A stretch of DNA of 64,000 nucleotides. Origin: Streptomyces kanamyceticus. GTDB taxonomy: Bacteria; Actinomycetota; Actinomycetes; Streptomycetales; Streptomycetaceae. The stretch's first letter is position 1. Each line of letters starts with the position of its first letter. Location: contig NZ_CP023699.1 of NCBI RefSeq assembly GCF_008704495.1, forward strand, positions 7,006,001 to 7,070,000, read 5' to 3'. Made by a program: the position numbers and the translations under genes. This document shows positions 1 through 64,000 of the stretch, piece by piece. The notes under the pieces were generated by a model. It made no database searches, was not told the origin of the DNA, and saw nothing but the letters and a program-made list of their open reading frames with translations.

Positions 1-148
1 TGCCCGCGTCGACCGTGCCGCCGTTGCCGTCCGCGCCGCCGAGCACGCCGAAGAGCGTGGAGGCGCCGTGGCAGGCGAAGAGCAGGCCGATGACTATGCG
101 GAACAGCCCGAGGGCGTAGGGCTGGGCGCTGTTGAGACGTCCAGTCAT
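1..148 (-). CDS. DoxX family membrane protein (5' part only)
   Basis: The ATG on the complement at 146-148 opens a frame that runs off the left edge; 49 codons are visible. The N-terminus MTGRLNSAQPYALG is followed by a hydrophobic segment (LFRIVIGLLFACHG) and then a Gly/Asp-rich loop, as in the first membrane segment of DoxX/SURF4-like proteins. Members are small four-helix membrane proteins linked to redox or thiol homeostasis, but the substrate is generally unknown. A TTAG/CTAA dyad lies about 50 bp upstream. The catalytic or defining C-terminal parts are outside the window, so the call rests on the first helix only. Confidence 0.7.
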   Translation of the reverse strand, partial: MTGRLNSAQPYALGLFRIVIGLLFACHGASTLFGVLGGADGNGGTVDAG

Positions 149-196
149 GGTGGGGGACTCCTTCGGTTTGGGGACGGAACCGAGCGGAGGGCCTAG

Positions 197-212
197 ATTA
201 GGGGAACCTAAT
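197..212. promoter_or_regulatory. Possible operator upstream of the DoxX gene
   Basis: ATTAGG-GGAA-CCTAAT is a 6-4-6 inverted repeat, overlapped on its right by the palindrome CTAATTAG (208-215). It lies about 50 bp upstream of the DoxX start and also contains the stop codon of the gene to its right. Such A+T-rich TTAG/CTAA dyads in a G+C-rich genome are typical of MarR- or iron-type operators. The 19-bp iron-box consensus is not met. The regulator is unknown. Confidence 0.35.
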
Positions 213-2213
213 TAGTGCTTGCAAGTTCAACATCTGGTCATTCGGGTCTTCCGCTTGCCCGCCGCCGCGGGCCTCGGGCGGCGCCGCGACGCGCCCCGTC
301 GCGGCGCGCAGGGCGGCCCGCGCCACCGCGTCCGCGTCCGTCAGCGTCACCGAATCGACGCCGGGCCTGGCGCCCGCCGCGGTCACCCAGTGCACCCCTT
401 CCGTGGGTACCCCGAACGCGAACCGGCGTGCGTGCGGGCGCCCTTGACGGTCAATCAGGTGGTACGGGCGAGGCGTCACGTCGAGCCCTCCGGTTTCGTG
501 CCCGTCGACCACATGGGGGCGGCACCGGCCGTCGTCGAGGAGTCGTCCGAGCAGTTCGTCGGCGGTGCGGCGCAGGTCGGGCTCGGGCAGCCGGGCCTCG
601 ATCAGTGTGGTGACGCGCACATCGGAACCCGGTACGTCGGGGGAGTGCGCGAGGAACGCGTCGCCGTCCGGGCGCACGGCAAGGCGCGGGCCGAGCACGT
701 CGAGGACGCCCGCCTCGATCAGTGCCGTCATCTCCTCTATGCGGCGGCGCGGCGGGCCGATGGACAGGAAGGCGTTCAGCGGGGTGTACCAGCGGTCGAG
801 GTGGTCGCGGCGCGAGACGCCGGAGAGGCCGCCGTGGTCGACGATGAGGCGCAGTTCGTTGCGCAGGTCGCGGAGTACGTCGAGCGCGGCCTTCAGCGGG
901 CCTTCCACGTTGCCGAGCGCGGCCTGCGCGGCGTCCTCGCGCAGCAGGGCGAGCAGCCATGCGCGATGCGCTTCGGGGGAGGTGAAGCCCTGGTCGGGGT
1001 GGGGGTGCGAGAGCCGGTCCCAGGACCAGCGGTCGGCGTCCCCGATCCCGAACTCCGCAAGAACCAGGGTCTCTTGAGGGCTCAGGTGCTCCGTGGCGAG
1101 AAACCGCTCACGGAATCGTTCGGCGGGCCCACTGGACCCACCGAGCTCCGTGTGTCCCGTGTCGTATTCCGCCAGCAGTGTCGCGTAATAGACCGCTTCC
1201 ACCTCTTTGGCCACCAACGGCCATATCTCGGCGAGGAAGTCGGGAGCGTCTCCGCTGTCCGCGCGCTTGCGGAAGCGGGCTATCGCCTCCAGCGTGAGGA
1301 CCGCGGGCCTGTGCCGTCCGTAAGGGCCCTTCGCGTTGTCGCCGCGCGCCTGGTAGGGGACGCCGCGCCGCGAACCCGCGTACAGGCGCGGCTCGTGGCC
1401 CGACGGCTCGTAGCGCAGGCCCCCCGTCGTCGCGTCGCGGAGGTAGCGGCCGCCGCGGCCCTCGGTCAACAGGGCCATGTGGTCGAAGAAGTTGAGGCCG
1501 AGGCCGCGCAGCAGGACGGGTGCGCCGGGGGCGATCGCGGACAGGTCGAGGTCGGCGGGGTTGGCGGGCGGGAAGTGGTGCAGGCCGTGCCGCGCCGCGT
1601 GCTCCGCGAGGTGCTCCTGGGTCCGGTCGGCGCGGGTGGGGAGATGTCCCTGCGCGAGGACGACGGCCGAAAGCCCGGACAGTTCGAGGCCGTTGTCCAG
1701 TACGAGGGTCTGCGGCCCTCCCTCGGCGCTCTCGTCCAGGCGCAGGGCGCGTGCCGCGTGGACCCTGACGCGCACGGTGCCGGGCGCGCGGCGCACCGTC
1801 TCCGCGAAGACCCACTCCAGATAGCGGCCGTAGCAGGCGCGGGTCGGGTAGTCGTCGGGGCCGAGCCCCGGCAGGTGCCCCGCGGCCGCCCATTCGTACA
1901 GGCTCGGGCCCGGACGTATCGGCCCCGAGCAGTCGACGCTCTCGTCGGTGAAGAGCGTGACCTGTGAGGCGACGGTGTTCATCAGGAGCTCGGTCGGCTG
2001 TGCCGTGCGCCAGACCCGGCCGGGGCCCGGTGGCGCGGGGTCGACGACGTGGACCGTCAGCCGTGTCCCTGCCAGGAGTTCGGGGGCCGACGCGCAGATC
2101 CGTTCCAGCACGCTGGTGCCGCGCGGGCCCGCACCGACCAGGGCGATGGTGGTCGCTTCCGGCGCGGGAGAGCGCGGTGCGGGTGGGAGCGGAGCGGGTG
2201 CAGGTGCGGACAA
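198..2213 (-). CDS. FAD/NAD(P)-binding protein (NAD_binding_9 type)
   Basis: 671 aa. After a Pro/Ala-rich N-terminal stretch, a Rossmann dinucleotide-binding motif (IALVGAGPRG, about residues 23-32) begins the FAD/NAD(P)-binding domain typical of the pfam13454 family. A second nucleotide-binding-like strand (LSAVVLAQGHLPTRAD) follows. The rest is a large all-purpose oxidoreductase body without a recognisable catalytic signature. Family members in Streptomyces are mostly uncharacterised; some relate to siderophore or amino-acid N-hydroxylating enzymes. The gene is monocistronic, and its last codons form part of the dyad upstream of doxX. The reaction cannot be assigned from the sequence. Confidence 0.8.
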   Translation of the reverse strand: MSAPAPAPLPPAPRSPAPEATTIALVGAGPRGTSVLERICASAPELLAGTRLTVHVVDPAPPGPGRVWRTAQPTELLMNTVASQVTLFTDESVDCSGPIRPGPSLYEWAAAGHLPGLGPDDYPTRACYGRYLEWVFAETVRRAPGTVRVRVHAARALRLDESAEGGPQTLVLDNGLELSGLSAVVLAQGHLPTRADRTQEHLAEHAARHGLHHFPPANPADLDLSAIAPGAPVLLRGLGLNFFDHMALLTEGRGGRYLRDATTGGLRYEPSGHEPRLYAGSRRGVPYQARGDNAKGPYGRHRPAVLTLEAIARFRKRADSGDAPDFLAEIWPLVAKEVEAVYYATLLAEYDTGHTELGGSSGPAERFRERFLATEHLSPQETLVLAEFGIGDADRWSWDRLSHPHPDQGFTSPEAHRAWLLALLREDAAQAALGNVEGPLKAALDVLRDLRNELRLIVDHGGLSGVSRRDHLDRWYTPLNAFLSIGPPRRRIEEMTALIEAGVLDVLGPRLAVRPDGDAFLAHSPDVPGSDVRVTTLIEARLPEPDLRRTADELLGRLLDDGRCRPHVVDGHETGGLDVTPRPYHLIDRQGRPHARRFAFGVPTEGVHWVTAAGARPGVDSVTLTDADAVARAALRAATGRVAAPPEARGGGQAEDPNDQMLNLQALIRFP

Positions 2214-2395
2214 AAGCGTGACTCCCGGGGCATAGGGAACGCTGGAAGCGGATGGTCCGCATCATCATGCCGCCGGAAGCCCTGATGCCGAACCCCTGGC
2301 CAAGGATCCATATCCGGGTGTGGGGTGTGTCACGGGCGGGGCGTGTGTCTCGTGACTGGCTTGGGGTGGTTCGCCCCGCGTGGTGGAGGTGTTCT

Positions 2396-4042
2396 CTACG
2401 AAAGCTTCCTGCTGTCCGCGGTCTCCAGGCGTACGTCACCGCCTCGGCGGGCGCGTGCCTGGTCCAGCCGCAGGTGTGCCGTACGGCCGCGCAGCGTCAG
2501 CGTCATGAGTTGGTTGCCGAACCAGGGGCCTCCGGTCCTGCGCCAGTCGATGCCCGCCTGCGTCACCTCGGCGTGTCGGGCGAAGCGGCGGCCCAGGGCG
2601 CGGCCCGCGCGGCTCCAGCCGAAGCGGAAGCCGAGCCTTATCGACGCGGGAATGGAGTTGTGGACGGGGGAGCAGGTCAGCTGGAGCACGCGGGAGGTGG
2701 GCGCGTCGTCCGTGGGCCAGCTCGGCTCGGCGACGTAGGCGTGGTGGACGTCGCCGGAGAGCACGCACACCGTCGCGGGGGCGGTCGCGCCCGAACCCGC
2801 CTCCGCGATCAGGGCGGTGAGCGCCTCGAAGGAGGCGGGAAAGGCCGCCCAGTGCTCCAAGTCCGAGCGCCTGCGCAGGTCTTCGCCGAAGCGGGCCCAG
2901 CGGGCGCCGCGCTCGCCGCGGCACAGCGCGGCGTTCCACCCCTCGGCGTCGTGGATGAGGTGGGGGAGCAGCCAGGGCAGCGAGGTGCCGATGAGGAGGT
3001 GGTCGCAGTCGCCTTCGAGGGCCTGTTCGCGCAGCCAGCGCGCCTCGTCGGCGTCGAGCATGGCGCGCTTGCCCTCTTCCAGTACGCGGGCGGCGCGGGT
3101 GTCGACCATGAGCAGGCGCACCCGCCCGAAGTCCCGCCGGTAGCTCCAGCGGGTCGCGGTGGCGTCCGCGTCGGCCGCGGCGGCGAAGGCGCGGAGGGTG
3201 TCCGTGCCGTCGGGTGCGGCGCGCACGGCGGCGTAGACGTCGTCGCTCTCCAGTTCGTCCGGCCGGAGATTGCCGAGGTGCTGGTGGACCCAGTACGACA
3301 TCAGGCCGCTCAGGACGCGCTCGCGCCACCAGGGCGTGGCCCGCATCTCGGCGAGCCAGGCCGCACTGGTGTTCCAATCGTCGATCACGTCGTGGTCGTC
3401 GAAGATCATGCAGCTGGGCACGGTGGAGAGCAGCCAGCGGACCTCGGGGTCGAGCCAGGACTCGTAGTAGAGGTGGGTGTACTCCTCGTAGTCCGCGACC
3501 TGTGGGCCCGGCGGGTCCGCGAGGTTCCTGCGGGCCGCGAGCCAGCGCTGGGTGGCCTTGGAGGTCTGGTCCGCGTACACCTGGTCGCCCAGGAGGAGCA
3601 GGACGTCGGGGCGCTCCGTGCCGGGGGCGGCGGAGATGCGGGCGGCGAGGGTGTCCAGGGCGTCGGGGCCGACCGGATCGTGTTCGTCGGAGGGCGGGGC
3701 GGCCCAGCGGCAGGAGCCGAAGGTGACGCGCAGTTCCTCGTCGCCGGTGGCCGAGGGCGTGCGGATCGTGCTCGCGGGGAAGGCGGAGTCGGGCAGCGGC
3801 CAGACGACCGTCCCGTCCTGCTCGCCCAGGCGCACCTCGTACGCGGTCTCGGTGCCGGGGGTGAGGCCCGTGACCGGAATCAGCGCGTAGTGGTGGCCCG
3901 CGATCTGGAAGGTGCGCGCGGTGCCGCGCGCCCCGTCGGCGCACCGCACCTCGGCGGCGCAGGGCCGGTCGGCCTCGACCCAGACGGTCGCCGTGGATCC
4001 GTCCACGTACCTCAGCAGTGGACCAAGGCGCAGCCGTGCCAC
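2396..4042 (-). CDS. PhoD-like alkaline phosphatase D family protein
   Basis: 548 aa, starting at GTG 4042. An N-terminal fibronectin-like domain (about 1-95) precedes a metallophosphoesterase domain. Metal-site motifs visible are GDQVYAD (152-158), IFDDHDVIDDWN (213-224) and SGDVHHAYVAE near the C-terminal third. These are the signatures of PhoD-type phosphodiesterases/phosphomonoesterases, which use Ca2+ and Fe3+. Unlike classical PhoD, no Tat or Sec signal is seen at the N-terminus (MARLRLGPLLRYVDGSTATV), so a cytoplasmic location is likely. The substrate is unknown. A hairpin just upstream (4054-4092) separates it from the nuclease gene. Confidence 0.9.
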   Translation of the reverse strand: MARLRLGPLLRYVDGSTATVWVEADRPCAAEVRCADGARGTARTFQIAGHHYALIPVTGLTPGTETAYEVRLGEQDGTVVWPLPDSAFPASTIRTPSATGDEELRVTFGSCRWAAPPSDEHDPVGPDALDTLAARISAAPGTERPDVLLLLGDQVYADQTSKATQRWLAARRNLADPPGPQVADYEEYTHLYYESWLDPEVRWLLSTVPSCMIFDDHDVIDDWNTSAAWLAEMRATPWWRERVLSGLMSYWVHQHLGNLRPDELESDDVYAAVRAAPDGTDTLRAFAAAADADATATRWSYRRDFGRVRLLMVDTRAARVLEEGKRAMLDADEARWLREQALEGDCDHLLIGTSLPWLLPHLIHDAEGWNAALCRGERGARWARFGEDLRRRSDLEHWAAFPASFEALTALIAEAGSGATAPATVCVLSGDVHHAYVAEPSWPTDDAPTSRVLQLTCSPVHNSIPASIRLGFRFGWSRAGRALGRRFARHAEVTQAGIDWRRTGGPWFGNQLMTLTLRGRTAHLRLDQARARRGGDVRLETADSRKLS

Positions 4043-4053
4043 AGATGATCACT

Positions 4054-4092
4054 CTCCTCCGTCGTCCCGTACGGTACGGAACGACGGAGGAG
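4054..4092 (-). terminator. Rho-independent-type hairpin after the HNH nuclease gene
   Basis: Perfect 12-bp arms CTCCTCCGTCGT (4054-4065) and ACGACGGAGGAG (4081-4092) enclose a further self-complementary core (CCGTACGGTACGG). It lies between the stop of the nuclease gene (4168) and the start of the PhoD gene (4042), both on the minus strand. This fits a terminator insulating the two genes. Confidence 0.6.
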
Positions 4093-4131
4093 GGTGGGGC
4101 GGTTCCGGGATTTCCCGCCGGGTGCCGGGAA

Positions 4132-4182
4132 GATCAGCAGCCCTTGAGGATCAGCAGCCGTCGAGGATCAGCAGCCGTTGAG
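4132..4182. repeat. Three tandem 17-bp units at the 3' end of the HNH gene
   Basis: Three near-identical copies of gatcagcagcc(c/g)tt(c)gag follow each other at 4132-4148, 4149-4165 and 4166-4182. The rightmost unit encodes the C-terminal ILNGC of the nuclease; the other two lie just past its stop codon in shifted frames. They look like slippage duplications. Confidence 0.7.
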
Positions 4183-4815
4183 GATGGAGGAGAGGGCCGT
4201 CTTCTCCTCGGAGTTCACCGAGAGCTTGTAGTAGTGCTTCACGTCCACCCACATCCGGGCGTAGTAGCAGTGGTACGAGGCGGTGGGCGGCAGCCACTTG
4301 GCGGGGTCCTTGTCGCCCTTGGCCTGGTTGACGTTGTCGGTGACGGCGATCAGCTGGGGCCGGGTCAGGTCGTTGGCGAAGCCCTCGCGCTGCGCGGTGG
4401 TCCAGGCGTTCGCGCCGGACTTCCAGGCCTCGGAGAGCGGCACGACGTGGTCGATGTCCAGGTCGGACGCGGCGGTCCAGGTGGCGCCGTCGTAGGCGGA
4501 CTTCCAGGTGCCCTTCGTGGCGGCGCAGCTGGAGTCCTGCTCGACGTTCGTGCCGTCGCGCTTGAGGACGACCTCGCGGGTGTTGCAGGCGCCGGACTGG
4601 GTGCTCCAGTGCGGGAACTTGTCGCGGCTGTAGCCGTCGGACGAGCCCTCGGCCTTGACCGTGAGCCCGCCGAGGTAGGTGCGGGCGGTGGCGGCGCTGA
4701 CCGGGGCCGGGGGAGCGGCCTGGGCGGGCGAGCCGGTGAGGAGGGTGGCCGCCGAGGCGAGGACGACGGCTGCGGAGGCGTAACGGGCATATCGACGCGC
4801 GTAGACAGCGGACAT
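4168..4815 (-). CDS. Secreted HNH endonuclease family protein (DUF1524-like)
   Basis: 215 aa. It has a Sec signal peptide with a short basic start, a hydrophobic core (ASAAVVLASAATLLTG) and an AQA cleavage region near residue 33. The mature part carries the His-Me-finger motif DIDHVVPLSEAW (120-131) followed by NDLTRPQLIAVTDNVNQAKGD and a conserved C-terminal KHYYKLSVNSEE region. This is the HNH/DUF1524 layout of secreted Streptomyces nucleases. Cysteines (C77, C97 and C-terminal ones) may form disulfides outside the cell. The likely role is extracellular DNA degradation or nutrient scavenging. The gene stands alone, with a hairpin downstream. Confidence 0.85.
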   Translation of the reverse strand: MSAVYARRYARYASAAVVLASAATLLTGSPAQAAPPAPVSAATARTYLGGLTVKAEGSSDGYSRDKFPHWSTQSGACNTREVVLKRDGTNVEQDSSCAATKGTWKSAYDGATWTAASDLDIDHVVPLSEAWKSGANAWTTAQREGFANDLTRPQLIAVTDNVNQAKGDKDPAKWLPPTASYHCYYARMWVDVKHYYKLSVNSEEKTALSSILNGC

Positions 4816-5061
4816 GCGAACTCCCTAGGTGTGGGGGGAAGTTGGCCGGTGGGGCGGCCATGGTCGCGTTGCGGGGTTACCTGTGGATGTGCATCCGATG
4901 ACAGGGTCGCGTCAATCAGGTGCGGACTTCAAGGGTTCTGGCGCCGTGTCATATGTGCCGCGCGCGACCGCAGTTGTCCCAAGGTGACCCACGTCACTCC
5001 CGGGCGGGGCGAAAGGCCCTGGTCGGGGATGGTCCGGGGTCCCGTACTATGGATGGCGCAG

Positions 5062-5165
5062 AAGGGGAGTAGCTCTTCGCCGGACCGTCGACATACTGCT
5101 CAGCTCGTCTGAGCCGGCGCCCGGAGGCAGGCCCCATGGGGCAGGCCAGCGAGACCTTCGGCAAA
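5062..5165 (+). promoter_or_regulatory. yybP-ykoY (manganese-sensing) riboswitch
   Basis: The conserved pieces of this aptamer occur in order: GAAGGGGAGTAGC (5061-5073), GTCGACATACTG (5087-5098) and GCGAGACCTTCGGC (5149-5162), with a variable GC-rich arm between them. The aptamer senses Mn2+ and commonly controls Mn2+ exporters, including TMEM165/GDT1-type proteins. Here it lies about 140 nt upstream of such a gene in the same orientation. The identification is by motif only and was not modelled. Confidence 0.8.
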
Positions 5166-5173
5166 GCAGTGCC

Positions 5174-5218
5174 TGACGTACGCACCCGTGTACGTCACGA
5201 CGCGCACACCCGTGTGCG
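5174..5218 (+). promoter_or_regulatory. Two tandem hairpins after the Mn2+ riboswitch
   Basis: Perfect inverted repeats TGACGTAC/GTACGTCA (5174-5181/5190-5197) and CGCACAC/GTGTGCG (5203-5209/5212-5218) follow directly on the aptamer. They lie in the expression-platform position before the exporter start codon. One may act as a terminator or translational switch, though neither has a clear U-tract. Confidence 0.5.
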
Positions 5219-5301
5219 TCCGTGTGCGCTGCCGTGCCGAGGTGTCGTACGCGAAACGGTGAAACACTCTCGGCGGGGCGGCCCGACCGATTGAGGAACC
5301 C

Positions 5302-5883
5302 TTGATCAGCATCAGCGTGATGGCGCTCGTCTTCGGCGTCGTCTTCCTTGCCGAGCTGCCGGACAAGACGGCGCTGGCAGGTCTCGTCCTCGGCACGCGC
5401 TACCGCGCCTCGTACGTGTTCGTCGGCGTCGCCGCCGCCTTCACCGTCCACGTGGTGCTCGCCGTCGCGGCGGGCAGCGTCCTCACCCTGCTGCCGCAAC
5501 AGCTGCTCCACGCGCTGACGGGCGTCCTCTTCCTCGGCGGCGCCGCGATGCTCCTGCTGAAGGGCGCGGGCGACGACGAGGAGGTCAAGGAGCCCAAGGA
5601 CCAGAGCTTCTGGAAGGTCTCCGGGGCGGGCTTCATGCTCATCCTGGTCGCCGAGTTCGGCGATCTGACGCAGATCATGACCGCGAACCTGGCCGCCCGC
5701 TACGACGACCCCATCTCCGTCGGCCTGGGCGCGGTGCTCGCGCTGTGGGCGGTCGCCGGGCTCGGCATCGTCGGCGGAAAGGCGCTGATGAAGCGGGTGC
5801 CGCTGGCGCTGATCACGAAGATCGCGGCGGTGCTGATGCTGGGGCTCGGCGTGTGGAGCCTGTACGAGGCGATCGCGGGCTGA
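5302..5883 (+). CDS. TMEM165/GDT1 (UPF0016) family cation exporter
   Basis: 193 aa with a TTG start preceded by TTGAGGAACCC. Six predicted membrane segments form two homologous halves. Each half has the family's acidic ion-binding motif E-x-x-D-(K/x)-T: ELPDKT at 18-23 and EFGDLT at 118-123. A short charged loop (DDEEVKEPKD) separates the halves. Relatives export Mn2+ (and Ca2+). The upstream yybP-ykoY riboswitch independently supports Mn2+ efflux controlled by intracellular Mn2+. The first motif has Pro instead of Gly (ELPDKT). The gene is monocistronic. Confidence 0.9.
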   Translation: MISISVMALVFGVVFLAELPDKTALAGLVLGTRYRASYVFVGVAAAFTVHVVLAVAAGSVLTLLPQQLLHALTGVLFLGGAAMLLLKGAGDDEEVKEPKDQSFWKVSGAGFMLILVAEFGDLTQIMTANLAARYDDPISVGLGAVLALWAVAGLGIVGGKALMKRVPLALITKIAAVLMLGLGVWSLYEAIAG

Positions 5884-5885
5884 TT

Positions 5886-5940
5886 CCGCGCCGCTCGGCG
5901 GTGCTCGGCGGTGCTCGGCGGCGCTCGGTGCCGCTCGGTC
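5886..5940. repeat. Short degenerate tandem repeat (gctcggcggt-like)
   Basis: About five imperfect 10-bp copies of gctcggcggt follow the exporter stop codon. This is a simple sequence stretch with no evident coding or structural role. Confidence 0.5.
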
Positions 5941-6169
5941 ACGCTTGTCCGAGTAGGCCTGTTTCGTGCCGCTTGACCGTCGTGACCTGCGGCGTTGGCT
6001 TTTGCGGCGCTCGTTTTGTACCGTGCAGGAACAAAGTGGCTCCGCCCGTATTCCCTGACCGGCGGGCGGGGCTGCCTTGATCTCCCTGCATCTCTGCTCC
6101 GCGCCTTCGGAGCCTCCGGCTGCGGATCGCGCGGACCAGCACAAGCCCTCTGCGCCCTGGAGCACGCCG

Positions 6170-6838
6170 ATGACGGCCACCACCGCCGCCCCCGCCCTGA
6201 CCGCCCGGGCCGTCCTCCTCGACATGGACGGCACCCTCGTCAACTCGGACGCCGTCGTCGAGCGCTGCTGGCGGCGCTGGTCCGAGAAGCACGGACTCGA
6301 CTTCGACGAGGTCATCGAGGTCGTCCACGGACGGCAGGGCTACGCCTCCATGGCGGTACTGCTGCCCGAGCGGCCCATGGCGGAGAACCTCGCCGAGAAC
6401 CGCGAGATGCTCGCCGCGGAGACCGCCGACATGGAGGGCGTCGTACCGGTCCCCGGCGCGCCCGCCTTCATGGCGTCCCTCGTGGGGCTGCCGCACGCGC
6501 TCGTGACCTCGGCCGACGTGCCGCTGTCCACCGGGCGGATGGCCGCGGCGGGCCTCGCGCTGCCGGACGTGCGGGTGACCGCGGAGAGCGTCGCCGCGAG
6601 CAAGCCGGACCCCGAGGGATTCCTCAAGGGCGCGGCCGAGCTCGGCTTCGACCCGGCCGACTGCGTGGTCTTCGAGGACTCCGAGGCGGGCATACTCGCC
6701 GGTCGCGCCGCGGGCATGCGGGTCGTGGGCGTGGGTCCCAGGGCCGCGCGGTTCGGGCCGACCGTGCACGTGGACGACCTGACGGGGGTGCGGGTCGAGG
6801 GCGCGGGGGACGAGGGGCTTCGGCTGGTCTTCGGCTGA
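6170..6838 (+). CDS. HAD superfamily phosphatase
   Basis: 222 aa from ATG 6170; the frame is open further upstream but that part is unlike the family. HAD motif I is LLDMDGTLVNSD (nucleophile D18, acid D20). Motif II Ser/Thr is in ALVTSADVPLS, motif III is the Lys of ASKPDPEGF, and motif IV is VVFEDSEAGI. The helical cap lies between motifs I and II (subfamily IA, beta-phosphoglucomutase/sugar-phosphatase type). It probably dephosphorylates a small sugar or glycerol phosphate in the cytoplasm. The exact substrate cannot be read from the sequence. Confidence 0.88.
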   Translation: MTATTAAPALTARAVLLDMDGTLVNSDAVVERCWRRWSEKHGLDFDEVIEVVHGRQGYASMAVLLPERPMAENLAENREMLAAETADMEGVVPVPGAPAFMASLVGLPHALVTSADVPLSTGRMAAAGLALPDVRVTAESVAASKPDPEGFLKGAAELGFDPADCVVFEDSEAGILAGRAAGMRVVGVGPRAARFGPTVHVDDLTGVRVEGAGDEGLRLVFG

Positions 6839-6884
6839 GACTCCTCCCTGCCGGGGGCCTGCCGGGGCCCTGCCGGGGCTCCTT

Positions 6885-7823
6885 CTAGGGCTCGCTCGTC
6901 TCCGACTCCAGGCTGCGGCGCGTCTCGTCCCCGTACTCGCCGAGCCGGTCGCGGGTGAGGCCGCGGGCCCACTGGTAGCGCGTCACGGCGTCGGTGACCT
7001 CGGGGCCGTACGTCCCGTCCGGCTCGCCCACGTACAAGTACAGCTGTGCGAGCCTGCCCTGCAGCTCCTTCACGCGCGGGCCCTCGTCGCCCTCGCGCAG
7101 CGCGGCGCCCGCGCCCCTGCTGGGCTTCGAGGTGCCCACCGAGCCCGTCGCGCGGGCCGTCGGCAGGCTCGGCGGCGCGGCCGTACGGCGCTCCGAGCGG
7201 CTCGGTGACGGCGGCGGCCGTGTCGCGCTCGGTGTGGGTGTGGGTGTGACGGAGGGGGCGTGTGAGGGCGCCAGGGACGGCCGCTCCGCCGAGGAGGGCG
7301 CCGGGCTCGCGGGCGTACGCGGAGCCGCCGCCGTCGGCGCGTCGGGCAGCGCGAGGTCCCTGGTCGGCCGGTCCGCCGCCGAGGAGAAGAGCCCGGTCGT
7401 GAAGATGGCGGCAGCGGTCACCGCGGCCACCGCGAGGGCCCCGGCGAGCAGGACGTAGCGGCGTTTGCGGGCCGCGCTGCCGTCCTCGTTCCCGCCCGCG
7501 CCCGCGCGCCCGTCCCTGTCTTCGGCGGGAGCACCGGCCCCTTCCTCGTACGCAGGGGACGGCGCGGTCTCGGCGGTCCCCTCACGGCCACCGGCCGCCG
7601 CGAAGAGACGTACGTCGGCCGGTTCCGGCGGCCCTTCGGGCTCCGGCAGCGAGACGTAGGGCCGGATCCGCAGCGGATCGAAGTCCTCCGCTGCCGCCGC
7701 CTCCGTGGACCGCGTCCTGCGCGCCTGCTCGGCGGCCCGCCGGGTGCAGCCGCACTCCGGGGCGCTCCCCGCCGCACGCGTCGCCCCGCACTCGGGACAC
7801 CGCTGCTCGCTCTCTCCGCCCAT
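6885..7823 (-). CDS. Membrane-anchored peptidoglycan-binding protein with zinc ribbon
   Basis: 312 aa. The N-terminus has a CPECGAT...CGCTRR four-cysteine motif (zinc-ribbon-like, residues 9-27). A disordered acidic/Pro region, one transmembrane segment (YVLLAGALAVAAVTAAAIF, about 138-156) and a long Pro/Ser/Ala-rich linker follow. The C-terminal PG_binding_1 domain (about 235-305) contains LREGDEGPRVKELQGRL and DGTYGPEVTDAVTRYQ. The topology implies a cytosolic zinc ribbon and an external cell-wall-binding domain, so it may connect wall state to the cytoplasm. No enzymatic domain is seen. The gene is divergent from the MFS gene. Confidence 0.82.
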   Translation of the reverse strand: MGGESEQRCPECGATRAAGSAPECGCTRRAAEQARRTRSTEAAAAEDFDPLRIRPYVSLPEPEGPPEPADVRLFAAAGGREGTAETAPSPAYEEGAGAPAEDRDGRAGAGGNEDGSAARKRRYVLLAGALAVAAVTAAAIFTTGLFSSAADRPTRDLALPDAPTAAAPRTPASPAPSSAERPSLAPSHAPSVTPTPTPSATRPPPSPSRSERRTAAPPSLPTARATGSVGTSKPSRGAGAALREGDEGPRVKELQGRLAQLYLYVGEPDGTYGPEVTDAVTRYQWARGLTRDRLGEYGDETRRSLESETSEP

Positions 7824-7903
7824 GGTCCACCCCTCCCCTCTCGTGTCGCGCCCGCCCCGAGAACTCCAGCGATTATGCAGAGCCCTGGCTCAACAGGCCA
7901 TAA

Positions 7904-10549
<2,646 letters not shown>

Positions 10550-10655
10550 GGTGCCATTCTGAGGCGCGACGGGCGGCGCCCCGCAAGCGAATTGGCTCGC
10601 GGGGCGCGATCTTGCGGGTGCCCTTGGGCTGGTGCCGCGTGCCGTGGCGTGCGGG

Positions 10656-10870
10656 TCAGCTCTTGGGCGCGGCCTGCTGGACGACCTCGAAGGACCAGAG
10701 GGTGGAACCGGAGGCGGCGGGCTTGGGCCGCTCACCGCCCTCGCCGCCACCGTCACCCGCCGGACGACCCTGCTGGTGCGCGGCCTTCATGGGCCCTTCC
10801 ATCCACGCCTGGAAGGCGGCCTCGTCGCGCCAGCGGGTGTAGACGAGGTACTGGTCCGTGCCTTCGATGG
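10656..10870 (-). pseudogene. 3' part of the host ABM-domain monooxygenase gene, split by the element
   Basis: The frame starting at the left junction encodes IEGTDQYLVYTRWRDEAAF to SFEVVQQAAPKS (70 residues). This is the C-terminal two-thirds of an antibiotic biosynthesis monooxygenase (ABM, dimeric alpha/beta barrel) protein. The missing 5' part lies at 28618-28764, across the integrated element. Joining the halves gives a 114-aa protein closely resembling the complete element-borne copy at 28250-28564. Without its start this fragment is presumably not translated as such. Confidence 0.88.
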
Positions 10871-10893
10871 GGCAGAGGGTGCGCGGATGTACC
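10857..10893. other. attL: left integration junction
   Basis: Host attB half (CCTTCGATGG, to 10870) joins the element's attP half. The attP half carries the arm GGTGCG-CG-GATGTACC (10878-10893). The shared core with attR is GGGC (10870-10873). Combining this half with the attR half gives an attP whose 16-bp arms match in 14 of 16 positions, centred on a GG dinucleotide. Confidence 0.85.
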
Positions 10894-10902
10894 TTTCGCT
10901 GC

Positions 10903-12552
10903 ATGAGCGATGACGACTTAGTCTCTCGCGCACAGTGGGGAGACCTGCAGGGGCAGAACTGGGCGGTGCTTGTGCGCCTGTCCACGGATGAGGCCGAGGA
11001 CGACGAGGAGCCGGTCGCGGAGCCCGGTGAGCCGGGAGAGGGCGCCCGGCGACGAGGCCCGATGACGGGCCGCGACATCAAGAGCACGAGTGAACAAGAG
11101 CGCGACGGCCGGGAGTTCATCGACCGGCACGGCGGCGTGTGCGTGCACGTCTACTACGAGCCGGACACGTCGGCGTGGCGGAAGAAGCGTGTACGTCTGC
11201 CGGACGGCCGGGTGGTCTATCGAGTCGTACGCCCGGTATTCGAGGGCGCGTTGGAGGACCTGAAGGCGGGGCAGGCCCCGAAGGGCGAGCGCCTGGACGG
11301 CCTGATCGTCTACGACATCGACCGCCTGACGCGCGACAACAGGCACCTTGAGGACGCGATCGATGTGGTGGAACGCCACCGGCGACCGATCATCGACATC
11401 AACGGCAGTTTGGACTTGCTCACGGAGAACGGCCGAGCGACGGCGCGAGTGGTCGTGGCGATGAGTAACAAGCAGTCGGCGGATACGGCCCGCCGAGTGC
11501 GCCGGAAGCACCGCGCCCTGGAGCGGGAGGGCATCCCGACCGGGGGAGCGAGGCCGTTCGGCTGGAACGAGGACAAGCGGATGCTGCACGCGTCCGAGGC
11601 GAAGCTGCTGAGGGAGGCCGCGCTAGGGGTTCTCGGCGGCGCCCCCATCCGGGCGTTCACGACCCGCTGGAACGAGCAGGGCGTGATGACGCCGCGGGGA
11701 AGCAGGTGGAGTACCACCAAGCTCAAGACGGTCCTGCGTAACCCGCGTATGTGCGGCATCCGTTCGCGGAAGTCTCGGGAGCTCAACTCGGACACGGGCA
11801 GCGAGACTGAGCGTTGGGAGATCGTCTACGGCGACGAGGGCGAGCCGGTCCGAGGGCAATGGGACCGCGTCATCACCGAAGAGCAGTGGAAGGCACTCCT
11901 GGAAGTGATCGGCGACAACATGTCACCGGGCACAGGCCACAACTCCCGCAAGTACCTCCTGACGGGAACGCTCCGCTGCGACAAGGACGACTGCGGCACA
12001 CCACACCGCGCCATCAAGGCACCGAGGGGCGCCAACAAGCCCGAGGGGTTCTTCTATTACGCCTGTCCGGACAAGGGACAGGGAGGCTGCGGCGGAGGCA
12101 CGAAGATCCCGGGCCCGGACGCCGACAAGGCAGTCACGGAGCTGGTGATAGCCAAGTACGAGGAGGAGGCCGCAGCCAGGGAGGCGCAGGTGGCACCGAA
12201 GGAGTGGGGCCGCGAGGAGGAGTTGGCCCGCGTCCGAGAGGACATCGAGGAGGCGAAGGAGGCCCGCCGGATGCGGATCCTGAGCAAGGAGCGGTACTTC
12301 GCGATGCTTCAGGAACTCACGGTGCAGGAGAGGCAGTTGGTGCGTGATCGCAACCGGTGGGTCAAGCACCAGGTGGCCGCGATGGGCAAGCCCGTCGACC
12401 TGCGGGCGGAGTGGGACGACCTGACGCTGCCGGAGAAGCGGGCCTACATAGAGCAGACGCTGACGGCAGTGCTCGTCGCGCCAGCGGTCGGGCGCCGCAA
12501 GCCCGTCTACACGAGGCTCACGCCGCTGTTTCGTGCGGATGACGAGCAGTAA
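10903..12552 (+). CDS. int: Large serine recombinase (integrase)
   Basis: 549 aa from ATG 10903, only 32 bp inside the element's left end. The N-terminal resolvase domain has the catalytic serine in WAVLVRLSTDE and the conserved arginines in YDIDRLTRDNRHLE. It carries an insertion (EDDEEPVAEPGEPGEG...) soon after the serine. The recombinase domain (HRALEREGIPTGGARPFGW to RNPRMCG), a zinc ribbon (LRCDKDDCGTPH...YACPDKGQGGCGG) and a C-terminal coiled coil (WGREEELARVREDIEEAKEA) follow. It should integrate attP into attB within the ABM gene, and excise only with a directionality factor. No strong ribosome-binding site is visible. Confidence 0.95.
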   Translation: MSDDDLVSRAQWGDLQGQNWAVLVRLSTDEAEDDEEPVAEPGEPGEGARRRGPMTGRDIKSTSEQERDGREFIDRHGGVCVHVYYEPDTSAWRKKRVRLPDGRVVYRVVRPVFEGALEDLKAGQAPKGERLDGLIVYDIDRLTRDNRHLEDAIDVVERHRRPIIDINGSLDLLTENGRATARVVVAMSNKQSADTARRVRRKHRALEREGIPTGGARPFGWNEDKRMLHASEAKLLREAALGVLGGAPIRAFTTRWNEQGVMTPRGSRWSTTKLKTVLRNPRMCGIRSRKSRELNSDTGSETERWEIVYGDEGEPVRGQWDRVITEEQWKALLEVIGDNMSPGTGHNSRKYLLTGTLRCDKDDCGTPHRAIKAPRGANKPEGFFYYACPDKGQGGCGGGTKIPGPDADKAVTELVIAKYEEEAAAREAQVAPKEWGREEELARVREDIEEAKEARRMRILSKERYFAMLQELTVQERQLVRDRNRWVKHQVAAMGKPVDLRAEWDDLTLPEKRAYIEQTLTAVLVAPAVGRRKPVYTRLTPLFRADDEQ

Positions 12553-12629
12553 GCAACAGGAGTTGGGAGTTGAGCCATTTAGTCATGCTGGTGAAGGGAT
12601 TGGGGAAGCGCCAAGATGCCCCATCAAGG

Positions 12630-15600
12630 CTAGTTATTGAAGCCGCGTTCGTCCGGAGGCTGCCGAGTTGTGCGAAGGAACTCTTCCGCCATGACGGACA
12701 CCACGCTTGGCTCAAGGCGAGCCAACACCGGTAGGCATATTTGCCAATGCCCAACCGTAAGCGCTTGGGCGAGGATTCGACGAGATTCCGTAGCAGCTAG
12801 CCGAGATGCAAGAGATGCTAGCGCTCGAGCTTGCTCGGGAAGATGATTAATCGAATGCGCAACCTCTTCGGCATGTTCTGGCCTGCCGGAACTGGCGAAG
12901 GCCTCGGTAACCGCGCTTAGAGCCTGTCCTTGCGAAATGGGATTGGTGATCAAGCGGGCGATCATTTCGGCCTTATCTAGCTCGCCCGCACTGATTCCCG
13001 ACCGCACGATTGCCGTAAGCGCTCTCGCCTTTACTCTTGATTCGGGAATTGAAATAGCGATATTTTGAGCCTGATCGATCTCGCCCGACGTAGCTACCGA
13101 AACCGCAATAGATGACAATGCTTTTTGCTGAATGGCGGATCTCTTAATGGACCGTACGATACTTTCAGCCCACTCTGTGTATCCTGCGGAGGCAATTCGC
13201 TGGGATACATCTACCAGCAACTGATCTCTGTAAGCTGTGGTGATCGTATTGGCAACTGTGATGGCTTGGTTGAAGAATTGCTTCGCTGTGCTTGTCTCTC
13301 CTTTCTCGGTCAGAACTTCCCCCACATGCGCAAGTGCTTTAGCTCGTAGTGGCACGTTGCTAATAAACCCGACACAGGTTTTGGCCCGCTCGAAACCCCT
13401 AATCGCTGCTAGTTCGCATGCTATTGCGAGTAATGCATTATATTGATGGTATGGGTGATCGATCGCAACGGCCACTGCCTCCGCAGCTGCAAAATCGCCA
13501 GAATTTAGCTCTAACCGCACTTCCTGAGGAAATCTATGGTGCGCAGACGCGTCGACTCTGACTGTCTGATCGGAGCTCCGCTTATCTGTTCCTGATTCGA
13601 TGCGCAACAGAGTTGCCAGGGTTCTTGCCCTTATCGTTGGATCATTAATCAATTGGGCTATTGTCTTAGCTTGTTCAAATTTTCCAGTGGTAGCTGCTGC
13701 TGCTGCGATGAGTGAAAGCGTTTTGTCCTGCTGAAGCTCATCCGTGAATGAGGCGGCGATGTCTATCGCTCGATTTAGATTACCAGTTCGGGCCATCGCC
13801 TCCGCAACAACTGTGAGTGTTCTTTCCCGTTGGGGTCGGTTAGGAATTTCCTGAGCGATCTGTTCGGCTTGATCGACGTCACCCGCTGCTGCTGTTGCTT
13901 GAGAGAGTTCAGCAAGTCCCTTGATAGCTTGAGACGGACTCGTAATTGATCGACCGGCAATCTCTGCCTCGATCGCTATTTTCTCGGCTTGATTTTCGTA
14001 GCCAGCTGACGCCAGCCCCGATGCGAGAGCGGCCAGAGATTTGACCCGTCGTGCTGGGCTTGCCACTTTCCGGGCGATTCTCGCTGCATGGTCTGGATTT
14101 TTTGCTATGGCTGTCACGCGAGCGATGGAAGTCAGGACATCCTCACGGTCAGAGGACCTACCAATTGTCTCGGCAAGCCTCAAAGCAGATTCTAGTAGGG
14201 CTGCAGCCATCTTGTCCTGTCCGATGTCCATTGCCGCGTGGGCAACCGATACTAGCGTCCAGGACTGTCGGCTCGGATTACGAATTGCGCGAGCTGTCGC
14301 TTCAGCGAGCTCGTTCGTCTTAATGGCGGCGCGCTTATTGCCGCGGGAGCTTTCCGCCCGAGCTACAGCGGACAGGGCTTGGGACCGTTCGGATCGGCTC
14401 CTTATAGAATGGGCAATCCTGCGACTCGATTTCACATCTCCTATATTTGCTAGTTCTGTGGCAACTGCCAGTAGAGCCTGGGCGCGTTCGGACCAGGTAG
14501 GAATTCCCTGAGCCGTTCTATTGGCGCTCTGCACATGTCCCATAGAAGCTGCGGCTCGGGCAATTGCGACGGTCACATGGGCACGGCGATGGGGGTCGGT
14601 TAGTGAACTGGACGCCATCTCGGCACGGCTGATTAGGTCGCCAGCTCTCTGCGGATCCCCAGCTCCTGCAGCGGCACGTGCAACTACTGCGGTGGCATGC
14701 GCGTACTCGTACTCGTCGGTTATCTCCTCCAGGGCCTGTTCGGCCTGGCTGATAACCAGCCTAGCCAGGGAGAGGTCTCCAGCCGCAGCCATATCTCTAG
14801 CCACCGCAGTCAGTGCCTGGACTCTACGAAAGGGCGCGGTAATTGAGCGAGCCAACGCCTCTGCACGGTTGAAGCGTCCAAGTTGGACCCAGACACTCGG
14901 CAGGTTTGCAGGGATGTTGTCGTTCCGTGTCGAAAGTCTTGCTCTATGAATGGCTAGTCTACTTACTGCTGACAGATCGGGGTCAGCTTGATTAGCAATT
15001 ATCTCTTGAGTGGTTACGATCTCGGCGAGGGCACTCGTGTCTCCACCAATAATGTCGAGCATTCGGTCATGACGATCAGGGTCCGTAGCGCAAGTAAGCA
15101 TGCGCACTTGATCGCCAGTAGCCTGCAGCAGCTTGAAGTATCCCCGTAGCAAATACTCTGGTGTGTTCGATGGCCAACGCCTTCTGGAATATTCGTCCGA
15201 CCAGTTATATAGTCTTTGCCGGTAGGAATCTAGGCGGAGTTTTCCGAGGAAATTTGCCGCTTGTTGTTGGAGTTCCTCGTGGCCCAACATGTACACGGTG
15301 TTGCGTTGCAAGCGTCCAGACTGTGATGTGAATGTTCGACCGGAGACAGCGCTGAGGTAGCTATTAATCTCCCAGGGAGATAGCCCGGTCAGCTCAGCCA
15401 GGTCGGCCTCAGATAGCCCGCCTCCCGCAGCGGTCAATAGGCCTAGTAGATCCAACTCCGTGGTGGTCCCGTGAAATAGTCTTTTAAGTTCGCGTTCTGC
15501 GTCCTGGCGTACCACTTCAGCGTGGGGAGAATCACGTAGCGAGCGAACTGTCACTCGCTGACGCAATGGATGATTGCCAGGAACATCTGCCGGGATAGGT

Positions 15601-17042
15601 GGACTCGGCCTGCTGGCTACGATCACGCGCATGTTGGCTGGAGGGTCCGAAGGAAGTGTCGCGGCGATGCTATGGGCGTCAGGACCGGCAGTAACTCCTT
15701 GATCTTCATCAAGCCCATCGACAATCAATACAAGACGCTTGCCCTTCTGCCTACATATTCTGGCTGCGCGATCCAGTGAACCGAGTAGATGTGCATCGCG
15801 GGTAGAGTCGGTTAGCAGGGGAGGCATTGGCTCGCCCAGTATCTCTAGAAGCTGTTCAAGTACGACATCGGAGAACGCTACTCGATCGGCTTGACCTGCC
15901 AGGCGGGCAGTGATGAAGAACGAAACTATGTGAACTCCATCTGGCGGATTCAAGGTAAACCATGACAGCAACGCTGACTTTCCTGCCCACGCCTTTGCTC
16001 GCCACCATAGGTAGTTGTTCAGGTTAGGGGCTTTGCAGAACTCTGATAGAAACTCTAGTTCCTCCTTCCTGCCTAGTAGCCTAACTGGAGCTATTCGTCT
16101 TACCTGCGATAGATAATTGGAACGCACCGGGGGGTCGGAGTGCGCTGCTGCGTGATCGCGTTCCTCGTCTACCTGGCTTTTAGTGTGGCGAGCGGAACTG
16201 CTATTTGATATCGAAAGAGAGAAACCCTTTAGATCGCGAAGGAGTGAGAGCTCATCTTTTGTCGCAGCCGCGGGGGCATAGCGGCCGGCCAGTTCACAAA
16301 GTCGACTGAATAGACGGTCTGCGGTAGCGGGGGTTCCATCTCCGGTTATCTGCCGCAGCCGTCCTACTGCTTGCGTTCGATCGGTTTCATCGGTTCCCTC
16401 TAGGCGAATCTCTCTGAGTCGCAGGGCTCCTAATAGACGCCAAGTGACTTCGCTTACGGGTGTGGCGTCAAAGGTGATATCAATATTATTTGAGGCGATG
16501 GCGACAACCTGATCGAACTGCCTAAGCCTTTCTCGAACGGCCCGGGTGGTGCGACCAGGTCGGTCCACCTCCTTGCGAAATTCCAGATCATCGCCTACGT
16601 CTCGTGCGATTGCAGCCAGTTCTTGCATTTGTCGTATATGGCTATTTGGGCTTGCGACGACCAAGGCGAGTTTCCATGTGCCCGCCGTGATCTCGGTCAA
16701 GTGTTGATGTAGAGTGCGAAGGTATGATCCAATAAGGTCTACTGTTGATTTATTGCTGGCTACGAATGATGGGTCTCTTCGGACGCCAATTGATACTCTG
16801 TGTTCTATTTCATTGGCCGAATTTCCAATAACGACGACATCGTCCACCGGGCTAAATGAACTTGCCTGGAATGTTATCCGGCGTGGGGTGACATCGTCAC
16901 CCAGTTCGGTTAGGGGGTCGCCCGTCAGGAGATGGCCCAGGAGAATCGCTCCATAGCGATGCTCCAGCACAGTTCCGCCACCGCCCGTAGAGTAAGGGCT
17001 GGCCGCTGTTGACGCGCTGCGGGTCTGGGAACCTTTTCGCAC
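12630..17042 (-). CDS. STAND/NACHT-type NTPase with nuclease-like N-terminus and helical-repeat tail (candidate defence protein)
   Basis: 1470 aa. Residues about 20-120 (LEHRYGAILLGHLL, LGDDVTPRRITFQAS, SPVDDVVVIG, SIGVRRDPSF) resemble N-terminal effector domains of the PD-(D/E)XK/Cap4-like group, without certainty. The NTPase has Walker A AKAWAGKSALL (349-359, first Gly replaced by Ala), Walker B LVLIVDGLDED (437-447) and sensor VIVASRPSP, typical of NACHT/STAND proteins. A winged-helix-like segment lies at about 530-570. From about 690 to the end run TPR-like units of roughly 31 residues (A-x-x-I-A-x-x-I-x-x-P-x-x-R-x-x-A-L-x-x-V-A). This is the Avs layout: effector, switch, repeat sensor. 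The gene is markedly A+T-richer than its surroundings and is element cargo. Confidence 0.72.
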   Translation of the reverse strand: MRKGSQTRSASTAASPYSTGGGGTVLEHRYGAILLGHLLTGDPLTELGDDVTPRRITFQASSFSPVDDVVVIGNSANEIEHRVSIGVRRDPSFVASNKSTVDLIGSYLRTLHQHLTEITAGTWKLALVVASPNSHIRQMQELAAIARDVGDDLEFRKEVDRPGRTTRAVRERLRQFDQVVAIASNNIDITFDATPVSEVTWRLLGALRLREIRLEGTDETDRTQAVGRLRQITGDGTPATADRLFSRLCELAGRYAPAAATKDELSLLRDLKGFSLSISNSSSARHTKSQVDEERDHAAAHSDPPVRSNYLSQVRRIAPVRLLGRKEELEFLSEFCKAPNLNNYLWWRAKAWAGKSALLSWFTLNPPDGVHIVSFFITARLAGQADRVAFSDVVLEQLLEILGEPMPPLLTDSTRDAHLLGSLDRAARICRQKGKRLVLIVDGLDEDQGVTAGPDAHSIAATLPSDPPANMRVIVASRPSPPIPADVPGNHPLRQRVTVRSLRDSPHAEVVRQDAERELKRLFHGTTTELDLLGLLTAAGGGLSEADLAELTGLSPWEINSYLSAVSGRTFTSQSGRLQRNTVYMLGHEELQQQAANFLGKLRLDSYRQRLYNWSDEYSRRRWPSNTPEYLLRGYFKLLQATGDQVRMLTCATDPDRHDRMLDIIGGDTSALAEIVTTQEIIANQADPDLSAVSRLAIHRARLSTRNDNIPANLPSVWVQLGRFNRAEALARSITAPFRRVQALTAVARDMAAAGDLSLARLVISQAEQALEEITDEYEYAHATAVVARAAAGAGDPQRAGDLISRAEMASSSLTDPHRRAHVTVAIARAAASMGHVQSANRTAQGIPTWSERAQALLAVATELANIGDVKSSRRIAHSIRSRSERSQALSAVARAESSRGNKRAAIKTNELAEATARAIRNPSRQSWTLVSVAHAAMDIGQDKMAAALLESALRLAETIGRSSDREDVLTSIARVTAIAKNPDHAARIARKVASPARRVKSLAALASGLASAGYENQAEKIAIEAEIAGRSITSPSQAIKGLAELSQATAAAGDVDQAEQIAQEIPNRPQRERTLTVVAEAMARTGNLNRAIDIAASFTDELQQDKTLSLIAAAAATTGKFEQAKTIAQLINDPTIRARTLATLLRIESGTDKRSSDQTVRVDASAHHRFPQEVRLELNSGDFAAAEAVAVAIDHPYHQYNALLAIACELAAIRGFERAKTCVGFISNVPLRAKALAHVGEVLTEKGETSTAKQFFNQAITVANTITTAYRDQLLVDVSQRIASAGYTEWAESIVRSIKRSAIQQKALSSIAVSVATSGEIDQAQNIAISIPESRVKARALTAIVRSGISAGELDKAEMIARLITNPISQGQALSAVTEAFASSGRPEHAEEVAHSINHLPEQARALASLASRLAATESRRILAQALTVGHWQICLPVLARLEPSVVSVMAEEFLRTTRQPPDERGFNN

Positions 17043-17504
17043 AGGCTCATATTACGGCTTGGCGAACGAACGCGTAGGTCTGCTGACAACCTGCGCTTAC
17101 GAGTTGATCTTGATGGGGCGGGTCGACTCGGTTCCCGAGGACGGCTCTGCTGGGCATGGGCAGCCTTGGCCCTCCTTGCTTGACGCGGGACCAGGCCGTG
17201 CCAGGAGGTTGGAGAATCCACGAAGGAGCGGCCTCAGCTACGACGTTCTCGCACCATTGAATGTCGTACGCTGATTGCTGGGGGAGCAGGTGCCATCCCC
17301 GTCTCTGTCGACGGCGTGAGTAGACGACGACACCGCTGAGCAGGGGCTAGTCCGTCGGGTGGGCCGAGGCCTCGGGGGAGCGGCGTGGCACTGTGACATT
17401 CATACGTAACGTTATGTTGATCTGCCGCCATCTCTTTTCCGACCAAGGTGGCGTGCTTCGAGCGTGCGCTCGGGCCCATTCGCGTAGTCCCTGGTCTGAC
17501 TCCA
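17043..17504. other. Non-coding stretch between the NTPase and rep genes
   Basis: 462 bp without a convincing gene. It must hold the promoter of the minus-strand NTPase gene and the 3' region of rep. An A+T-rich near-palindrome CATACGTAACGTTATG lies near 17400-17415 and could be a regulator site or promoter element. No clear origin iterons, tRNA or terminator were seen. Confidence 0.4.
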
Positions 17505-18800
17505 TCAGCGTTCCATGGCTAAGGAAGCAGCAAGCGTCGCTCGGGCGATCTCTTGATTCTGGGCGAGGTCTTCAGCGACGGTGGCGGCTATCAGAGTGGC
17601 GCCTGCTGTATGCCCAGATCCTGCATAGCGCCAGTTGGCCTCGACTTGGGTGGTGGATACGTCGTCGGGACCCTTGTGCGCATGGACTGCGCGTGCGGCG
17701 CGCAGCGCGGCGTAAGTCGTCGAGTAGCTGCGGGACTTGGTGAGGATGTGTCCGCGGTAGCCGAGAGAGTGAGTCCAGGCACGCAGGCGGAGCGGTTCGT
17801 ACTCGGGGAGACCGCCCAGGCGCCAGCAGGTGCGCATGAGAGTGCGCACGTGCGCGGTGACCGGGGCTGCTTCGATGTCGTCGCTGTTGGTGAGCTTGTG
17901 GTCGAGGCCCGCGCCGGTCTCGCTGGCTCCCTTGGTGACGTACTTCGCGACGTACGCGGCTACGGCGTCGTCGTGCAGGGTCTCACCGTCGGCATGCACC
18001 GTCAGGGGACGAGCGTCGAGTTGGACGCCCCAGCGAAGGGCGAGTTCGCCGATGGCGGGGGAGTACGGAACGTGGACCATGGCGCGTTGGGCGGAGGCTC
18101 GAACGGCGTTGATCAGGCTCTCAGCCGTACCCCAGATCGGAGGTTCGTCGTCGGGCCCCGCCGGGCCGTCGAGGCGTACGACGGCGTGGATGTGGACGGC
18201 AGCCCGTTGCTGATACTCGGCGACTCGGGCAAAGGACAGCCGAGCGTGTTCGGGGAAGCGCGACTGTGCGACGCCGACCGATGAGGCGAGGCGGCGACGG
18301 ACACCGATGACGAAGCGGTCCCAGAGCTTTCCCACGTGTGCGTGCCAGAGCACATGAGCCACGTATTCGTAGCAGTCGGGGCAGAGCGGTTGGCCGACTA
18401 GGGGGTCGCCCGTGGAGTGGACGAGGCCGCAGCCATGGGACCGACCGTGTTCGCAGTCACCCGCATTGCGGCGAGGGCGGCATCGCTCGTCGGCCGCGCG
18501 GTGGACCGGGCCGAATGAGGGTGCAGTCAGGGTGATGAAGAGGCGAGGCCGATCGCGGACCGTGGACGGGACGTTCTTGCCACCGAGGAGGCCCGCGCGG
18601 ACGAGGTGGAAGGTGTCTCCGGCGTGGAGGCGGGAGCACGGCGCGCAGACGGTCGCGCGTCTATTGCCGCAGCGGAGCAAGAGGCGTTCGCCGGGTTCAT
18701 TGCGGGTGTCGTAGTGGTGGAGGATCTCGCCGGTTGTCGCGTCCCGCGTCGTCGTCCAACCGGAGAGGTGGATGGGATGTGCGCAGCCACCGGTGGCCAC
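17505..18800 (-). CDS. RepSA-like rolling-circle replication initiator (5' end uncertain, possible frameshift)
   Basis: 431 aa if started at GTG 18800. The HUH motif HIHAVV (203-208) and the tyrosines in AAYVAKYVTK (283, 287) fit a nicking initiator. Paired cysteines (CGNRRATVCAPC, CPDC) fit a zinc-binding region. RepSA proteins nick the double-strand origin for AICE replication. The same frame stays open upstream to about 19046 and reads like family sequence (TPADRRAALDREARL, RLAQHPQYARWFEQI-type) but has no ATG, GTG or TTG start there. The ATG with a good ribosome-binding site (AAGGAGCG) at 19006 is in another frame. The N-terminus is therefore either frameshifted or non-canonical. Confidence 0.8.
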   Translation of the reverse strand: MATGGCAHPIHLSGWTTTRDATTGEILHHYDTRNEPGERLLLRCGNRRATVCAPCSRLHAGDTFHLVRAGLLGGKNVPSTVRDRPRLFITLTAPSFGPVHRAADERCRPRRNAGDCEHGRSHGCGLVHSTGDPLVGQPLCPDCYEYVAHVLWHAHVGKLWDRFVIGVRRRLASSVGVAQSRFPEHARLSFARVAEYQQRAAVHIHAVVRLDGPAGPDDEPPIWGTAESLINAVRASAQRAMVHVPYSPAIGELALRWGVQLDARPLTVHADGETLHDDAVAAYVAKYVTKGASETGAGLDHKLTNSDDIEAAPVTAHVRTLMRTCWRLGGLPEYEPLRLRAWTHSLGYRGHILTKSRSYSTTYAALRAARAVHAHKGPDDVSTTQVEANWRYAGSGHTAGATLIAATVAEDLAQNQEIARATLAASLAMER

Positions 18801-19046
18801 GATCTGCTCGAACCACCGGGCGTATTGAGGGTGTTGTGCGATGCGGATGGCATCGCGGTCGGTCTCGGGAAGCTGACGCAGGCGCGCCTCACGGTCGAGA
18901 GCGGCGCGCCTGTCAGCCGGGGTGAAGTCCGGGGTGATGGTGGGGACCTTCCAGGGTGGGCCGCCGAGGCGGCACGGATGGTGGTTGGTGGCGCGGCGTT
19001 GGCCATGGGGATCGCTCCTTGCTCGGTCGGGTGGTGCGGTTCTAGG

Positions 19047-19160
19047 TCAGCGGATGGAGCCGGTGCCCCGGCAGATGCGGCAGCGGCGACGCCGTCCGGT
19101 CCAGGTGGTGCGGGCTCCCTCGCCCTTGCAGTGAGGGCACCTCACGCGACTCATGGGCAT
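19047..19160 (-). CDS. Small zinc-finger-like protein
   Basis: 37 aa, starting at ATG 19160 behind GGAAGG. Two CxxC pairs, CPHCKGEG and CRICRGTG, make a DnaJ-type treble-clef or rubredoxin-like knuckle, with the basic stretch TGRRRRCR between them. Such short proteins sit between rep and tra genes in AICEs; their role is unknown, probably nucleic-acid or protein binding. Its stop codon is in frame with, and upstream of, the rep reading frame. Confidence 0.65.
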   Translation of the reverse strand: MPMSRVRCPHCKGEGARTTWTGRRRRCRICRGTGSIR

Positions 19161-19176
19161 GGCCGGTCCTTCCTGC

Positions 19177-19374
19177 TCAGGGGTGGGAGAAGCCGTTGAT
19201 GAGCCAGGTCACGATGCCGTGGACGGTGAAGACCACCGGGGTCTGTCCGAGGTAGACGCCGAAGAGGCCGACGCAGACCGCTTGCCAGGCGCGGACGTCG
19301 CGGGAGCGGACGAGGAGGGCGGTGATGATCCCGAAGATCACCGCGAACGTGAACGCCGTTGTCTCGCTGATCAC
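19177..19374 (-). CDS. Small two-helix membrane protein of the transfer region
   Basis: 65 aa with hydrophobic segments AFTFAVIFGIITALLV and AVCVGLFGVYLGQTPVVF separated by RSRDVRAW, and a C-terminal IVTWLINGFSHP. The start codon overlaps the stop of the TraB-like gene by 4 bp (ATGA), so translation is coupled. Small membrane proteins next to traB in Streptomyces elements are thought to aid intramycelial spread (Spd proteins). That role here is inferred from position only. Confidence 0.6.
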   Translation of the reverse strand: MISETTAFTFAVIFGIITALLVRSRDVRAWQAVCVGLFGVYLGQTPVVFTVHGIVTWLINGFSHP

Positions 19375-20672
19375 TTGGCGTCTCCTCCCGGCGCCGCAAG
19401 GGCACGGTCTATGGCGGGCAGGAGCGGGGTCAGGGCCGCGTGCTTGCGGGCGGTGGCCATGGCCTCTTCGGTTGTCGTCAGGTGCGAGCGGGCACGGCTC
19501 CAGCCGCCGTCCGGGCCGGTGCAGACGGCCACGCCCTGTTCCTCAGCGGTGATCGACTGGGCGACGGCCACGGCGTCCTTGTTGAGGTCTCCGAGGGTCA
19601 TCTCCGCCGTGCCGGGGTCGTTGACCCGATGGCAGATCCGGCCGCCGAGCTGAGCCCGCAGCGCGGTGACGCCGGGCCCGAGGTCCGAGCCGACGCGCTG
19701 CCCGGCGACAACCAGGTGCATGCCCAGGGCGGCACCGAGTTGGGCCAGGCGCAGAAGGAGGGTTGAACACTGATCCGCCTCTGCCTTGCTCTCCCGACTG
19801 CCGTCGGAGAGGTACAGCTCTGCCAGCTCGTCGACGATCACCACGACGGGCACGGGGCGCAGCTTGTCGGGCAGCTCCCAGATCGAGCGGACTCCCGCCG
19901 CCCGGCAATCGCGCATGCGGTCCTGCATGTCGACGACGAGCGCGGCAAGCACAGCGACCGCTTCCCGCCTGCACGTCGTGAGTGCGCTCAACCGCCCGGC
20001 GAACAAGCCCAGCTCCATGCCGCCCTTGCAGTCGATGCCGACCAGAGCGACATCCTGCGGGGCGAGTTGGGTGATCAGCCGGGCCAGCAAGGTCGACTTG
20101 CCCGAGCGGGTGGCCCCGGCGATCAGCCAGTGCGGCACCAACCGGAGGTCCATCACCCAGGCCCCGCCGCTCTCCAGTGCGCCGATGAGCGCGGACAGCA
20201 GCGCGGCCGGGGCCGAGGCTAAGCCGGGCCGGGCCAGCGGATCGCTGGCCGTCGCGGTCAACAGCACGAGGCCGCGTTCCGGCGAGGTGACCCGCACGGC
20301 GTGGACCTTCCACGCATGCACGAGCGCTTCGGCCGCCTTCATGAACGTCGCCGGGGTCTGCCCCGCGTGCAGACGCACGGCCACGCTCAACCCCATGGGG
20401 GTAGCCCGCGGGAACGAGATCCGGGGCGCCACCGGCCGCAGCGGGTCGCCCTTGACGATCAGGTCGCCGACCAGCCCGCGCGGCGGACGCCGGGAGACCG
20501 CAAGGTCGTTGAGCATCGCGACCTTGCGCCAGGTCAGCAGCACCCGCCACGCGGTGAGCGGGTAGCCGGTGACGTACCAGTGCCAGGCCGGACGGTGCCG
20601 CCGCAGCAGATCGGCGACGACGAACACCCAGGCAAGTACGGCGAGCGCGAAGGCGACGAGGATGGCACCCAT
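19371..20672 (-). CDS. FtsK/SpoIIIE-type DNA translocase (TraB/TraSA-like)
   Basis: 433 aa from ATG 20672. An N-terminal membrane segment (ILVAFALAVLAWVFVVADLL) is followed by an FtsK-type ATPase with Walker A GATRSGKST (186-194), GIDCKGGMELG, Walker B PVVVIVDELAEL (275-286) and the C-terminal R-finger region LRAQLGGRICHRVND. Streptomyces TraB-like proteins move double-stranded plasmid or AICE DNA between hyphae as hexameric rings. The start overlaps the stop of the upstream small gene (TGATG), and the stop overlaps the next small membrane gene. The set forms one transfer operon. Confidence 0.92.
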   Translation of the reverse strand: MGAILVAFALAVLAWVFVVADLLRRHRPAWHWYVTGYPLTAWRVLLTWRKVAMLNDLAVSRRPPRGLVGDLIVKGDPLRPVAPRISFPRATPMGLSVAVRLHAGQTPATFMKAAEALVHAWKVHAVRVTSPERGLVLLTATASDPLARPGLASAPAALLSALIGALESGGAWVMDLRLVPHWLIAGATRSGKSTLLARLITQLAPQDVALVGIDCKGGMELGLFAGRLSALTTCRREAVAVLAALVVDMQDRMRDCRAAGVRSIWELPDKLRPVPVVVIVDELAELYLSDGSRESKAEADQCSTLLLRLAQLGAALGMHLVVAGQRVGSDLGPGVTALRAQLGGRICHRVNDPGTAEMTLGDLNKDAVAVAQSITAEEQGVAVCTGPDGGWSRARSHLTTTEEAMATARKHAALTPLLPAIDRALAAPGGDAK

Positions 20673-21028
20673 CAGGCACCGCCCGCAGCCTTGGCCGGGC
20701 CCGCAGCCGGAGCGCCGCTCACCGGGGTGACCGCGTCGGCGCGGAAGCTGACACCGTGTCGGTCGCCCATCGCCCAGGCGAACGCCACCAGGCCGGTGAC
20801 CTTGACGACTTGGCCCTCCTGGATCCCGTTCGGTTCGCCGGAGACGGCGATCTCGATCACGGAGATACGCCGCCGGTCCTGCCGCACGGTGACCGCCACG
20901 GTGTAGACGGTGTTGCCGTCCCGGTCCTTCTTGACCTCCTGTGTCTCGGAGTTGCTGATCTTCGCTTCGGGCGCGATGGCGCACCGCAGTACGCCCAGTC
21001 GTGCCGTGTCCACGGGAATGGACTGCAT
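20672..21028 (-). CDS. Conserved AICE protein upstream of traB
   Basis: 118 aa from ATG 21028 with GGAGG 7 bp upstream. It has a compact beta-rich fold (AKISNSETQEVKKDRDGNTVY, VTVRQDRRRISVIEIAV, EGQVVKVTGLVAFAW) and an Ala/Pro-rich tail. The pattern resembles the OB-fold-like proteins that precede traB in many AICEs. No function is established. It is the first gene of the transfer operon and is directly under the putative GntR operators. Confidence 0.6.
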   Translation of the reverse strand: MQSIPVDTARLGVLRCAIAPEAKISNSETQEVKKDRDGNTVYTVAVTVRQDRRRISVIEIAVSGEPNGIQEGQVVKVTGLVAFAWAMGDRHGVSFRADAVTPVSGAPAAGPAKAAGGA

Positions 21029-21074
21029 TTTTTGGCCTCCTTGGCCGATTAGACGTCGGGCACATGCCGACGTC

Positions 21075-21144
21075 ACTTGTCCTGACGAGTGACGACTATG
21101 GAGTTCTGTACGGCGCGGGGTCAAGTACTTATGCTGACGAGTGA
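21075..21144. promoter_or_regulatory. Two 18-bp direct repeats, probable GntR/KorSA-like operators
   Basis: ACTTGTCCTGACGAGTGA (21075-21092) and ACTTATGCTGACGAGTGA (21127-21144) match in 16 of 18 positions and start 52 bp apart, about five helical turns. They lie in the intergenic region between the divergent transfer operon and the GntR gene. The first copy is also flanked by CGTCACT/AGTGACG symmetry. The layout fits a repressor controlling both transcripts. Confidence 0.6.
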
Positions 21145-21190
21145 TGTCGCGCGTGCGACGTGCCTACGACTTCAACCTGAAGGTGCCGAG

Positions 21191-21973
21191 ATGACGGAGA
21201 TCCAACGCCCCGGAGCCCTCTACCAACAGGTCGCCTCAGCGATCCGGGAAGCGATCCTCTCGGGCGAGTTCGAGCCCGGCGCCCCGCTCCCCTCCGAGGC
21301 CCAGCTCATCGAGCGCTACCAGGTCTCCCGCCCCACCGTCCGCAACGCCGTCGCCGCCCTGCGAGCAGAAGGGTTGGTCAACGTCCGCCACGGCAAGGGC
21401 AGCTTCGTACGCTCCGACGGCCAGCCCACCGTCACCATCGAACGCCGCATCAGCCGTGCGCGCGACGGGAAGTTCGTCATGCCGAGTGGTGCTGTCTGGG
21501 ATGAGGCCGAGGAGCCGACCCCGTACCGCGGCCACTCGACGAAGGGCAGCGGCCAGTTGCTCGGCATCGGTGCAGAGGAAGATCTCTTCGTCTGCGACAG
21601 GCTGCTCATCGACCCCGCGAGCGGCACCCGAGCCATGCACCGCACGATCACCCCGCTCGCCGTCGCGGCGGACATTCCTGCCCTCGGCCAGGAGCCGCCG
21701 GGCCCGCCCCCGATGACCGCGTACGAGTTCATGGCGCAGGCCGGGCACAAGCTGTGGTGGTCCGAGACGGTCCGCGCCCGCATGCCGCTCCCTGACGAGC
21801 GGACCACTCTCCGACTGCCGGACGCGACACCGATCCTGCACGTCGCCCGCGTCACGCACGGCACAGACGACCGCCCGCTGCTCCTCGAAGAACTCCGCAC
21901 CGGTGCGGACCGTGCCGAACTCGCCTACCGGATCACCGCCGACAAGGAGCCCGCGCGGCGCACCCGAGCCTGA
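21191..21973 (+). CDS. GntR family regulator, KorSA-like (HutC/UTRA type)
   Basis: 260 aa from ATG 21191. The N-terminal winged helix (YQQVASAIREAILSGEFEPG, LPSEAQLIERYQVSRPTVRNAVAALRAEGL) is a classic GntR DNA-binding domain. The C-terminal half (VCDRLLIDPASGTRAMHRTI, LPDATPILHVARVTHG) matches the UTRA ligand-binding domain of the HutC subfamily. In pSAM2-type elements KorSA represses replication and transfer genes. The divergent transfer operon and the repeat pair between them support the same role here. Confidence 0.85.
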   Translation: MTEIQRPGALYQQVASAIREAILSGEFEPGAPLPSEAQLIERYQVSRPTVRNAVAALRAEGLVNVRHGKGSFVRSDGQPTVTIERRISRARDGKFVMPSGAVWDEAEEPTPYRGHSTKGSGQLLGIGAEEDLFVCDRLLIDPASGTRAMHRTITPLAVAADIPALGQEPPGPPPMTAYEFMAQAGHKLWWSETVRARMPLPDERTTLRLPDATPILHVARVTHGTDDRPLLLEELRTGADRAELAYRITADKEPARRTRA

Positions 21974-22181
21974 GCGCCGAAGATCGGTCGAAACTTTCTC
22001 CACTTCCTCAAGGGCGCGCCTGCGGCGCGCCGGGCAGCCCGGCCGCCCCGGCCGGGCGTGCGGCGTGGCCGCCGGTCCCGGCCGGTCGCCCGGCGCCCTG
22101 ATCCGCAGCGCTCCCAGGGAGTTGAGGCGTCGCCCGGGCGGCTTGGGTCGGGGCCCGCGGGGCTGGGGGTCGACGGCCTCC

Positions 22182-22331
22182 GAGACTTTAGGCAGCTCCC
22201 ATGGGGCGAGCCTCGACGAACAGGGGGCCAATCGGGCACACCAGCGGGCAGGCCCAGTACCTGCCCGATTCGCCGGGCGAGCGTAAGGCCCCCTGTCCAC
22301 TCGCCCCATGGCAGCTACCGCCCAAAGTCTC
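22182..22331. repeat. 150-bp multi-segment palindrome (candidate origin or transfer site)
   Basis: Nested arms are complementary over the whole stretch: GAGACTTT/AAAGTCTC (22182-22189/22324-22331), CATGGGGCGAG/CTCGCCCCATG (22200-22210/22300-22310), CAGGGGGCC/GGCCCCCTG (22221-22229/22287-22295) and CGGGCAGG/CCTGCCCG (22245-22252/22260-22267). It could extrude as a long cruciform or be transcribed as a structured RNA. It lies in the non-coding core of the element near the regulator. Origin (dso/sso) or transfer (clt) functions are possible but not shown. Confidence 0.75.
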
Positions 22332-22383
22332 TGCGGCCGCCGACGTGCCCACGCGCGGCTCTGACCAGCAGATAACCGCCGCC

Positions 22384-22686
22384 TCATGCGGCACCGCCAC
22401 CGTCGCCGATCGCGACCGCTTCCAGGAGTCCGGCAAGCCGCTCCACGGCGTCCGGCCGTCCCATCACCCGCACGACCCCGCGCCCGTCCTCGTTCGTCGA
22501 CGCGGCCGCGCGCACCTCCGACAGCTCCAACCCGACGCCCAGGAGTGCACGGTTCAGCCGGTCGGCAGCCCCTCGCGCATCGCGCCAGCCCGCCACGTAG
22601 TCGACGCCCGGAACCCACAGCCGACCGGGGTCCACGCCCGCGACGTCCAGACCGTCGCCCAACCAGTCCTCACCCACGCCAGTCAC
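22384..22686 (-). CDS. Small conserved hypothetical protein of Streptomyces elements
   Basis: 100 aa from GTG 22686; an alternative GTG at 22695 abuts the AGAGG ribosome-binding site and is less likely. The sequence contains WLGDGLDVAG, VPGVDYVAGWRDARGAADRLNRAL, VGLELSEVRAAASTNEDGRGVVRVMG and AVERLAGLLE. This is an alpha/beta pattern seen in small uncharacterised actinobacterial proteins. No catalytic motif is visible. The palindrome lies just beyond its 3' end and the four-hairpin cluster beyond its 5' end. Confidence 0.6.
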   Translation of the reverse strand: MTGVGEDWLGDGLDVAGVDPGRLWVPGVDYVAGWRDARGAADRLNRALLGVGLELSEVRAAASTNEDGRGVVRVMGRPDAVERLAGLLEAVAIGDGGGAA

Positions 22687-22752
22687 CTTGCACACCTCTG
22701 CCTTAATCTAGTGACGGATCATCAACTTCCTTGGCCTGAGGCGGAAACGCAG

Positions 22753-22938
22753 CGCAGCGGCCCCGGTACCATCAGGCACCGGGGACCGCTGCGTCCCCTG
22801 CCGGACCACCCCGGTTGCTTCCCGGCGCGGGGGTGGTCCGGTCTCGGTATGTGGTTGTGAAGCGCGGCCCCTCAGGCAAGAGTGATTCGCCTCTGCCGAG
22901 GGGCCGCACCCCAGGGCCGGGTTGGTCAGACCCCGGCC
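22753..22938. terminator. Cluster of four strong stem-loops
   Basis: Four consecutive inverted repeats occur. Stem 1 is CGCAGCGG...CCGCTGCG with inner CCCCGGT/ACCGGGG (22753-22793). Stem 2 has perfect 12-bp arms CCGGACCACCCC/GGGGTGGTCCGG (22801-22841). Stem 3 is GCGGCCCCTC/GAGGGGCCGC (22864-22907). Stem 4 is GGCCGGG/CCCGGCC (22915-22938). The cluster lies between two minus-strand genes, so terminators for the HATPase gene are the simplest reading; part of an origin is an alternative. Confidence 0.55.
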
Positions 22939-23007
22939 GCTAACCGGGCCGTAGCCCACGCTCCCGATCGCGAGGGAGCATGCAGGGAGACGACGGCCCG
23001 GCGGTCT

Positions 23008-23562
23008 CTACGTCACCCCGTCGGCAGAGCCCGGGGCGAGGTCGAACCGGCACCAAACGGTCTTGCCGCCCACCTCACCCGGCTCCCACCACACGGCATC
23101 GACGAGGCGGTGCACGATGAACAGACCGCGCCCTGTGTCCGGCAACACCGCCGCGCACAACTCACCTGCCAGTTCGGGGGAGACGAACTCACCCACCGGC
23201 AGATCAGGCGGCGTCGAGTCCTCATCGGCCACCCCGATGAACAGCCACTTCGGCCACATCTTGAGGACTACGTCGATACGCCGCGCGGCACCGGGCCGCG
23301 ACAAGCAGTCGTCCGGCACGACGTGATGCACGACGTTTCCGACCAACTCTGAGACGACCAGTTGAGCGTCATCGACGAGGCGGGCAAGTCCCCAGTCCCG
23401 GAGACATGCGCTCACCATTTGGCGCGAGCCGCGCACGGAGTCCGGAGACTCGGCGAAGAGCGTCAGCGCACGGAAGCGCCCGCCGACCGGTACCTGCTCC
23501 TGAGCGCGAGCAGCGGGCACCGCTGAAGTGTTCGCTAGGCGTCTGCTGTCCGGCGCGTTCAT
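23008..23562 (-). CDS. HATPase-domain regulatory protein (anti-sigma/serine-kinase-like)
   Basis: 184 aa from ATG 23562 behind GGGAGG. The GHKL ATP-binding motifs are an N-box ELVGNVVHH (72-80), G1 box VADEDSTPP (111-119) and G2 GRGLFIVHRL (144-153). Like many Streptomyces RsbW/BldG-pathway proteins, it lacks a sensor or histidine-phosphotransfer domain. It likely binds or phosphorylates a partner protein. It is divergent from the XRE-TPR gene across a GTTCAC-box region; such pairs are common in Streptomyces and often act as small regulatory modules. Confidence 0.82.
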   Translation of the reverse strand: MNAPDSRRLANTSAVPAARAQEQVPVGGRFRALTLFAESPDSVRGSRQMVSACLRDWGLARLVDDAQLVVSELVGNVVHHVVPDDCLSRPGAARRIDVVLKMWPKWLFIGVADEDSTPPDLPVGEFVSPELAGELCAAVLPDTGRGLFIVHRLVDAVWWEPGEVGGKTVWCRFDLAPGSADGVT

Positions 23563-23619
23563 TGCGCCCCCTCCCGAATGTCGGCCGGTCCTCATGACCG
23601 CCGCTTTCCGTGCAGACCA

Positions 23620-23708
23620 GTGAACGGCGCGGGCCGCGCGATCGGGAGCGTTCACTACGGGGTTCACGTGAACACCGGTGGAGGAGAGGGGGGTTCACCG
23701 ATGAACCC
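23620..23708. promoter_or_regulatory. Array of GTTCAC/GTGAAC boxes between divergent regulators
   Basis: Boxes occur as GTGAAC (23620), GTTCAC (23650), the perfect palindrome GTTCACGTGAAC (23662-23673) and GGGTTCA-CCGA-TGAACCC (23691-23708). All lie between the divergent HATPase and XRE-TPR genes. They look like cooperative operators for the XRE protein or a related regulator. Confidence 0.6.
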
Positions 23709-23771
23709 CCTGGGGATCACCGGCCTGTGCCACGATGAACACAAGCCGTCATCTCGGGTTGGCAGGGGAAC

Positions 23772-25142
23772 ATGAACCGAGAGCCGAACGCGCAACTGAT
23801 CTCACTCATGGACGAGGCCCAGGTCTCGAACAAGGGCCTGGCCAAGCGCATGCGCGATCTCGGGCGGCAGCGCGGAACCGACCTCGGAACAACACACGTT
23901 GCGGTTCAGCGATGGCGGTCCGGGGCCGGTATCCAACCGCAAACAGCCGCAATCATGGCGGACGCGCTGAGCGTCAAACTCGGTCGCCGAGTCACCCCCG
24001 CCGATCTCGGGTTCTTCGGCCAGACCGAACCACCGACACCGCTGGACGTCAACTACCAGCAGTCCCTACCCGACGTGTTGACCATGCTTGACGGCCTGGC
24101 CCAGGAGCGACCGGAATCCGTGGACGGCACCGGCTTGATCGTGGCCGAGAGCGACCTCAGTGCCGCCGTCCTGTCCTGGATGGTCGCGCGCCCCGATGGC
24201 GTCCAGGCCGACAGGCCCGCGTCCCAGCGCGTCGGCATGCGCGACGTACGAGCCGTCAGAACCGCCGCCGACATGTTCATGCGCCTCGACTTCCTGTACG
24301 GCGGGGGCCACGGCCACAAGGCGCTGCGCCACTACTTCCGCCACGAGGTCCTGCCACTGCTCAGCGCCAGCTACAGCGAGAAGGTCGGCAACTCCCTGTT
24401 CGGCGCCGCGGCCGAGATCTCCCAACTGCTCGCATGGACGGCGTACGACAGCGGAAACCACACGCTCTCGCACCGCTACCTGATCTCGACACTCCGCCTC
24501 ACGAAGGTCATCGACGACCGGATGTTCGGTGCCCGCATCCTGTCCAACCTCAGCCATCAGGCGAACTACCTCGGCAACCACGCCCAGGCCATCCAGCTCG
24601 CCCGCGCAGGCGTCGAGGGCGCGCACGGCAAGGCGACTCCCCGAGCCATGGCGCTGTTCTCCGCGATGGAGGCCCGCGCGTTGTCCAACGCCGGAGATCC
24701 CATCGGTGCGGGCCGAGCCATGAACGAGGCCGAGCGCGCCTTCGAGCGGGCCGACACGGCCGAAGATCCCCAATGGCTCGGCTACTTCGACTCCGCCGAG
24801 CTCATGGGCGAGTTCTGCCACTGCTTCCGCGACCTCAAGCAGCGACGCGAAGCCGTCGCGCACGCTCAGCGAGCGGTGGACAACACCGACCCGCAGTACG
24901 CGCGCACTCTCGGCTTCTGCCGCATGGTGCTAGCCCAAAGCCAGTTGCTGAACGGCGAGTTGGAAGCCGCTGTCACCACCGCCAGCCTGGCCGTCGACGG
25001 CGGCGACACCCTCCAGTCCGCCCGCTTCCAGCGCTACGTGAACGACTTCCAGCACGAGGTCAGCGAGCACTCGGCGAACGCCACGGTGGCAGCTTTCAAC
25101 GAGAAGGTCCGCGAGGCAATCGCCCGCCTGGACGACGAGTAG
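23772..25142 (+). CDS. XRE-type regulator with C-terminal TPR-like sensor
   Basis: 456 aa from ATG 23772 (GGCAGGGGAA upstream). Residues 1-75 form an XRE-like helix-turn-helix (LISLMDEAQVSNKGLAKRM, THVAVQRWRSGAGIQPQTAAIMADALS). The long remainder is helical with TPR-like pairs (ILSNLSHQANYLGNHAQAIQLARAG, ALFSAMEARALSNAGDPIGAGRAM, RRDAVAHAQRAVDNT-type). This matches Streptomyces XRE-TPR regulators that bind signals or partner proteins with their repeats. It ends 3 bp before the convergent kinase gene. It is probably the reader of the GTTCAC array, by position. Confidence 0.82.
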   Translation: MNREPNAQLISLMDEAQVSNKGLAKRMRDLGRQRGTDLGTTHVAVQRWRSGAGIQPQTAAIMADALSVKLGRRVTPADLGFFGQTEPPTPLDVNYQQSLPDVLTMLDGLAQERPESVDGTGLIVAESDLSAAVLSWMVARPDGVQADRPASQRVGMRDVRAVRTAADMFMRLDFLYGGGHGHKALRHYFRHEVLPLLSASYSEKVGNSLFGAAAEISQLLAWTAYDSGNHTLSHRYLISTLRLTKVIDDRMFGARILSNLSHQANYLGNHAQAIQLARAGVEGAHGKATPRAMALFSAMEARALSNAGDPIGAGRAMNEAERAFERADTAEDPQWLGYFDSAELMGEFCHCFRDLKQRREAVAHAQRAVDNTDPQYARTLGFCRMVLAQSQLLNGELEAAVTTASLAVDGGDTLQSARFQRYVNDFQHEVSEHSANATVAAFNEKVREAIARLDDE

Positions 25143-25145
25143 CCG

Positions 25146-26072
25146 CTACCAGGCACCGTCAGGACGCCAGTCCCGGGGCGCGTCGTCGTTGCGCAGCCCT
25201 GCTATACGCCGCCGGTACTCAGCTGCCGTGCGCTCATCCTCCTGCACGTTCTGCATGAGCCAGGTCGTCATGCCGAACTCTTGCAGGCCCCGCAGCGTCT
25301 CGTACCCGTCCCAGTCGTACAGGTCGCGACCGTAGGCGCCCACGAAGTCGGCATACTGCTCATCGGTCTGCCACCCAAGGCTGTGATGCTCCGTGGCCGT
25401 GACCATCAGGTCCCATTCCGGATGATCGAAGCAGAAGGCTTCGAAGTCGATCAGGATCACTTGCCCCTGAGCGTCCACCATGAGGTTCTGCACATGCGCG
25501 TCACCGTGTACGGGCCCCTTCGGTGTCTCGAACCGCAACTCGGCGAACCTGTCCCGCAGTTCCCGCGCACGCTTCCGGAGGAAGACCTTGTCATCCTCCG
25601 GGATCACGGCCCGATCGAGCCGCAGCTCCTGCTTGTCGAAGGGCTCGAACGAAGGCAGTTGAAGGCCATCCGGCACAGTCAGCGAGTGCAGATCCCGCAG
25701 GACACCGCCGAGCTCGCCGTACGTTGCCCTCCGACCTCCTTCGACGATCAGATGCCAGAACGTCACAGGGTGCCCGTCGATCAGGAGGGGCTGTTCCAGG
25801 TCCTCGACGACACGAGCGGCAGGGAACCCTTCAGAGGTCAGCCAGCGCGAGACACCTACTTCGGTACGGGCTTTGGGTAGCCACTGTGTCCCGCGGGCCA
25901 CACGCACGATCACTGGCACAGAGGCCAGCCGAAACAGCGCGTTCTCCCCGAGCCGGATCAACTCCGCGTCTCTGGCGTCGAGTCCCGCGGCTTGGCATGC
26001 GGCAACCATCACCCGCGTCGCCACCGTGGATGTGAACGCCTCTTCCGAACCCTGAGCAGCGTCAGCCGCCAT
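25146..26072 (-). CDS. Aminoglycoside-phosphotransferase-fold kinase
   Basis: 308 aa from ATG 26072. It has the APH fold: nucleotide-loop region ENALFRLASVPVIVRVARG, the catalytic loop GPVHGDAHVQNLMVDAQG with Brenner motif HGDxxxxN, and the metal-binding VILIDFEAFCFDHPEWD (DFE in place of DxD). The C-terminal WLMQNVQEDERTAAEYRRRI is a helical substrate cap. It would phosphorylate a small hydroxylated or amino compound. Antibiotic resistance is only one possibility, since most such Streptomyces proteins are uncharacterised. It is convergent with the XRE-TPR gene. Confidence 0.82.
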   Translation of the reverse strand: MAADAAQGSEEAFTSTVATRVMVAACQAAGLDARDAELIRLGENALFRLASVPVIVRVARGTQWLPKARTEVGVSRWLTSEGFPAARVVEDLEQPLLIDGHPVTFWHLIVEGGRRATYGELGGVLRDLHSLTVPDGLQLPSFEPFDKQELRLDRAVIPEDDKVFLRKRARELRDRFAELRFETPKGPVHGDAHVQNLMVDAQGQVILIDFEAFCFDHPEWDLMVTATEHHSLGWQTDEQYADFVGAYGRDLYDWDGYETLRGLQEFGMTTWLMQNVQEDERTAAEYRRRIAGLRNDDAPRDWRPDGAW

Positions 26073-26257
26073 GCCCGAACCAGCTCCCTAGTCGCGCGCG
26101 ATCCACCGGCACACGCCCATGGGTGACCAACCCGACGCTGCCGGACACGACTTAGACCGTACCCATCGATCACCGCCCGCGGCGAGAGGCCAGCCAGTTC
26201 CTAGCTTTTATAGCAAATCCACTGCGGATGCCAATGAGGATGTGGAGAATCTAGTCC

Positions 26258-28168
26258 ATGTCTTTGAGGATCATACCGGAATGGCCGACTTGCACAGTGG
26301 AAAGTTGTGAAGGCGCCCAGTCGGGAGGCGGATACGAACGGTGTATCGCTCATCTCTCTGACGGGCAATTTGATGCATGGTTGGCACAACTCGCGCCTGG
26401 ATCTGACGTTCATCTGGAACACACCAGGATCTCGGAGAGTCACTTTGAAAGAATAAAACAAGCTGTCGCCGACGAGGAGGGGAGGCCGCACTTCGGCTAT
26501 CTCTGCCTCAAGAAGGCGGAAGTCGAAGGAAGTGTGGATCTCGCTTATGCGCGATTCGCTGAAGAAGTCGACTGCTGGGGTATGCGGACCTCTTCTTATC
26601 TGGATCTCGAAGGAGCTCGACTTGAAAAGGGGATCAAGGCTAGCTTTATCAAGGCTCCTATGGGTGTTGACTTCTATAGAGCCAAGGTTGGCGGCTCTCT
26701 AAATTTGGAAGGCTCAGAGATTGGCAGCCGTATCAGAGTGGCGCGATGTCAAATAGATGGTTCCTTTCTGTTGAGAGGATGCAGGACTGACGGGGATATC
26801 GAATGCTATGAAGTCAAGGTGTCCGGACATGCTTATTTGTCGAACATGGAAGCGGTCGAGAACGTATCTTTTCGTGATTCAACATTCAGGAGTGGGGTGC
26901 AGTTTATCTATTCGAAAACAACGGGCGGCTACTTCAATGTGTCGGGCTGTGACTTCACTGGACTTGTTGAGTTTGAAGGGCTGTGCGTCGCTGAAGATTT
27001 CATGTGGGAGGGGGCAACGTTTCGGGATGAAGTAATATTCGATAAGGGGGATATTGCGGGCCTGGTGGAGGGGGCGTGTGTATTTCGCTCGAGCGTCAGC
27101 TTTGGGCGTACTATTTTTCGATCCCCCGTCATGATTCGAGCATGCGCAAGCCACGTCGACTTTGGTGGCACAAGGTTTGAGTCAGGGGCAACGCTGTTGC
27201 TGCGTTATGCCACGGTGCGCATGACTGGGGCGACACTCGGCGGTCCGACGAGCGTAATTGCGGCCAGTCGGACGTTTGTAGGAATGTTTGGAGATGTCCT
27301 GGATGAATCTGTGATGTCCGATTCGGGCGAAAGGGTAAAGCTGCTCGACATCGGTAGCGTTGATGCGAGCAATTTAACGCTTGTGGACGTCGATTTAACA
27401 AATTGTCGATTCGCTGGAGCGTTCAACCTTGATCAGCTCAGACTTGAGGGTCGGTGGACGTTTGGTGCGCCCCCGTCGGGACGTATTGGGTTTACGCCAT
27501 TCGGTTGGGCGAAGCGTAAGGTGATTGAAGAAGAGCGGCAATGGCGTGCACTGGAAAGTCATCCTAAATATCTGAGAAATGGCTGGGGTGACCCGCCGGA
27601 AAGTATGCAGCCCGACCCCGGAGTTGCGGCGCTGATGACCATTTATCAGCAGCTTCGGAAGGGGCGTGAAGACGCGAAGGACGAACCAGGAGCAAACGAC
27701 TTCTACTACGGTGAGATGGAGATGCGGCGGCATGGTCAAAATTGGGGGATGGGGGAACGTTGGCTGCGTCAAGCCTATTGGCTGCTATCGGGATATGGAC
27801 TCCGCGCCTCGCGTGCATTCGGCTGGCTTGGCGCGGCCATGATTATCACTATTCTTCTCATGATGGGGATTGGTCTCCCACTTAACTCCCCCAGTCAGAA
27901 GGTGACAGGGGCTATTCCGCGTGGTGGGGGAGAGGTGTCCCTTGAGGTTGATGAGGAGGGCTTGAAGAACCCTTCGGGTGACTGGTTCACTGGCAAAAGA
28001 CTCGAGAAAGCTTTAAACGTCACATTAAACTCTGTGGTATTCCGTTCCAGTGGGCAGGACCTCACCACGTCAGGAACATACGTTGAGATGGTCTCACGGT
28101 TTTCTGAGCCGGTTCTGTTAGGCCTTGGTGTTTTGGCGATTCGTGGTCGACTGAAGCGCGGAAGCTGA
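26258..28168 (+). CDS. Beta-solenoid (pentapeptide-like) membrane protein, element cargo
   Basis: 636 aa from ATG 26258. Residues about 75-400 are regular short repeats (GSVDLAYARFAEEVDCWG, SSYLDLEGARL, GGSLNLEGSEIGS, GSFLLRGCRTDGD). They read as a right-handed beta-helix of the pentapeptide-repeat type. A conserved linker (YQQLRKGREDAKDEPGANDFYYGEMEMRR) leads to one clear membrane helix (LGAAMIITILLMMGIGLPL, about 524-542). After a roughly 70-residue outer loop comes a second hydrophobic stretch (PVLLGLGVLAIRG). The gene is clearly A+T-richer than neighbours. Sensor-plus-membrane-effector layouts of this kind occur in defence loci, but the role here is unknown. Confidence 0.65.
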   Translation: MSLRIIPEWPTCTVESCEGAQSGGGYERCIAHLSDGQFDAWLAQLAPGSDVHLEHTRISESHFERIKQAVADEEGRPHFGYLCLKKAEVEGSVDLAYARFAEEVDCWGMRTSSYLDLEGARLEKGIKASFIKAPMGVDFYRAKVGGSLNLEGSEIGSRIRVARCQIDGSFLLRGCRTDGDIECYEVKVSGHAYLSNMEAVENVSFRDSTFRSGVQFIYSKTTGGYFNVSGCDFTGLVEFEGLCVAEDFMWEGATFRDEVIFDKGDIAGLVEGACVFRSSVSFGRTIFRSPVMIRACASHVDFGGTRFESGATLLLRYATVRMTGATLGGPTSVIAASRTFVGMFGDVLDESVMSDSGERVKLLDIGSVDASNLTLVDVDLTNCRFAGAFNLDQLRLEGRWTFGAPPSGRIGFTPFGWAKRKVIEEERQWRALESHPKYLRNGWGDPPESMQPDPGVAALMTIYQQLRKGREDAKDEPGANDFYYGEMEMRRHGQNWGMGERWLRQAYWLLSGYGLRASRAFGWLGAAMIITILLMMGIGLPLNSPSQKVTGAIPRGGGEVSLEVDEEGLKNPSGDWFTGKRLEKALNVTLNSVVFRSSGQDLTTSGTYVEMVSRFSEPVLLGLGVLAIRGRLKRGS

Positions 28169-28249
28169 ATATGTCTGCAAATCAACGGTGCGGGGTAGAA
28201 AAGAACTCCGCACCAGTTTTCGGTGCGGAGCTCTTGGGCCTGACGCCTA

Positions 28250-28564
28250 CTAGCTCTTGGGTGCTGCCTGCTGCACGACCTCGAAAGACCACACCGTGGA
28301 CCCGCTAGCCGCAGGCTTAGGCCGGTCGCCGCCGCCCTGGTGGGCCGACTTCATCGGGCCCTCCATCCAGGCCTGGAACGACTCCTCGTCACGCCAGCGC
28401 GTGTAGACCAGGTAGTCGTCTGTGCCCTCGATGGGGCGGAGAAGTTCGAACCACTCGAAGCCGTCCGAGTTTTCGACGGATCCTGCGCGGGACGCGAAGC
28501 GCTTCTCGAGGGTTTCCCGCTGTTCGGCGGGAACGGTCAGGACGTTGATCTTGACTACGCTCAT
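28250..28564 (-). CDS. Complete ABM-domain monooxygenase carried by the element
   Basis: 104 aa from ATG 28564. It has the single ABM (dimeric alpha/beta barrel) domain: VVKINVLTVPAEQRETLEKRF, GFEWFELLRPIEGTDDYLVY, FQAWMEGPMKSAHQ, WSFEVVQQAAPKS. These are heme-degrading or quinol-type small monooxygenases. It is colinear with the broken host gene, with many substitutions and a shorter linker. It stands 70 bp inside the right end in the same orientation, so integrants keep an intact copy. Around the integrase crossover its DNA differs from the host site at synonymous positions only. Confidence 0.88.
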   Translation of the reverse strand: MSVVKINVLTVPAEQRETLEKRFASRAGSVENSDGFEWFELLRPIEGTDDYLVYTRWRDEESFQAWMEGPMKSAHQGGGDRPKPAASGSTVWSFEVVQQAAPKS

Positions 28565-28607
28565 GTGCCCATCCTGCCGTAAGAGCCAACAGTCGCGATG
28601 AGCGACC

Positions 28608-28660
28608 TAGTGGTACATCAACGCACCTGTTGCGGGCGCAGCAGTTCGAACCATTCGAAG
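28608..28660. other. attR: right integration junction
   Basis: The attP half GGTACATC-AA-CGCACC (28612-28627) followed by TGTTGCG (28628-28634) joins the host attB half GGCGCAGCAGTTCG. The crossover lies at G28634/G28635. The reading frame of the host ABM gene enters the element here and stops after four foreign codons (QQVR). Confidence 0.85.
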
Positions 28661-28764
28661 CCGTCGGAGTTCTCCACCGAGCCCGCGCGGGCGGAGAAGC
28701 GCTTCTCCAGGACTTCGCGCTGTTCCTCGGGGACGGTGAGGGCGTTGATCTTCACGATGCTCAT
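28618..28764 (-). pseudogene. 5' part of the host ABM gene, truncated by integration
   Basis: The ATG at 28764 starts MSIVKINALTVPEEQREVL and continues to FEWFELLRP (44 host residues), then QQVR from element DNA and a stop at 28618. It is the exact missing front of the fragment at 10656-10870. The peptide lacks most of the ABM fold and should be non-functional. Its upstream promoter region is intact. Confidence 0.88.
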
Positions 28765-28858
28765 GCCGCCATCCTGCCGCACGGGCTTGTCGGGGCGGTG
28801 TGAGGTGTGGCCCCTGGTGCGGCTGGCGTGGACGTAGACGTGGGCCTGGACGTTGGGT

Positions 28859-29161
28859 CTAGATCTGGAGCAGGCGTTCGGTCGTCTCGCGGTAGTCGCG
28901 GAGGGCCAGGCGGAGCTGTTCCGTGTTGGTGGCTTCCTTGGGGGTGGCTTCGGGGGTGGTCTCCGGGGGCTGCCAGGACGTGCGGATCGTGCGGCGGCGT
29001 TCCGCCAGGGCCGCCGTGAGGTGCTGGATCGTGTCCTCCAGGACACGGTCGGCGTCCTCCACGGCGTCACCGGGGCCGTCCACGAAACCGCCCACGGCGT
29101 TCTGGAGGCGCAGGATCAGCTTGTCGCGTTCGCCGGGCGGGAAGAGCGCTGTGTCAGCCAT
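28859..29161 (-). CDS. Conserved hypothetical helical protein
   Basis: 100 aa from ATG 29161. It is mostly helical and charged (ERDKLILRLQNAVGGFVDGPGDAVEDADRVL, IQHLTAALAERRRTI, LRLALRDYRETTERLLQ). No signal peptide or catalytic motif is seen. The start lies inside the end of the upstream membrane-protein gene (8-bp overlap), so the pair is translationally coupled and probably acts together. I do not recognise a characterised relative. Confidence 0.7.
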   Translation of the reverse strand: MADTALFPPGERDKLILRLQNAVGGFVDGPGDAVEDADRVLEDTIQHLTAALAERRRTIRTSWQPPETTPEATPKEATNTEQLRLALRDYRETTERLLQI

Positions 29162-29813
29162 GCTGAACTCCCCTTCGGGTGATGCCGGTCGAGCGTTTGC
29201 CCGAGGCGTGCTTGTCGGAGTCGGGGCGCGTGGCGGAGCGGTCGCCCTTGTCCGCGAGGAGGTCGTCGAAGAGCGCCCGCGCCTCGACCATCGCCGCGCG
29301 CAACTCCTCGGTCCCTGCCGGGTTCTCCTCCGGGTTCTTCCCGGCGCCCGTCGTACCGAGGGCCGCGCGGTGCACGCTGCGGTAGCCGTGGACGTGGTGG
29401 GCGTGGTGCACGGAGAGGGCGTCGAGCTGGTCCTCGTAGTGACCGCTGTCGGGGAAGCCGCGGGCGCCCGCCAGTTCGGCGACGAGCCGGTCCGCCTCTG
29501 CCACCGCCTCGCTCGGGGATTCGACGAAGCGCTCCTGGGCGACGGCCCAGCGGGCCGCGTACCGTTCGCGGGCCGCGGGGTCGAGCGGCAGCGTCCGCAG
29601 CGAACCGTGCCGCTTCACACGTTCGCCGAGGTCGCGCTCGGCGGCCCTGGTGTCGCCGTCGTGCCGCGCGAGCGTGCGGTCGTACTCGGGTCCGAAGCGC
29701 CGCTTCAGGCTGCGCCCGCCGCCCGTGCGCCCGCCGCGGCTCACCGCGACGCCCGTGGCGGCGGCTAGGACCACGACGACCGCGATCAGCACGATGATCA
29801 TGACTGTGGACAT
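29154..29813 (-). CDS. Conserved hypothetical protein with an N-terminal membrane anchor
   Basis: 219 aa. A single N-terminal transmembrane helix (MIIVLIAVVVVLAAATGVAV) precedes a basic stretch (GGRTGGGRSLKRRFG). A conserved soluble domain follows with EYDRTLARHDGDTRAAERDLGER, AARERYAARWAVAQERFVESP and HYEDQLDALSVHHAHHVHGYRS. The soluble domain faces the cytoplasm or exterior; the topology is not decidable. Proteins of this design are common in Streptomyces and unassigned. It is the first gene of a two-gene unit with the 100-aa protein. Confidence 0.75.
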   Translation of the reverse strand: MSTVMIIVLIAVVVVLAAATGVAVSRGGRTGGGRSLKRRFGPEYDRTLARHDGDTRAAERDLGERVKRHGSLRTLPLDPAARERYAARWAVAQERFVESPSEAVAEADRLVAELAGARGFPDSGHYEDQLDALSVHHAHHVHGYRSVHRAALGTTGAGKNPEENPAGTEELRAAMVEARALFDDLLADKGDRSATRPDSDKHASGKRSTGITRRGVQHG

Positions 29814-29934
29814 GGGTGAGTGCCTTCCCGGGGGAGTGGGCCTGGGCGCCGGGCCCGCGTGCGGCCCCGGCGCGTGTCCCCGGGACGAGTTGCCAGGAAG
29901 CGACTCGTCAAACGGCCGGAAACGGCGGGTCGTG

Positions 29935-30351
29935 TCAGTCCTTGTGGCGTTCCTTGTGGCGTTCGCGCCAGGTGCGGGCCACCTCGTCCAGGTCGAAGGG
30001 GGTCAGGCCGAGCGGCGGCCCCGGTGGCGGCACGCGCAGCGCCTCGCGGATCTTGTCGTTGAGCTCCGTCACCAGCTGCCGCGCCATCCGTTCGGACGGG
30101 GCGTCGGCGGCCGCGGCTATGACGTCCTCGGCCTCCTTGCGCAGGGTGAGGGTCGGAGACAGATAGGAGACGCCTTCGCGGGCCAACTTCTGCTTGACCC
30201 ACCACATTTCGTCGTACGGTGTGCTCTGGTCGCCCGACAGAGGCTTGCCCCTGCCCGGCAGCTCGGCGAAGTCGCCGCGCTCCTCGGCCTCCCTGATCTG
30301 CTTGTCGATCCAGGACTCGAAGTTCACGCCAGGTGGCTTGCGTTCAGTCAT
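29935..30351 (-). CDS. DUF1992 (DnaJ-homologue subfamily C member 28-like) protein
   Basis: 138 aa from ATG 30351. The DUF1992 signature is clear: FESWIDKQIREAEERGDFAELPGRGKPL near the start, then WWVKQKLAREGVSYLSPTLTLRKEAEDVI and TELNDKIREALRVPPPGPPL. The human relative carries an additional J domain; the bacterial proteins do not, and their function is unknown. The gene is monocistronic. Confidence 0.88.
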   Translation of the reverse strand: MTERKPPGVNFESWIDKQIREAEERGDFAELPGRGKPLSGDQSTPYDEMWWVKQKLAREGVSYLSPTLTLRKEAEDVIAAAADAPSERMARQLVTELNDKIREALRVPPPGPPLGLTPFDLDEVARTWRERHKERHKD

Positions 30352-30511
30352 GGGGTCATTGTCCCAGCGAGGGTGTGCTGGTGCGGGTGGCCGACCTAAG
30401 ATGCGGCGGCGCGGTGCGCGTCGGCGGTGTTCGCCGTGCCGGGCTGGGTGTCCGGGCCGGGTGTCCGGGCCGGGTGTGTCGTGAAGTTGTGAGTCGAAGG
30501 AGCGTGCGTAC

Positions 30512-30904
30512 GTGCTGGAGCTGACCATGGCCTCGGTGTCCGGGGCCGATTCCGGCGCGACCGCGGGCATGCACATGGCCGACGCGTCGAGCGAGCCGGG
30601 CGCGGTGCTGCGGGTGGGGCGCGACCGGAGCCTGTGCGGGCTCGTGACGCCCGACGACTGGCTGTTCGTGTCCCGTGCGCACCTGGAGTTCCGCTGCGGG
30701 CCCGACGGAGGCTGGGCGGTGACCTGGCTGCGCGGCTCGAACCCCGACCCGGCATCCGAGGTACGGGTGGTGTCGCAGGGCATGGCGCGGCCCCTCGTGT
30801 ACGGGGCGACGGAACCGCTTCCCCGAGGCGGTTCCGGCGAGGTCGTCATCCAGGACAGGTCGGGGCCGCGCAGCGTGAACGTGGGCTTTTTCCACGAGGG
30901 TTGA
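30512..30904 (+). CDS. FHA-like domain protein
   Basis: 130 aa from GTG 30512. An FHA core is recognisable: LRVGRDRSLCGLVTPDDWLFVSRAHLEF (the GR...SRxH pattern with R and S at phosphothreonine-binding positions) followed by beta strands GGWAVTWLRGSNPD and SGEVVIQDRSG. It probably binds phosphothreonine in a partner, for example a Ser/Thr kinase substrate. No other domain is attached. The gene stands alone between a DUF1992 gene and a convergent methyltransferase. Confidence 0.75.
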   Translation: MLELTMASVSGADSGATAGMHMADASSEPGAVLRVGRDRSLCGLVTPDDWLFVSRAHLEFRCGPDGGWAVTWLRGSNPDPASEVRVVSQGMARPLVYGATEPLPRGGSGEVVIQDRSGPRSVNVGFFHEG

Positions 30905-30948
30905 GTACGGGGGCGAGTACGGGGGTGAGGTGGTCGCCCCGTGGGCGG

Positions 30949-31617
30949 TCAGTCTTGTACGCGGGCCAGCGCGAAGCCGTCGTACCCCTTGGTGCCCACC
31001 GTCTGCAGCGCCGTGGCGCTCAACTTCGGGTGGTTCGCCATGAGTTCCAGCGCGGCGCGGGTGCCCCGCACGCTCGCGTCGGTGCTGGTGCCGTCCGTGA
31101 CGGCGCCGCCGCGTACGACGTTGTCGAGGACGATCAGGCTGCCGGGCCTGGTCAGCTTGAGCGCCCACTCCACGTAGTGCGGGTTGTTGGCCTTGTCCGC
31201 GTCGATGAAGACGAGGTCGAAGGGGTCGGGGTGCTCGGCGGCGAGTGCGGTGAGCGAGTCGAGGGCGGGGCCGACACGGACCTCCGCGATCTTGTCGAGT
31301 CCGGCGCGGGCGAGGTTGCCGCGGGCCACGGAGGCGTGCTCGGGGCTGTATTCGAGGGTGACGAGGTGGCCGTCGGCGGGCAGCGCGCGGCCCAGCCAGA
31401 TGGTGCTGTAGCCGCCGAGCGTGCCGATCTCCAGGATGCGGCGGGCGCCCTGGACCTGGGCGAGCAGCTGGAGCAACTTGCCTTGGTTCGGGGCGACGTT
31501 GATCTGCGGGAGTCCGGCCGCGTCGCTGTCGCGCAGGGCGGCGGTCAGGGTGTCGTCGGACGGGGCGAGGAGGCCGGTGAAGTAGTCGTCGACGGAGTTC
31601 CACTGCTGCTGAGTCAT
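30949..31617 (-). CDS. SAM-dependent O-methyltransferase (Methyltransf_3 type)
   Basis: 222 aa. The SAM-binding motif I is ILEIGTLGGYSTIWLGR, the acidic residue is in LVTLEYSPEHA, and the catechol-O-methyltransferase-like metal and catalytic region is DLVFIDADKANNPHYVEWAL and IVLDNVVRGGAV. The layout matches the cation-dependent class (CCoAOMT/COMT family). It would methylate catechol-type hydroxyls; the natural substrate is unknown. A TTAG-N5-CTAA dyad lies about 30 bp upstream. Confidence 0.9.
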   Translation of the reverse strand: MTQQQWNSVDDYFTGLLAPSDDTLTAALRDSDAAGLPQINVAPNQGKLLQLLAQVQGARRILEIGTLGGYSTIWLGRALPADGHLVTLEYSPEHASVARGNLARAGLDKIAEVRVGPALDSLTALAAEHPDPFDLVFIDADKANNPHYVEWALKLTRPGSLIVLDNVVRGGAVTDGTSTDASVRGTRAALELMANHPKLSATALQTVGTKGYDGFALARVQD

Positions 31618-31647
31618 GTGGTTCGTACGTTCCCTTCGACTGCCTAG

Positions 31648-31660
31648 TTAGTTTCGCTAA
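31648..31660. promoter_or_regulatory. Possible operator upstream of the O-methyltransferase
   Basis: TTAGTTTCGCTAA is a 4-5-4 inverted repeat with A+T-rich arms, about 30 bp upstream of the start codon. It resembles MarR-type half-sites and the dyad near doxX. No regulator gene is adjacent. Confidence 0.3.
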
Positions 31661-31769
31661 GGAGTCTACTGGGGGAGCGGGCGATTGTCAGTGGTGGCTC
31701 CCATACTGGGCTGAAGGTCGTGGCGTGGCGTGGCGCGGCGTGGTGTGGGGTTTCGGGGGCGGGGGCGGT

Positions 31770-32891
31770 ATGGCGTACGAGGTGGGGGAAGTGTTGCCCG
31801 CGGCGGCGATGCGCGGGCTTGCGGAGCGGTGGCTGCCGGGGGTCGTGCTGCGCGGGCAGGAGCAGGGCGGGGATTTTCTGTGTTCACCTGTGGGGCTGTG
31901 GCTCGCGTTGGCCGCCGTCGCGGCGGGTGCCCGCGGGGAAACCGCCGTCGAGCTGCGGGAGTTGCTCGGCTGCGCCGGGCCGGACGCGGCGCGCGCGGTG
32001 ACGGGAGCGGCGCGGGCCCTCGCCGACACGGACTCCGTGGGCGTCGCCACGCGCGTGTGGAGCGGGGTTCCGGTCCTGCGGGAGTATCGGGAGGCGCTGC
32101 CCGGCGTGGGCTTCGGGGACATGGACCCCGAAGCGGCGGACGCGTGGGTGCGGGACGTGACGGGCGGGCTGATCGAGCGTCTGCCGGTGGCCGTCACGCC
32201 GGACACCCTGCTTCTCCTGGTCAACGCGCTTGCCCTGAAGGCGCGTTGGGAGGACCCCTTCGAAGGGGCCGGTACGCGCGATGCCGCCTTCACGGACGCG
32301 GCGGGGCGTGTGCATCAGGTGCCCACGATGCGGCGGGGGGTCGCTGCGGGGGACGCCTGGGTGGTGGACGGTGCGGTGGGTGGTCGTGTGCGCGTTGTCG
32401 AGATGCGGTGTGCCTCGACGGGTGGGCGCGCGCCCGTCCGGGTGCGGTTCGTGGTGGGGGAACCCGGTGCCGGGGCCGATGCGGTGCTGCCGCTCGGCTG
32501 GGCGCCGCGCGAACGGCGGTCGGCGATCGACGCCGACCGGGTCGTCATGGCACTGCCCCGCTTCTCGCTCCGTACGCGGATCGACGCGACGGAGCAGTTG
32601 GCCGGGCTGGGGGTGCGGTGGGCCATGAGCGATGCGGCGGACTTCTCCGGGATGTCGCCGGAGCGGCTCGCGATATCGCAGGTCGTTCAGGAGGCGGTGG
32701 TGAAGGTCGCGGAGGAGGGGGTCGAGGCGGCGGCGGTCACGGCTGTGCCTATGCGGCCCGGTGGGGCGGCGGTGTCTGGGCGAGTTGAGTGGGTTGCCTT
32801 TGACCGGCCGTTCGGGGTTGTCGTTCTTGATGGGGCGGGGGAGGTGCCGTTGTTCGTGGGGTGGCAGGCGGGGGTTCCTCGCGGGGCTTGA
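31770..32891 (+). CDS. Serpin family protein
   Basis: 373 aa from ATG 31770; an upstream in-frame ATG at 31725 adds only a Gly/Trp-rich stretch. Serpin hallmarks are visible: FLCSPVGLWLALAAVAAGARGETAVELRELLG, LLVNALALKARWEDPF, ALPRFSLRTRIDATEQLAGLGV, the hinge VVKVAEEGVEAAAVTAV, and the final strand VAFDRPFGVVVLD. The reactive loop after the hinge (PMRPGGAAVSG) is short, so inhibition of a protease is possible but not certain. There is no signal peptide, so it appears cytoplasmic, which is unusual for serpins. Confidence 0.82.
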   Translation: MAYEVGEVLPAAAMRGLAERWLPGVVLRGQEQGGDFLCSPVGLWLALAAVAAGARGETAVELRELLGCAGPDAARAVTGAARALADTDSVGVATRVWSGVPVLREYREALPGVGFGDMDPEAADAWVRDVTGGLIERLPVAVTPDTLLLLVNALALKARWEDPFEGAGTRDAAFTDAAGRVHQVPTMRRGVAAGDAWVVDGAVGGRVRVVEMRCASTGGRAPVRVRFVVGEPGAGADAVLPLGWAPRERRSAIDADRVVMALPRFSLRTRIDATEQLAGLGVRWAMSDAADFSGMSPERLAISQVVQEAVVKVAEEGVEAAAVTAVPMRPGGAAVSGRVEWVAFDRPFGVVVLDGAGEVPLFVGWQAGVPRGA

Positions 32892-32917
32892 GCGGTGACT
32901 CTGCCTTGGGTTCGGTT

Positions 32918-33065
32918 GGCGTCACGTCCTCGGGGCTCCGCCCCGGGCCCCGCTCCTCAAGCGCCGGAGGGGCTGAATTCTGTGCCCGCGTTCCCCCGGA
33001 GGGTGGGCGTCACATCCTCGGGGCTCCGCCCCGGACCCCGCTCCTCAAGCGCCGGAGGGGCTGAA
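32918..33065. repeat. Two copies of a 60-bp Streptomyces intergenic repeat
   Basis: Near-identical 60-bp units (starting ggcgtcac, with cggggctccgccccgg and ending gccggaggggctgaa) lie at 32918-32977 and 33006-33065. The second copy supplies the last codons and the stop of the MFS gene (FSPSGA at its C-terminus). Shorter relatives recur at 41576-41654. Confidence 0.8.
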
Positions 33066-34487
33066 CTTGCCCCCGCGCAGAGCCATCGCCTCCGCCTCCG
33101 CCTGCGTCTCCACCGCCGCAGGCGACCCCGGCAAGGGCCTGCGGGCCGATTCCGTCAGGAACCAGACCGCGATTCCGCCGATCACCGCCGCGGCCATCAT
33201 GTAGTACGCGGGCATCATCTTGTCGCCGGTCGCGCCGATCAGGGCCGTGACCACCAGGGGGGTCGTGCCGCCGAAGATCGAGACGGAGATGTTGAAGCCG
33301 ATCGAGAGGGAGCCGTAGCGGACCTTCGTCGGGAAGAGGGCGGGCAGGGTCGACGGCATCGAGGCCGTGAAGCAGACCAGGAGCAGGCCGAGCGCGCCGA
33401 GGCCCAGGGCGATCGCCCAGAGCGAGCCCTCGCGGATCAGGAGCAGGGCGGGGACGGAGAGCAGGAAGAAGCCCGCGCAGCCCGCGGCGATCACCGGGCG
33501 GCGGCCGACGCGGTCCGTCAGGGCGCCCGCGAACGGCTGGACGCACATCATCAGCGCCATCACGGCGAGGATGACCAGGAGGCCGTGCGTCTCGTCGTAC
33601 TTCAGCTCGCTGGTGAGGTAGCTGGGCATGTACGAAAGCAGCATGTAGTCCGTGACGTTGAAGACCAGGACCAGGCCCATGCAGAGGAGGAGGGCCTTCC
33701 ACTGGCCCGTCACCATGTCGCGCAGGCGCACCTTGGGGCGGGTCTGCTCGTCCTTGTGGGCCTTCTCCAGCTCGGCCGCGAACGCCGGGGTCTCTTCGAG
33801 CTTCATGCGCAGGTAGAGGCCGATCAGGCCCATCGGGCCCGCGATCAGGAACGGGATGCGCCAGCCCCAGGAGAGCAGGTCGTCCGTGGAGAGGAGGGCC
33901 GTCATCAGGGTGACCAGGCCCGCGCCGCCGATGTAGCCCGCCAGCGTGCCGAACTCCAGCCAGCTGCCGAGGAAGCCGCGCTTCTTGTCGGGGGCGTACT
34001 CCGCGATGAACGTGGCGGCACCGGCGTACTCGCCGCCCGTGGAGAAGCCCTGCACCAAGCGGGCGAGCAGCAGCAGGATCGGTGCCCAGACGCCGATCGT
34101 GGCGTACGACGGGATCAGGCCGATCGCGAACGTGCCCGCCGCCATCATGATCATGGTGAGGGCGAGCACCTTCTGGCGGCCCACGCGGTCGCCCAGCGGG
34201 CCGAAGACCATGCCGCCGAGCGGGCGGATCAGGAAGGCCGCGGCGAAGGCGCCGAAGGTGGAGAGCAGCTGGGCGGTGGGGTTGCCCGAGGGGAAGAAGA
34301 CCTTGCCGAGAGTCACGGCGATGTAGCTGTAGACGCCGAAGTCGAACCACTCCATCGCGTTGCCGAGGGCGGCCGCCTTCACCGCGCGCTTGACCATCGC
34401 GGGGTCGGTGACGGTCACGTCCTGGGCTGTTCCGTTCCGGGGCCGCGGGGCTCCGGTCTCGCTGGGTGCGACGGCTGTGGCGCTCAC
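33045..34487 (-). CDS. MFS transporter, metabolite:H+ symporter (MHS/KgtP-ProP-like)
   Basis: 480 aa if started at GTG 34487; the frame is open further upstream and no strong ribosome-binding site decides. It has twelve membrane segments. MHS-type features are ALGNAMEWFDFGVYSYIA in helix 1, GPLGDRVGRQKVLALT (motif A), LLARLVQGFSTGGEYAGAATFIAEYAPDKKRG and GALTDRVGRRPVIA. Relatives import dicarboxylates, proline/betaine or related metabolites. The C-terminus (KFSPSGA) comes from an intergenic repeat, not from the family. Confidence 0.88.
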   Translation of the reverse strand: MSATAVAPSETGAPRPRNGTAQDVTVTDPAMVKRAVKAAALGNAMEWFDFGVYSYIAVTLGKVFFPSGNPTAQLLSTFGAFAAAFLIRPLGGMVFGPLGDRVGRQKVLALTMIMMAAGTFAIGLIPSYATIGVWAPILLLLARLVQGFSTGGEYAGAATFIAEYAPDKKRGFLGSWLEFGTLAGYIGGAGLVTLMTALLSTDDLLSWGWRIPFLIAGPMGLIGLYLRMKLEETPAFAAELEKAHKDEQTRPKVRLRDMVTGQWKALLLCMGLVLVFNVTDYMLLSYMPSYLTSELKYDETHGLLVILAVMALMMCVQPFAGALTDRVGRRPVIAAGCAGFFLLSVPALLLIREGSLWAIALGLGALGLLLVCFTASMPSTLPALFPTKVRYGSLSIGFNISVSIFGGTTPLVVTALIGATGDKMMPAYYMMAAAVIGGIAVWFLTESARRPLPGSPAAVETQAEAEAMALRGGKFSPSGA

Positions 34488-35006
34488 CAAGGGTTCGCTC
34501 GCCTGCTCTCGGTCGACGACAAAGGACAGGGCCACCCACGGAAACCGGGGCGGCCCGAAAGCGACCATAGGTGCATCGGCCATCATTACGGTCGGTGGCC
34601 GGGCGACCGCGCAGGGCGGGAAAACCGCTGCTATCCAGGTCAAACGGCGTTTCCTTCGGTAGTGCGGACAAGTCGCCCTTGTGATCTATGTCGCGGAGCC
34701 AGGCGGGAACCGCACGTCAGGAACCGGACGGCCGGGTACTCGGTGGGGCGGTGGTGGAGAAAAGCCGATAGAAAACGGTATGGCCGTCAGGTGAAACGGC
34801 GGCGACGAGCGTCTCACCACAGGGGCGAGCGCGACTGCGCACGAGCACTGCTGCGCACCAGTACAACTTCACACCAGCACGGCTTCGCACGAGCACGACT
34901 GCGCACAAGTGCAACTTCGCACCAGCACGACTTCCCGGGCCCCTTTCGGGCCCGCGGGAAGGCAGGACCGCAGACATGACACATCTGACGGGAGGGCCGA
35001 GAGCGC
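34488..35006. repeat. Non-coding region with a 48-bp tandem repeat
   Basis: 519 bp without a convincing gene. A 48-bp unit (gcacgagcac...) is repeated at 34839-34886 and 34887-34934 with about seven mismatches, and partial copies precede it. The units contain internal gcac(c/g)ag(c/t)ac sub-repeats. The promoters of the divergent MFS and GT87/PAP2 genes must also be here; none stands out. Confidence 0.6.
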
Positions 35007-37118
35007 GTGGTGAACAGGGAGCACAGGGGACCCGGCGGTGCTTTGGGGGCCCGGCCGCCCGACGGCCCTCAGGCGCGGATCGGCGCGATCCGCATCGCCC
35101 TCTGGCTGATCGCCGCGCTCCTCGCGGCCCGGCAGGCGGCCGCCGTGCTGCTTACGCCGAGGACCGAGCGCTTCACCGATCTGGAGACCTGGATCGGCCC
35201 GGAGGGCGTCCTGCACGTGAAGGGCTCGCTCTACGACGCGGACAAGTTCACCGGGACGCCGTTCTTCGGTCTGGTCCTCAAACCCCTGGCCCGTTCCGCC
35301 GAGCAGGCGCTCGGCTGGGGCTGGACGTTCGGCACGCTCGGCCTGGTCGTGGTCATCGGGCTGCTCGCGGCCCGCGCCCTGCCGCAGCCGGTGTCACGGC
35401 GCACCGCGCTGCTCGCCGCGCCCGTGGCGATCAGTCTCCTGATCCTCTCGCTGCCGGTCCGCAACGCCCTCTACCTCGGCCAGACCAGCATCATCCCGGT
35501 GCTGCTCGTCCTGCTGGGACTCTTCGCGGTCCGCGGTGAACGGGCCAGTGGTGTCCTGATCGGCGTGGGCGCGGCCCTGCAGCCCACGATCCTGCTCTTC
35601 GCCGGGCTGCTCTGGTTCACCGGACGCAAGCGCGCCGCCGCCTCCACCGGGCTCACCTTCGCCGCCTGCACCGCGCTGGCCTGGGCCGTCCTGCCGCACG
35701 ACTCCTGGACGTACTGGGTCCACCACCTGGCGGGCGCGGGACTCGGCGCGAACCCGGACGCCAACGCCAACCAGTCGCTGCACGGCATGCTGCTCCGGTT
35801 CGGCATCAGGGGCCCCTTGGAGACGGGGCTCTTCCTGGGGCTCGGCGCGGCCGTCGTCTTCCTCGGCGTGCGCCGCGCGGTGCGCTACGCGAAGGACGGG
35901 CAGCTCCTCCTCGCCACCGCGGTCACCGGCTGCGTGGCCGTCGTGGTGTCGCCGACGACCTGGCAGCACCAGCTCCTGTGGGTGCTCTTCGCGGTGGTCG
36001 GCAGGGCGGGCAAGAAGCAGTCCGACCGGTACGTGTGGCCGGTGGCCGTCGTTCTGGTGTCGACGCTGCCCGCCAAGATGATGCTGCCGAACGTACCGGC
36101 CAGCGAGCCGGTCAGGGACAACGTGGTCCTGGTCGCGGCGCTCGCCGCCGCCGTCGTGGTGCCGTTCCTGTCCCGTACGCATCCGCGGTACCGGAGCCCG
36201 ACCCCCACCGACTACGCGGCGCCCCTCCCCGCCCGCTGGCAGTGGGTGCCGCTCGTCCCGTTCTGGCGGCGCGTCCTGACCCGTCCGAACCTGCTCCTCG
36301 AACTGCTCCTGATCCGCGTCGGCTACTCCGCGTACCAGCAGGTCAGGCTGGCCGCGACGGGCGGCACCATCTCCGGGGGCCGGGCCACCGCCGAGCGGCA
36401 CGGCGAACAGGTGTACGCGATCGAGCAGTTCCTGCACATCGACGTCGAGCACTGGTTCAACCACCTCACGGCGCGGACCGGTTGGCTCGAGGACTTCCTC
36501 AACTTCTACTACACGTCGTTCCACTTCGTGGTGCCGCTGACCGTCCTCGCCGTCCTGTACGCGCGCAGGCCCGCCGAGTACCGCTGGGCGCGCTCCGCGC
36601 TCGGCTTCGCGACGGTCCTCGCCCTCATCGGCTTCTGGGCCTACCCGCTGGCCCCGCCGCGCCTGATGCCGGAGCTCGGCTTCATCGACACGGTGCACGG
36701 CGTCCAGGACTTCACCCAGCCGAACTACGGCACGCTGACCGACCTCACCAACCAGTACGCGGCGATGCCCTCGCTGCACTTCGGCTGGTCCCTGTGGTGC
36801 GGTCTGGTCATCGCGATCGTCGCGCCGAAGTGGTGGATGAAGGCGCTCGGCCTGCTGCACCCGTTCTTCACGGTCTGCGCGATCGTGGGCACCGGCAACC
36901 ACTGGGTGCTCGACGCGGTGGGCGGCGCGGCCGTGGTGGGCGCGGGCTTCGGCCTGACGTATCTGCTCCAGGGACCCAGGGTGCGACAGCCACTCAAGGC
37001 GGTGCCCGCCACCGATCCCGCGACCGATCCCGCGACCGATCCCGCGACCGATCCCGCCACCGTTCCCGCTACCGGCACGTCGAGGGACGACCCCGCGAAG
37101 GACCGTACCCCGAGCTGA
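35007..37118 (+). CDS. Bifunctional GT87 glycosyltransferase / PAP2 phosphatase membrane protein
   Basis: 703 aa, GTG start. The N-terminal half (about 1-400) is a GT87-type polyprenyl-phosphate mannosyltransferase-like domain with many membrane helices and VRNALYLGQTSIIPVLLV plus NPDANANQSLHGM. The C-terminal half is PAP2/inositolphosphotransferase-like (AUR1 type): FFYYTSFHFVVPLTVL-type loop, MPSLHFGWSLW and GNHWVLDAVGGA with the catalytic His residues. Such fusions are a known actinobacterial arrangement and suggest cell-envelope lipid or glycolipid work. A DPAT tail repeat ends the protein. Its 3' end overlaps the convergent gene by 50 bp. Confidence 0.85.
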   Translation: MVNREHRGPGGALGARPPDGPQARIGAIRIALWLIAALLAARQAAAVLLTPRTERFTDLETWIGPEGVLHVKGSLYDADKFTGTPFFGLVLKPLARSAEQALGWGWTFGTLGLVVVIGLLAARALPQPVSRRTALLAAPVAISLLILSLPVRNALYLGQTSIIPVLLVLLGLFAVRGERASGVLIGVGAALQPTILLFAGLLWFTGRKRAAASTGLTFAACTALAWAVLPHDSWTYWVHHLAGAGLGANPDANANQSLHGMLLRFGIRGPLETGLFLGLGAAVVFLGVRRAVRYAKDGQLLLATAVTGCVAVVVSPTTWQHQLLWVLFAVVGRAGKKQSDRYVWPVAVVLVSTLPAKMMLPNVPASEPVRDNVVLVAALAAAVVVPFLSRTHPRYRSPTPTDYAAPLPARWQWVPLVPFWRRVLTRPNLLLELLLIRVGYSAYQQVRLAATGGTISGGRATAERHGEQVYAIEQFLHIDVEHWFNHLTARTGWLEDFLNFYYTSFHFVVPLTVLAVLYARRPAEYRWARSALGFATVLALIGFWAYPLAPPRLMPELGFIDTVHGVQDFTQPNYGTLTDLTNQYAAMPSLHFGWSLWCGLVIAIVAPKWWMKALGLLHPFFTVCAIVGTGNHWVLDAVGGAAVVGAGFGLTYLLQGPRVRQPLKAVPATDPATDPATDPATDPATVPATGTSRDDPAKDRTPS
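37014..37073. repeat. 12-bp tandem repeat encoding a DPAT tail
   Basis: Five consecutive 12-bp units (gatcccgcgacc and variants) encode DPAT four times and VPAT once at the end of the GT87/PAP2 protein. It is an in-frame coding minisatellite in a likely disordered tail. Confidence 0.8.
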
Positions 37119-38736
37119 TCTTGTAGGTGCCGGGCCCCGGCACCGAGAGCCGGGTGAACTCGCCGTGCTGCTTCAGGCAGGCTCCCTCTGCCCGAAGCCA
37201 CGGCGAGTACACCAGGCGTACGGTCACCGAGCCCCGCTTCGGCACCCGGACCACCATGTCGGAGCCGGTGGAGCGCACCACGGACGCGGGTTCGGAGACC
37301 AGCGGCACCGAGTTGCGCACCCGGTAGATCCGCCAGTTCGCGTCCTTCCACACCGGCTGCAGCCACGCCGGTTCGCGCGCCACAAGGGCCGCCTCGGCCT
37401 CGGCGGGACCGTCCGGCCTGCCGAGCGGCAGGACCACGTAGCCGACGGCCCACCGGTCGAGCCAGGCCCGGTAGGTGGTGGCCGAGAACGACCCGTCGTA
37501 GAAGAGGCGGCCGCGTTCGATGTCGAGCTGGCGGTTCCAGCCGCGCGCCATGTTCACGTACGGGGAGAGCGCGGTGGCCTCGCGGTGGTTGCGGGCCGGG
37601 ACCACCTCGACGCGGCCCCGGTCGGCGCCGAGGCGTTCGAGCTCGCGCACCACGCCGTGGGTGTCGGCCGCCCACTTCGGCACCTTCGTCGACACCATCA
37701 GGTCGTCGACGGTCTTCTGCACCACCCAGGCCGACGACAGGACGAGCGCCACCGCGAGCGCGACGCGCCGCAGCCTGGTCAGGCCGGGCGCGAGCAGCGC
37801 CGCGAGCAGCGCGGCGGGGCCGAACAGCTCCGCGAGCCGCTCCACGTTCGTGCCGATCGGGGACGGGATGAGGAAGGTCAGGACGGTGCCGGCCGCGTAC
37901 ACGCCCGCGCCCCACCGCAGCACCCGCCAGTGCGCGGGCGCGGCCAGGGCGAGTGCCAGGCCGAACAGCGCGGGCGGGAAGATCCGGTCGAAGGCCATCG
38001 GCTGTTCGCCGTTGAAGGGGAAGAGCACCGTCGTCGTCGCCACGACCGCGAACGGCGGCACGATCAGTGTCGCGGCGCGCGCCCAGTCGCGTACGAAGAA
38101 GTAGCCCGCGCCCGCGACCACCAGGAAGAGCCCCGCGACCGGGGACGCCATGGTGGCGAGCGCCGCGCAGAGCACGGCGACGGTCAGGCGCCGCTCCCGC
38201 GCCAGGGCCAGACAGGCCCCGAGGCCGAAGGCGAGGCCGAGCGCGAACGTGGTGCGCCCGGAGGCGACGTTGCACCACACCCCGAGCGAGGCGAGCACCG
38301 CGGGCGCCAGCGGCCTGCGGATCCCGGAGCGCTGGACCAGCGCGGCGGCCAGCCAGGCGCCCGCGACGCCGGAGAGCACCGTCACGGTCTTCACACCGGC
38401 GAGCGCCATCAGATACGGCGAGATCAGGCTGTAGTTGGCGGTGTGCATGCCGCCGTACCAGAAGAGGTTGTACGCGGCCGCCCCGTGCTCGGAGGCGAAT
38501 CTCGCCCAGGCCTCCTGTGCGGCGAGATCACCGCCGCCGGTCGCGAGGAACGCCGCCCACACCGCGTACAGGGGAAGGGTGGGGACGGTGGCCAGGAGCG
38601 GAACGCGGTGGCGGCGGCAGAATGCTCGGAAGGCGGAGTTCCGCTCGGCGGGCGAACTGCCGGACGGCGCGAGCGAGATGTCGGCAGAAGCCACGGCCAC
38701 CGTTTCCGTTCGAAGTCTTGGGACGGCAAGGTTCAC
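37069..38736 (-). CDS. Large integral membrane protein, unknown function
   Basis: 555 aa with GTG 38736; a later GTG near 38703 is possible because the first has no proper spacing to GAGAGG. About ten membrane helices (for example VPLLATVPTLPLYAVWAAFLA, YLMALAGVKTVTVLSGVAGAW, GLFLVVAGAGYFFVRDW) precede a C-terminal soluble domain of roughly 190 residues. That domain contains VEVVPARNHREATALSPYVN and YVVLPLGRPDG. The design recalls polytopic glycosyltransferase-like proteins with an external domain. No catalytic motif is certain. It converges on the GT87/PAP2 gene. Confidence 0.7.
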   Translation of the reverse strand: MNLAVPRLRTETVAVASADISLAPSGSSPAERNSAFRAFCRRHRVPLLATVPTLPLYAVWAAFLATGGGDLAAQEAWARFASEHGAAAYNLFWYGGMHTANYSLISPYLMALAGVKTVTVLSGVAGAWLAAALVQRSGIRRPLAPAVLASLGVWCNVASGRTTFALGLAFGLGACLALARERRLTVAVLCAALATMASPVAGLFLVVAGAGYFFVRDWARAATLIVPPFAVVATTTVLFPFNGEQPMAFDRIFPPALFGLALALAAPAHWRVLRWGAGVYAAGTVLTFLIPSPIGTNVERLAELFGPAALLAALLAPGLTRLRRVALAVALVLSSAWVVQKTVDDLMVSTKVPKWAADTHGVVRELERLGADRGRVEVVPARNHREATALSPYVNMARGWNRQLDIERGRLFYDGSFSATTYRAWLDRWAVGYVVLPLGRPDGPAEAEAALVAREPAWLQPVWKDANWRIYRVRNSVPLVSEPASVVRSTGSDMVVRVPKRGSVTVRLVYSPWLRAEGACLKQHGEFTRLSVPGPGTYKISSGYGPSRGRPSTCR

Positions 38737-38823
38737 CTCTCAAGACGCCCTGTGCAACGGAAACGTTGGTTTCGTGTCGGGAGTCGACCGGATACGTCCG
38801 TTTGCGCGTACGGGGCCCTCCGG

Positions 38824-38863
38824 GGGAGGCGGGGACGGGCGTGAGGGGTTGCCCCCGCCTCCC
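38824..38863 (-). terminator. Terminator hairpin after the P450 gene
   Basis: Perfect 11-bp arms GGGAGGCGGGG (38824-38834) and CCCCGCCTCCC (38853-38863) lie 12 bp beyond the P450 stop codon. There is no U-tract, as is usual in Streptomyces. Confidence 0.6.
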
Positions 38864-38874
38864 TTGGAGGCGGG

Positions 38875-40125
38875 TCAGCCGGTGCTGACCCGCAGTTCCT
38901 TGACCCCGTTGAGCCAGGCGGAGCGGAGCCTGCGCGGGTCGGAGACGAGCCGGAGGTCCGGCAGGACGTCCGCGATGGCGTTGAACAGGAGGTTGATCTC
39001 CAGGACCGCGAGGGACTTGCCGAGGCAGAAGTGCGGGCCGCCGCCGCCGAATCCGAGGTGCGGGTTGGGGTCCCGGGTGATGTCGAACGTGCCGGGGTCC
39101 TCGAAGACGTCGGGGTCGTGGTTGGCCGAGGAGTAGAAGACGCCGACCCGGTCGCCCTTCTTGATCGACGCGCCGCCGAGCTCGGTGTCCTGGGTGGCCG
39201 TGCGCTGGAAGGAGACCACCGGGGTGGCCCAGCGCACGATCTCCTCCGCCGTCGTCTCGGGGCGCTCGCGCTTGTAGAGCTCCCACTGCTCGGGGTGGGT
39301 GAGGAAGGCGTGCATGCCGTGGGTGATGGCGTTGCGGGTGGTCTCGTTGCCCGCCACCGCGAGCAGGATCACGAAGAAGCCGAACTCGTCGGACGAGAGG
39401 TTCCCCTCGTCCTCGGCGGCGACCAGCTGGCTGACGATGTCCTTGGCCGGGCACTCCTTGCGGGCCGCGGCGAGGTTCATCGAGTACGAGACGATCTCCA
39501 TGGCCGCCTCGGCGCCGATCTCCTCCGTGATGGCGTACTCCGGGTCGTCGTACGCCACCATCTTGTTCGACCAGTCGAAGATCTTGGAGCGGTCCTGCTG
39601 CGGGACGCCGATCAGCTCGGCGATGGCCTGGAGGGGGAGTTCGACGGCGACGTTGGTGACGAAGTCGAAGGAGCCGTCGGGGCCCGCCTGTTCGAGTGCC
39701 GTCTCGACGATGGAGCGGGCGCGGCCGCGCAGGGTCTCCTCCAGGGAGCGGATGGACCGGGGCGTGAAGCCGCGCTGGACGATCTGGCGGACCCGGGTGT
39801 GCTCGGGCGGGTCCATGTTGAGCATGATCATCCGCTGGACCTCGATCTGGTCCCTGCTGATCGACTCGTTGAACCGGATGACCGCGGTGTTGACGTTGGA
39901 GGAGAACAGCTCCGGGTGCGTGGAGACGTACTTGACGTCCTCGTGTCGCGTGACGGCCCAGTAGCCCGTGTCGTCGAAGCCGGATATCCGGTACGGCTGG
40001 GTGATCCAGTGCACCGGTTCCGTCTGCCGCAACTGGGCGAACTCCGGCAGGGGCACGCGGTCTTGGAGCAGGTCGGGGTCGGTGAAGTCGAACCCGTCGG
40101 GCAGCGCTGGACAGGGCATCGGCAA
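38875..40125 (-). CDS. Cytochrome P450, CYP125-like
   Basis: 416 aa. P450 landmarks: I-helix oxygen-activation motif AVAGNETTRNAI, K-helix EIVRW, and heme-binding FGGGGPHFCLGKSLA with the thiolate cysteine at about residue 367. The N-terminus and helices resemble CYP125, the steroid C26/C27 hydroxylase of cholesterol degradation. The divergent neighbour is a steroid-type thiolase, the same pairing as cyp125/fadA5 in mycobacteria, and KstR-like boxes lie between them. The ferredoxin at 52846 is a plausible electron donor. The actual substrate is inferred. Confidence 0.85.
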   Translation of the reverse strand: MPMPCPALPDGFDFTDPDLLQDRVPLPEFAQLRQTEPVHWITQPYRISGFDDTGYWAVTRHEDVKYVSTHPELFSSNVNTAVIRFNESISRDQIEVQRMIMLNMDPPEHTRVRQIVQRGFTPRSIRSLEETLRGRARSIVETALEQAGPDGSFDFVTNVAVELPLQAIAELIGVPQQDRSKIFDWSNKMVAYDDPEYAITEEIGAEAAMEIVSYSMNLAAARKECPAKDIVSQLVAAEDEGNLSSDEFGFFVILLAVAGNETTRNAITHGMHAFLTHPEQWELYKRERPETTAEEIVRWATPVVSFQRTATQDTELGGASIKKGDRVGVFYSSANHDPDVFEDPGTFDITRDPNPHLGFGGGGPHFCLGKSLAVLEINLLFNAIADVLPDLRLVSDPRRLRSAWLNGVKELRVSTG

Positions 40126-40145
40126 CTCCAGGCGTGTGCTGAATT

Positions 40146-40160
40146 CTGACGGACCATCAG
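40146..40160. promoter_or_regulatory. Inverted repeat close to the P450 start
   Basis: CTGACGGACCATCAG is a 15-bp dyad (TGA-x-GG-A-CC-x-TCA core) 20 bp upstream of the P450 start codon. It differs from the KstR-like boxes and may be the site of another TetR-type regulator. Confidence 0.35.
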
Positions 40161-40177
40161 GAGATGGCTCGAAAGGT

Positions 40178-41538
<1,361 letters not shown>

Positions 41539-41575
41539 TCCGGGGTCGGTGTCTGTCACCGGCTTCGCCGAGTTC

Positions 41576-41654
41576 GTCCTCAAGCGCCGGACGGGCTGAA
41601 ATTCCCCCGGGGATCGCCCTCCTGGGGGTGTCCTCAAGCGCCGGACGGGCTGAA
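41576..41654. repeat. Two copies of a 25-bp Streptomyces intergenic repeat
   Basis: Identical 25-bp units (gtcctcaagcgccggacggg followed by ctgaa) occur at 41576-41600 and 41630-41654, after the thiolase gene. They are a shorter variant of the 60-bp repeat at 32918-33065. Confidence 0.8.
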
Positions 41655-41742
41655 GCCCTGCCCCGGGTGGTGGTACGTACACCCCTTGTCCGGGGGGCTC
41701 TCGGATGTCGGCGTGGCAGGGGAGCTCCGTAGCGTCCAGGGC

Positions 41743-42999
41743 ATGAACAACTCCTCGTCCGGCCCGACCCGTTCCGTACGTCGATGCGCCGCCGCCCTCG
41801 TCGCGTTGATGTTCGCCGGGGGTGTCGCCGCGCCCGTCGCGCAGGCCGATGCCCGCCATGCCGTGCGTGCCGACCGGGGCGACCGGGGTGACCGGGGCGA
41901 TCTCCTGAAGGTCACCCCGGTCGCCGACCTGAGCCGCGCCGAGGTCGTCGCCTTCCTGGCGAAGGGGAAGGTCGACACGGCCACCGTGCGGTACGGAGTG
42001 ACGGCGTACCGCCTCACCTACCGCACCGTGGGAACGGACGGCGGGCCCACCACGGCCACCGGCCTCTTCGTGCTGCCCAAGATCCCCGGGAAGCGGGCGC
42101 TCGGTCTCGTCTCCGACACCCACGGCACCATGGTCCACCGCGACTACGCGCCCTCCGTCGGCGAGGACTTCGGGCGGCTCAGCCCCTATCTGTACGCCGC
42201 GTCGGGCAACGCCGTCGCCGCCCCCGACTACCTCGGGCTCGGCAAGGGCCCGGGCGTCCATCCGTACATGGACACGCGCTCGGCGGTGACCGCGTCCCAG
42301 GACATGCTCCGCGCCTCGCGGGCCGCGGCGGGGCGCGCGGGCAGGACGCTGACCGGTGACCTCTACCTCACCGGATTCTCGCAGGGCGGCCAGGTCGCGA
42401 TGGCGCTCGCCCGGGAGCTGAGCGGGAGGGGTGGCAAGAGCCTGCCGTTCCGGGTGCGCGCCGTCGCCCCCGTCAGCGGGCCCTACGACCTGTCCGGCGA
42501 GGAGATCCCCGCCCTGTTCGACGGCCGCGTCAACGACACCAGCGGCATCTTCTACACCGCGTACTTCCTGGTGGCCCAGAACCGGCTGCACCCGCTCTAC
42601 AAGAACCCCGCCGAGGCGTTCCGCGCCCCCTACGCGGACCGGGTCGAGCGGCTCTTCGACGGTCGGCACGGGGAGGAGGACGTCTTCGCCGCGCTGCCCG
42701 CGTCGGTGAAGGAACTGCTCACGCCCGGCTTCTACGAGCGGATGCGGCATCCCACGGGCGGCCTGAAGGAGGCGCTGGAGGCGAACGACGGCGTCTGCGA
42801 CTGGAAGCCGGAGGTGCCGGTGCGGCTCTACGCGGCGCGCGGCGACACCGACGTACCCATCGGGAACGCCCGCAGCTGCGCGGCCGACCTCGCGTCGCAC
42901 GGGGTGCGGGCGCCGGTCGTGGACCAGGGCGGCGTCTCGCACATGGAGTCGGCGGTGAAGTCGGCGCCGAAGATCGCGCGGTGGTTCGCCGCGCGGTGA
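41743..42999 (+). CDS. Secreted lipase / alpha-beta hydrolase
   Basis: 418 aa from ATG 41743. A Sec signal peptide (CAAALVALMFAGGVAAPVAQA) precedes the mature enzyme. The nucleophile elbow is LTGFSQGGQVAM (GxSxG), and a likely Asp/His pair lies in ARGDTDVPIGNARSC and GGVSHMES. The length and pattern fit the secretory lipase (LIP) family of Streptomyces. It would hydrolyse extracellular esters or lipids. The DRGDRGDRGD tract after the signal is a short coding repeat. Confidence 0.85.
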   Translation: MNNSSSGPTRSVRRCAAALVALMFAGGVAAPVAQADARHAVRADRGDRGDRGDLLKVTPVADLSRAEVVAFLAKGKVDTATVRYGVTAYRLTYRTVGTDGGPTTATGLFVLPKIPGKRALGLVSDTHGTMVHRDYAPSVGEDFGRLSPYLYAASGNAVAAPDYLGLGKGPGVHPYMDTRSAVTASQDMLRASRAAAGRAGRTLTGDLYLTGFSQGGQVAMALARELSGRGGKSLPFRVRAVAPVSGPYDLSGEEIPALFDGRVNDTSGIFYTAYFLVAQNRLHPLYKNPAEAFRAPYADRVERLFDGRHGEEDVFAALPASVKELLTPGFYERMRHPTGGLKEALEANDGVCDWKPEVPVRLYAARGDTDVPIGNARSCAADLASHGVRAPVVDQGGVSHMESAVKSAPKIARWFAAR

Positions 43000-43016
43000 G
43001 CGGACCCGGACGTACG

Positions 43017-43056
43017 AAAGAGGCGGCGACCCCCGCGGAGGGGTCGCCGCCTCTTT
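43017..43056. terminator. Bidirectional terminator between the lipase and transglycosylase genes
   Basis: A perfect 17-bp stem AAAGAGGCGGCGACCCC / GGGGTCGCCGCCTCTTT (43017-43033/43040-43056) with a 6-nt loop. The A and T runs at its ends give a U-tract in both directions. It lies between convergent genes. Confidence 0.85.
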
Positions 43057-43084
43057 CGGTGGCTCAGTGGCGGCTCGCGGCGGC

Positions 43085-43540
43085 TCAGTACCAGCCGTTG
43101 GCCTGCCAGAAGTTCCAGGCGCCGACCGGGCTGCCGTAGCGGGAGTTCATGTAGTCCAGGCCCCACTTGATCTGGGTCGCCGGGTTGGTCTTCCAGTCCG
43201 AGCCCGCCGAGGCCATCTTCGAGCCGGGCAGCGCCTGGACCAGGCCGTAGGCGCCGGAGGAGGAGTTGGTCGCGGTGTGGTTCCAGCCGCTCTCGTGGGC
43301 CACGATGTTGCTGAACGCCTGGTACTGCGCGGCGTCCGGGATCATCTGCTTCGCGACCGACTGGGCGGACGCGGGAGCGGCGGCGGGGGCGGCGGCCGGG
43401 ACAGCGGCCTTCGCGGTGGTCGGGGTGGCTGCCTGGGCCGGGGCCGCGGCGAAGACCATGCCGGTGGCGGCTGCGGCGACGAGGCCGCCGGTGATGGCCT
43501 TCTTCGGAGAAGCGATGCGGCGGATGAGCGAGGCGGACAC
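43085..43540 (-). CDS. Secreted transglycosylase-like (SLT-fold) protein
   Basis: 151 aa from GTG 43540 behind GGAAGG. A signal peptide (KKAITGGLVAAAATGMVFAAAPAQA) is followed by an Ala/Pro-rich linker and a C-terminal lysozyme-like domain (IVAHESGWNHTATNSSSGAYGLVQALPGSK, WGLDYMNSRYGSPVGAWNFWQANGWY). The Glu in HESGWN fits the catalytic acid of SLT or aggregation-promoting-factor-type domains. It probably cleaves peptidoglycan during growth or germination. Confidence 0.85.
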   Translation of the reverse strand: MSASLIRRIASPKKAITGGLVAAAATGMVFAAAPAQAATPTTAKAAVPAAAPAAAPASAQSVAKQMIPDAAQYQAFSNIVAHESGWNHTATNSSSGAYGLVQALPGSKMASAGSDWKTNPATQIKWGLDYMNSRYGSPVGAWNFWQANGWY

Positions 43541-43888
43541 AGAGGACCTTCCGGTGGGGGACGGGGCTGTCGCCGTGCACGCCGTGGATCGCGGGGATCC
43601 GTGGGGGACATGCGGCGGCGCCGCGACCCGGGTGGGTTCGTCGGCGCCGTGCGACTCCTCCAGAGAAGCAGGGCTGTTACCCCGCCGCAATGACCCCATT
43701 TACTAGTGGAAGTCGCACCCGCGCCGAATGTCCGTCGTGTGATGTGGCTCTCAATGCCCAGGTCAGCGCGGTGATTGACGCATGCACATCAAGGGCTGCG
43801 CGCTACGAGCCACCTTCGTAGAGGACCAAAGTCCTGTGGGCCGCCTCACCACGCAGGGGCCTCGATGTAACGGAACGCGCAGGCGTAC
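43541..43888. other. Non-coding region upstream of the transglycosylase gene
   Basis: 348 bp between the transglycosylase start and the end of the ECF operon. It probably holds a long 5' leader for the transglycosylase. A c-di-AMP (ydaO) aptamer was looked for, since such leaders are known for wall hydrolases, but the conserved segments were not found. No gene is convincing. Confidence 0.5.
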
Positions 43889-44725
43889 CTACGACTTGGG
43901 GGCCTCGAATGTGACCGGCGCCTCGAACGCCGCGCGGCGCGTGGCCCGGCGCAGCGCCTTCAGGACGGCGGGCCCCAGCGCGAGGCTGAGCAGCACCGTG
44001 ACGACGGCGCGCGGCAGGTCCCAGCCGAGCGAGGTGGCCAGGCAGTACGCGATGAAGCGGCCGAGGTTGTCGGCGAGCGGGTCGCCCGGCACGAAGGAGA
44101 CGCCGGTGGCGAGGCCGCCGAGGTAGGGCCAGCCCTGCAGGTTCATGACCGTGCCGTACAGGACGGAGGAGACCGCCCCGTACACCGCGAGGAGCCACAG
44201 CTCGCTGCGGCCGCGGAGGGAGTCGGGGCCCGGCAGCAGGCCCGCGCCCATGCAGACCCAGCCCATCGACAGCATCTGGAAGGGCATCCACGGGCCGACG
44301 CCGCCGGTCAGCAGCGCCGACGCGAACATCGACACCGCCCCGAGGACGAACCCGAAGCCGGGCCCGAGCACCCGGCCGCTCAGCACCATCAGGAAGAACA
44401 TCGGCTCGATGCCCGCCGTGCCCGCGCCAAGGGGTCGCAGCGCGGCGCCCGCGGCGGCCAGCACCCCGAGCATCGCGATGGCCTTCGCGTCCAGGCCGAC
44501 GTCGGCGATGGTCGCCACGACCACGGCGAGCAGCAGCGGGAGCAGCGCGGCGAACAGCCACGGCGCGTCCTGCGCGTGCTCGCTGAGCCCTGACTCGGTA
44601 CCGGCGAGCAGCGGCCAGCCGAAGGCGGCCACGCCCACGGCGCTGACCAGGGCGAGTGCGGCGATCGAGCGGCGGCCCAGGCGGATGGGGCGGGCCTGCG
44701 CCTGGGTGGCGGGGGCGGCCGTCAC
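43889..44725 (-). CDS. ECF transporter S component
   Basis: 278 aa from GTG 44725, overlapping the stop of the ATPase gene by 4 bp. Five to six membrane helices (SIAALALVSAVGVAAFGWPLL, LPLLLAVVVATIADVGLDAK, MFFLMVLSGRVLGPGFGFVLGAVSMFASALLTGGVGPW) match substrate-binding S components. The sequence resembles the actinobacterial class placed with cobalamin or cobalt-pathway ECF systems. With the EcfT and EcfA genes it forms an importer; the cobalamin-type riboswitch upstream points to a B12-type substrate. Confidence 0.85.
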   Translation of the reverse strand: MTAAPATQAQARPIRLGRRSIAALALVSAVGVAAFGWPLLAGTESGLSEHAQDAPWLFAALLPLLLAVVVATIADVGLDAKAIAMLGVLAAAGAALRPLGAGTAGIEPMFFLMVLSGRVLGPGFGFVLGAVSMFASALLTGGVGPWMPFQMLSMGWVCMGAGLLPGPDSLRGRSELWLLAVYGAVSSVLYGTVMNLQGWPYLGGLATGVSFVPGDPLADNLGRFIAYCLATSLGWDLPRAVVTVLLSLALGPAVLKALRRATRRAAFEAPVTFEAPKS

Positions 44726-46728
44726 GACGCGTCCTGCCCGGCCGCGTCGAGGGCCCGGCGCACCTGCGTCACGGTCAGCCACTCCTGCGGCGCGAGGATC
44801 TTGGTGACCTGCGGCGCGAAGGACGGCGACGACACGACGATCTCCGGCGTCGGACCGTCCGCGACGATCTCGCCGTCCGCGAGGATCACCACGCGGTGGG
44901 CGATCTCGGCGGCCAGTTCCACGTCGTGCGTGGCGAGCACGATCGCGTGGCCCTCGGCGGCGAGCCCCCGCAGGACGGCGGCGAGCCGGGCCTTGGCCGC
45001 GTAGTCGAGGCCGCGGGTCGGCTCGTCGAGGAGGAGCAGGGGCGGGCGCGCGGTCAGGACGATGGACAGGGCGAGCGCGAGGCGCTGGCCCTCGGAGAGG
45101 TCCCGGGGGTGCGTGTCGTCCGCGATGCCCGGCAGCAGCTCGCTCACCAGGGCGCGGCACGCCCCGGGCACCGCGTCCGCGTCGTGGTCGGCCGCCGCGC
45201 ACTCGGCGCCCACGGTGTCCGCGTACAGCAGGTCGCGCGGCTCCTGCGGGACCAGGCCGACGTGCCGGATCAGCTGGCGCGGCGCCGTCCGGTGCGGAAC
45301 GGCACCACCGACGCGGACCGTGCCGGACGTGGGTTCGAGGAGGCCGACCAGGGTGGAGAGGAGCGTGGACTTGCCCGCGCCGTTGCGTCCCATCAGGGCG
45401 ACGGTCTCGCCGGGCGTGACGGTGAGGTCGACCCGCCGCAACGCCTCGACGCGACCGCGCCGGACGGCGAGCCGGTCGACCAGGGCGGCGTGGACCGGCG
45501 CGGGGTCGCGCTCCTTGCGCAGCCGAGAGGGGCGTCCCGGCGCCGGTACGCCGGTCTTTCCGGCCGTGGGCTGCGCCCCGGGCGCGGCATTGGTGGATGT
45601 CCCGTGCGGATGCTCGGACGCGCGGTCCTCGCGCGGGCTGGGCCGACGGTCCGACGCCCCGTCCCCTTCCTGTCCAGCCTGTCCAGCCTGTCCGGACCCC
45701 GGTTCCGGGTACGTACCGGTCGGTGCGGCCGCGCGACCCCTGCGCAGGCGCGGCCAGCGGCCCGGTGCGCGGCCGCCGCCGGGCCCTCCGGCCGTCGTCT
45801 CCGTGCGGGGCGCCGCGTCGGCGTGCGTCGCGTGGGCCGGTTCGGACGTGCGGCCCTCGAACGGGCGCGGGCTCCGGCCGGGTGCGTACTCGGCAGGATG
45901 TTCCGACGCCGCCCGAGCGAGGCGGTCCCGCAGTGGCCCCGCCCTGCGGCGCGCGTCGCGCACGGTCAGGGGCAGGGGGGACCAGCCCGCGATCCTGCCG
46001 AGGGCGACCACCGGCGGGTAGACGGGGGAGCGGGCCATCAGCTCGGCGGGGTCGCCGAGCACCGGCGGCTCGCCGGGGGCCGCGAGCAGCAGGACCTGGT
46101 CCGCGTACTGCACGACGCGTTCCAGGCGGTGCTCGGCCATCAGGACCGTGGTGCCGAGGTCGTGGACGAGGCGCTGCAGCACCGCGAGCACCTCTTCGGC
46201 GGCGGCGGGGTCGAGCGCGGACGTCGGTTCGTCCAGGACGAGCACCTGGGGGTGCGGGGTGAGCACCGAACCGATCGCGACGCGCTGCTGCTGGCCGCCC
46301 GAGAGCGTCGCGATGGGACGGTCGCGCAGATCGGCGAGGCCGAGCAGGTCGAGGGTCTCCTCGACGCGGCGGCGCATCACGTCAGGGGCGAGGCCGAGGG
46401 ACTCCATGCCGTACGCCAGCTCGTCCTCGACGGTGTCCGTCACGAAGTGCGAGAGCGGGTCCTGGCCCACCGTGCCGACGACGTCGGCGAGTTCGCGCGG
46501 CTTGTGCGTACGGGTGTCGCGGCCCGCCACCGTCACCCGGCCGCGCAGGGTGCCGCCGGTGAAGTGCGGCACGAGCCCGCTGACCGTGCCGAGCAGCGTC
46601 GACTTGCCGACCCCCGAGGGACCCACGAGCAGCACCAGCTCGCCCTCGGGGACGGTGAGATCGACCCCCCGGACGGTGGGCCCGGCACTTCCCTCGTACG
46701 TCACGGAGACGTCCTCGAAGCGGATCAT
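44722..46728 (-). CDS. Fused ECF transporter ATPase (EcfA-EcfA')
   Basis: 668 aa from ATG 46728. There are two ABC ATPase domains. The first has Walker A VGPSGVGKST, signature LSGGQQQRVAIG and Walker B VLVLDEPTSALD. The second has MGRNGAGKST, LSEGQRLALALS and LLLLDEPTRGLD. A Pro/Ala/Gly-rich linker of roughly 140 residues (around 265-405) separates them. It powers import of the vitamin bound by the S component. Its start and stop overlap the neighbours by 4 bp each, giving tight coupling. Confidence 0.92.
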   Translation of the reverse strand: MIRFEDVSVTYEGSAGPTVRGVDLTVPEGELVLLVGPSGVGKSTLLGTVSGLVPHFTGGTLRGRVTVAGRDTRTHKPRELADVVGTVGQDPLSHFVTDTVEDELAYGMESLGLAPDVMRRRVEETLDLLGLADLRDRPIATLSGGQQQRVAIGSVLTPHPQVLVLDEPTSALDPAAAEEVLAVLQRLVHDLGTTVLMAEHRLERVVQYADQVLLLAAPGEPPVLGDPAELMARSPVYPPVVALGRIAGWSPLPLTVRDARRRAGPLRDRLARAASEHPAEYAPGRSPRPFEGRTSEPAHATHADAAPRTETTAGGPGGGRAPGRWPRLRRGRAAAPTGTYPEPGSGQAGQAGQEGDGASDRRPSPREDRASEHPHGTSTNAAPGAQPTAGKTGVPAPGRPSRLRKERDPAPVHAALVDRLAVRRGRVEALRRVDLTVTPGETVALMGRNGAGKSTLLSTLVGLLEPTSGTVRVGGAVPHRTAPRQLIRHVGLVPQEPRDLLYADTVGAECAAADHDADAVPGACRALVSELLPGIADDTHPRDLSEGQRLALALSIVLTARPPLLLLDEPTRGLDYAAKARLAAVLRGLAAEGHAIVLATHDVELAAEIAHRVVILADGEIVADGPTPEIVVSSPSFAPQVTKILAPQEWLTVTQVRRALDAAGQDAS

Positions 46729-47879
46729 GACGTCTCCTTGGGGACCGTGGGCGAGGAATCGGCGGGCACCGGCGCGACGAAAGCGGGCAGCAGACCGATC
46801 AGCACCGCGGCCGCGGGCCACAGCGGCAGCGTCGGCGCGACGAGCGGCACGACGCCGGGTTGCAGGGCCGCGACGCCGTACGACGAGGCGAGGATCATCA
46901 GTCCCGCGACGGCGATCCCCGAACCGGCGACGGCCCAGGCCCTGGCGCCCCACCGGTCGGGCCGGTAGCGGGTGCGCACGGCCCTGCGGCCGCCGAGCCT
47001 GAGCCCGCCGAGCGCGGCGAGCAGCCCGACGGCCAGGACGGGCAGGCCGTACGCGGCGCCCTGCGCGGTCAGGAGTCCGTACGTCCCGACGCACACGCCC
47101 ATGAGCCCGCCGAGCGTCAGCACGGTGGTGGCCCTGCGCACCCCGGCGGGCACGGCGGCGCTGCGGCCGAAGCCGCGCGCGTCCATCGCGGCGGCCAGCG
47201 CGACCGAGCGTTCGAGGGCGCCTTCGAGGACCGGCAGGCCCACCTGGAGCAGCCCCCGCACGCCCTTGTCGGGGCGCCCGCGCAGCCGTCGCGCGGCCCG
47301 CAGCCGCTGTACGTCGGTGATCAGGTTCGGCGCGAAGGTCATCGCCACTACGACGGCGACCCCGGCCTCGTAGAGCGCGCCGGGCAGCGACTTGAGCAGC
47401 CGCGCCGGGCTGGCCAGCGCGTTCGCGGCGCCGACGCAGATCAGCAGGCCCGCGAGCCTGATGCCGTCGTACAGCGCGAAGAGCAGCCCCTCGGCGGTGA
47501 CCCGGCCGCCGATCCGGACGCCCCTCGCCCAGTCGGGCAGCGGGACCTCGGGCAGGGTGACGAGGACGTGCGTACCGGGGATCGGCGAGCCGAGCACGAT
47601 CGCGAAGACGAGCCGGATCCCGATCACGAGCAGGCCGAGCTTCACGAACGCGCCGTACGACTTCGCCCACGGCGCGGACGTCCGCCGCGCCGCCACCACG
47701 TATCCGGCGACGCCGATCAGGAGGCCGATCAGGAGCGGATTGGTCGTGCGCGACGCGGCGGTGCCGAGGCCGAGGGCCCAGATCCACCAGGCACCCGGGT
47801 GCAGGGCGTTGCTCCGGTGCGCCGCGGGGGCCAGGCGCCGCCCGAGGGCGCCGGGCGTGCCGCTGCCGTGGTCCGTCAT
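46725..47879 (-). CDS. ECF transporter T component (EcfT/CbiQ-like)
   Basis: 384 aa. It has several membrane helices and the two cytosolic coupling motifs of EcfT: ARRLRGRPDKG and AMDARGFGRS (the A-R-G pattern that contacts the ATPases). The C-terminal extension adds three or four further helices. It couples ATP hydrolysis to the S component. The gene follows the SCO2322-like gene by 19 bp and overlaps the ATPase start (ATGA). Confidence 0.88.
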   Translation of the reverse strand: MTDHGSGTPGALGRRLAPAAHRSNALHPGAWWIWALGLGTAASRTTNPLLIGLLIGVAGYVVAARRTSAPWAKSYGAFVKLGLLVIGIRLVFAIVLGSPIPGTHVLVTLPEVPLPDWARGVRIGGRVTAEGLLFALYDGIRLAGLLICVGAANALASPARLLKSLPGALYEAGVAVVVAMTFAPNLITDVQRLRAARRLRGRPDKGVRGLLQVGLPVLEGALERSVALAAAMDARGFGRSAAVPAGVRRATTVLTLGGLMGVCVGTYGLLTAQGAAYGLPVLAVGLLAALGGLRLGGRRAVRTRYRPDRWGARAWAVAGSGIAVAGLMILASSYGVAALQPGVVPLVAPTLPLWPAAAVLIGLLPAFVAPVPADSSPTVPKETS

Positions 47880-47898
47880 CGTGCTGTCCGAGGCCGCG

Positions 47899-48576
47899 TC
47901 AGCCGCGACGGCGGCGGGCCTGCCAGAGCGCGGCGCCGCCGAGCACCACGACGGCGGCGGCCCCGGCGATCAGGCCGACGGAGGGCCCGCCGCCGTCGCC
48001 CTTGTCACCGGCGGCCCGCTCGGCCGGATCCTTCTTCGACGTGCCGTCGCCGGACACCTGGTCGCCGCAGCCCGACTTCGGGTAGCCGGAGATGGCGCAG
48101 AGCAGGGCGTGACTGTCGTAGCGCAGCGGCTTGGCGACCGTGGCGAGGGCCTCGGCGCTGGTGGCGTCCTCGCCGACCTGCGCGCAGGCCGTCCTGGCAG
48201 CGGGCGGCCGCTCGCCCTCGGGGGCGTCCCCCGGCAGGCCGAAGTCGATGACCAGGGCGACCCGCTTGCGGCCGTCCTTCGCGGGCCTGTCCGCGCAGAT
48301 GTCGTCGAAGTCCGCCGCGCCGCGCGGCGTGGCGGAGTCCTTGGAGTCGTCGGAGACCGAGTAGCGGAAGCCCTGGACGTCGCCGTCGTCGGGCCTGGCG
48401 GTGCCGGGGCCCTGCGTGGCGTAGACCCAGCGGTCGCCGTCGCGCTCCCAGAACGACCAGTAGCGGTATCCGACGGCCTGGGCGGGCGCGGCGGCGAGGA
48501 CGCCGAGGGCGCAGAGCAGGACGGCGACGAGCGCCGCGACCCGCCGGTGCCCGCGCCGCGCACGGCCCGCGGTCAC
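47899..48576 (-). CDS. Anchored surface protein, SCO2322 family
   Basis: 225 aa from GTG 48576, overlapping the previous stop (4 bp). A signal peptide (VAALVAVLLCALGVLAAAPAQA) is followed by YRYWSFWERDGDRWVYATQGPGT and DGDVQGFRYSVSDD, a beta-rich domain. A charged linker and a C-terminal membrane anchor (VGLIAGAAAVVVLGGAALW) with RRRR follow. The W-x-Y-A-x-x-G-P and GD-x-x-x-W/F-x-Y pattern recalls DUF4430-type cobalamin-contact domains, but this is tentative. It is co-transcribed with the ECF importer, so a role in capture of the substrate is likely. Confidence 0.7.
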   Translation of the reverse strand: MTAGRARRGHRRVAALVAVLLCALGVLAAAPAQAVGYRYWSFWERDGDRWVYATQGPGTARPDDGDVQGFRYSVSDDSKDSATPRGAADFDDICADRPAKDGRKRVALVIDFGLPGDAPEGERPPAARTACAQVGEDATSAEALATVAKPLRYDSHALLCAISGYPKSGCGDQVSGDGTSKKDPAERAAGDKGDGGGPSVGLIAGAAAVVVLGGAALWQARRRRG

Positions 48577-49805
48577 GGCTGCTGCTTCTTGCGGTTGCCG
48601 CTGTAGAGGAAGCCGATGCCGATGCCCGCGACCATGCCGACGCCGATGATCCACCAGATGCTGACGCCGCCGCCGTCGTCCTTCTTCTCGTCCGACGCGG
48701 ACGCGGAGGGGGACTTCGAGGCGCTCTGCGGGGCGGGGCCCGTGGCGTTCAGCTGCTTGACGAGGTCGGCGCCGCCGAAGTCGCGGGCGTCCATCCCGGC
48801 CGCGTTGGCGGCGAAGACCAGCTGGGCGTAGGCGGCGGGGCCCGACTGCTTCGCCCAGTCCGCGGAGTTCTTCGCGAGCCACTCGGCGGACTTCTTGGCC
48901 TGGTCCTGCTGTCCCGCGGCGGCGAGGGCGAGCACCGCGTCGGCGGTGTTGCCGAAGTCGGGCTGGTCCTTGGCGCCCGGCATCGCGGACATCAGGTGGT
49001 CGTCGCTCTTGCCGAGGGTGTCGAGCAGATAGCCCGCGCCGTTGCTCGCGGCCTGTGTTGCGGTGTCCGGCTTCGCGCACTTGGGGCTCGTGGCCTCGCC
49101 CTTCTTGGGGGACACCGAGGCGAGGCCCCTGCCGAGGCTGCCGAGCACACCGGCCGCGGTGGCGTCGGCGTTCGGCGAGAGCTTGCCGGACTTGGGGTCG
49201 GCGAGGCCGAAGGCGCCGCCGTCCTTGTCACAGTCCATGACGAGCTTCGGCAGCGCGTCGAAGGCGGACTTGCCGTCCTTGGACTTCACGTCGGCGGGGT
49301 TCTCGCCCGCGGCGACGAGGGCGCCGACGACGATGCCGGTGGAGTTCGCGTCGGTGGGCAGGCCCGGGTTGTAGCCCCAGCCGCCGTCCTTGTTCTGTAC
49401 GGACTTCAGCCACTCGACGCTCTTGCCGACCGTCTTCTTCTCGTTGCCGAGCGCGGCGAGCGCCTGCACGGCCGCGGCGGTGGAGTTGCTGTCGACCGTG
49501 GTCTTGGAGTTGCACGGCGCGCTCGCGTCCGCGCGGTACGCCGCGAAACCGCCGCTCGCGCACTGCTGCCCGGTCAGCCAGTCGACGGCCTTCGCGGCGG
49601 GCTCGACGCCCTCCGCGTCCTGGGCGAGCAGGGCGTACGACTGGCGGAAGACGCCGTCGAACTTGGGGTCGGTCTTGCCGTAGAGGCCCGAGGGGAGCGC
49701 GGTCGAGGGCGACGGCTTCGCGTCGTCCGCGAAGGCGGCCGGTGCGGCGGCCGAGCCCAACACGGCGACGGCGGCCAGGACCGCTGCGCTGCGGCGAACG
49801 TTCAT
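48573..49805 (-). CDS. Anchored alpha/alpha-toroid protein (prenyltransferase/squalene-oxidase repeat; intrinsic-factor-like)
   Basis: 410 aa from ATG 49805. A signal peptide (SAAVLAAVAVLGSAAAPAAFA) precedes an alpha/alpha-barrel with the repeat pattern of terpenoid-cyclase-like folds (ASGGFAAYRADAS, VQNKDGGWGYNPGLPTDANSTG, CDKDGGAFGLADP). A linker (SASKSPSASASDEKKDD) and a C-terminal membrane helix (IWWIIGVGMVAGIGIGFLY) follow. No catalytic DxDD or zinc triad is seen. Transcobalamin and intrinsic factor share this fold. As first gene behind a cobalamin-type riboswitch and before an ECF importer, it may present corrinoids to the transporter (inference). Confidence 0.72.
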   Translation of the reverse strand: MNVRRSAAVLAAVAVLGSAAAPAAFADDAKPSPSTALPSGLYGKTDPKFDGVFRQSYALLAQDAEGVEPAAKAVDWLTGQQCASGGFAAYRADASAPCNSKTTVDSNSTAAAVQALAALGNEKKTVGKSVEWLKSVQNKDGGWGYNPGLPTDANSTGIVVGALVAAGENPADVKSKDGKSAFDALPKLVMDCDKDGGAFGLADPKSGKLSPNADATAAGVLGSLGRGLASVSPKKGEATSPKCAKPDTATQAASNGAGYLLDTLGKSDDHLMSAMPGAKDQPDFGNTADAVLALAAAGQQDQAKKSAEWLAKNSADWAKQSGPAAYAQLVFAANAAGMDARDFGGADLVKQLNATGPAPQSASKSPSASASDEKKDDGGGVSIWWIIGVGMVAGIGIGFLYSGNRKKQQP

Positions 49806-49914
49806 GATGCGGCGGGTTGCCTCTCCCTGCGGGGAGCGGGGCGGCACGGTCCGTTGCGAGCACGGCTTCCGGGCGGCTCCGGCTCCGTATACCTCGACGG
49901 TGCCGCTCATCGGG

Positions 49915-50070
49915 GTCCGATGAAGCGAGCCGGTCACGTTCCGCACCGGGCATTCCGGCTCTCCGCTGAAGCGGTTTACGGAATGGGGCCTCCCCTGCTC
50001 GAGCGGAGCCGAGAGCTTGGGGAAGGGTCAGCGCCGGATTCGCACCGGCTTCCCCCTGTACGGGCGTGAG
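49915..50070 (-). promoter_or_regulatory. Cobalamin-type riboswitch
   Basis: On the minus strand the leader reads GGGGGAAGCCGGTGCGAATC then CGGCGCTGACCC (about 50065-50028). This matches the conserved GGGAA..GGTG..A.TCC..CTG core of cobalamin aptamers. Further on, GAGAGCCGGAATGCCCGGTG resembles the B12 box. It precedes the five-gene ECF operon by about 110 nt. A palindromic repeat element occupies a peripheral arm (49983-50026). Confidence 0.75.
49981..50026. repeat. Streptomyces palindromic repeat, copy 1 (inside the riboswitch)
   Basis: aatggggc-ctcccctgctcgagc and gagagcttggggaagg form a 46-bp element with internal hairpin symmetry (CCCC-TGCTCGAGC...GCTTGGGG-like). A nearly identical copy lies at 50463-50508 inside the MBL gene. 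Confidence 0.75.
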
Positions 50071-50123
50071 GACGACTCGCCCACTCTACCGGCCCGTACC
50101 AGGCGCGGCCGGGCGGCGGGGAT

Positions 50124-51203
50124 TCACACCGCCACGTACGTCACCGGGTCGCCGCCCGGCATCACCTCGGCGCGGCCCAGCTTCACGAGGCGCCGCACAT
50201 GGGCCTCCGCTTCCGATACGGCGATGTTGCGCGAGCCGTAGGGGATCTCGGCCCAGGGGCGGTTCCACTCCATGCGCTCGGCGAGCTGCCAGGCGGTGCG
50301 GGGCTCGGCGAGGAGGGCGTGCAGCCCGGTGAGGCGCTCCTCGTGGTGGGCGATGAGCGAGCCGACGCGGGCGGGCGCGTCGGTGAACGCGTGCTGGTGG
50401 GCGGGGAGGATCTCGGCGGGGTCGAGGCGGGCCACCCGTTCCAGGGAGTCCAGGTAGTCGCCAATGGGGTCTCCCCTGCTCGAGCGAAGCCGAGAGCTTG
50501 GGGAAGGATCGGTGACCGTGGCGTCGTCGGGGTCCTCGTACAGGCCGATGTGCGGGGTGATGCCGGGCAGCAGGTGGTCGCCGGAGAAGAGGCGGCCGTT
50601 GCCGCGGAGGTTGGCCGGGTGGTCCTCCTCCAGGTGCAGGCAGACGTGGCCGGGGGTGTGTCCGGGGGTCCAGATCGCGCGCAGCCTGCGGCCCGCGAGG
50701 TCGAGGAGTTCGCCGGGGGCGATGTCGCGGTCGGGCAGCGCGGGGTCGAGCCCCGGCAGCTTCCTGGGGCGGCCCTCCTCGGCGGCGCGCACCAGCGGGG
50801 CGACGTGCTCGGCGGGGGCGCCCGCGGCCATCAGCTTGGCGGCCATGTAGGCGTACCAGCGGCCCGGCGGGTTGGCGCGGGTGCGGCGCACCACGGAGGC
50901 GTCCGCCGCGTGCATCGCGATCCAGGCCCCCGAGGCGTCGCGGACCTTCGCGGACAGGCCGTGGTGGTCGGGGTGGTGGTGCGTGATGACCACGCCGTGC
51001 ACGTCGTCGACGGCGACGCCGCAGTCGGCTAGCCCGTCGGCCAGGGCGTTCCAGGAGGCCGGGTCGTCCCAGCCGGTGTCGATGAGGACGGCGCCCCGGT
51101 CGGTGTCGATGAGGTGGACGAGGGTGAAGCCGAGGGGGTTGTCGGGGATCGGCACCTTGATGCTCCAGACGCCGCCGCCGTGCGAGATCACCTGCGGGGT
51201 CAT
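50124..51203 (-). CDS. MBL-fold metallo-hydrolase
   Basis: 359 aa from ATG 51203. The metal-binding motif is VITHHHPDHHG (HxHxDH), with further ligands in GHTPGHVCLHLEE and GDHLLPG. It matches the glyoxalase-II/lactamase-B-like family with a C-terminal helical winged domain (ERMEWNRPWAEIP, EAEAHVRRLVKLGRAEV). Such proteins hydrolyse thioesters or similar bonds. The stretch DPSPSSRLRSSRGDPIGDY is encoded by a genomic palindromic repeat inserted in frame. Divergent from the aldehyde dehydrogenase, it shares KstR-like boxes and so may work on steroid- or acyl-CoA-type metabolites. Confidence 0.87.
   Translation of the reverse strand: MTPQVISHGGGVWSIKVPIPDNPLGFTLVHLIDTDRGAVLIDTGWDDPASWNALADGLADCGVAVDDVHGVVITHHHPDHHGLSAKVRDASGAWIAMHAADASVVRRTRANPPGRWYAYMAAKLMAAGAPAEHVAPLVRAAEEGRPRKLPGLDPALPDRDIAPGELLDLAGRRLRAIWTPGHTPGHVCLHLEEDHPANLRGNGRLFSGDHLLPGITPHIGLYEDPDDATVTDPSPSSRLRSSRGDPIGDYLDSLERVARLDPAEILPAHQHAFTDAPARVGSLIAHHEERLTGLHALLAEPRTAWQLAERMEWNRPWAEIPYGSRNIAVSEAEAHVRRLVKLGRAEVMPGGDPVTYVAV
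50463..50508. repeat. Streptomyces palindromic repeat, copy 2 (inside the MBL coding sequence)
   Basis: This 46-bp copy matches the one at 49981-50026 with about three differences. It encodes roughly PSPSSRLRSSRGDPI in the MBL protein without breaking the frame. Its presence in a coding region suggests recent movement or copying. Confidence 0.75.
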
Positions 51204-51240
51204 GGAGGCCTCGTCTCTTGTCGTCGGGTGCGGCCACTAT

Positions 51241-51340
51241 AACTAGAACTAGTTCCAATAGTCGCCCAAGTCGACTGAATGGGCGGCCGGTTGCGCGTCC
51301 GATTCGTGGACTCCTCCAACTAGAACTGGTATCAGTTCTG
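51241..51340. promoter_or_regulatory. KstR-like boxes between the MBL and aldehyde dehydrogenase genes
   Basis: Two sites: AACTAGAACTAGTTCCA (51241-51257), containing TAGAAC-TA-GTTCCA with one mismatch to TAGAAC-NN-GTTCTA, and TAGAACTGGTATCAG (51321-51335) with two mismatches. Each is in the promoter region of one of the divergent genes. Confidence 0.65.
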
Positions 51341-51379
51341 AAACGGTGTCAGAAAGCGCTCCGCAGGAGGCAGTCAGCC

Positions 51380-52846
51380 ATGACCGAGCTCGTGGAACAC
51401 GGACAGCTGTTCATCGGCGGGGAGTTGGTGGACCCGCTCGGCAAGGGCGTCATCGACGTCGTGTCGCCGCACACCGGAAAGGTCTTCGCCCGCGTGCCGC
51501 ACGCGGCCCCCGCCGACGTGGACCGCGCCGTCGCCACCGCCCGCAAGGCGTTCGACGACGGGCCCTGGCGCCGGATGACCCTGGCCGAGCGGATCGAGGT
51601 CGTCACCCGGATCAAGGACGGGATCGCCGTACGCCACGAGGAGATCGCCCGCGTCATCAGCTCGGAGAACGGCACCCCGTACACCTCCAGCGTGATGGTG
51701 CAGGCGCTCGCCGCGATGATGGCGTGGGACGCGGCCATCACGGTGGCCCGCGACTTCACCTACGAGGAGGCGCGCGACGGAGTCCTCGGGAAGCTGCTCG
51801 TACGGCGGGAGCCGGTGGGCGTCGTCGCGGCCGTCGTCCCCTGGAACGTGCCGCAGTTCACCGCCGCGGCCAAGCTCGCCCCCGCGCTGCTCGCGGGCTG
51901 CCCGGTGATCCTCAAGACCTCGCCGGAGGCGCCCCTCGACGCGTACATCCTCGCCGAGATAGCCGCCGAGGCCGGGCTGCCGCAGGGCGTCCTCTCCGTC
52001 ATCTCCGCGGACCGCGAGGTCAGCGAGTACCTCGTCGCGCACCCCGGCGTCGACAAGATCTCCTTCACCGGATCCGTCGCGGCGGGCAAGCGCGTCATGG
52101 AGGTCGCGGCCCGCAACCTCACCCGCGTCACCCTGGAACTCGGCGGCAAGTCCGCCGCGATCGTCCTGCCGGACGCCGACGCGGCGACCGCCGTCGCGGG
52201 CATCGCGCCCTTCGCCTGGATGATCAACGGCCAGGCGTGCGTGGCCCAGACGCGCATCCTCGTGCCGCGCACGCGCTACGCCGAGTTCGCCGAGGCGTTC
52301 GCCGCCGCCGCGTCCGCGCTCAAGGTCGGCGACCCCCTCGACCCGGCCACCGAACTCGGCCCGCTGGTCGCCGAGCGCCAGCAGCGGCGCTCCCTCGACT
52401 ACATCCGCATCGGCCAGGAGGAGGGCGCCAAGATCCTCGCGGGCGGCGGCCGTCCCGCCGGGCTCGATCAGGGCTGGTACGTCGAGCCGACGCTCTTCGG
52501 CGACGTCGACAACTCCATGCGCGTCGCCCGCGAGGAGATCTTCGGCCCCGTCATCTGCCTGCTGCCGTACGGCGAACAGGACGAGGCCGTGAAGATCGCC
52601 AACGACTCCGACTACGGGCTCAGCGGCAGCGTGTGGACGGCCGACGTCGAACGCGGCATCGATGTCGCGCGGCAGGTGCGCACCGGGACGTACTCCGTGA
52701 ACACCTTCAGCCTCGACATGCTCGGACCCTTCGGCGGCTTCAAGAACTCGGGTATCGGGCGGGAGTTCGGGCCCGAGGGGTACGCCGAGTACTTCGAGCA
52801 CCAGATGATCCACCTGCCCGCGGGCTACGAGGGGAGTGGTGCCTGA
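51380..52846 (+). CDS. NAD(P)-dependent aldehyde dehydrogenase
   Basis: 488 aa from ATG 51380 with AGGAGG upstream. ALDH motifs: VPWNVPQFTAAAKLAPALLAG, ISFTGSVAAGKRVM (cofactor site), catalytic Glu in VTLELGGKSAAIV, and catalytic Cys in NGQACVAQTRI. KstR-like boxes precede it and a ferredoxin gene follows with a 1-bp overlap (TGATG), so the pair is one operon. It would oxidise an aldehyde produced in sterol or terpenoid side-chain oxidation (inference from context). Confidence 0.92.
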   Translation: MTELVEHGQLFIGGELVDPLGKGVIDVVSPHTGKVFARVPHAAPADVDRAVATARKAFDDGPWRRMTLAERIEVVTRIKDGIAVRHEEIARVISSENGTPYTSSVMVQALAAMMAWDAAITVARDFTYEEARDGVLGKLLVRREPVGVVAAVVPWNVPQFTAAAKLAPALLAGCPVILKTSPEAPLDAYILAEIAAEAGLPQGVLSVISADREVSEYLVAHPGVDKISFTGSVAAGKRVMEVAARNLTRVTLELGGKSAAIVLPDADAATAVAGIAPFAWMINGQACVAQTRILVPRTRYAEFAEAFAAAASALKVGDPLDPATELGPLVAERQQRRSLDYIRIGQEEGAKILAGGGRPAGLDQGWYVEPTLFGDVDNSMRVAREEIFGPVICLLPYGEQDEAVKIANDSDYGLSGSVWTADVERGIDVARQVRTGTYSVNTFSLDMLGPFGGFKNSGIGREFGPEGYAEYFEHQMIHLPAGYEGSGA

Positions 52847-53079
52847 TGGGCGACCGCTGGCACGTCGAGGTCGACCGGTCGGTCTGCATCGGGTCGGGGA
52901 TGTGCGTGGGCACCGCGCCCGACGGCTTCACCCTCGACTCCGCCCGTCAGTCGCACCCCACCCACCCCGACACCGACGCCAACGAAAAGGTCCTGGAGGC
53001 CGCGGAGGGCTGCCCGGTCGAGGCGATCACGATCACGCTCGCGGACAGCGGGGAGGTCGTCTTCCCACCTGAGGACTAG
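52846..53079 (+). CDS. [3Fe-4S]-type ferredoxin
   Basis: 77 aa, ATG overlapping the aldehyde dehydrogenase stop. The cluster-binding pattern is VCIGSGMC (C-x-x-x-x-x-C) with the third Cys in EGCPVEAI; the middle Cys position of a 4Fe cluster is replaced, giving a 3Fe-4S type. Such ferredoxins serve bacterial P450s. The only P450 in this window is the CYP125-like gene, also under KstR-like boxes, so it is a plausible partner. Confidence 0.9.
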   Translation: MGDRWHVEVDRSVCIGSGMCVGTAPDGFTLDSARQSHPTHPDTDANEKVLEAAEGCPVEAITITLADSGEVVFPPED

Positions 53080-53096
53080 GCCGGAGGGCGGCTTGA

Positions 53097-53148
53097 GGGC
53101 GGCCTGAGGGAGGCTCAAGGGCGGCCCGAGGGAGGCTCAGGGGCGGCC
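53097..53148. repeat. 22-bp tandem repeat after the ferredoxin gene
   Basis: Units gggcggcctgagggaggctc-aa (53097-53118) and gggcggcccgagggaggctc-ag (53119-53140), followed by a partial third unit. The role is unknown; it lies before the ramC promoter region. Confidence 0.6.
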
Positions 53149-53362
53149 TTCCTACGTCAACTGGCGGATGCCCGCGTCGTGTTCGAACCAGCGCGACGCG
53201 GGCATCGCCATGTGTCGATCCCCTGGATATTCTGTGCACTCGAACAAGGGCGAACGCCACTTTACGCATGCGTTCCGCACGGCGATCTGGTGACAGTCGT
53301 TACTGTTCCGCCCGTTTACGTCCTGGAAATCTCTCTGCCACGCCGAGCAGGGAGGGGACACC

Positions 53363-56086
53363 ATGGACAAGCGGTACGAGGTCTACTGTCTGGCCGACAG
53401 ATTCTTCTACGAGACCCCGGACCGGCTGTCGTCCACGGGCACCCGAAGCGGTGCCCGAGAGTTCCCCGCCGCCCAGCGCCCGGTGCCCGAAGGATGGCGC
53501 TCCGCACGCTCCGGCGACTGGCTCTCCTTCGTCCCGCTCGACGACGAGGGAACCCCGCTCCCCACGCCCCAGCAGGGCTGGAAGATCCACGTCTCCGCCA
53601 CCCTGGAGAACGCCGACCGGATCGCGGCCCTCGTGTGGGACCACTGCGTGCCGCGCTCGGTCCCCTTCAAGTTCGTGCCCGCCAAGCACCTGCTGCACCT
53701 GCGCAACAGCAAGTACGCGGGCCGCGACATGAGCGGCAAGTTCGCCACCGTCTACCCGGCCGACGAGACTCAACTCCACGAGCTTCTCGATGAGTTGGGC
53801 AAGCTCCTCGAAGGGTTCGAAGGCCCTTACATCCTCACCGACCTGCGCTGGGAGCAGGGGCCGCTGTACGTCAGGTACGGCGCGTTCACCCGCCGCATGT
53901 GCGACGACGGCAAGGGCACCCTCGTGCCCGCCGTCGAGGACGGTGAAGGGCAGCTCGTGCCGGACGACCGCGGCCCCGCCTTCAAGGTCCCCGCGTGGGT
54001 GACGCTGCCCGACTTCCTCGAACCCGCGCTGGCCGCGCGCAACACGACGACCGTCGGCGACCTGCCGTACCGCATCGAGAAGGCCCTGCACTTCTCCAAC
54101 GGCGGCGGGGTCTACGCGGGCACCGACACCCGCGACGGCAGCAAGGTCGTCCTCAAGGAGGGCCGCCCGCACGCGGGCCTCGCCTCCGACGGCGCCGACG
54201 CCGTGGCCCGCCTCGAACGCGAGCGGGACGCCCTGGAGAAGCTCTCCGGGCTCGGCGTCGCACCCGAGGTGCGCGACTGGTTCCTCCTCGGCGAACACCG
54301 CTTCCTCGTCATGGACTTCCTGGAGGGCTCCACCCTCAACTCCTTCTTCGCCCACCGGCACCCGCTCTGTACCAGCGAGCCGGACGCCGCCGACATCTCG
54401 GAGTACACGGCCTGGGCGCTGCGCATGCACAGGGCCGTCGAGGAAGCCGTCGCCGCCGTGCACGAGCGGGGCGTCGTCTTCAACGACCTGCACCTGTTCA
54501 ACATCATGGTCGCGCCCGACGAACAGTCCGTATCGCTCCTCGACTTCGAGGCCGCTGCGGCCGTCGGCGACCAGGGGCGCCAGATCGTCGCGCACCCCGG
54601 ATTCCTCGCGCCGCCGGACCGCACGGGCGTCGACGTCGACCGCTACGCACTGGCCTGTCTGCGGCTCGCCCTCTTCCTGCCGATCACCACGCTGCTCTCC
54701 ATAGACCGGGGCAAGGCCGCGCACTTCGCGCAGGTGATCGCCACCGAATTCCCCGACGTGCCCGCCGAGTTCCTGGCCGAGGCCGTGGCCGAGATCGACC
54801 GCGGCGCACCGGGCGGGGACGCCGGGGCCGTCGGGGACGAGCGGGCGCCGGTCCGCGAAGCGGGAGACACGGAGGCCCTGGAGAACGGCCTTCCGGAGGG
54901 GGGCGGGACCGGCGCCGCCAGGCCCGCGGCCCGGGCGGCCGCTCCACTGGTCGACCCGGCCGACTGGCCCTACAGCCGCGACTCGATGGTCAAGGCCATC
55001 CTCGCGTCCGCCACCCCCGAGCGCGACGACCGGCTCTTCCCCGGCGACATCTCGCAGTTCGCCGAAGGCGGCGGGCTCGGCCTCGCGCACGGCGCCGCCG
55101 GTGTGCTGCTGGCCCTCGCCGAGAGCGGCGCGGAACGGTACGAGGAGGGCGAGCGCTGGCTCCTCAAGCACAGCGAACCCGCCCCGGCGGGAACCCCGTT
55201 GGGGCTCCACGACGGACTCGCGGGCATCGCCCACGTACTCGACAGGCTAGGCCACCGCGAGCGCGCGCTCGACCTGACGGAGCTCATCCTCCAGGAGCGC
55301 TGGCAGCGGCTCCCCTCCGACCTGTACGGCGGCCTCGCCGGACTCGGCCTCGCCCTCGACTCCCTCGCGCAGAGCACCGGCGAGCGCACGCTCGGCCAGT
55401 ACGCGCTGCGCGCCGCCGAACTGCTCGGCGAACGGCTCACCGCCGAGGAACCGCCGAACGGCGGCCGACGCAGGGCCGGACTGCTGCGCGGCGCCACCGG
55501 GCCCGCCCTGCTCTTCCTGCGGCTGTACGAGCGAGGCGGCGACCCCGCCCTCCTGGACCTCGCCGCCCGCGCCCTGCGCGCGGACCTCGACCAGTGCGTG
55601 ACCCAGCCGCGGGACGGCAGCCTCGCCGTGAACGAGGGCTGGCGCACCATGCCCTACCTCGGCGAAGGCAGCGTCGGCATCGGCATGGTCATCGACGACT
55701 ACCTCACGCACCGGGACGACGAACGGTTCGAGGCGGCCCGCCCCGGCATCCTGGCCGCGGCGAACTCGCGCTTCTGCGTGCAGCCAGGGCTGTTCCAGGG
55801 ACGGGCCGGACTCCTCCTGCACGTCAACCGCAGCACCACACCGGGCATCACACCCGAGGACGTGGCCGCGCAGATCGAGGAGCTCGGCTGGTTCGCGATG
55901 TCGTACGCGGGCCAACTCGCCTTCCCCGGACACCAGATGCTGCGCCTTTCCATGGACCTCAACACCGGGACGGCGGGCTGCCTCCTCGCGCTCGCCACCG
56001 CGCTCGGCGACACCGGAGCGCACGTCCCCTTCCTGCCGCCGATCCGGCGGCCCCAGAGCCGGTCCCGCGACACCGCGGGGTCGTGA
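53363..56086 (+). CDS. ramC: Class III lanthipeptide synthetase LanKC (RamC-like)
   Basis: 907 aa. An N-terminal lyase domain (about 1-210), a Ser/Thr-kinase-like domain (about 230-500; KVVLKEGRP lysine, catalytic loop VVFNDLHLFN at 372-380, LLDFEAA) and a C-terminal LanC-like cyclase (about 560-890) follow each other. The cyclase lacks the CHG zinc ligands, as expected for class III. It phosphorylates, eliminates and cyclises Ser/Cys residues of the RamS-like precursor encoded 47 bp downstream, to make a SapB-type morphogenetic surfactant. A long Gly/Ala/Glu-rich insert joins kinase and cyclase. Confidence 0.92.
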   Translation: MDKRYEVYCLADRFFYETPDRLSSTGTRSGAREFPAAQRPVPEGWRSARSGDWLSFVPLDDEGTPLPTPQQGWKIHVSATLENADRIAALVWDHCVPRSVPFKFVPAKHLLHLRNSKYAGRDMSGKFATVYPADETQLHELLDELGKLLEGFEGPYILTDLRWEQGPLYVRYGAFTRRMCDDGKGTLVPAVEDGEGQLVPDDRGPAFKVPAWVTLPDFLEPALAARNTTTVGDLPYRIEKALHFSNGGGVYAGTDTRDGSKVVLKEGRPHAGLASDGADAVARLERERDALEKLSGLGVAPEVRDWFLLGEHRFLVMDFLEGSTLNSFFAHRHPLCTSEPDAADISEYTAWALRMHRAVEEAVAAVHERGVVFNDLHLFNIMVAPDEQSVSLLDFEAAAAVGDQGRQIVAHPGFLAPPDRTGVDVDRYALACLRLALFLPITTLLSIDRGKAAHFAQVIATEFPDVPAEFLAEAVAEIDRGAPGGDAGAVGDERAPVREAGDTEALENGLPEGGGTGAARPAARAAAPLVDPADWPYSRDSMVKAILASATPERDDRLFPGDISQFAEGGGLGLAHGAAGVLLALAESGAERYEEGERWLLKHSEPAPAGTPLGLHDGLAGIAHVLDRLGHRERALDLTELILQERWQRLPSDLYGGLAGLGLALDSLAQSTGERTLGQYALRAAELLGERLTAEEPPNGGRRRAGLLRGATGPALLFLRLYERGGDPALLDLAARALRADLDQCVTQPRDGSLAVNEGWRTMPYLGEGSVGIGMVIDDYLTHRDDERFEAARPGILAAANSRFCVQPGLFQGRAGLLLHVNRSTTPGITPEDVAAQIEELGWFAMSYAGQLAFPGHQMLRLSMDLNTGTAGCLLALATALGDTGAHVPFLPPIRRPQSRSRDTAGS

Positions 56087-56133
56087 CACCGCCCACAGGG
56101 AACTCACGAGTCCCCCGAGAGAGAGGGAAGTTC

Positions 56134-56259
56134 ATGGCACTTCTCGACCTGCAGAGCATGGAATCCGACGAGATGACCGGCGGCGGCCACGGTGGCGGCG
56201 GCAGCCTGGCCAGCCTCCTGCTGTGCTGGAGCGACGCGAGCATCGTTCTTTGTCTCTGA
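56134..56259 (+). CDS. ramS: SapB-type class III lanthipeptide precursor (RamS-like)
   Basis: 41 aa with GAGAGGGAAG upstream. The leader keeps the recognition motif LLDLQSME known from RamS (LFDLQ type). A Gly-rich spacer (GGGHGGGG) leads to the core SLASLLLCWSDASIVLCL. This has two S-x-x-S-x-x-x-C units (S24/S27/C31 and S33/S36/C40) that can become labionin or lanthionine rings. The core is very hydrophobic and differs from S. coelicolor SapB. The product likely lowers surface tension for aerial hyphae. Confidence 0.92.
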   Translation: MALLDLQSMESDEMTGGGHGGGGSLASLLLCWSDASIVLCL

Positions 56260-56292
56260 TGCTCAACCGCGCCTGACCGGCACGGTATTGAA

Positions 56293-56338
56293 GGCCCGGG
56301 CGGCACCCTGCGAGGGGCCCGCCCGGGCCGACCGTTTT
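56293..56338 (+). terminator. Hairpin with T-run between ramS and ramA
   Basis: GGCCCGGGCGG (56293-56303) and CCGCCCGGGCC (56319-56329) form a perfect 11-bp stem, followed by GACCGTTTT. It probably acts as a partial terminator that raises precursor mRNA relative to the transporter genes. Confidence 0.65.
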
Positions 56339-56420
56339 GGCCGAAGGCCGCGTGCGCGGCACGAGCTTCGAGGACGACGAACGAGACCGGCGCGACGAAG
56401 GCGACGAGGACCCGGACCGG

Positions 56421-58154
56421 ATGGCGACGACGACCCCCCGCCCGCACCAAACCCAACCCACCGACGACGCCCGCCTGTTGGGCGCCGCGACCCGCTACAG
56501 CGCCGCCCGCTGCGCGATCCTCGCGCTGTGCGCCCTCGCGAGCGCGGGCGCCGGACTGCTGCTGCCGCTCGCGATCGGCCGCGCCCTCGACGCCGTCCTG
56601 ACCGGCCACCTGACGGGGACGGGCGACGCCGACGCCACCCGCTGGATCGCCGCGTGCGCCGCGCTGATCACCGCGAGCGCCCTCCTCGACGCGCTCGACG
56701 GCGTCCTCACCGGCACCACCAACGCCCGCACCACCGCCTGGCTGCGCGGCCGCGTCACCGGACACGTGCTGGCCGTCGGACCGCGCACCACCGCGCGCTT
56801 CGCCCACGGCGACCTGGTGGCGCGCCTCATCGACAACGCGGCGCACGCGGGCATCGCGCCCGCCACCTTCGCCGCGCTCCTGGCCGCCCTGGTCACGCCC
56901 ATCGGTGCCGTGGTGGCCCTCGCGCTCATCGACGGCTGGCTCGCCGCGGTGTTCCTCGTCGGCGCACCCGTGCTCTTCCTGCTCCTGCGGACCTTCGTGC
57001 GCGTCTCCTCCGACTGCGTGGCGCGCTACCAGCGGGTCCAGGGGAACATCGCCGGGCGCCTGAGCGAGGCGATCGCCGGGGCGCGCACCGTCGCGGCCGC
57101 GCACACCCAGGACAAGGAGGCGGCGCGCGTCCTCGGCGAACTGCCCGAACTCGGCCGTCAGGGACGGCGGATGTGGCGGGTGCAGGGTCGCTCCCAGGCG
57201 CAGGCCGTCGCGGTCGCGCCGCTGCTGCAGATCGCGGTCGCCGCGGTCGCGGGCCTGCTGCTCATCCGGCACCGCATCTCGGTCGGCGACCTGCTCGCCG
57301 CGTCCCGGTACGCGGTGCTCGCCACCGGCATCGGCATGCTCGTGGGGCAGTTGAGCGGCCTGGTGCGGGCCAGGGCCGCGGCCCGCCGCCTCGAGGAAGT
57401 CCTCACCGAACCTCCGGCCTCGTACGGCGACAAGCAACTCCCCGCTGAGGGCGGCTTGTTGGAGCTGCGCGGTGTCATGGCGAGCCGTGGTGGGCGTACC
57501 GTCCTCAACGGCGTCGACCTGACGGTTCCCGCGGGCACCACGCTCGCCGTGGTCGGCCGCTCGGGCGCGGGCAAATCACTGCTCGCCGCGCTCGCCGGGC
57601 GGCTCGCCGACCCCGACGAAGGGGACGTACGCCTGGACGGGGTCCCGCTCCGCTCGCTCGACAGGACGGAACTGCGCCGCGAGGTCGGCTACGCCTTCGA
57701 GCGGCCCGCGCTGCTCGGCGCGACCCTGGAGGACACGATCGGCCTCGGCATCCCGCGTCCGGCGCCCGACCGGATCCGCGAGGCGGCCGGCGCCGCGCGC
57801 GCCGACACCTTCATCACCCGCCTCCCGGACGGTTACGCCACGCCCTGCGCGCAGGCGCCGCTCTCCGGTGGCGAGTCCCAACGCCTGGGCCTGGCAAGGG
57901 CGTTCGCGCGCGGCGGGCGGCTGCTGATCCTGGACGACGCGATGTCGAGCCTGGACACGGTCACCGAACACCACATCGCCGAGGCGCTGCTCCACCACAC
58001 CCCGCACCGCAGCCGCCTGATCATCGCCCACCGGGCCGCGACGGCGGCCCGCGCGGACGCGGTGGCCTGGCTCCACGACGGCCGGATCCGGGCGGTGGGC
58101 AGCCACGAGGAACTGTGGGAACGCCCGGAGTACCGGGAGGTGTTCGGCGCGTGA
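56421..58154 (+). CDS. ramA: ABC exporter, permease-ATPase (RamA-like)
   Basis: 577 aa from ATG 56421 (GAGGA upstream); in-frame alternatives start at 56337 (TTG) and are less supported. Six membrane helices in the first 320 residues precede an ATPase with Walker A VGRSGAGKSLL, signature LSGGESQRLGLA and Walker B LLILDDAMSSLD. With RamB it should export the modified RamS peptide. The LDDAMSSLD Walker B and D-loop have no catalytic Glu (D-A instead of E), so this half may be the degenerate site of a heterodimer. Its stop overlaps the ramB start. Confidence 0.88.
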   Translation: MATTTPRPHQTQPTDDARLLGAATRYSAARCAILALCALASAGAGLLLPLAIGRALDAVLTGHLTGTGDADATRWIAACAALITASALLDALDGVLTGTTNARTTAWLRGRVTGHVLAVGPRTTARFAHGDLVARLIDNAAHAGIAPATFAALLAALVTPIGAVVALALIDGWLAAVFLVGAPVLFLLLRTFVRVSSDCVARYQRVQGNIAGRLSEAIAGARTVAAAHTQDKEAARVLGELPELGRQGRRMWRVQGRSQAQAVAVAPLLQIAVAAVAGLLLIRHRISVGDLLAASRYAVLATGIGMLVGQLSGLVRARAAARRLEEVLTEPPASYGDKQLPAEGGLLELRGVMASRGGRTVLNGVDLTVPAGTTLAVVGRSGAGKSLLAALAGRLADPDEGDVRLDGVPLRSLDRTELRREVGYAFERPALLGATLEDTIGLGIPRPAPDRIREAAGAARADTFITRLPDGYATPCAQAPLSGGESQRLGLARAFARGGRLLILDDAMSSLDTVTEHHIAEALLHHTPHRSRLIIAHRAATAARADAVAWLHDGRIRAVGSHEELWERPEYREVFGA

Positions 58155-60031
58155 ACCCGCCCCGCCCGCCCCACACGCAAGGTCCCTATCGCCGTGGCGT
58201 CCGCTTCCTGTGGCGCAAGTGGCCGGTGGTGCTGCGGCTCGCGCTCTGGTCGGTCCTGGAGACCGGACAGACGTTCCTCACCGGATACGCCCTGGCGCGC
58301 GCCCTGGACGACGGATTCCTGGCGGGCGACGAGGCGGTCGGCCTCTGGTGGCTGGGCGCGGCCGGGCTCGGTGTGGTGGTCGCCGCGTACGGCACGGGGC
58401 GCGTGTACCGGGCCGTCGCCGACCTGGTGGAACCGCTCAGGGACTCCCTGGTGCGACAGGTCGTCGGCCGGGGCCTGCACGACGCGGACGGCGCCGCCGT
58501 GTCCCGGCTCACCCAGCAGGTGGAGATCGCCAGGGACACCTTCGCGGGCCTGATCATGGTCTCCCGCTCCTTCGTCTTCACGGCGATCGGCGCCCTGGTG
58601 GGCCTCTTCTCCCTGGACCCGCTGCTCCTCCTGGTGGTCGCGCCGCCGCTGCTCGCGGGCATCACGCTGTTCGTCGCGACGCTGCGTCCGCTGGCCAGGC
58701 GCCAGGAGGAGTTCCTCGTCGCGGACGAGGAACTCGCGAGCCAACTCGGCGTGGTCTGCCCCGGGTTGCGCGACGTCACGGCGGCGGGCGCGGAGGGCGA
58801 CGTCGCCGACGACCTGGGCCGGGGCGTCGCCACGGAGTACAGGACGGCCGCGGCCCTGGCCCGCTGGGGCATCCTGCGCACCGCGGCCCTGGCGATCGGC
58901 GGCCAGCTCCCGCTGGTCCTGCTCCTGGCCACGGCCCCCTGGCTCCTGGACAACGGAGTCACCCCGGGCGCCCTGGTAGGAGCCCTCGCCTACGTCACCC
59001 AGGCCCTGCTCCCCGCCCTCCACAACCTGGTCCACGGCCTGGGCACGAGCGGCTCCCGCCTGGCGATCGTGCTGCGGCGCCTGATCTGGGAGGGGCCGGG
59101 GGACGGGGGCGGTGCGGGAGTCGACGCAGGTCGCGGACCCCAGGGCCCGGCCCTTGAGCTTTCCTCCGTCACCTTCGCCTACGGCCCGCACGCCGAGCCC
59201 GTGCTGCGGAATCTGGGGCTCAGCGTGGCTCAGGGGGAGCACCTTGCCGTGGTGGGGCCCAGCGGGATCGGGAAGTCCACCTTGGCTGGAATTGTTGCCG
59301 GGTTGCTCGTGCCGGACGCGGGAGAGGTGCGCGTGGGGGGCAGTGGGGTGCGTGGGACGGAGGCCGTCGCTCGGCGCGTGCTCATTCCTCAGGAGGCGTA
59401 TGTCTTCACCGGGACGCTCAGGGAGAACCTGGGGTACCTGCGGTCGGAGCAGGTGCCGGAGGACGAGCTGGCCGGTGCGGCAGAGGTCGTGGGCCTCGCA
59501 CCGCTCGTCGCGCGCCTGGGTGGCTTCGACGCCGGCCTCGTACCCGGTGAACTGTCCGCGGGCGAGCGCCAGTTGATCGCGCTGACCCGCGCCTACGTCG
59601 CGTACGCCCCGCTCGCGATCCTCGACGAGGCGACCTGTCACCTCGACCCGGTCGCGGAGTCCCGCGCCGAGCGGGCCTTCGCGGCGCGCCCGGGCGGCAC
59701 CCTCCTGGTGATCGCGCACCGCATCAGCTCGGCCCGCCGTGCCGACCGGATCCTGGTGATGGACGGGGCACACGCCCTGTGCGGTCGGCACGACGAGCTG
59801 ATGGAGATCTCGCCCCTGTACCGGGACCTCAACGGGGCCGGTGACTGGAGCGAGGGCCGGGGTGGCGTCGGCTCAGACCCAGCCCTCGCCCTGCGAGATC
59901 CTTATGGCGTCGATCCTGTTCCGCGCCCCGGTCTTGCGGGTGATCGCGGCCATGTAGTTGCGCACCGTTCCGTTGGAGAGATGGAGACTGTGGGCGATCT
60001 CGGCGACGGAGGCGCCCCGCGCGGCGAGTGA
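58151..60031 (+). CDS. ramB: ABC exporter, permease-ATPase (RamB-like)
   Basis: 626 aa from GTG 58151, overlapping the ramA stop by 4 bp. Six membrane helices are followed by an ATPase with Walker A VGPSGIGKST, signature LSAGERQLIAL and canonical Walker B LAILDEATCHLD. It should form a heterodimer with RamA and provide the active site. The normal end of the family is around LYRDLNG; about 60 more residues (GVGSDPALALRDPYGVD...) follow, read from the antisense strand of ramR. This gives a 159-bp convergent overlap. Confidence 0.88.
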   Translation: MNPPRPPHTQGPYRRGVRFLWRKWPVVLRLALWSVLETGQTFLTGYALARALDDGFLAGDEAVGLWWLGAAGLGVVVAAYGTGRVYRAVADLVEPLRDSLVRQVVGRGLHDADGAAVSRLTQQVEIARDTFAGLIMVSRSFVFTAIGALVGLFSLDPLLLLVVAPPLLAGITLFVATLRPLARRQEEFLVADEELASQLGVVCPGLRDVTAAGAEGDVADDLGRGVATEYRTAAALARWGILRTAALAIGGQLPLVLLLATAPWLLDNGVTPGALVGALAYVTQALLPALHNLVHGLGTSGSRLAIVLRRLIWEGPGDGGGAGVDAGRGPQGPALELSSVTFAYGPHAEPVLRNLGLSVAQGEHLAVVGPSGIGKSTLAGIVAGLLVPDAGEVRVGGSGVRGTEAVARRVLIPQEAYVFTGTLRENLGYLRSEQVPEDELAGAAEVVGLAPLVARLGGFDAGLVPGELSAGERQLIALTRAYVAYAPLAILDEATCHLDPVAESRAERAFAARPGGTLLVIAHRISSARRADRILVMDGAHALCGRHDELMEISPLYRDLNGAGDWSEGRGGVGSDPALALRDPYGVDPVPRPGLAGDRGHVVAHRSVGEMETVGDLGDGGAPRGE

Positions 60032-60481
60032 CAGAACGCTCAACTCCCGTCGTGTCAGCGGCATTTGGGCGGCCTTGAGAAACCCGAACCCCAGTGAGTC
60101 GTCGACGAACCGCTGACCTGCCGCGACCTGTCTGATGCCGGTGATCAGCCGCTCCGGCTGGCTCGCCTTGTTCACGTAGCCGAGCGCGTTCGACTCGGCG
60201 GCACGGCGCAGCTGCCCCGGCCGGTCGGCGGTGGCGAGCACCAGGACGCGGCAGCCGCGACCGTGCGCCGAGGGGCCGGTCAGCTCGGTGAGCGGGGTGA
60301 GCGCGTACGTCGACTCGTCGTCCAGGTCCACCACGCAGAGATCGGGCCGTACGGTGCGCTGTCGGCCGTGGGCCTGTGACCACGGCGCATGGAACACCTC
60401 CAAGTCGGTTTCCCGGGCGAGACGTTCCGCCAGGGCTAATCGCAGTAGACAGGCGTCGTGCACGAGAAGTACCCGGATCAC
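59873..60481 (-). CDS. ramR: NarL/LuxR-type response regulator (RamR-like)
   Basis: 202 aa from GTG 60481 (GGAGG upstream). The receiver-like domain begins MIRVLLVHDACLLRLAL; the expected phosphoacceptor region is VVDLDDES. The LuxR-type helix-turn-helix is at the C-terminus (LTRRELSVLSLAARGASVAEIAHSLHLSNGTVRNYMAAITRK). RamR activates ramCSAB in S. coelicolor, and the adjacency supports the same here. No sensor kinase is adjacent, so RamR may act without phosphorylation. Its 3' end overlaps ramB. Confidence 0.9.
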   Translation of the reverse strand: MIRVLLVHDACLLRLALAERLARETDLEVFHAPWSQAHGRQRTVRPDLCVVDLDDESTYALTPLTELTGPSAHGRGCRVLVLATADRPGQLRRAAESNALGYVNKASQPERLITGIRQVAAGQRFVDDSLGFGFLKAAQMPLTRRELSVLSLAARGASVAEIAHSLHLSNGTVRNYMAAITRKTGARNRIDAIRISQGEGWV

Positions 60482-60623
60482 GCTCTGCCCCTCCAGCTCC
60501 CGCTCCGGTTGCCCCTTCAGGGACGCAGACCATTAATAGCGGTGAGTACCCCCGTCGTGACACTGAGAACTGGCCAAGGGGGAGTTAGGGGGCGCATTTG
60601 CCGGGCGCCTGTGCGCCCCCCTG

Positions 60624-61244
60624 TCACGCTCGGGGGGTCGCCGTGAGGTCGATGAGGCGGCAGACGGTCTCGATGTCGATCTTCACCTGGGCGATCGAGG
60701 CCCGCCCGGAGAGCCAGGTGATCAGCGCGGAGTGCCAGGTGTGCTCGATCACCCGCACCGCCGAGAGCTGCTGCGCGGTCGGCGGCTCCGACAGGCCCAT
60801 CGCGTCCAGGATGATCGCCGTGGTCAGCCGAGAGACGGTGTCGACCTCGGGGCTCACGGACCGGTCCGCGAAGGTCAGCGCCCGCACCATGGCGTCCGCG
60901 AGGTGCGGCTCGCGCTGCAGGGCGCGGAAGGCGCGCATCAGGGTCTCGGCGACCCGCTCGGCAGGGGTCTCACCGGCCGGGGGGCGCTTCCTGATCGTGG
61001 TGTGCATGTGCTGCAGCTGGTCCTGCATGGTGGCGACGAGCAGATGCACCTTGGAGGGGAAGTAGCGGTAGAGCGTGCCGAGCGCGACGCCCGCGGCCTC
61101 GGCGACCTCGCGCATCTGCACCGCGTCGAACCCGCCCCTGCTGGCCAGTTGGGCGCTCGCGTGCAGGATGCGGCGGCGGCGCGCCTCCTGGCGCTCGGTG
61201 AGGGGCGGCGTCGCAGGGCTCCCTGTCTTGGCTTCCGCTGTCAT
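60624..61244 (-). CDS. TetR family regulator, KstR-like
   Basis: 206 aa from ATG 61244 with GGAGGGGCAG upstream. The helix-turn-helix (RRRRILHASAQLASRGGFDAVQMREVAEAAGVALGTLYRYFPSK) is very close to mycobacterial KstR, repressor of cholesterol-degradation genes that is relieved by steroid-CoA intermediates. The ligand-binding part is also KstR-like in length. A KstR-like box (TGAAAC-TT-GTTCTA, 61390-61403) in its promoter suggests autoregulation; related boxes control the P450/thiolase and MBL/ALDH genes in this window. Confidence 0.85.
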   Translation of the reverse strand: MTAEAKTGSPATPPLTERQEARRRRILHASAQLASRGGFDAVQMREVAEAAGVALGTLYRYFPSKVHLLVATMQDQLQHMHTTIRKRPPAGETPAERVAETLMRAFRALQREPHLADAMVRALTFADRSVSPEVDTVSRLTTAIILDAMGLSEPPTAQQLSAVRVIEHTWHSALITWLSGRASIAQVKIDIETVCRLIDLTATPRA

Positions 61245-61389
61245 GTGCTGCCCCTCCGAAAACGCCTCACGAGATCGCACAGCATGGCAGGGAGCCCGCC
61301 GTGGCGCGAATCACCTGATCCGGGCCTTACAGCTCGCCTACCTGCCGGTAGATTCAGAGCTCGTTCAGCGATCATTCAGCGATCAAGTC

Positions 61390-61403
61390 TGAAACTTGTT
61401 CTA
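61390..61403. promoter_or_regulatory. KstR-like box in the kstR/glycosyltransferase intergenic region
   Basis: TGAAAC-TT-GTTCTA has two mismatches to TAGAAC-NN-GTTCTA and a perfect right half. It lies between the divergent TetR and glycosyltransferase genes, suggesting autoregulation and possible control of the glycosyltransferase operon. Confidence 0.6.
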
Positions 61404-61456
61404 GATTACCGTCCCGGCGTAACCTCGCGGACAACTGCAGGAGAAGGGGACCGAGA

Positions 61457-62821
61457 GTGACCGCTGAGGCCATGGAGGCAGGCCCCCGGAAGGGCTCGGC
61501 CGCCGAAGGTGATCGTCCGTTGCGCATCGCTCTCCTGACGTACAAAGGGAACCCGTTCTGCGGGGGACAGGGCGTCTACGTGCGCCACCTGTCGCGCGAG
61601 CTCGTCCGGCTCGGCCACCGCGTCGAGGTGATCGGCGCGCAGCCCTATCCGGTGCTCGACGAGGGCGAGGGCCTCGAAGGGCTCAGCCTCACCGAGCTCC
61701 CGAGCCTGGACCTCTACCGCTCGCCCGACCCCTTCCGCACCCCCAGGCGCGACGAGTACCGCGACTGGGTGGACGCCCTCGAAGTGGCGACGATGTGGAC
61801 CGGCGGCTTCCCCGAGCCCGCCACGTTCAGCCTGCGCGCCCGGCGCCATCTGCGCGCCAGACGCGGCGAGTTCGACGTCGTGCACGACAATCAAACCCTG
61901 GGATACGGCCTGTTGGGCGATCTCGGCGCCCCGCTGGTCACCACGATCCACCACCCCATCACCGTCGACCGGCAGCTCGAACTGGACGCCGCGCCCGACC
62001 TCAAGCGCCGCATGTCGGTGCGCCGTTGGTACGCGTTCACCCGCATGCAGAAGCGCGTCGCGCGCCGCCTGCCCTCGGTGCTCACCGTCTCCGGCACCTC
62101 GCGCCAGGAGATCATCGACCACCTCGGCGTACACGACGACCGCATCGACGTCGTCCACATCGGCGCCGACACCGACCTCTTCTCGCCCGACCCCTCGGTC
62201 GCCGAGGTGCCGGGCCGGATCGTCACGACCTCCAGCGCCGACGTCCCCCTCAAGGGCCTCATATACCTGGTCGAGGCGCTCGCCAAGGTGCGCACCGAGA
62301 ACCCCGCCGCCCACCTCGTCGTGGTGGGCAAGCGCGCCGAGGACGGCCCGGTCGCCCAGGCCATCGAGCGGCACGGCCTCGCGGGCTCGATCGAGTTCGT
62401 CAAGGGCATCACCGACGCCGAGCTCGTCGACCTGGTCCGCTCGGCGCAGGTCGCCTGCGTCCCCTCCCTGTACGAGGGGTTCTCGCTGCCCGCGGCCGAG
62501 GCGATGGCCACCGGCAGACCGCTCCTCGCCACCACCGGCGGCGCGATCCCGGAGGTCGCGGGCCCCGATGGCGAGACCTGCGTCGCGGTGCCGCCCGGCG
62601 ACCCCGGCGCCCTCGCCGAAGGACTGACCCGGCTGCTCGGCGACGGCGAACTGCGGGCCAGGCTCGGCGCGGCAGGGCGTGCGCGGGTGCTCGCCAAGTT
62701 CACCTGGGCGCAGGCCGCCAAGGGCACCGCCGACCGCTACCGCGAGGCCATGAGCCGTTCCGCGGCCCAGAATCCCGGCCGCCCCGCGGCCACCCCGACG
62801 TACTCCGGGAGCCATCGCTGA
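61457..62821 (+). CDS. Glycosyltransferase family 4 (GT-B)
   Basis: 454 aa, GTG start with AGGAGAAGGGG upstream. GT-B family 4 features are IALLTYKGNPFCGGQGVYVRHL (acceptor domain), the nucleotide-sugar domain with VVHIGADTDLFSPD, and the donor-binding EX7E-type motif PSLYEGFSLPAAEAMATGRP. It would transfer a sugar from a nucleotide donor to a lipid or small molecule. It starts a coupled operon with a methyltransferase and a prenyltransferase-like gene and is divergent from the KstR-like regulator. Confidence 0.9.
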   Translation: MTAEAMEAGPRKGSAAEGDRPLRIALLTYKGNPFCGGQGVYVRHLSRELVRLGHRVEVIGAQPYPVLDEGEGLEGLSLTELPSLDLYRSPDPFRTPRRDEYRDWVDALEVATMWTGGFPEPATFSLRARRHLRARRGEFDVVHDNQTLGYGLLGDLGAPLVTTIHHPITVDRQLELDAAPDLKRRMSVRRWYAFTRMQKRVARRLPSVLTVSGTSRQEIIDHLGVHDDRIDVVHIGADTDLFSPDPSVAEVPGRIVTTSSADVPLKGLIYLVEALAKVRTENPAAHLVVVGKRAEDGPVAQAIERHGLAGSIEFVKGITDAELVDLVRSAQVACVPSLYEGFSLPAAEAMATGRPLLATTGGAIPEVAGPDGETCVAVPPGDPGALAEGLTRLLGDGELRARLGAAGRARVLAKFTWAQAAKGTADRYREAMSRSAAQNPGRPAATPTYSGSHR

Positions 62822-63573
62822 TGCTGACCGTCGACTTCACCCGCTTCCCGCTCGCCGCCGGCGACCGCGTGCTCGACCTGGGCTGCGGCGCGGGCCGGCA
62901 CGCCTTCGAGTGTTACCGGCGGGGCGCCCAGGTGGTGGCCCTCGACCAGAACGCCGAGGAGATCCGCGAGGTCGCCAAGTGGTTCGCCGCGATGAAGGAG
63001 GCGGGCGAGGCCCCCGCGGGCGCGACGGCCACCGCGATGGAGGGTGACGCGCTCAACCTGCCCTTCCCCGACGCCTCCTTCGACGTCGTGATCATCTCCG
63101 AGGTCATGGAGCACATCCCGGACGACAAGGGCGTCCTCGCGGAGATGGTCCGGGTCCTCAAGCCCGGCGGCCGCATCGCCGTCACCGTCCCGCGCTACGG
63201 CCCCGAGAAGGTCTGCTGGACGCTCTCCGACGCCTACCACGAGGTCGAGGGCGGCCACATCCGCATCTACAAGGCCGACGAACTCCTCGGCAAGATGCGG
63301 GAGTCGGGCCTCAAGCCGTACGGCACGCACCACGCGCACGCCCTGCACTCGCCCTACTGGTGGCTCAAGTGCGCCTTCGGCGTCGACAACGACAAGGCGC
63401 TGCCGGTGCGCGCGTACCACAAGCTCCTGGTCTGGGACATCATGAAGAAGCCGCTGGCCACCCGGGTCGCCGAGCAGCTCCTCAACCCCGTCGTCGGCAA
63501 GAGCTTCGTGGCGTACGCGACCAAGCCGCACCTGCCCGTCGCCGCCGCGGAGTCCGTGGCGGACGCCAAGTGA
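62821..63573 (+). CDS. Class I SAM-dependent methyltransferase
   Basis: 250 aa; start and previous stop overlap by 1 bp (TGATG). Motif I is VLDLGCGAGRHAFEC, followed by VVALDQNAEEI, GDALNLPFPDASFDVV and EVMEHIPDDKGVLAEMVRVLKPGG, the Methyltransf_11 pattern. The C-terminal YHKLLVWDIMKKPL region is family-specific. It modifies an unknown small molecule or lipid made in the same operon. Confidence 0.88.
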   Translation: MLTVDFTRFPLAAGDRVLDLGCGAGRHAFECYRRGAQVVALDQNAEEIREVAKWFAAMKEAGEAPAGATATAMEGDALNLPFPDASFDVVIISEVMEHIPDDKGVLAEMVRVLKPGGRIAVTVPRYGPEKVCWTLSDAYHEVEGGHIRIYKADELLGKMRESGLKPYGTHHAHALHSPYWWLKCAFGVDNDKALPVRAYHKLLVWDIMKKPLATRVAEQLLNPVVGKSFVAYATKPHLPVAAAESVADAK

Positions 63574-64000
63574 CGAGCCCGGAGCGGACCGAACACCTCG
63601 TCCTGCCCGGCGTCCTGACGGCCGATCAGGCCACGGCGACGGTGCGCGGCATCCTCGCCGTGCAGCGCCCGGACGGCGCCATCCCGTGGTTCCGCGGCCA
63701 CCACCTCGACCCGTGGGACCACACCGAGGCCGCCATGGCCCTGGACGCCGCCGGTGAGCACGCGGCCGCCGAGCGCGCCTACGACTGGCTCGCACGCCAC
63801 CAGAACCCGGACGGCTCCTGGTACGCGGCCTACCGCGACGGCGATCCGCACGACGTCACCGACCGGGGCCGCGAGACCAACTTCTGCGCGTACCTCGCCG
63901 TCGGCGTCTGGCACCACTACCTCGCCACCGGCGACGAGGCGTTCCTCGACCGCATGTGGCCCGCCGTGGTCGGAGCCGTCGAGTTCGTCCTCGCCCTGCA
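63570..64000 (+). CDS. Prenyltransferase/squalene-cyclase-fold protein (5' part only)
   Basis: 143 codons visible from GTG 63570, which overlaps the methyltransferase stop (GTGA). The sequence has alpha/alpha-barrel repeats (GILAVQRPDGAIPWFRGHHLD, DWLARHQNPDGSWYAAYRDGD, YLAVGVWHHYLATGDEAFLDRMW) like terpenoid-cyclase or glycosidase toroids. Its operon mates are a glycosyltransferase and a methyltransferase. The C-terminal part lies outside the window, so no catalytic motif can be checked. Confidence 0.75.
   Translation, partial: MTSPERTEHLVLPGVLTADQATATVRGILAVQRPDGAIPWFRGHHLDPWDHTEAAMALDAAGEHAAAERAYDWLARHQNPDGSWYAAYRDGDPHDVTDRGRETNFCAYLAVGVWHHYLATGDEAFLDRMWPAVVGAVEFVLAL

Follow-up and report, generated by a model that had tools for sequence, protein, structure and literature searches.

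The locus described here, on a 64,000-nucleotide stretch of the Streptomyces kanamyceticus genome (the window), raises the question of whether a large protein encoded next to an integrase is an anti-phage protein carried by a mobile element and, if so, with what kind of effector it would act. Actinobacteria have many STAND proteins, most of which, to our knowledge, have untested triggers and effectors. A look-up of the terms Avs, STAND and NACHT in the main text of a survey of actinobacterial defence gave no occurrence (PMC10482375). The answer that we consider fairly probable is that the gene encodes a single-gene, Avs-like STAND conflict protein, cargo of a serine-integrase AICE, acting by the mechanism proposed below. 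The protein looks built so that the sensing of an invader triggers a nuclease-shaped domain, and the active site of this domain is uniformly altered. The system is compact, a single gene on a mobile element whose ends are mapped, and it poses a sharp question, that of arginine for lysine in a Cap4-fold domain.

The gene and its product

The gene occupies positions 12630..17042 of the minus strand, stop codon included, and encodes a single intact protein of 1470 codons from a GTG. The open reading frame of the preliminary description is real, its strand having been left unstated; a plus-strand reading is ruled out by stops throughout. Translation probably begins at the upstream GTG, since relatives have in common the stretch ASPYSTGGGGT ahead of LEHRYGA; the database copy (P0002, 1446 aa) is shorter and lacks this stretch. 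Of the 119 relatives in the list (P0003-P0121), 23 show 41-61% identity in alignments that cover 92-100% of the protein. A whole-protein search of genome contigs gave 20 pattern matches, none of which was confirmed, and found no relative. Some genome matches are broken: L042 contains an internal stop, and G100 and G194 are split across two frames or pieces.

The GC content of the gene is 54.6%, that of the remaining element 65.7% and that of the flanks 72%, in agreement with the earlier remark that the gene is A+T-richer than the backbone. Its position beside the integrase is also as described, the two genes being convergent and separated by 77 bp.

The carrier element

The STAND gene is carried by an AICE of the pSAM2 type, about 17.76 kb long. 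This element combines a large serine integrase with Resolvase and Recombinase domains (10858..12552, plus strand; PF07508, 4.9e-13, and PF00239, 4.3e-10), a RepSA replication initiator (17505..18800, minus strand; PF20199, 2.5e-146) and an FtsK/SpoIIIE-type transfer protein (19371..21065, minus strand; PF01580, 1.2e-26), the three functions by which an AICE is recognized. A GntR-family regulator (21089..21973, plus strand; PF00392, 7.4e-22) completes the likeness to pSAM2-type elements.

The ends were mapped against empty sites, and the earlier reading of the STAND gene as AICE cargo is supported. The left end is a GGGC crossover region (10870..10873) within the 3' part of an ABM-like gene, and the right end is a GGGC crossover region (28634..28637) after which the chromosomal 5' part of that gene resumes. 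Empty sites are present in four of the six compared loci (L031-L034), where the two flanks join inside the target gene and overlap by 2-4 bp; the other two (L003 and L005) are devoid of the target gene. A tRNA was considered as insertion site and rejected, since the only tRNA in the window (45825-45904) falls outside the element. The AICE is inserted inside a small protein gene, as has been reported for some AICEs with serine integrases (PMC3218068). A candidate difference from other pSAM2-type AICEs is the complete copy of the ABM-like gene carried at the right end.

Conserved chromosomal synteny outside mobile elements, named in the preliminary description as an argument against its reading, is absent for the window gene. 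However, a remoter relative (G004) lies beside genes that we take to be chaperonin-like, and RepSA was found within 10 kb of the homologue in one of 15 other genomes checked, many of them represented by short draft contigs. AICE carriage is therefore not the rule. Among the matches listed, an integrase match besides that of the AICE-like locus of G032 was seen in G013, about 6 kb from an effector-module gene.

This distribution bears on an explanation in which the protein protects the AICE and not the cell, by recognizing and blocking plasmids that enter, other AICEs or a further copy of its own element (exclusion or anti-plasmid activity). The gene is cargo of a conjugative element, the G032 locus holds a switch-sensor 60% identical to that of the window protein, and the number of RepSA genes in the host genome, six, suggests a heavy traffic of AICEs, all of which would suit such a role. 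Nevertheless, the other 14 of those 15 genomes, with the same reservation about short contigs, show no RepSA within 10 kb of the homologue, and no sign was seen that the ligand is a conjugation protein; we regard this explanation as improbable.

The STAND switch and the repeat array

The preliminary description had proposed a NACHT/STAND NTPase with Walker A and Walker B motifs, and both are present and conserved. The STAND (NACHT-like) domain covers residues ~311-510 (15513..16112, minus strand, as all features of the protein given below). Sequence and alignment place Walker A at residues 349-356, AKAWAGKS (K355; 15975..15998), and Walker B at residues 438-447, VLIVDGLDED (D442 and D445; 15702..15731). 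Walker A and the DGLDE-like Walker B are invariant or near-invariant in a 31-row alignment, while the Pfam matches fall below their cut-offs (NPHP3_N, 24.3 versus 24.8 bits; NACHT, 18.2 versus 26.7). The change of the first Walker glycine to alanine, noted earlier as setting the protein apart, is real but not peculiar to it: this alanine is conserved in at least 90% of the same 31 rows and therefore characterizes the family instead of marking a lesion.

As in other STAND proteins, the NTPase is followed by a winged-helix region and by C-terminal superstructure-forming repeats. The winged-helix and helical region, delimited by the secondary structure of the model and BLASTP matches to relatives, spans residues ~511-735 (14838..15512) with approximate boundaries; together with the NTPase it resembles Avs3, Apaf-1 and STAND-TPR proteins.

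The TPR-like helical repeat array, presumably the sensor, extends over residues ~740-1440 (12723..14825) and consists of 33- and 40-residue units, as judged from autocorrelation, unit scoring and the model. More than 20 units of about 31 residues had been proposed. The number is about right, since the model contains 43 helices from residue 714 onward, or some 21 hairpins counted by hand, but the period is not: the autocorrelation peaks lie at lags 33 (z 10.7) and 40 (z 6.1), which rules out a 31-residue repeat. Sequence scoring gives 18 units with a matrix trained on the same units that it scored; its null is circular, and the autocorrelation is therefore the independent test.

The array is the fastest-diverging part of the protein among relatives, with about 40% identity versus 61-69% elsewhere, and effector and switch have been swapped in both directions. 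NTP-dependent conflict systems whose trypsin-like, caspase-like and REase domains can be exchanged have been described (PMC7159879). One scanned relative (P0052) carries the N-terminus of a BTAD regulator, and the same Pfam model is listed for P0045 and P0054. The existence of such BTAD-fused STAND-TPR relatives keeps regulation as a live alternative, in which the protein would regulate development or metabolism in the manner of AfsR/NsdA, its STAND and TPR parts integrating a cellular signal. The repeats also give a weak match to the NsdA family (E 0.003; 17.1 bits versus a cut-off of 75). However, the Cap4 fold and the invariant acidic residues of the N-terminus, a patchy spread, carriage by a mobile element and a fast-evolving array all argue against a regulator, to which we assign a very low probability.

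The fold of the N-terminal effector module

A nuclease-like N-terminal domain had been suggested. Structure prediction and structure matches support a Cap4/Avs3-type PD-(D/E)XK fold for residues ~14-275 (16218..17003); no fold foreign to nucleases emerged. AlphaFold2 predicts residues 25-275 as a confident domain, whose best matches among solved structures are Avs3 (top by Z), HerA-DUF, Cap4, Hachiman and Lamassu LmuA, all of which we take to be anti-phage systems. The Foldseek E-values of this domain are modest, two being ≤ 1e-3, and the fold of the model is consistent with membership in the Cap4/DUF4297 PD-(D/E)XK group. By sequence, the domain gave no Pfam family at E up to 1 and no match in phage records at E 1e-3. 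Of the 34 PDB sequences listed for the A1 profile, not one reaches into this domain.

An altered active site

Of the residues expected in a Cap4/DUF4297 site, the helix glutamate and second-strand aspartates are kept. E27, in the first helix of the effector (16962..16964), and D67-D68, at the start of the second strand and forming the acidic site (16839..16844), are invariant in 121 of 121 rows, and D67-D68 also in all 34 rows with letters of a sister clade. The third-strand (D/E/Q)-x-K is not found; G86-V87-R88-R89 (16776..16787) aligns at the place where the sister clade has Q-x-K, with both Q and K in 34/34 rows with letters. This is the new point: all 121 aligned sequences of the effector clade show (G/A/S)-x-R where a Cap4-like Q-x-K would be expected, R88 being present in every one and position 86 being G in 107, A in 13 and S in one. 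One tree edge parts 124 R rows from 34 K rows, and with a split as clean as this, a single domain and a small set of point mutants would suffice to test the arginine question directly. In Enterobacter Cap4 the catalytic lysine is K74; judging by its title, a K74A structure of Cap4 exists. Pfam searches with the Q-x-K sister L049 gave two matches (E 0.12 and 0.51), neither above cut-off. The site is not intact among the most remote relatives, since the divergent locus L046 has kept R88 but neither E27 nor R89.

With Q-x-K replaced throughout the clade, "nuclease" is a fold assignment, and D67/D68, named earlier as residues to mutate, are indeed invariant but do not by themselves make an ordinary nuclease. 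Another reading, that the domain is a nuclease fold without activity, retained to bind DNA or protein while a partner does the killing, would account for the replacement in 121/121 sequences. Partners are possible within the family, since small genes of 140 and 133 codons stand directly upstream of the STAND gene in the effector-less L036 and L037. However, invariance of E27, D67, D68 and R88 is unexpected under decay, and upstream of the window gene the list of coding-like genes contains no small gene, although the ORF list has an 81-codon frame at 17234-17479 on the minus strand. We hold this reading to be unlikely, though clearly less so than the two alternatives above. Under the explanation favoured here, the effector is more likely an atypical nuclease than a non-cutting DNA-acting module.

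As a tentative proposal, somewhat short of an even chance, a large actinobacterial clade of Cap4-fold effectors may have swapped Q-x-K for an invariant arginine in (G/A/S)-x-R, with E/D/D kept and the module traded among several NTPase switches, forming a class of immune effectors with a new catalysis, in this case carried from host to host by an AICE. Its members would be either phosphodiesterases relying on arginine or proteins whose nuclease fold now serves another reaction or clamps DNA.

Proposed mechanism

Domain order, predicted folds, two-way exchange of effector and switch, fast divergence of the array, and the mobile carrier are computed features of the 1470-aa protein and its gene; the defence role and the mechanism that follows are inferred. 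At rest, the protein would be kept inactive by its nucleotide-bound NTPase and winged helix. Direct binding of an invader protein by the C-terminal repeat superhelix would lead to nucleotide exchange and to oligomerisation through the STAND domain. The N-terminal Cap4-fold modules, thus gathered, would act on DNA through the variant site E27, D67/D68 and R88 instead of the usual E/D...Q-x-K, and the infected cell would be killed or arrested.

Relation to known systems

The order effector, STAND NTPase, TPR-like sensor is that of Avs1-5, and with Avs3 (8dgc) and Avs1-4 in general the protein shares a Cap4-type N-terminal fold, a central STAND NTPase and a long C-terminal TPR-like array. Avs3 is also the first Foldseek match for the rest of the protein beyond the N-domain, the whole-length match having an rmsd of 22.9. 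The Avs-like design proposed earlier is therefore supported as architecture, but by profile the protein falls outside Avs1-5: besides its altered Q-x-K site, it matches none of the PADLOC Avs profiles, an Avs4 model included, at E up to 1. STAND_TPR (PDLC01173), the only profile matched at that threshold, covers the switch and part of the repeats (E 6.8e-129; best stretch, residues 287-791). STAND_TPR is described as an Xre-HTH fusion that accompanies a cas1-less I-E CRISPR system in Streptomyces, whereas the window protein has a Cap4-fold effector and is AICE-borne.

With the effector nucleases of Cap4, HerA-DUF4297, Hachiman (presumably subunit HamA) and Lamassu (presumably LmuA), the protein shares the fold, the E and D residues and, judged through the Q-x-K sister clade, the position of the third-strand motif, from which it differs by (G/A/S)-x-R. 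Cap4-type effectors work with their own sensor parts, whereas the window effector is fused to a STAND switch. A literature search, outside which most subscription papers lay, gave no paper whose title or abstract describes a STAND family with this effector. PADLOC PDC-M54A, a candidate phage defence protein, is not matched by the window protein at E up to 1, but the N-terminal part of that profile is matched by two of seven scanned proteins (P0174, 3.8e-12; P0123, 2.6e-5). Both carry the window-type effector module, with switch and C-terminal parts unlike those of the window protein.

Domain architecture and exchange of parts

The reverse-strand region 12630-17042 is a single gene with a GTG start and 1470 codons free of stops, whose product combines an effector module, a STAND switch, a WHD and a repeat array. 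A search with this protein gave 835 proteins at E ≤ 1e-3 among 7985 scored, the best 120 of which were listed. One of these, P0002 (1446 aa), is the window protein itself with a shorter start. The longer start is the better fit, because most relatives with printed starts carry ASPYSTGGGG ahead of LEHRYGA.

The proteins compared were the best 120 of 835 matches and, for the effector query, the best 120 of 171, which are not random samples. In the first list (BLASTP at 1e-5, a threshold at which remote effectors could be missed), all parts are present in 30 of 119 relatives, while 85 lack the effector but contain STAND, WHD and array, two contain effector, STAND and WHD, and two STAND and WHD alone; at least seven of the effector-less relatives start within the STAND match, so that their N-terminus is possibly cut off. 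Ninety-three proteins in the second list were matched by the effector query only: 91 match in the effector alone, one in effector and STAND, and one in all parts. Judging from these sequences, the exchange of effector and switch runs in both directions. For instance, a Pfam scan of the effector position in seven relatives without the effector detected DUF4062 (P0040 and P0055), a trypsin-like peptidase (P0082 and P0105) and BTAD (P0052). No Pfam domain was found there in P0013, and no peptidase model matched P0067, even though its source name is "caspase family". Conversely, WD40 or TPR models replace other parts in some effector-bearing proteins (precomputed Pfam). P0182 carries the effector with a WD40 array and a STAND_TPR-type switch. 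The effector module is also present in P0174 and P0123, whose N-termini match the PADLOC candidate PDC-M54A, with a weak match to Avs4 further on.

The four parts differ in conservation. In the 30 relatives that have all of them, mean BLASTP identity is 62.5% for the effector, 69.5% for STAND, 61.3% for WHD and 39.7% for the array. A conserved switch with a fast array is the pattern that a recognition surface would give.

The altered effector site

Invariant positions of the effector module include E27, F58, Q59, D67, D68, R88, R89 and P91 (alignment of 52 rows). At positions 86-89, a remote relative (L049 in genome G195; 31.6% identity, E 8.6e-9) reads Q-V-K-R, whereas the window protein reads G-V-R-R. 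A search seeded with L049 gave 36 proteins, which were aligned jointly with 121 of the window-protein type (BLASTP had matched 127 proteins to the module, of which, by subtraction, about 6 were excluded for incomplete coverage). R88 occurs in 121/121 of the latter, with position 86 being G (107), A (13) or S (1). The Q and K are found in 34/34 lettered rows of the L049-seeded type, the other two of the 36 being gapped there. D67 and D68 are invariant in both types.

A tree built with FastTree from 160 sequences, including three divergent loci that each read A-x-R, has a single edge that parts 34 K rows from 124 R rows (two rows are gapped). Its local supports are 0.979 and 1.0 on either side of the root, which was placed only by midpoint; intermediates were possibly missed as the two sets stem from two seeds. 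By comparison with Cap4 and its kin, K would be the older state. Simple decay of the site is disfavoured, because the acidic residues are retained and the arginine is invariant. At the margin of the family the site does decay, as shown by the remote locus L046, which has lost both E27 and R89.

Placement and proposed mechanism

According to PMC12931631, Avs1-4 cleave phage and host DNA upon recognition of terminase, portal or another phage protein. By analogy of shape, order and evolution, the window protein most likely works like an Avs protein: the repeat array would sense, the STAND part would oligomerise, and the Cap4-fold domain would act on DNA. The preliminary description had proposed an Avs-like protein with a nuclease-like N-terminal domain. 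The Avs-like mode is retained as the likely one, but by profile the protein is no member of Avs1-5; the nuclease likeness holds for the invariant D67 and D68, but not for one defining Cap4-type motif, which is replaced by G-x-R. Because of this site, effector chemistry is the weakest step of the mechanism. What is new, as predicted from sequence, is an Avs-like protein outside the Avs1-5 profiles that lacks one of the motifs defining Cap4-type nucleases.

The carrier element

The gene is surrounded by genes for a large serine integrase (10858-12552), RepSA (17505-18800), an FtsK-type transfer protein (19371-21065) and a GntR regulator (21089-21973), a set that identifies a pSAM2-type AICE (definition from PMC3218068). 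This set, and the ends mapped by comparison with L031-L034, bear out the earlier assignment of the gene as AICE cargo.

The comparison of the window with relatives covered six loci. The target gene is intact in four (L031-L034), where the match to the left flank extends to 10871-10873 and that to the right flank begins at 28634, the two being adjacent in the relative with a 2-4 bp overlap. L003 and L005 contain pieces of both flanks (to 10534; from 29260) and the target gene is absent. GGGC is common to both ends (10870-10873 and 28634-28637), giving an element of 17,764 bp. The target has 104 codons, with its 3' part at 10656-10871 and its 5' part from 28634; from its sequence, we take it to be of the ABM-like family. 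The element brings a full ABM-like copy (28250-28564, reverse strand), 69% identical in DNA to the displaced part over about 200 bp, which would presumably preserve the function of the host gene.

In one Streptomyces population, the cargo of AICEs is reported to include genes for phage resistance as well as many genes that are broken (PMC9513070). Unlike many such reported cargo genes, the window protein gene is intact.

Distribution and other element genes

The spread is patchy. Among 61 near and far genomes (own included), 17 have any match, and full-length matches occur only in the own genome and in G030, of the same genus, which has the gene for the relative P0012. Within the order, 11 of 293 genomes (own included) carry the effector module, although some matches are broken. 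Genome G032 has a 60% identical switch-sensor that lacks the effector; the distance to RepSA is 4.5 kb and to a tyrosine integrase 6.7 kb, FtsK- and GntR-like genes occupy the interval, and on the other side of the switch-sensor are relatives of two more cargo genes of the present element. RepSA was not found within 10 kb of a homologue in the other 14 genomes checked. The own chromosome has six RepSA genes, and therefore several AICEs or remnants coexist in it.

The element also contains a gene at 23772-25142 (forward) that matches no Pfam family but looks XRE- and TPR-like by eye, and, at 25146-26072 (reverse), a phosphotransferase (APH) gene; the G032 locus has a relative of each (38.5% and 43%). 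A small histidine-kinase-like ATPase (HATPase_c_2; 23008-23667, reverse) is perhaps of the anti-sigma-factor type. The pentapeptide-repeat protein at 26258-28168 (forward) shows hydrophobic C-terminal segments by eye; the GC content of its gene is 53%, low like that of the STAND gene, making it, after the STAND gene, the element's second A+T-rich cargo gene. In two effector-less relatives, a small gene lies directly upstream of the STAND gene (L036, 13693-14115, 140 codons; L037, 11980-12381, 133 codons; both reverse) and possibly encodes a separate effector or adaptor.
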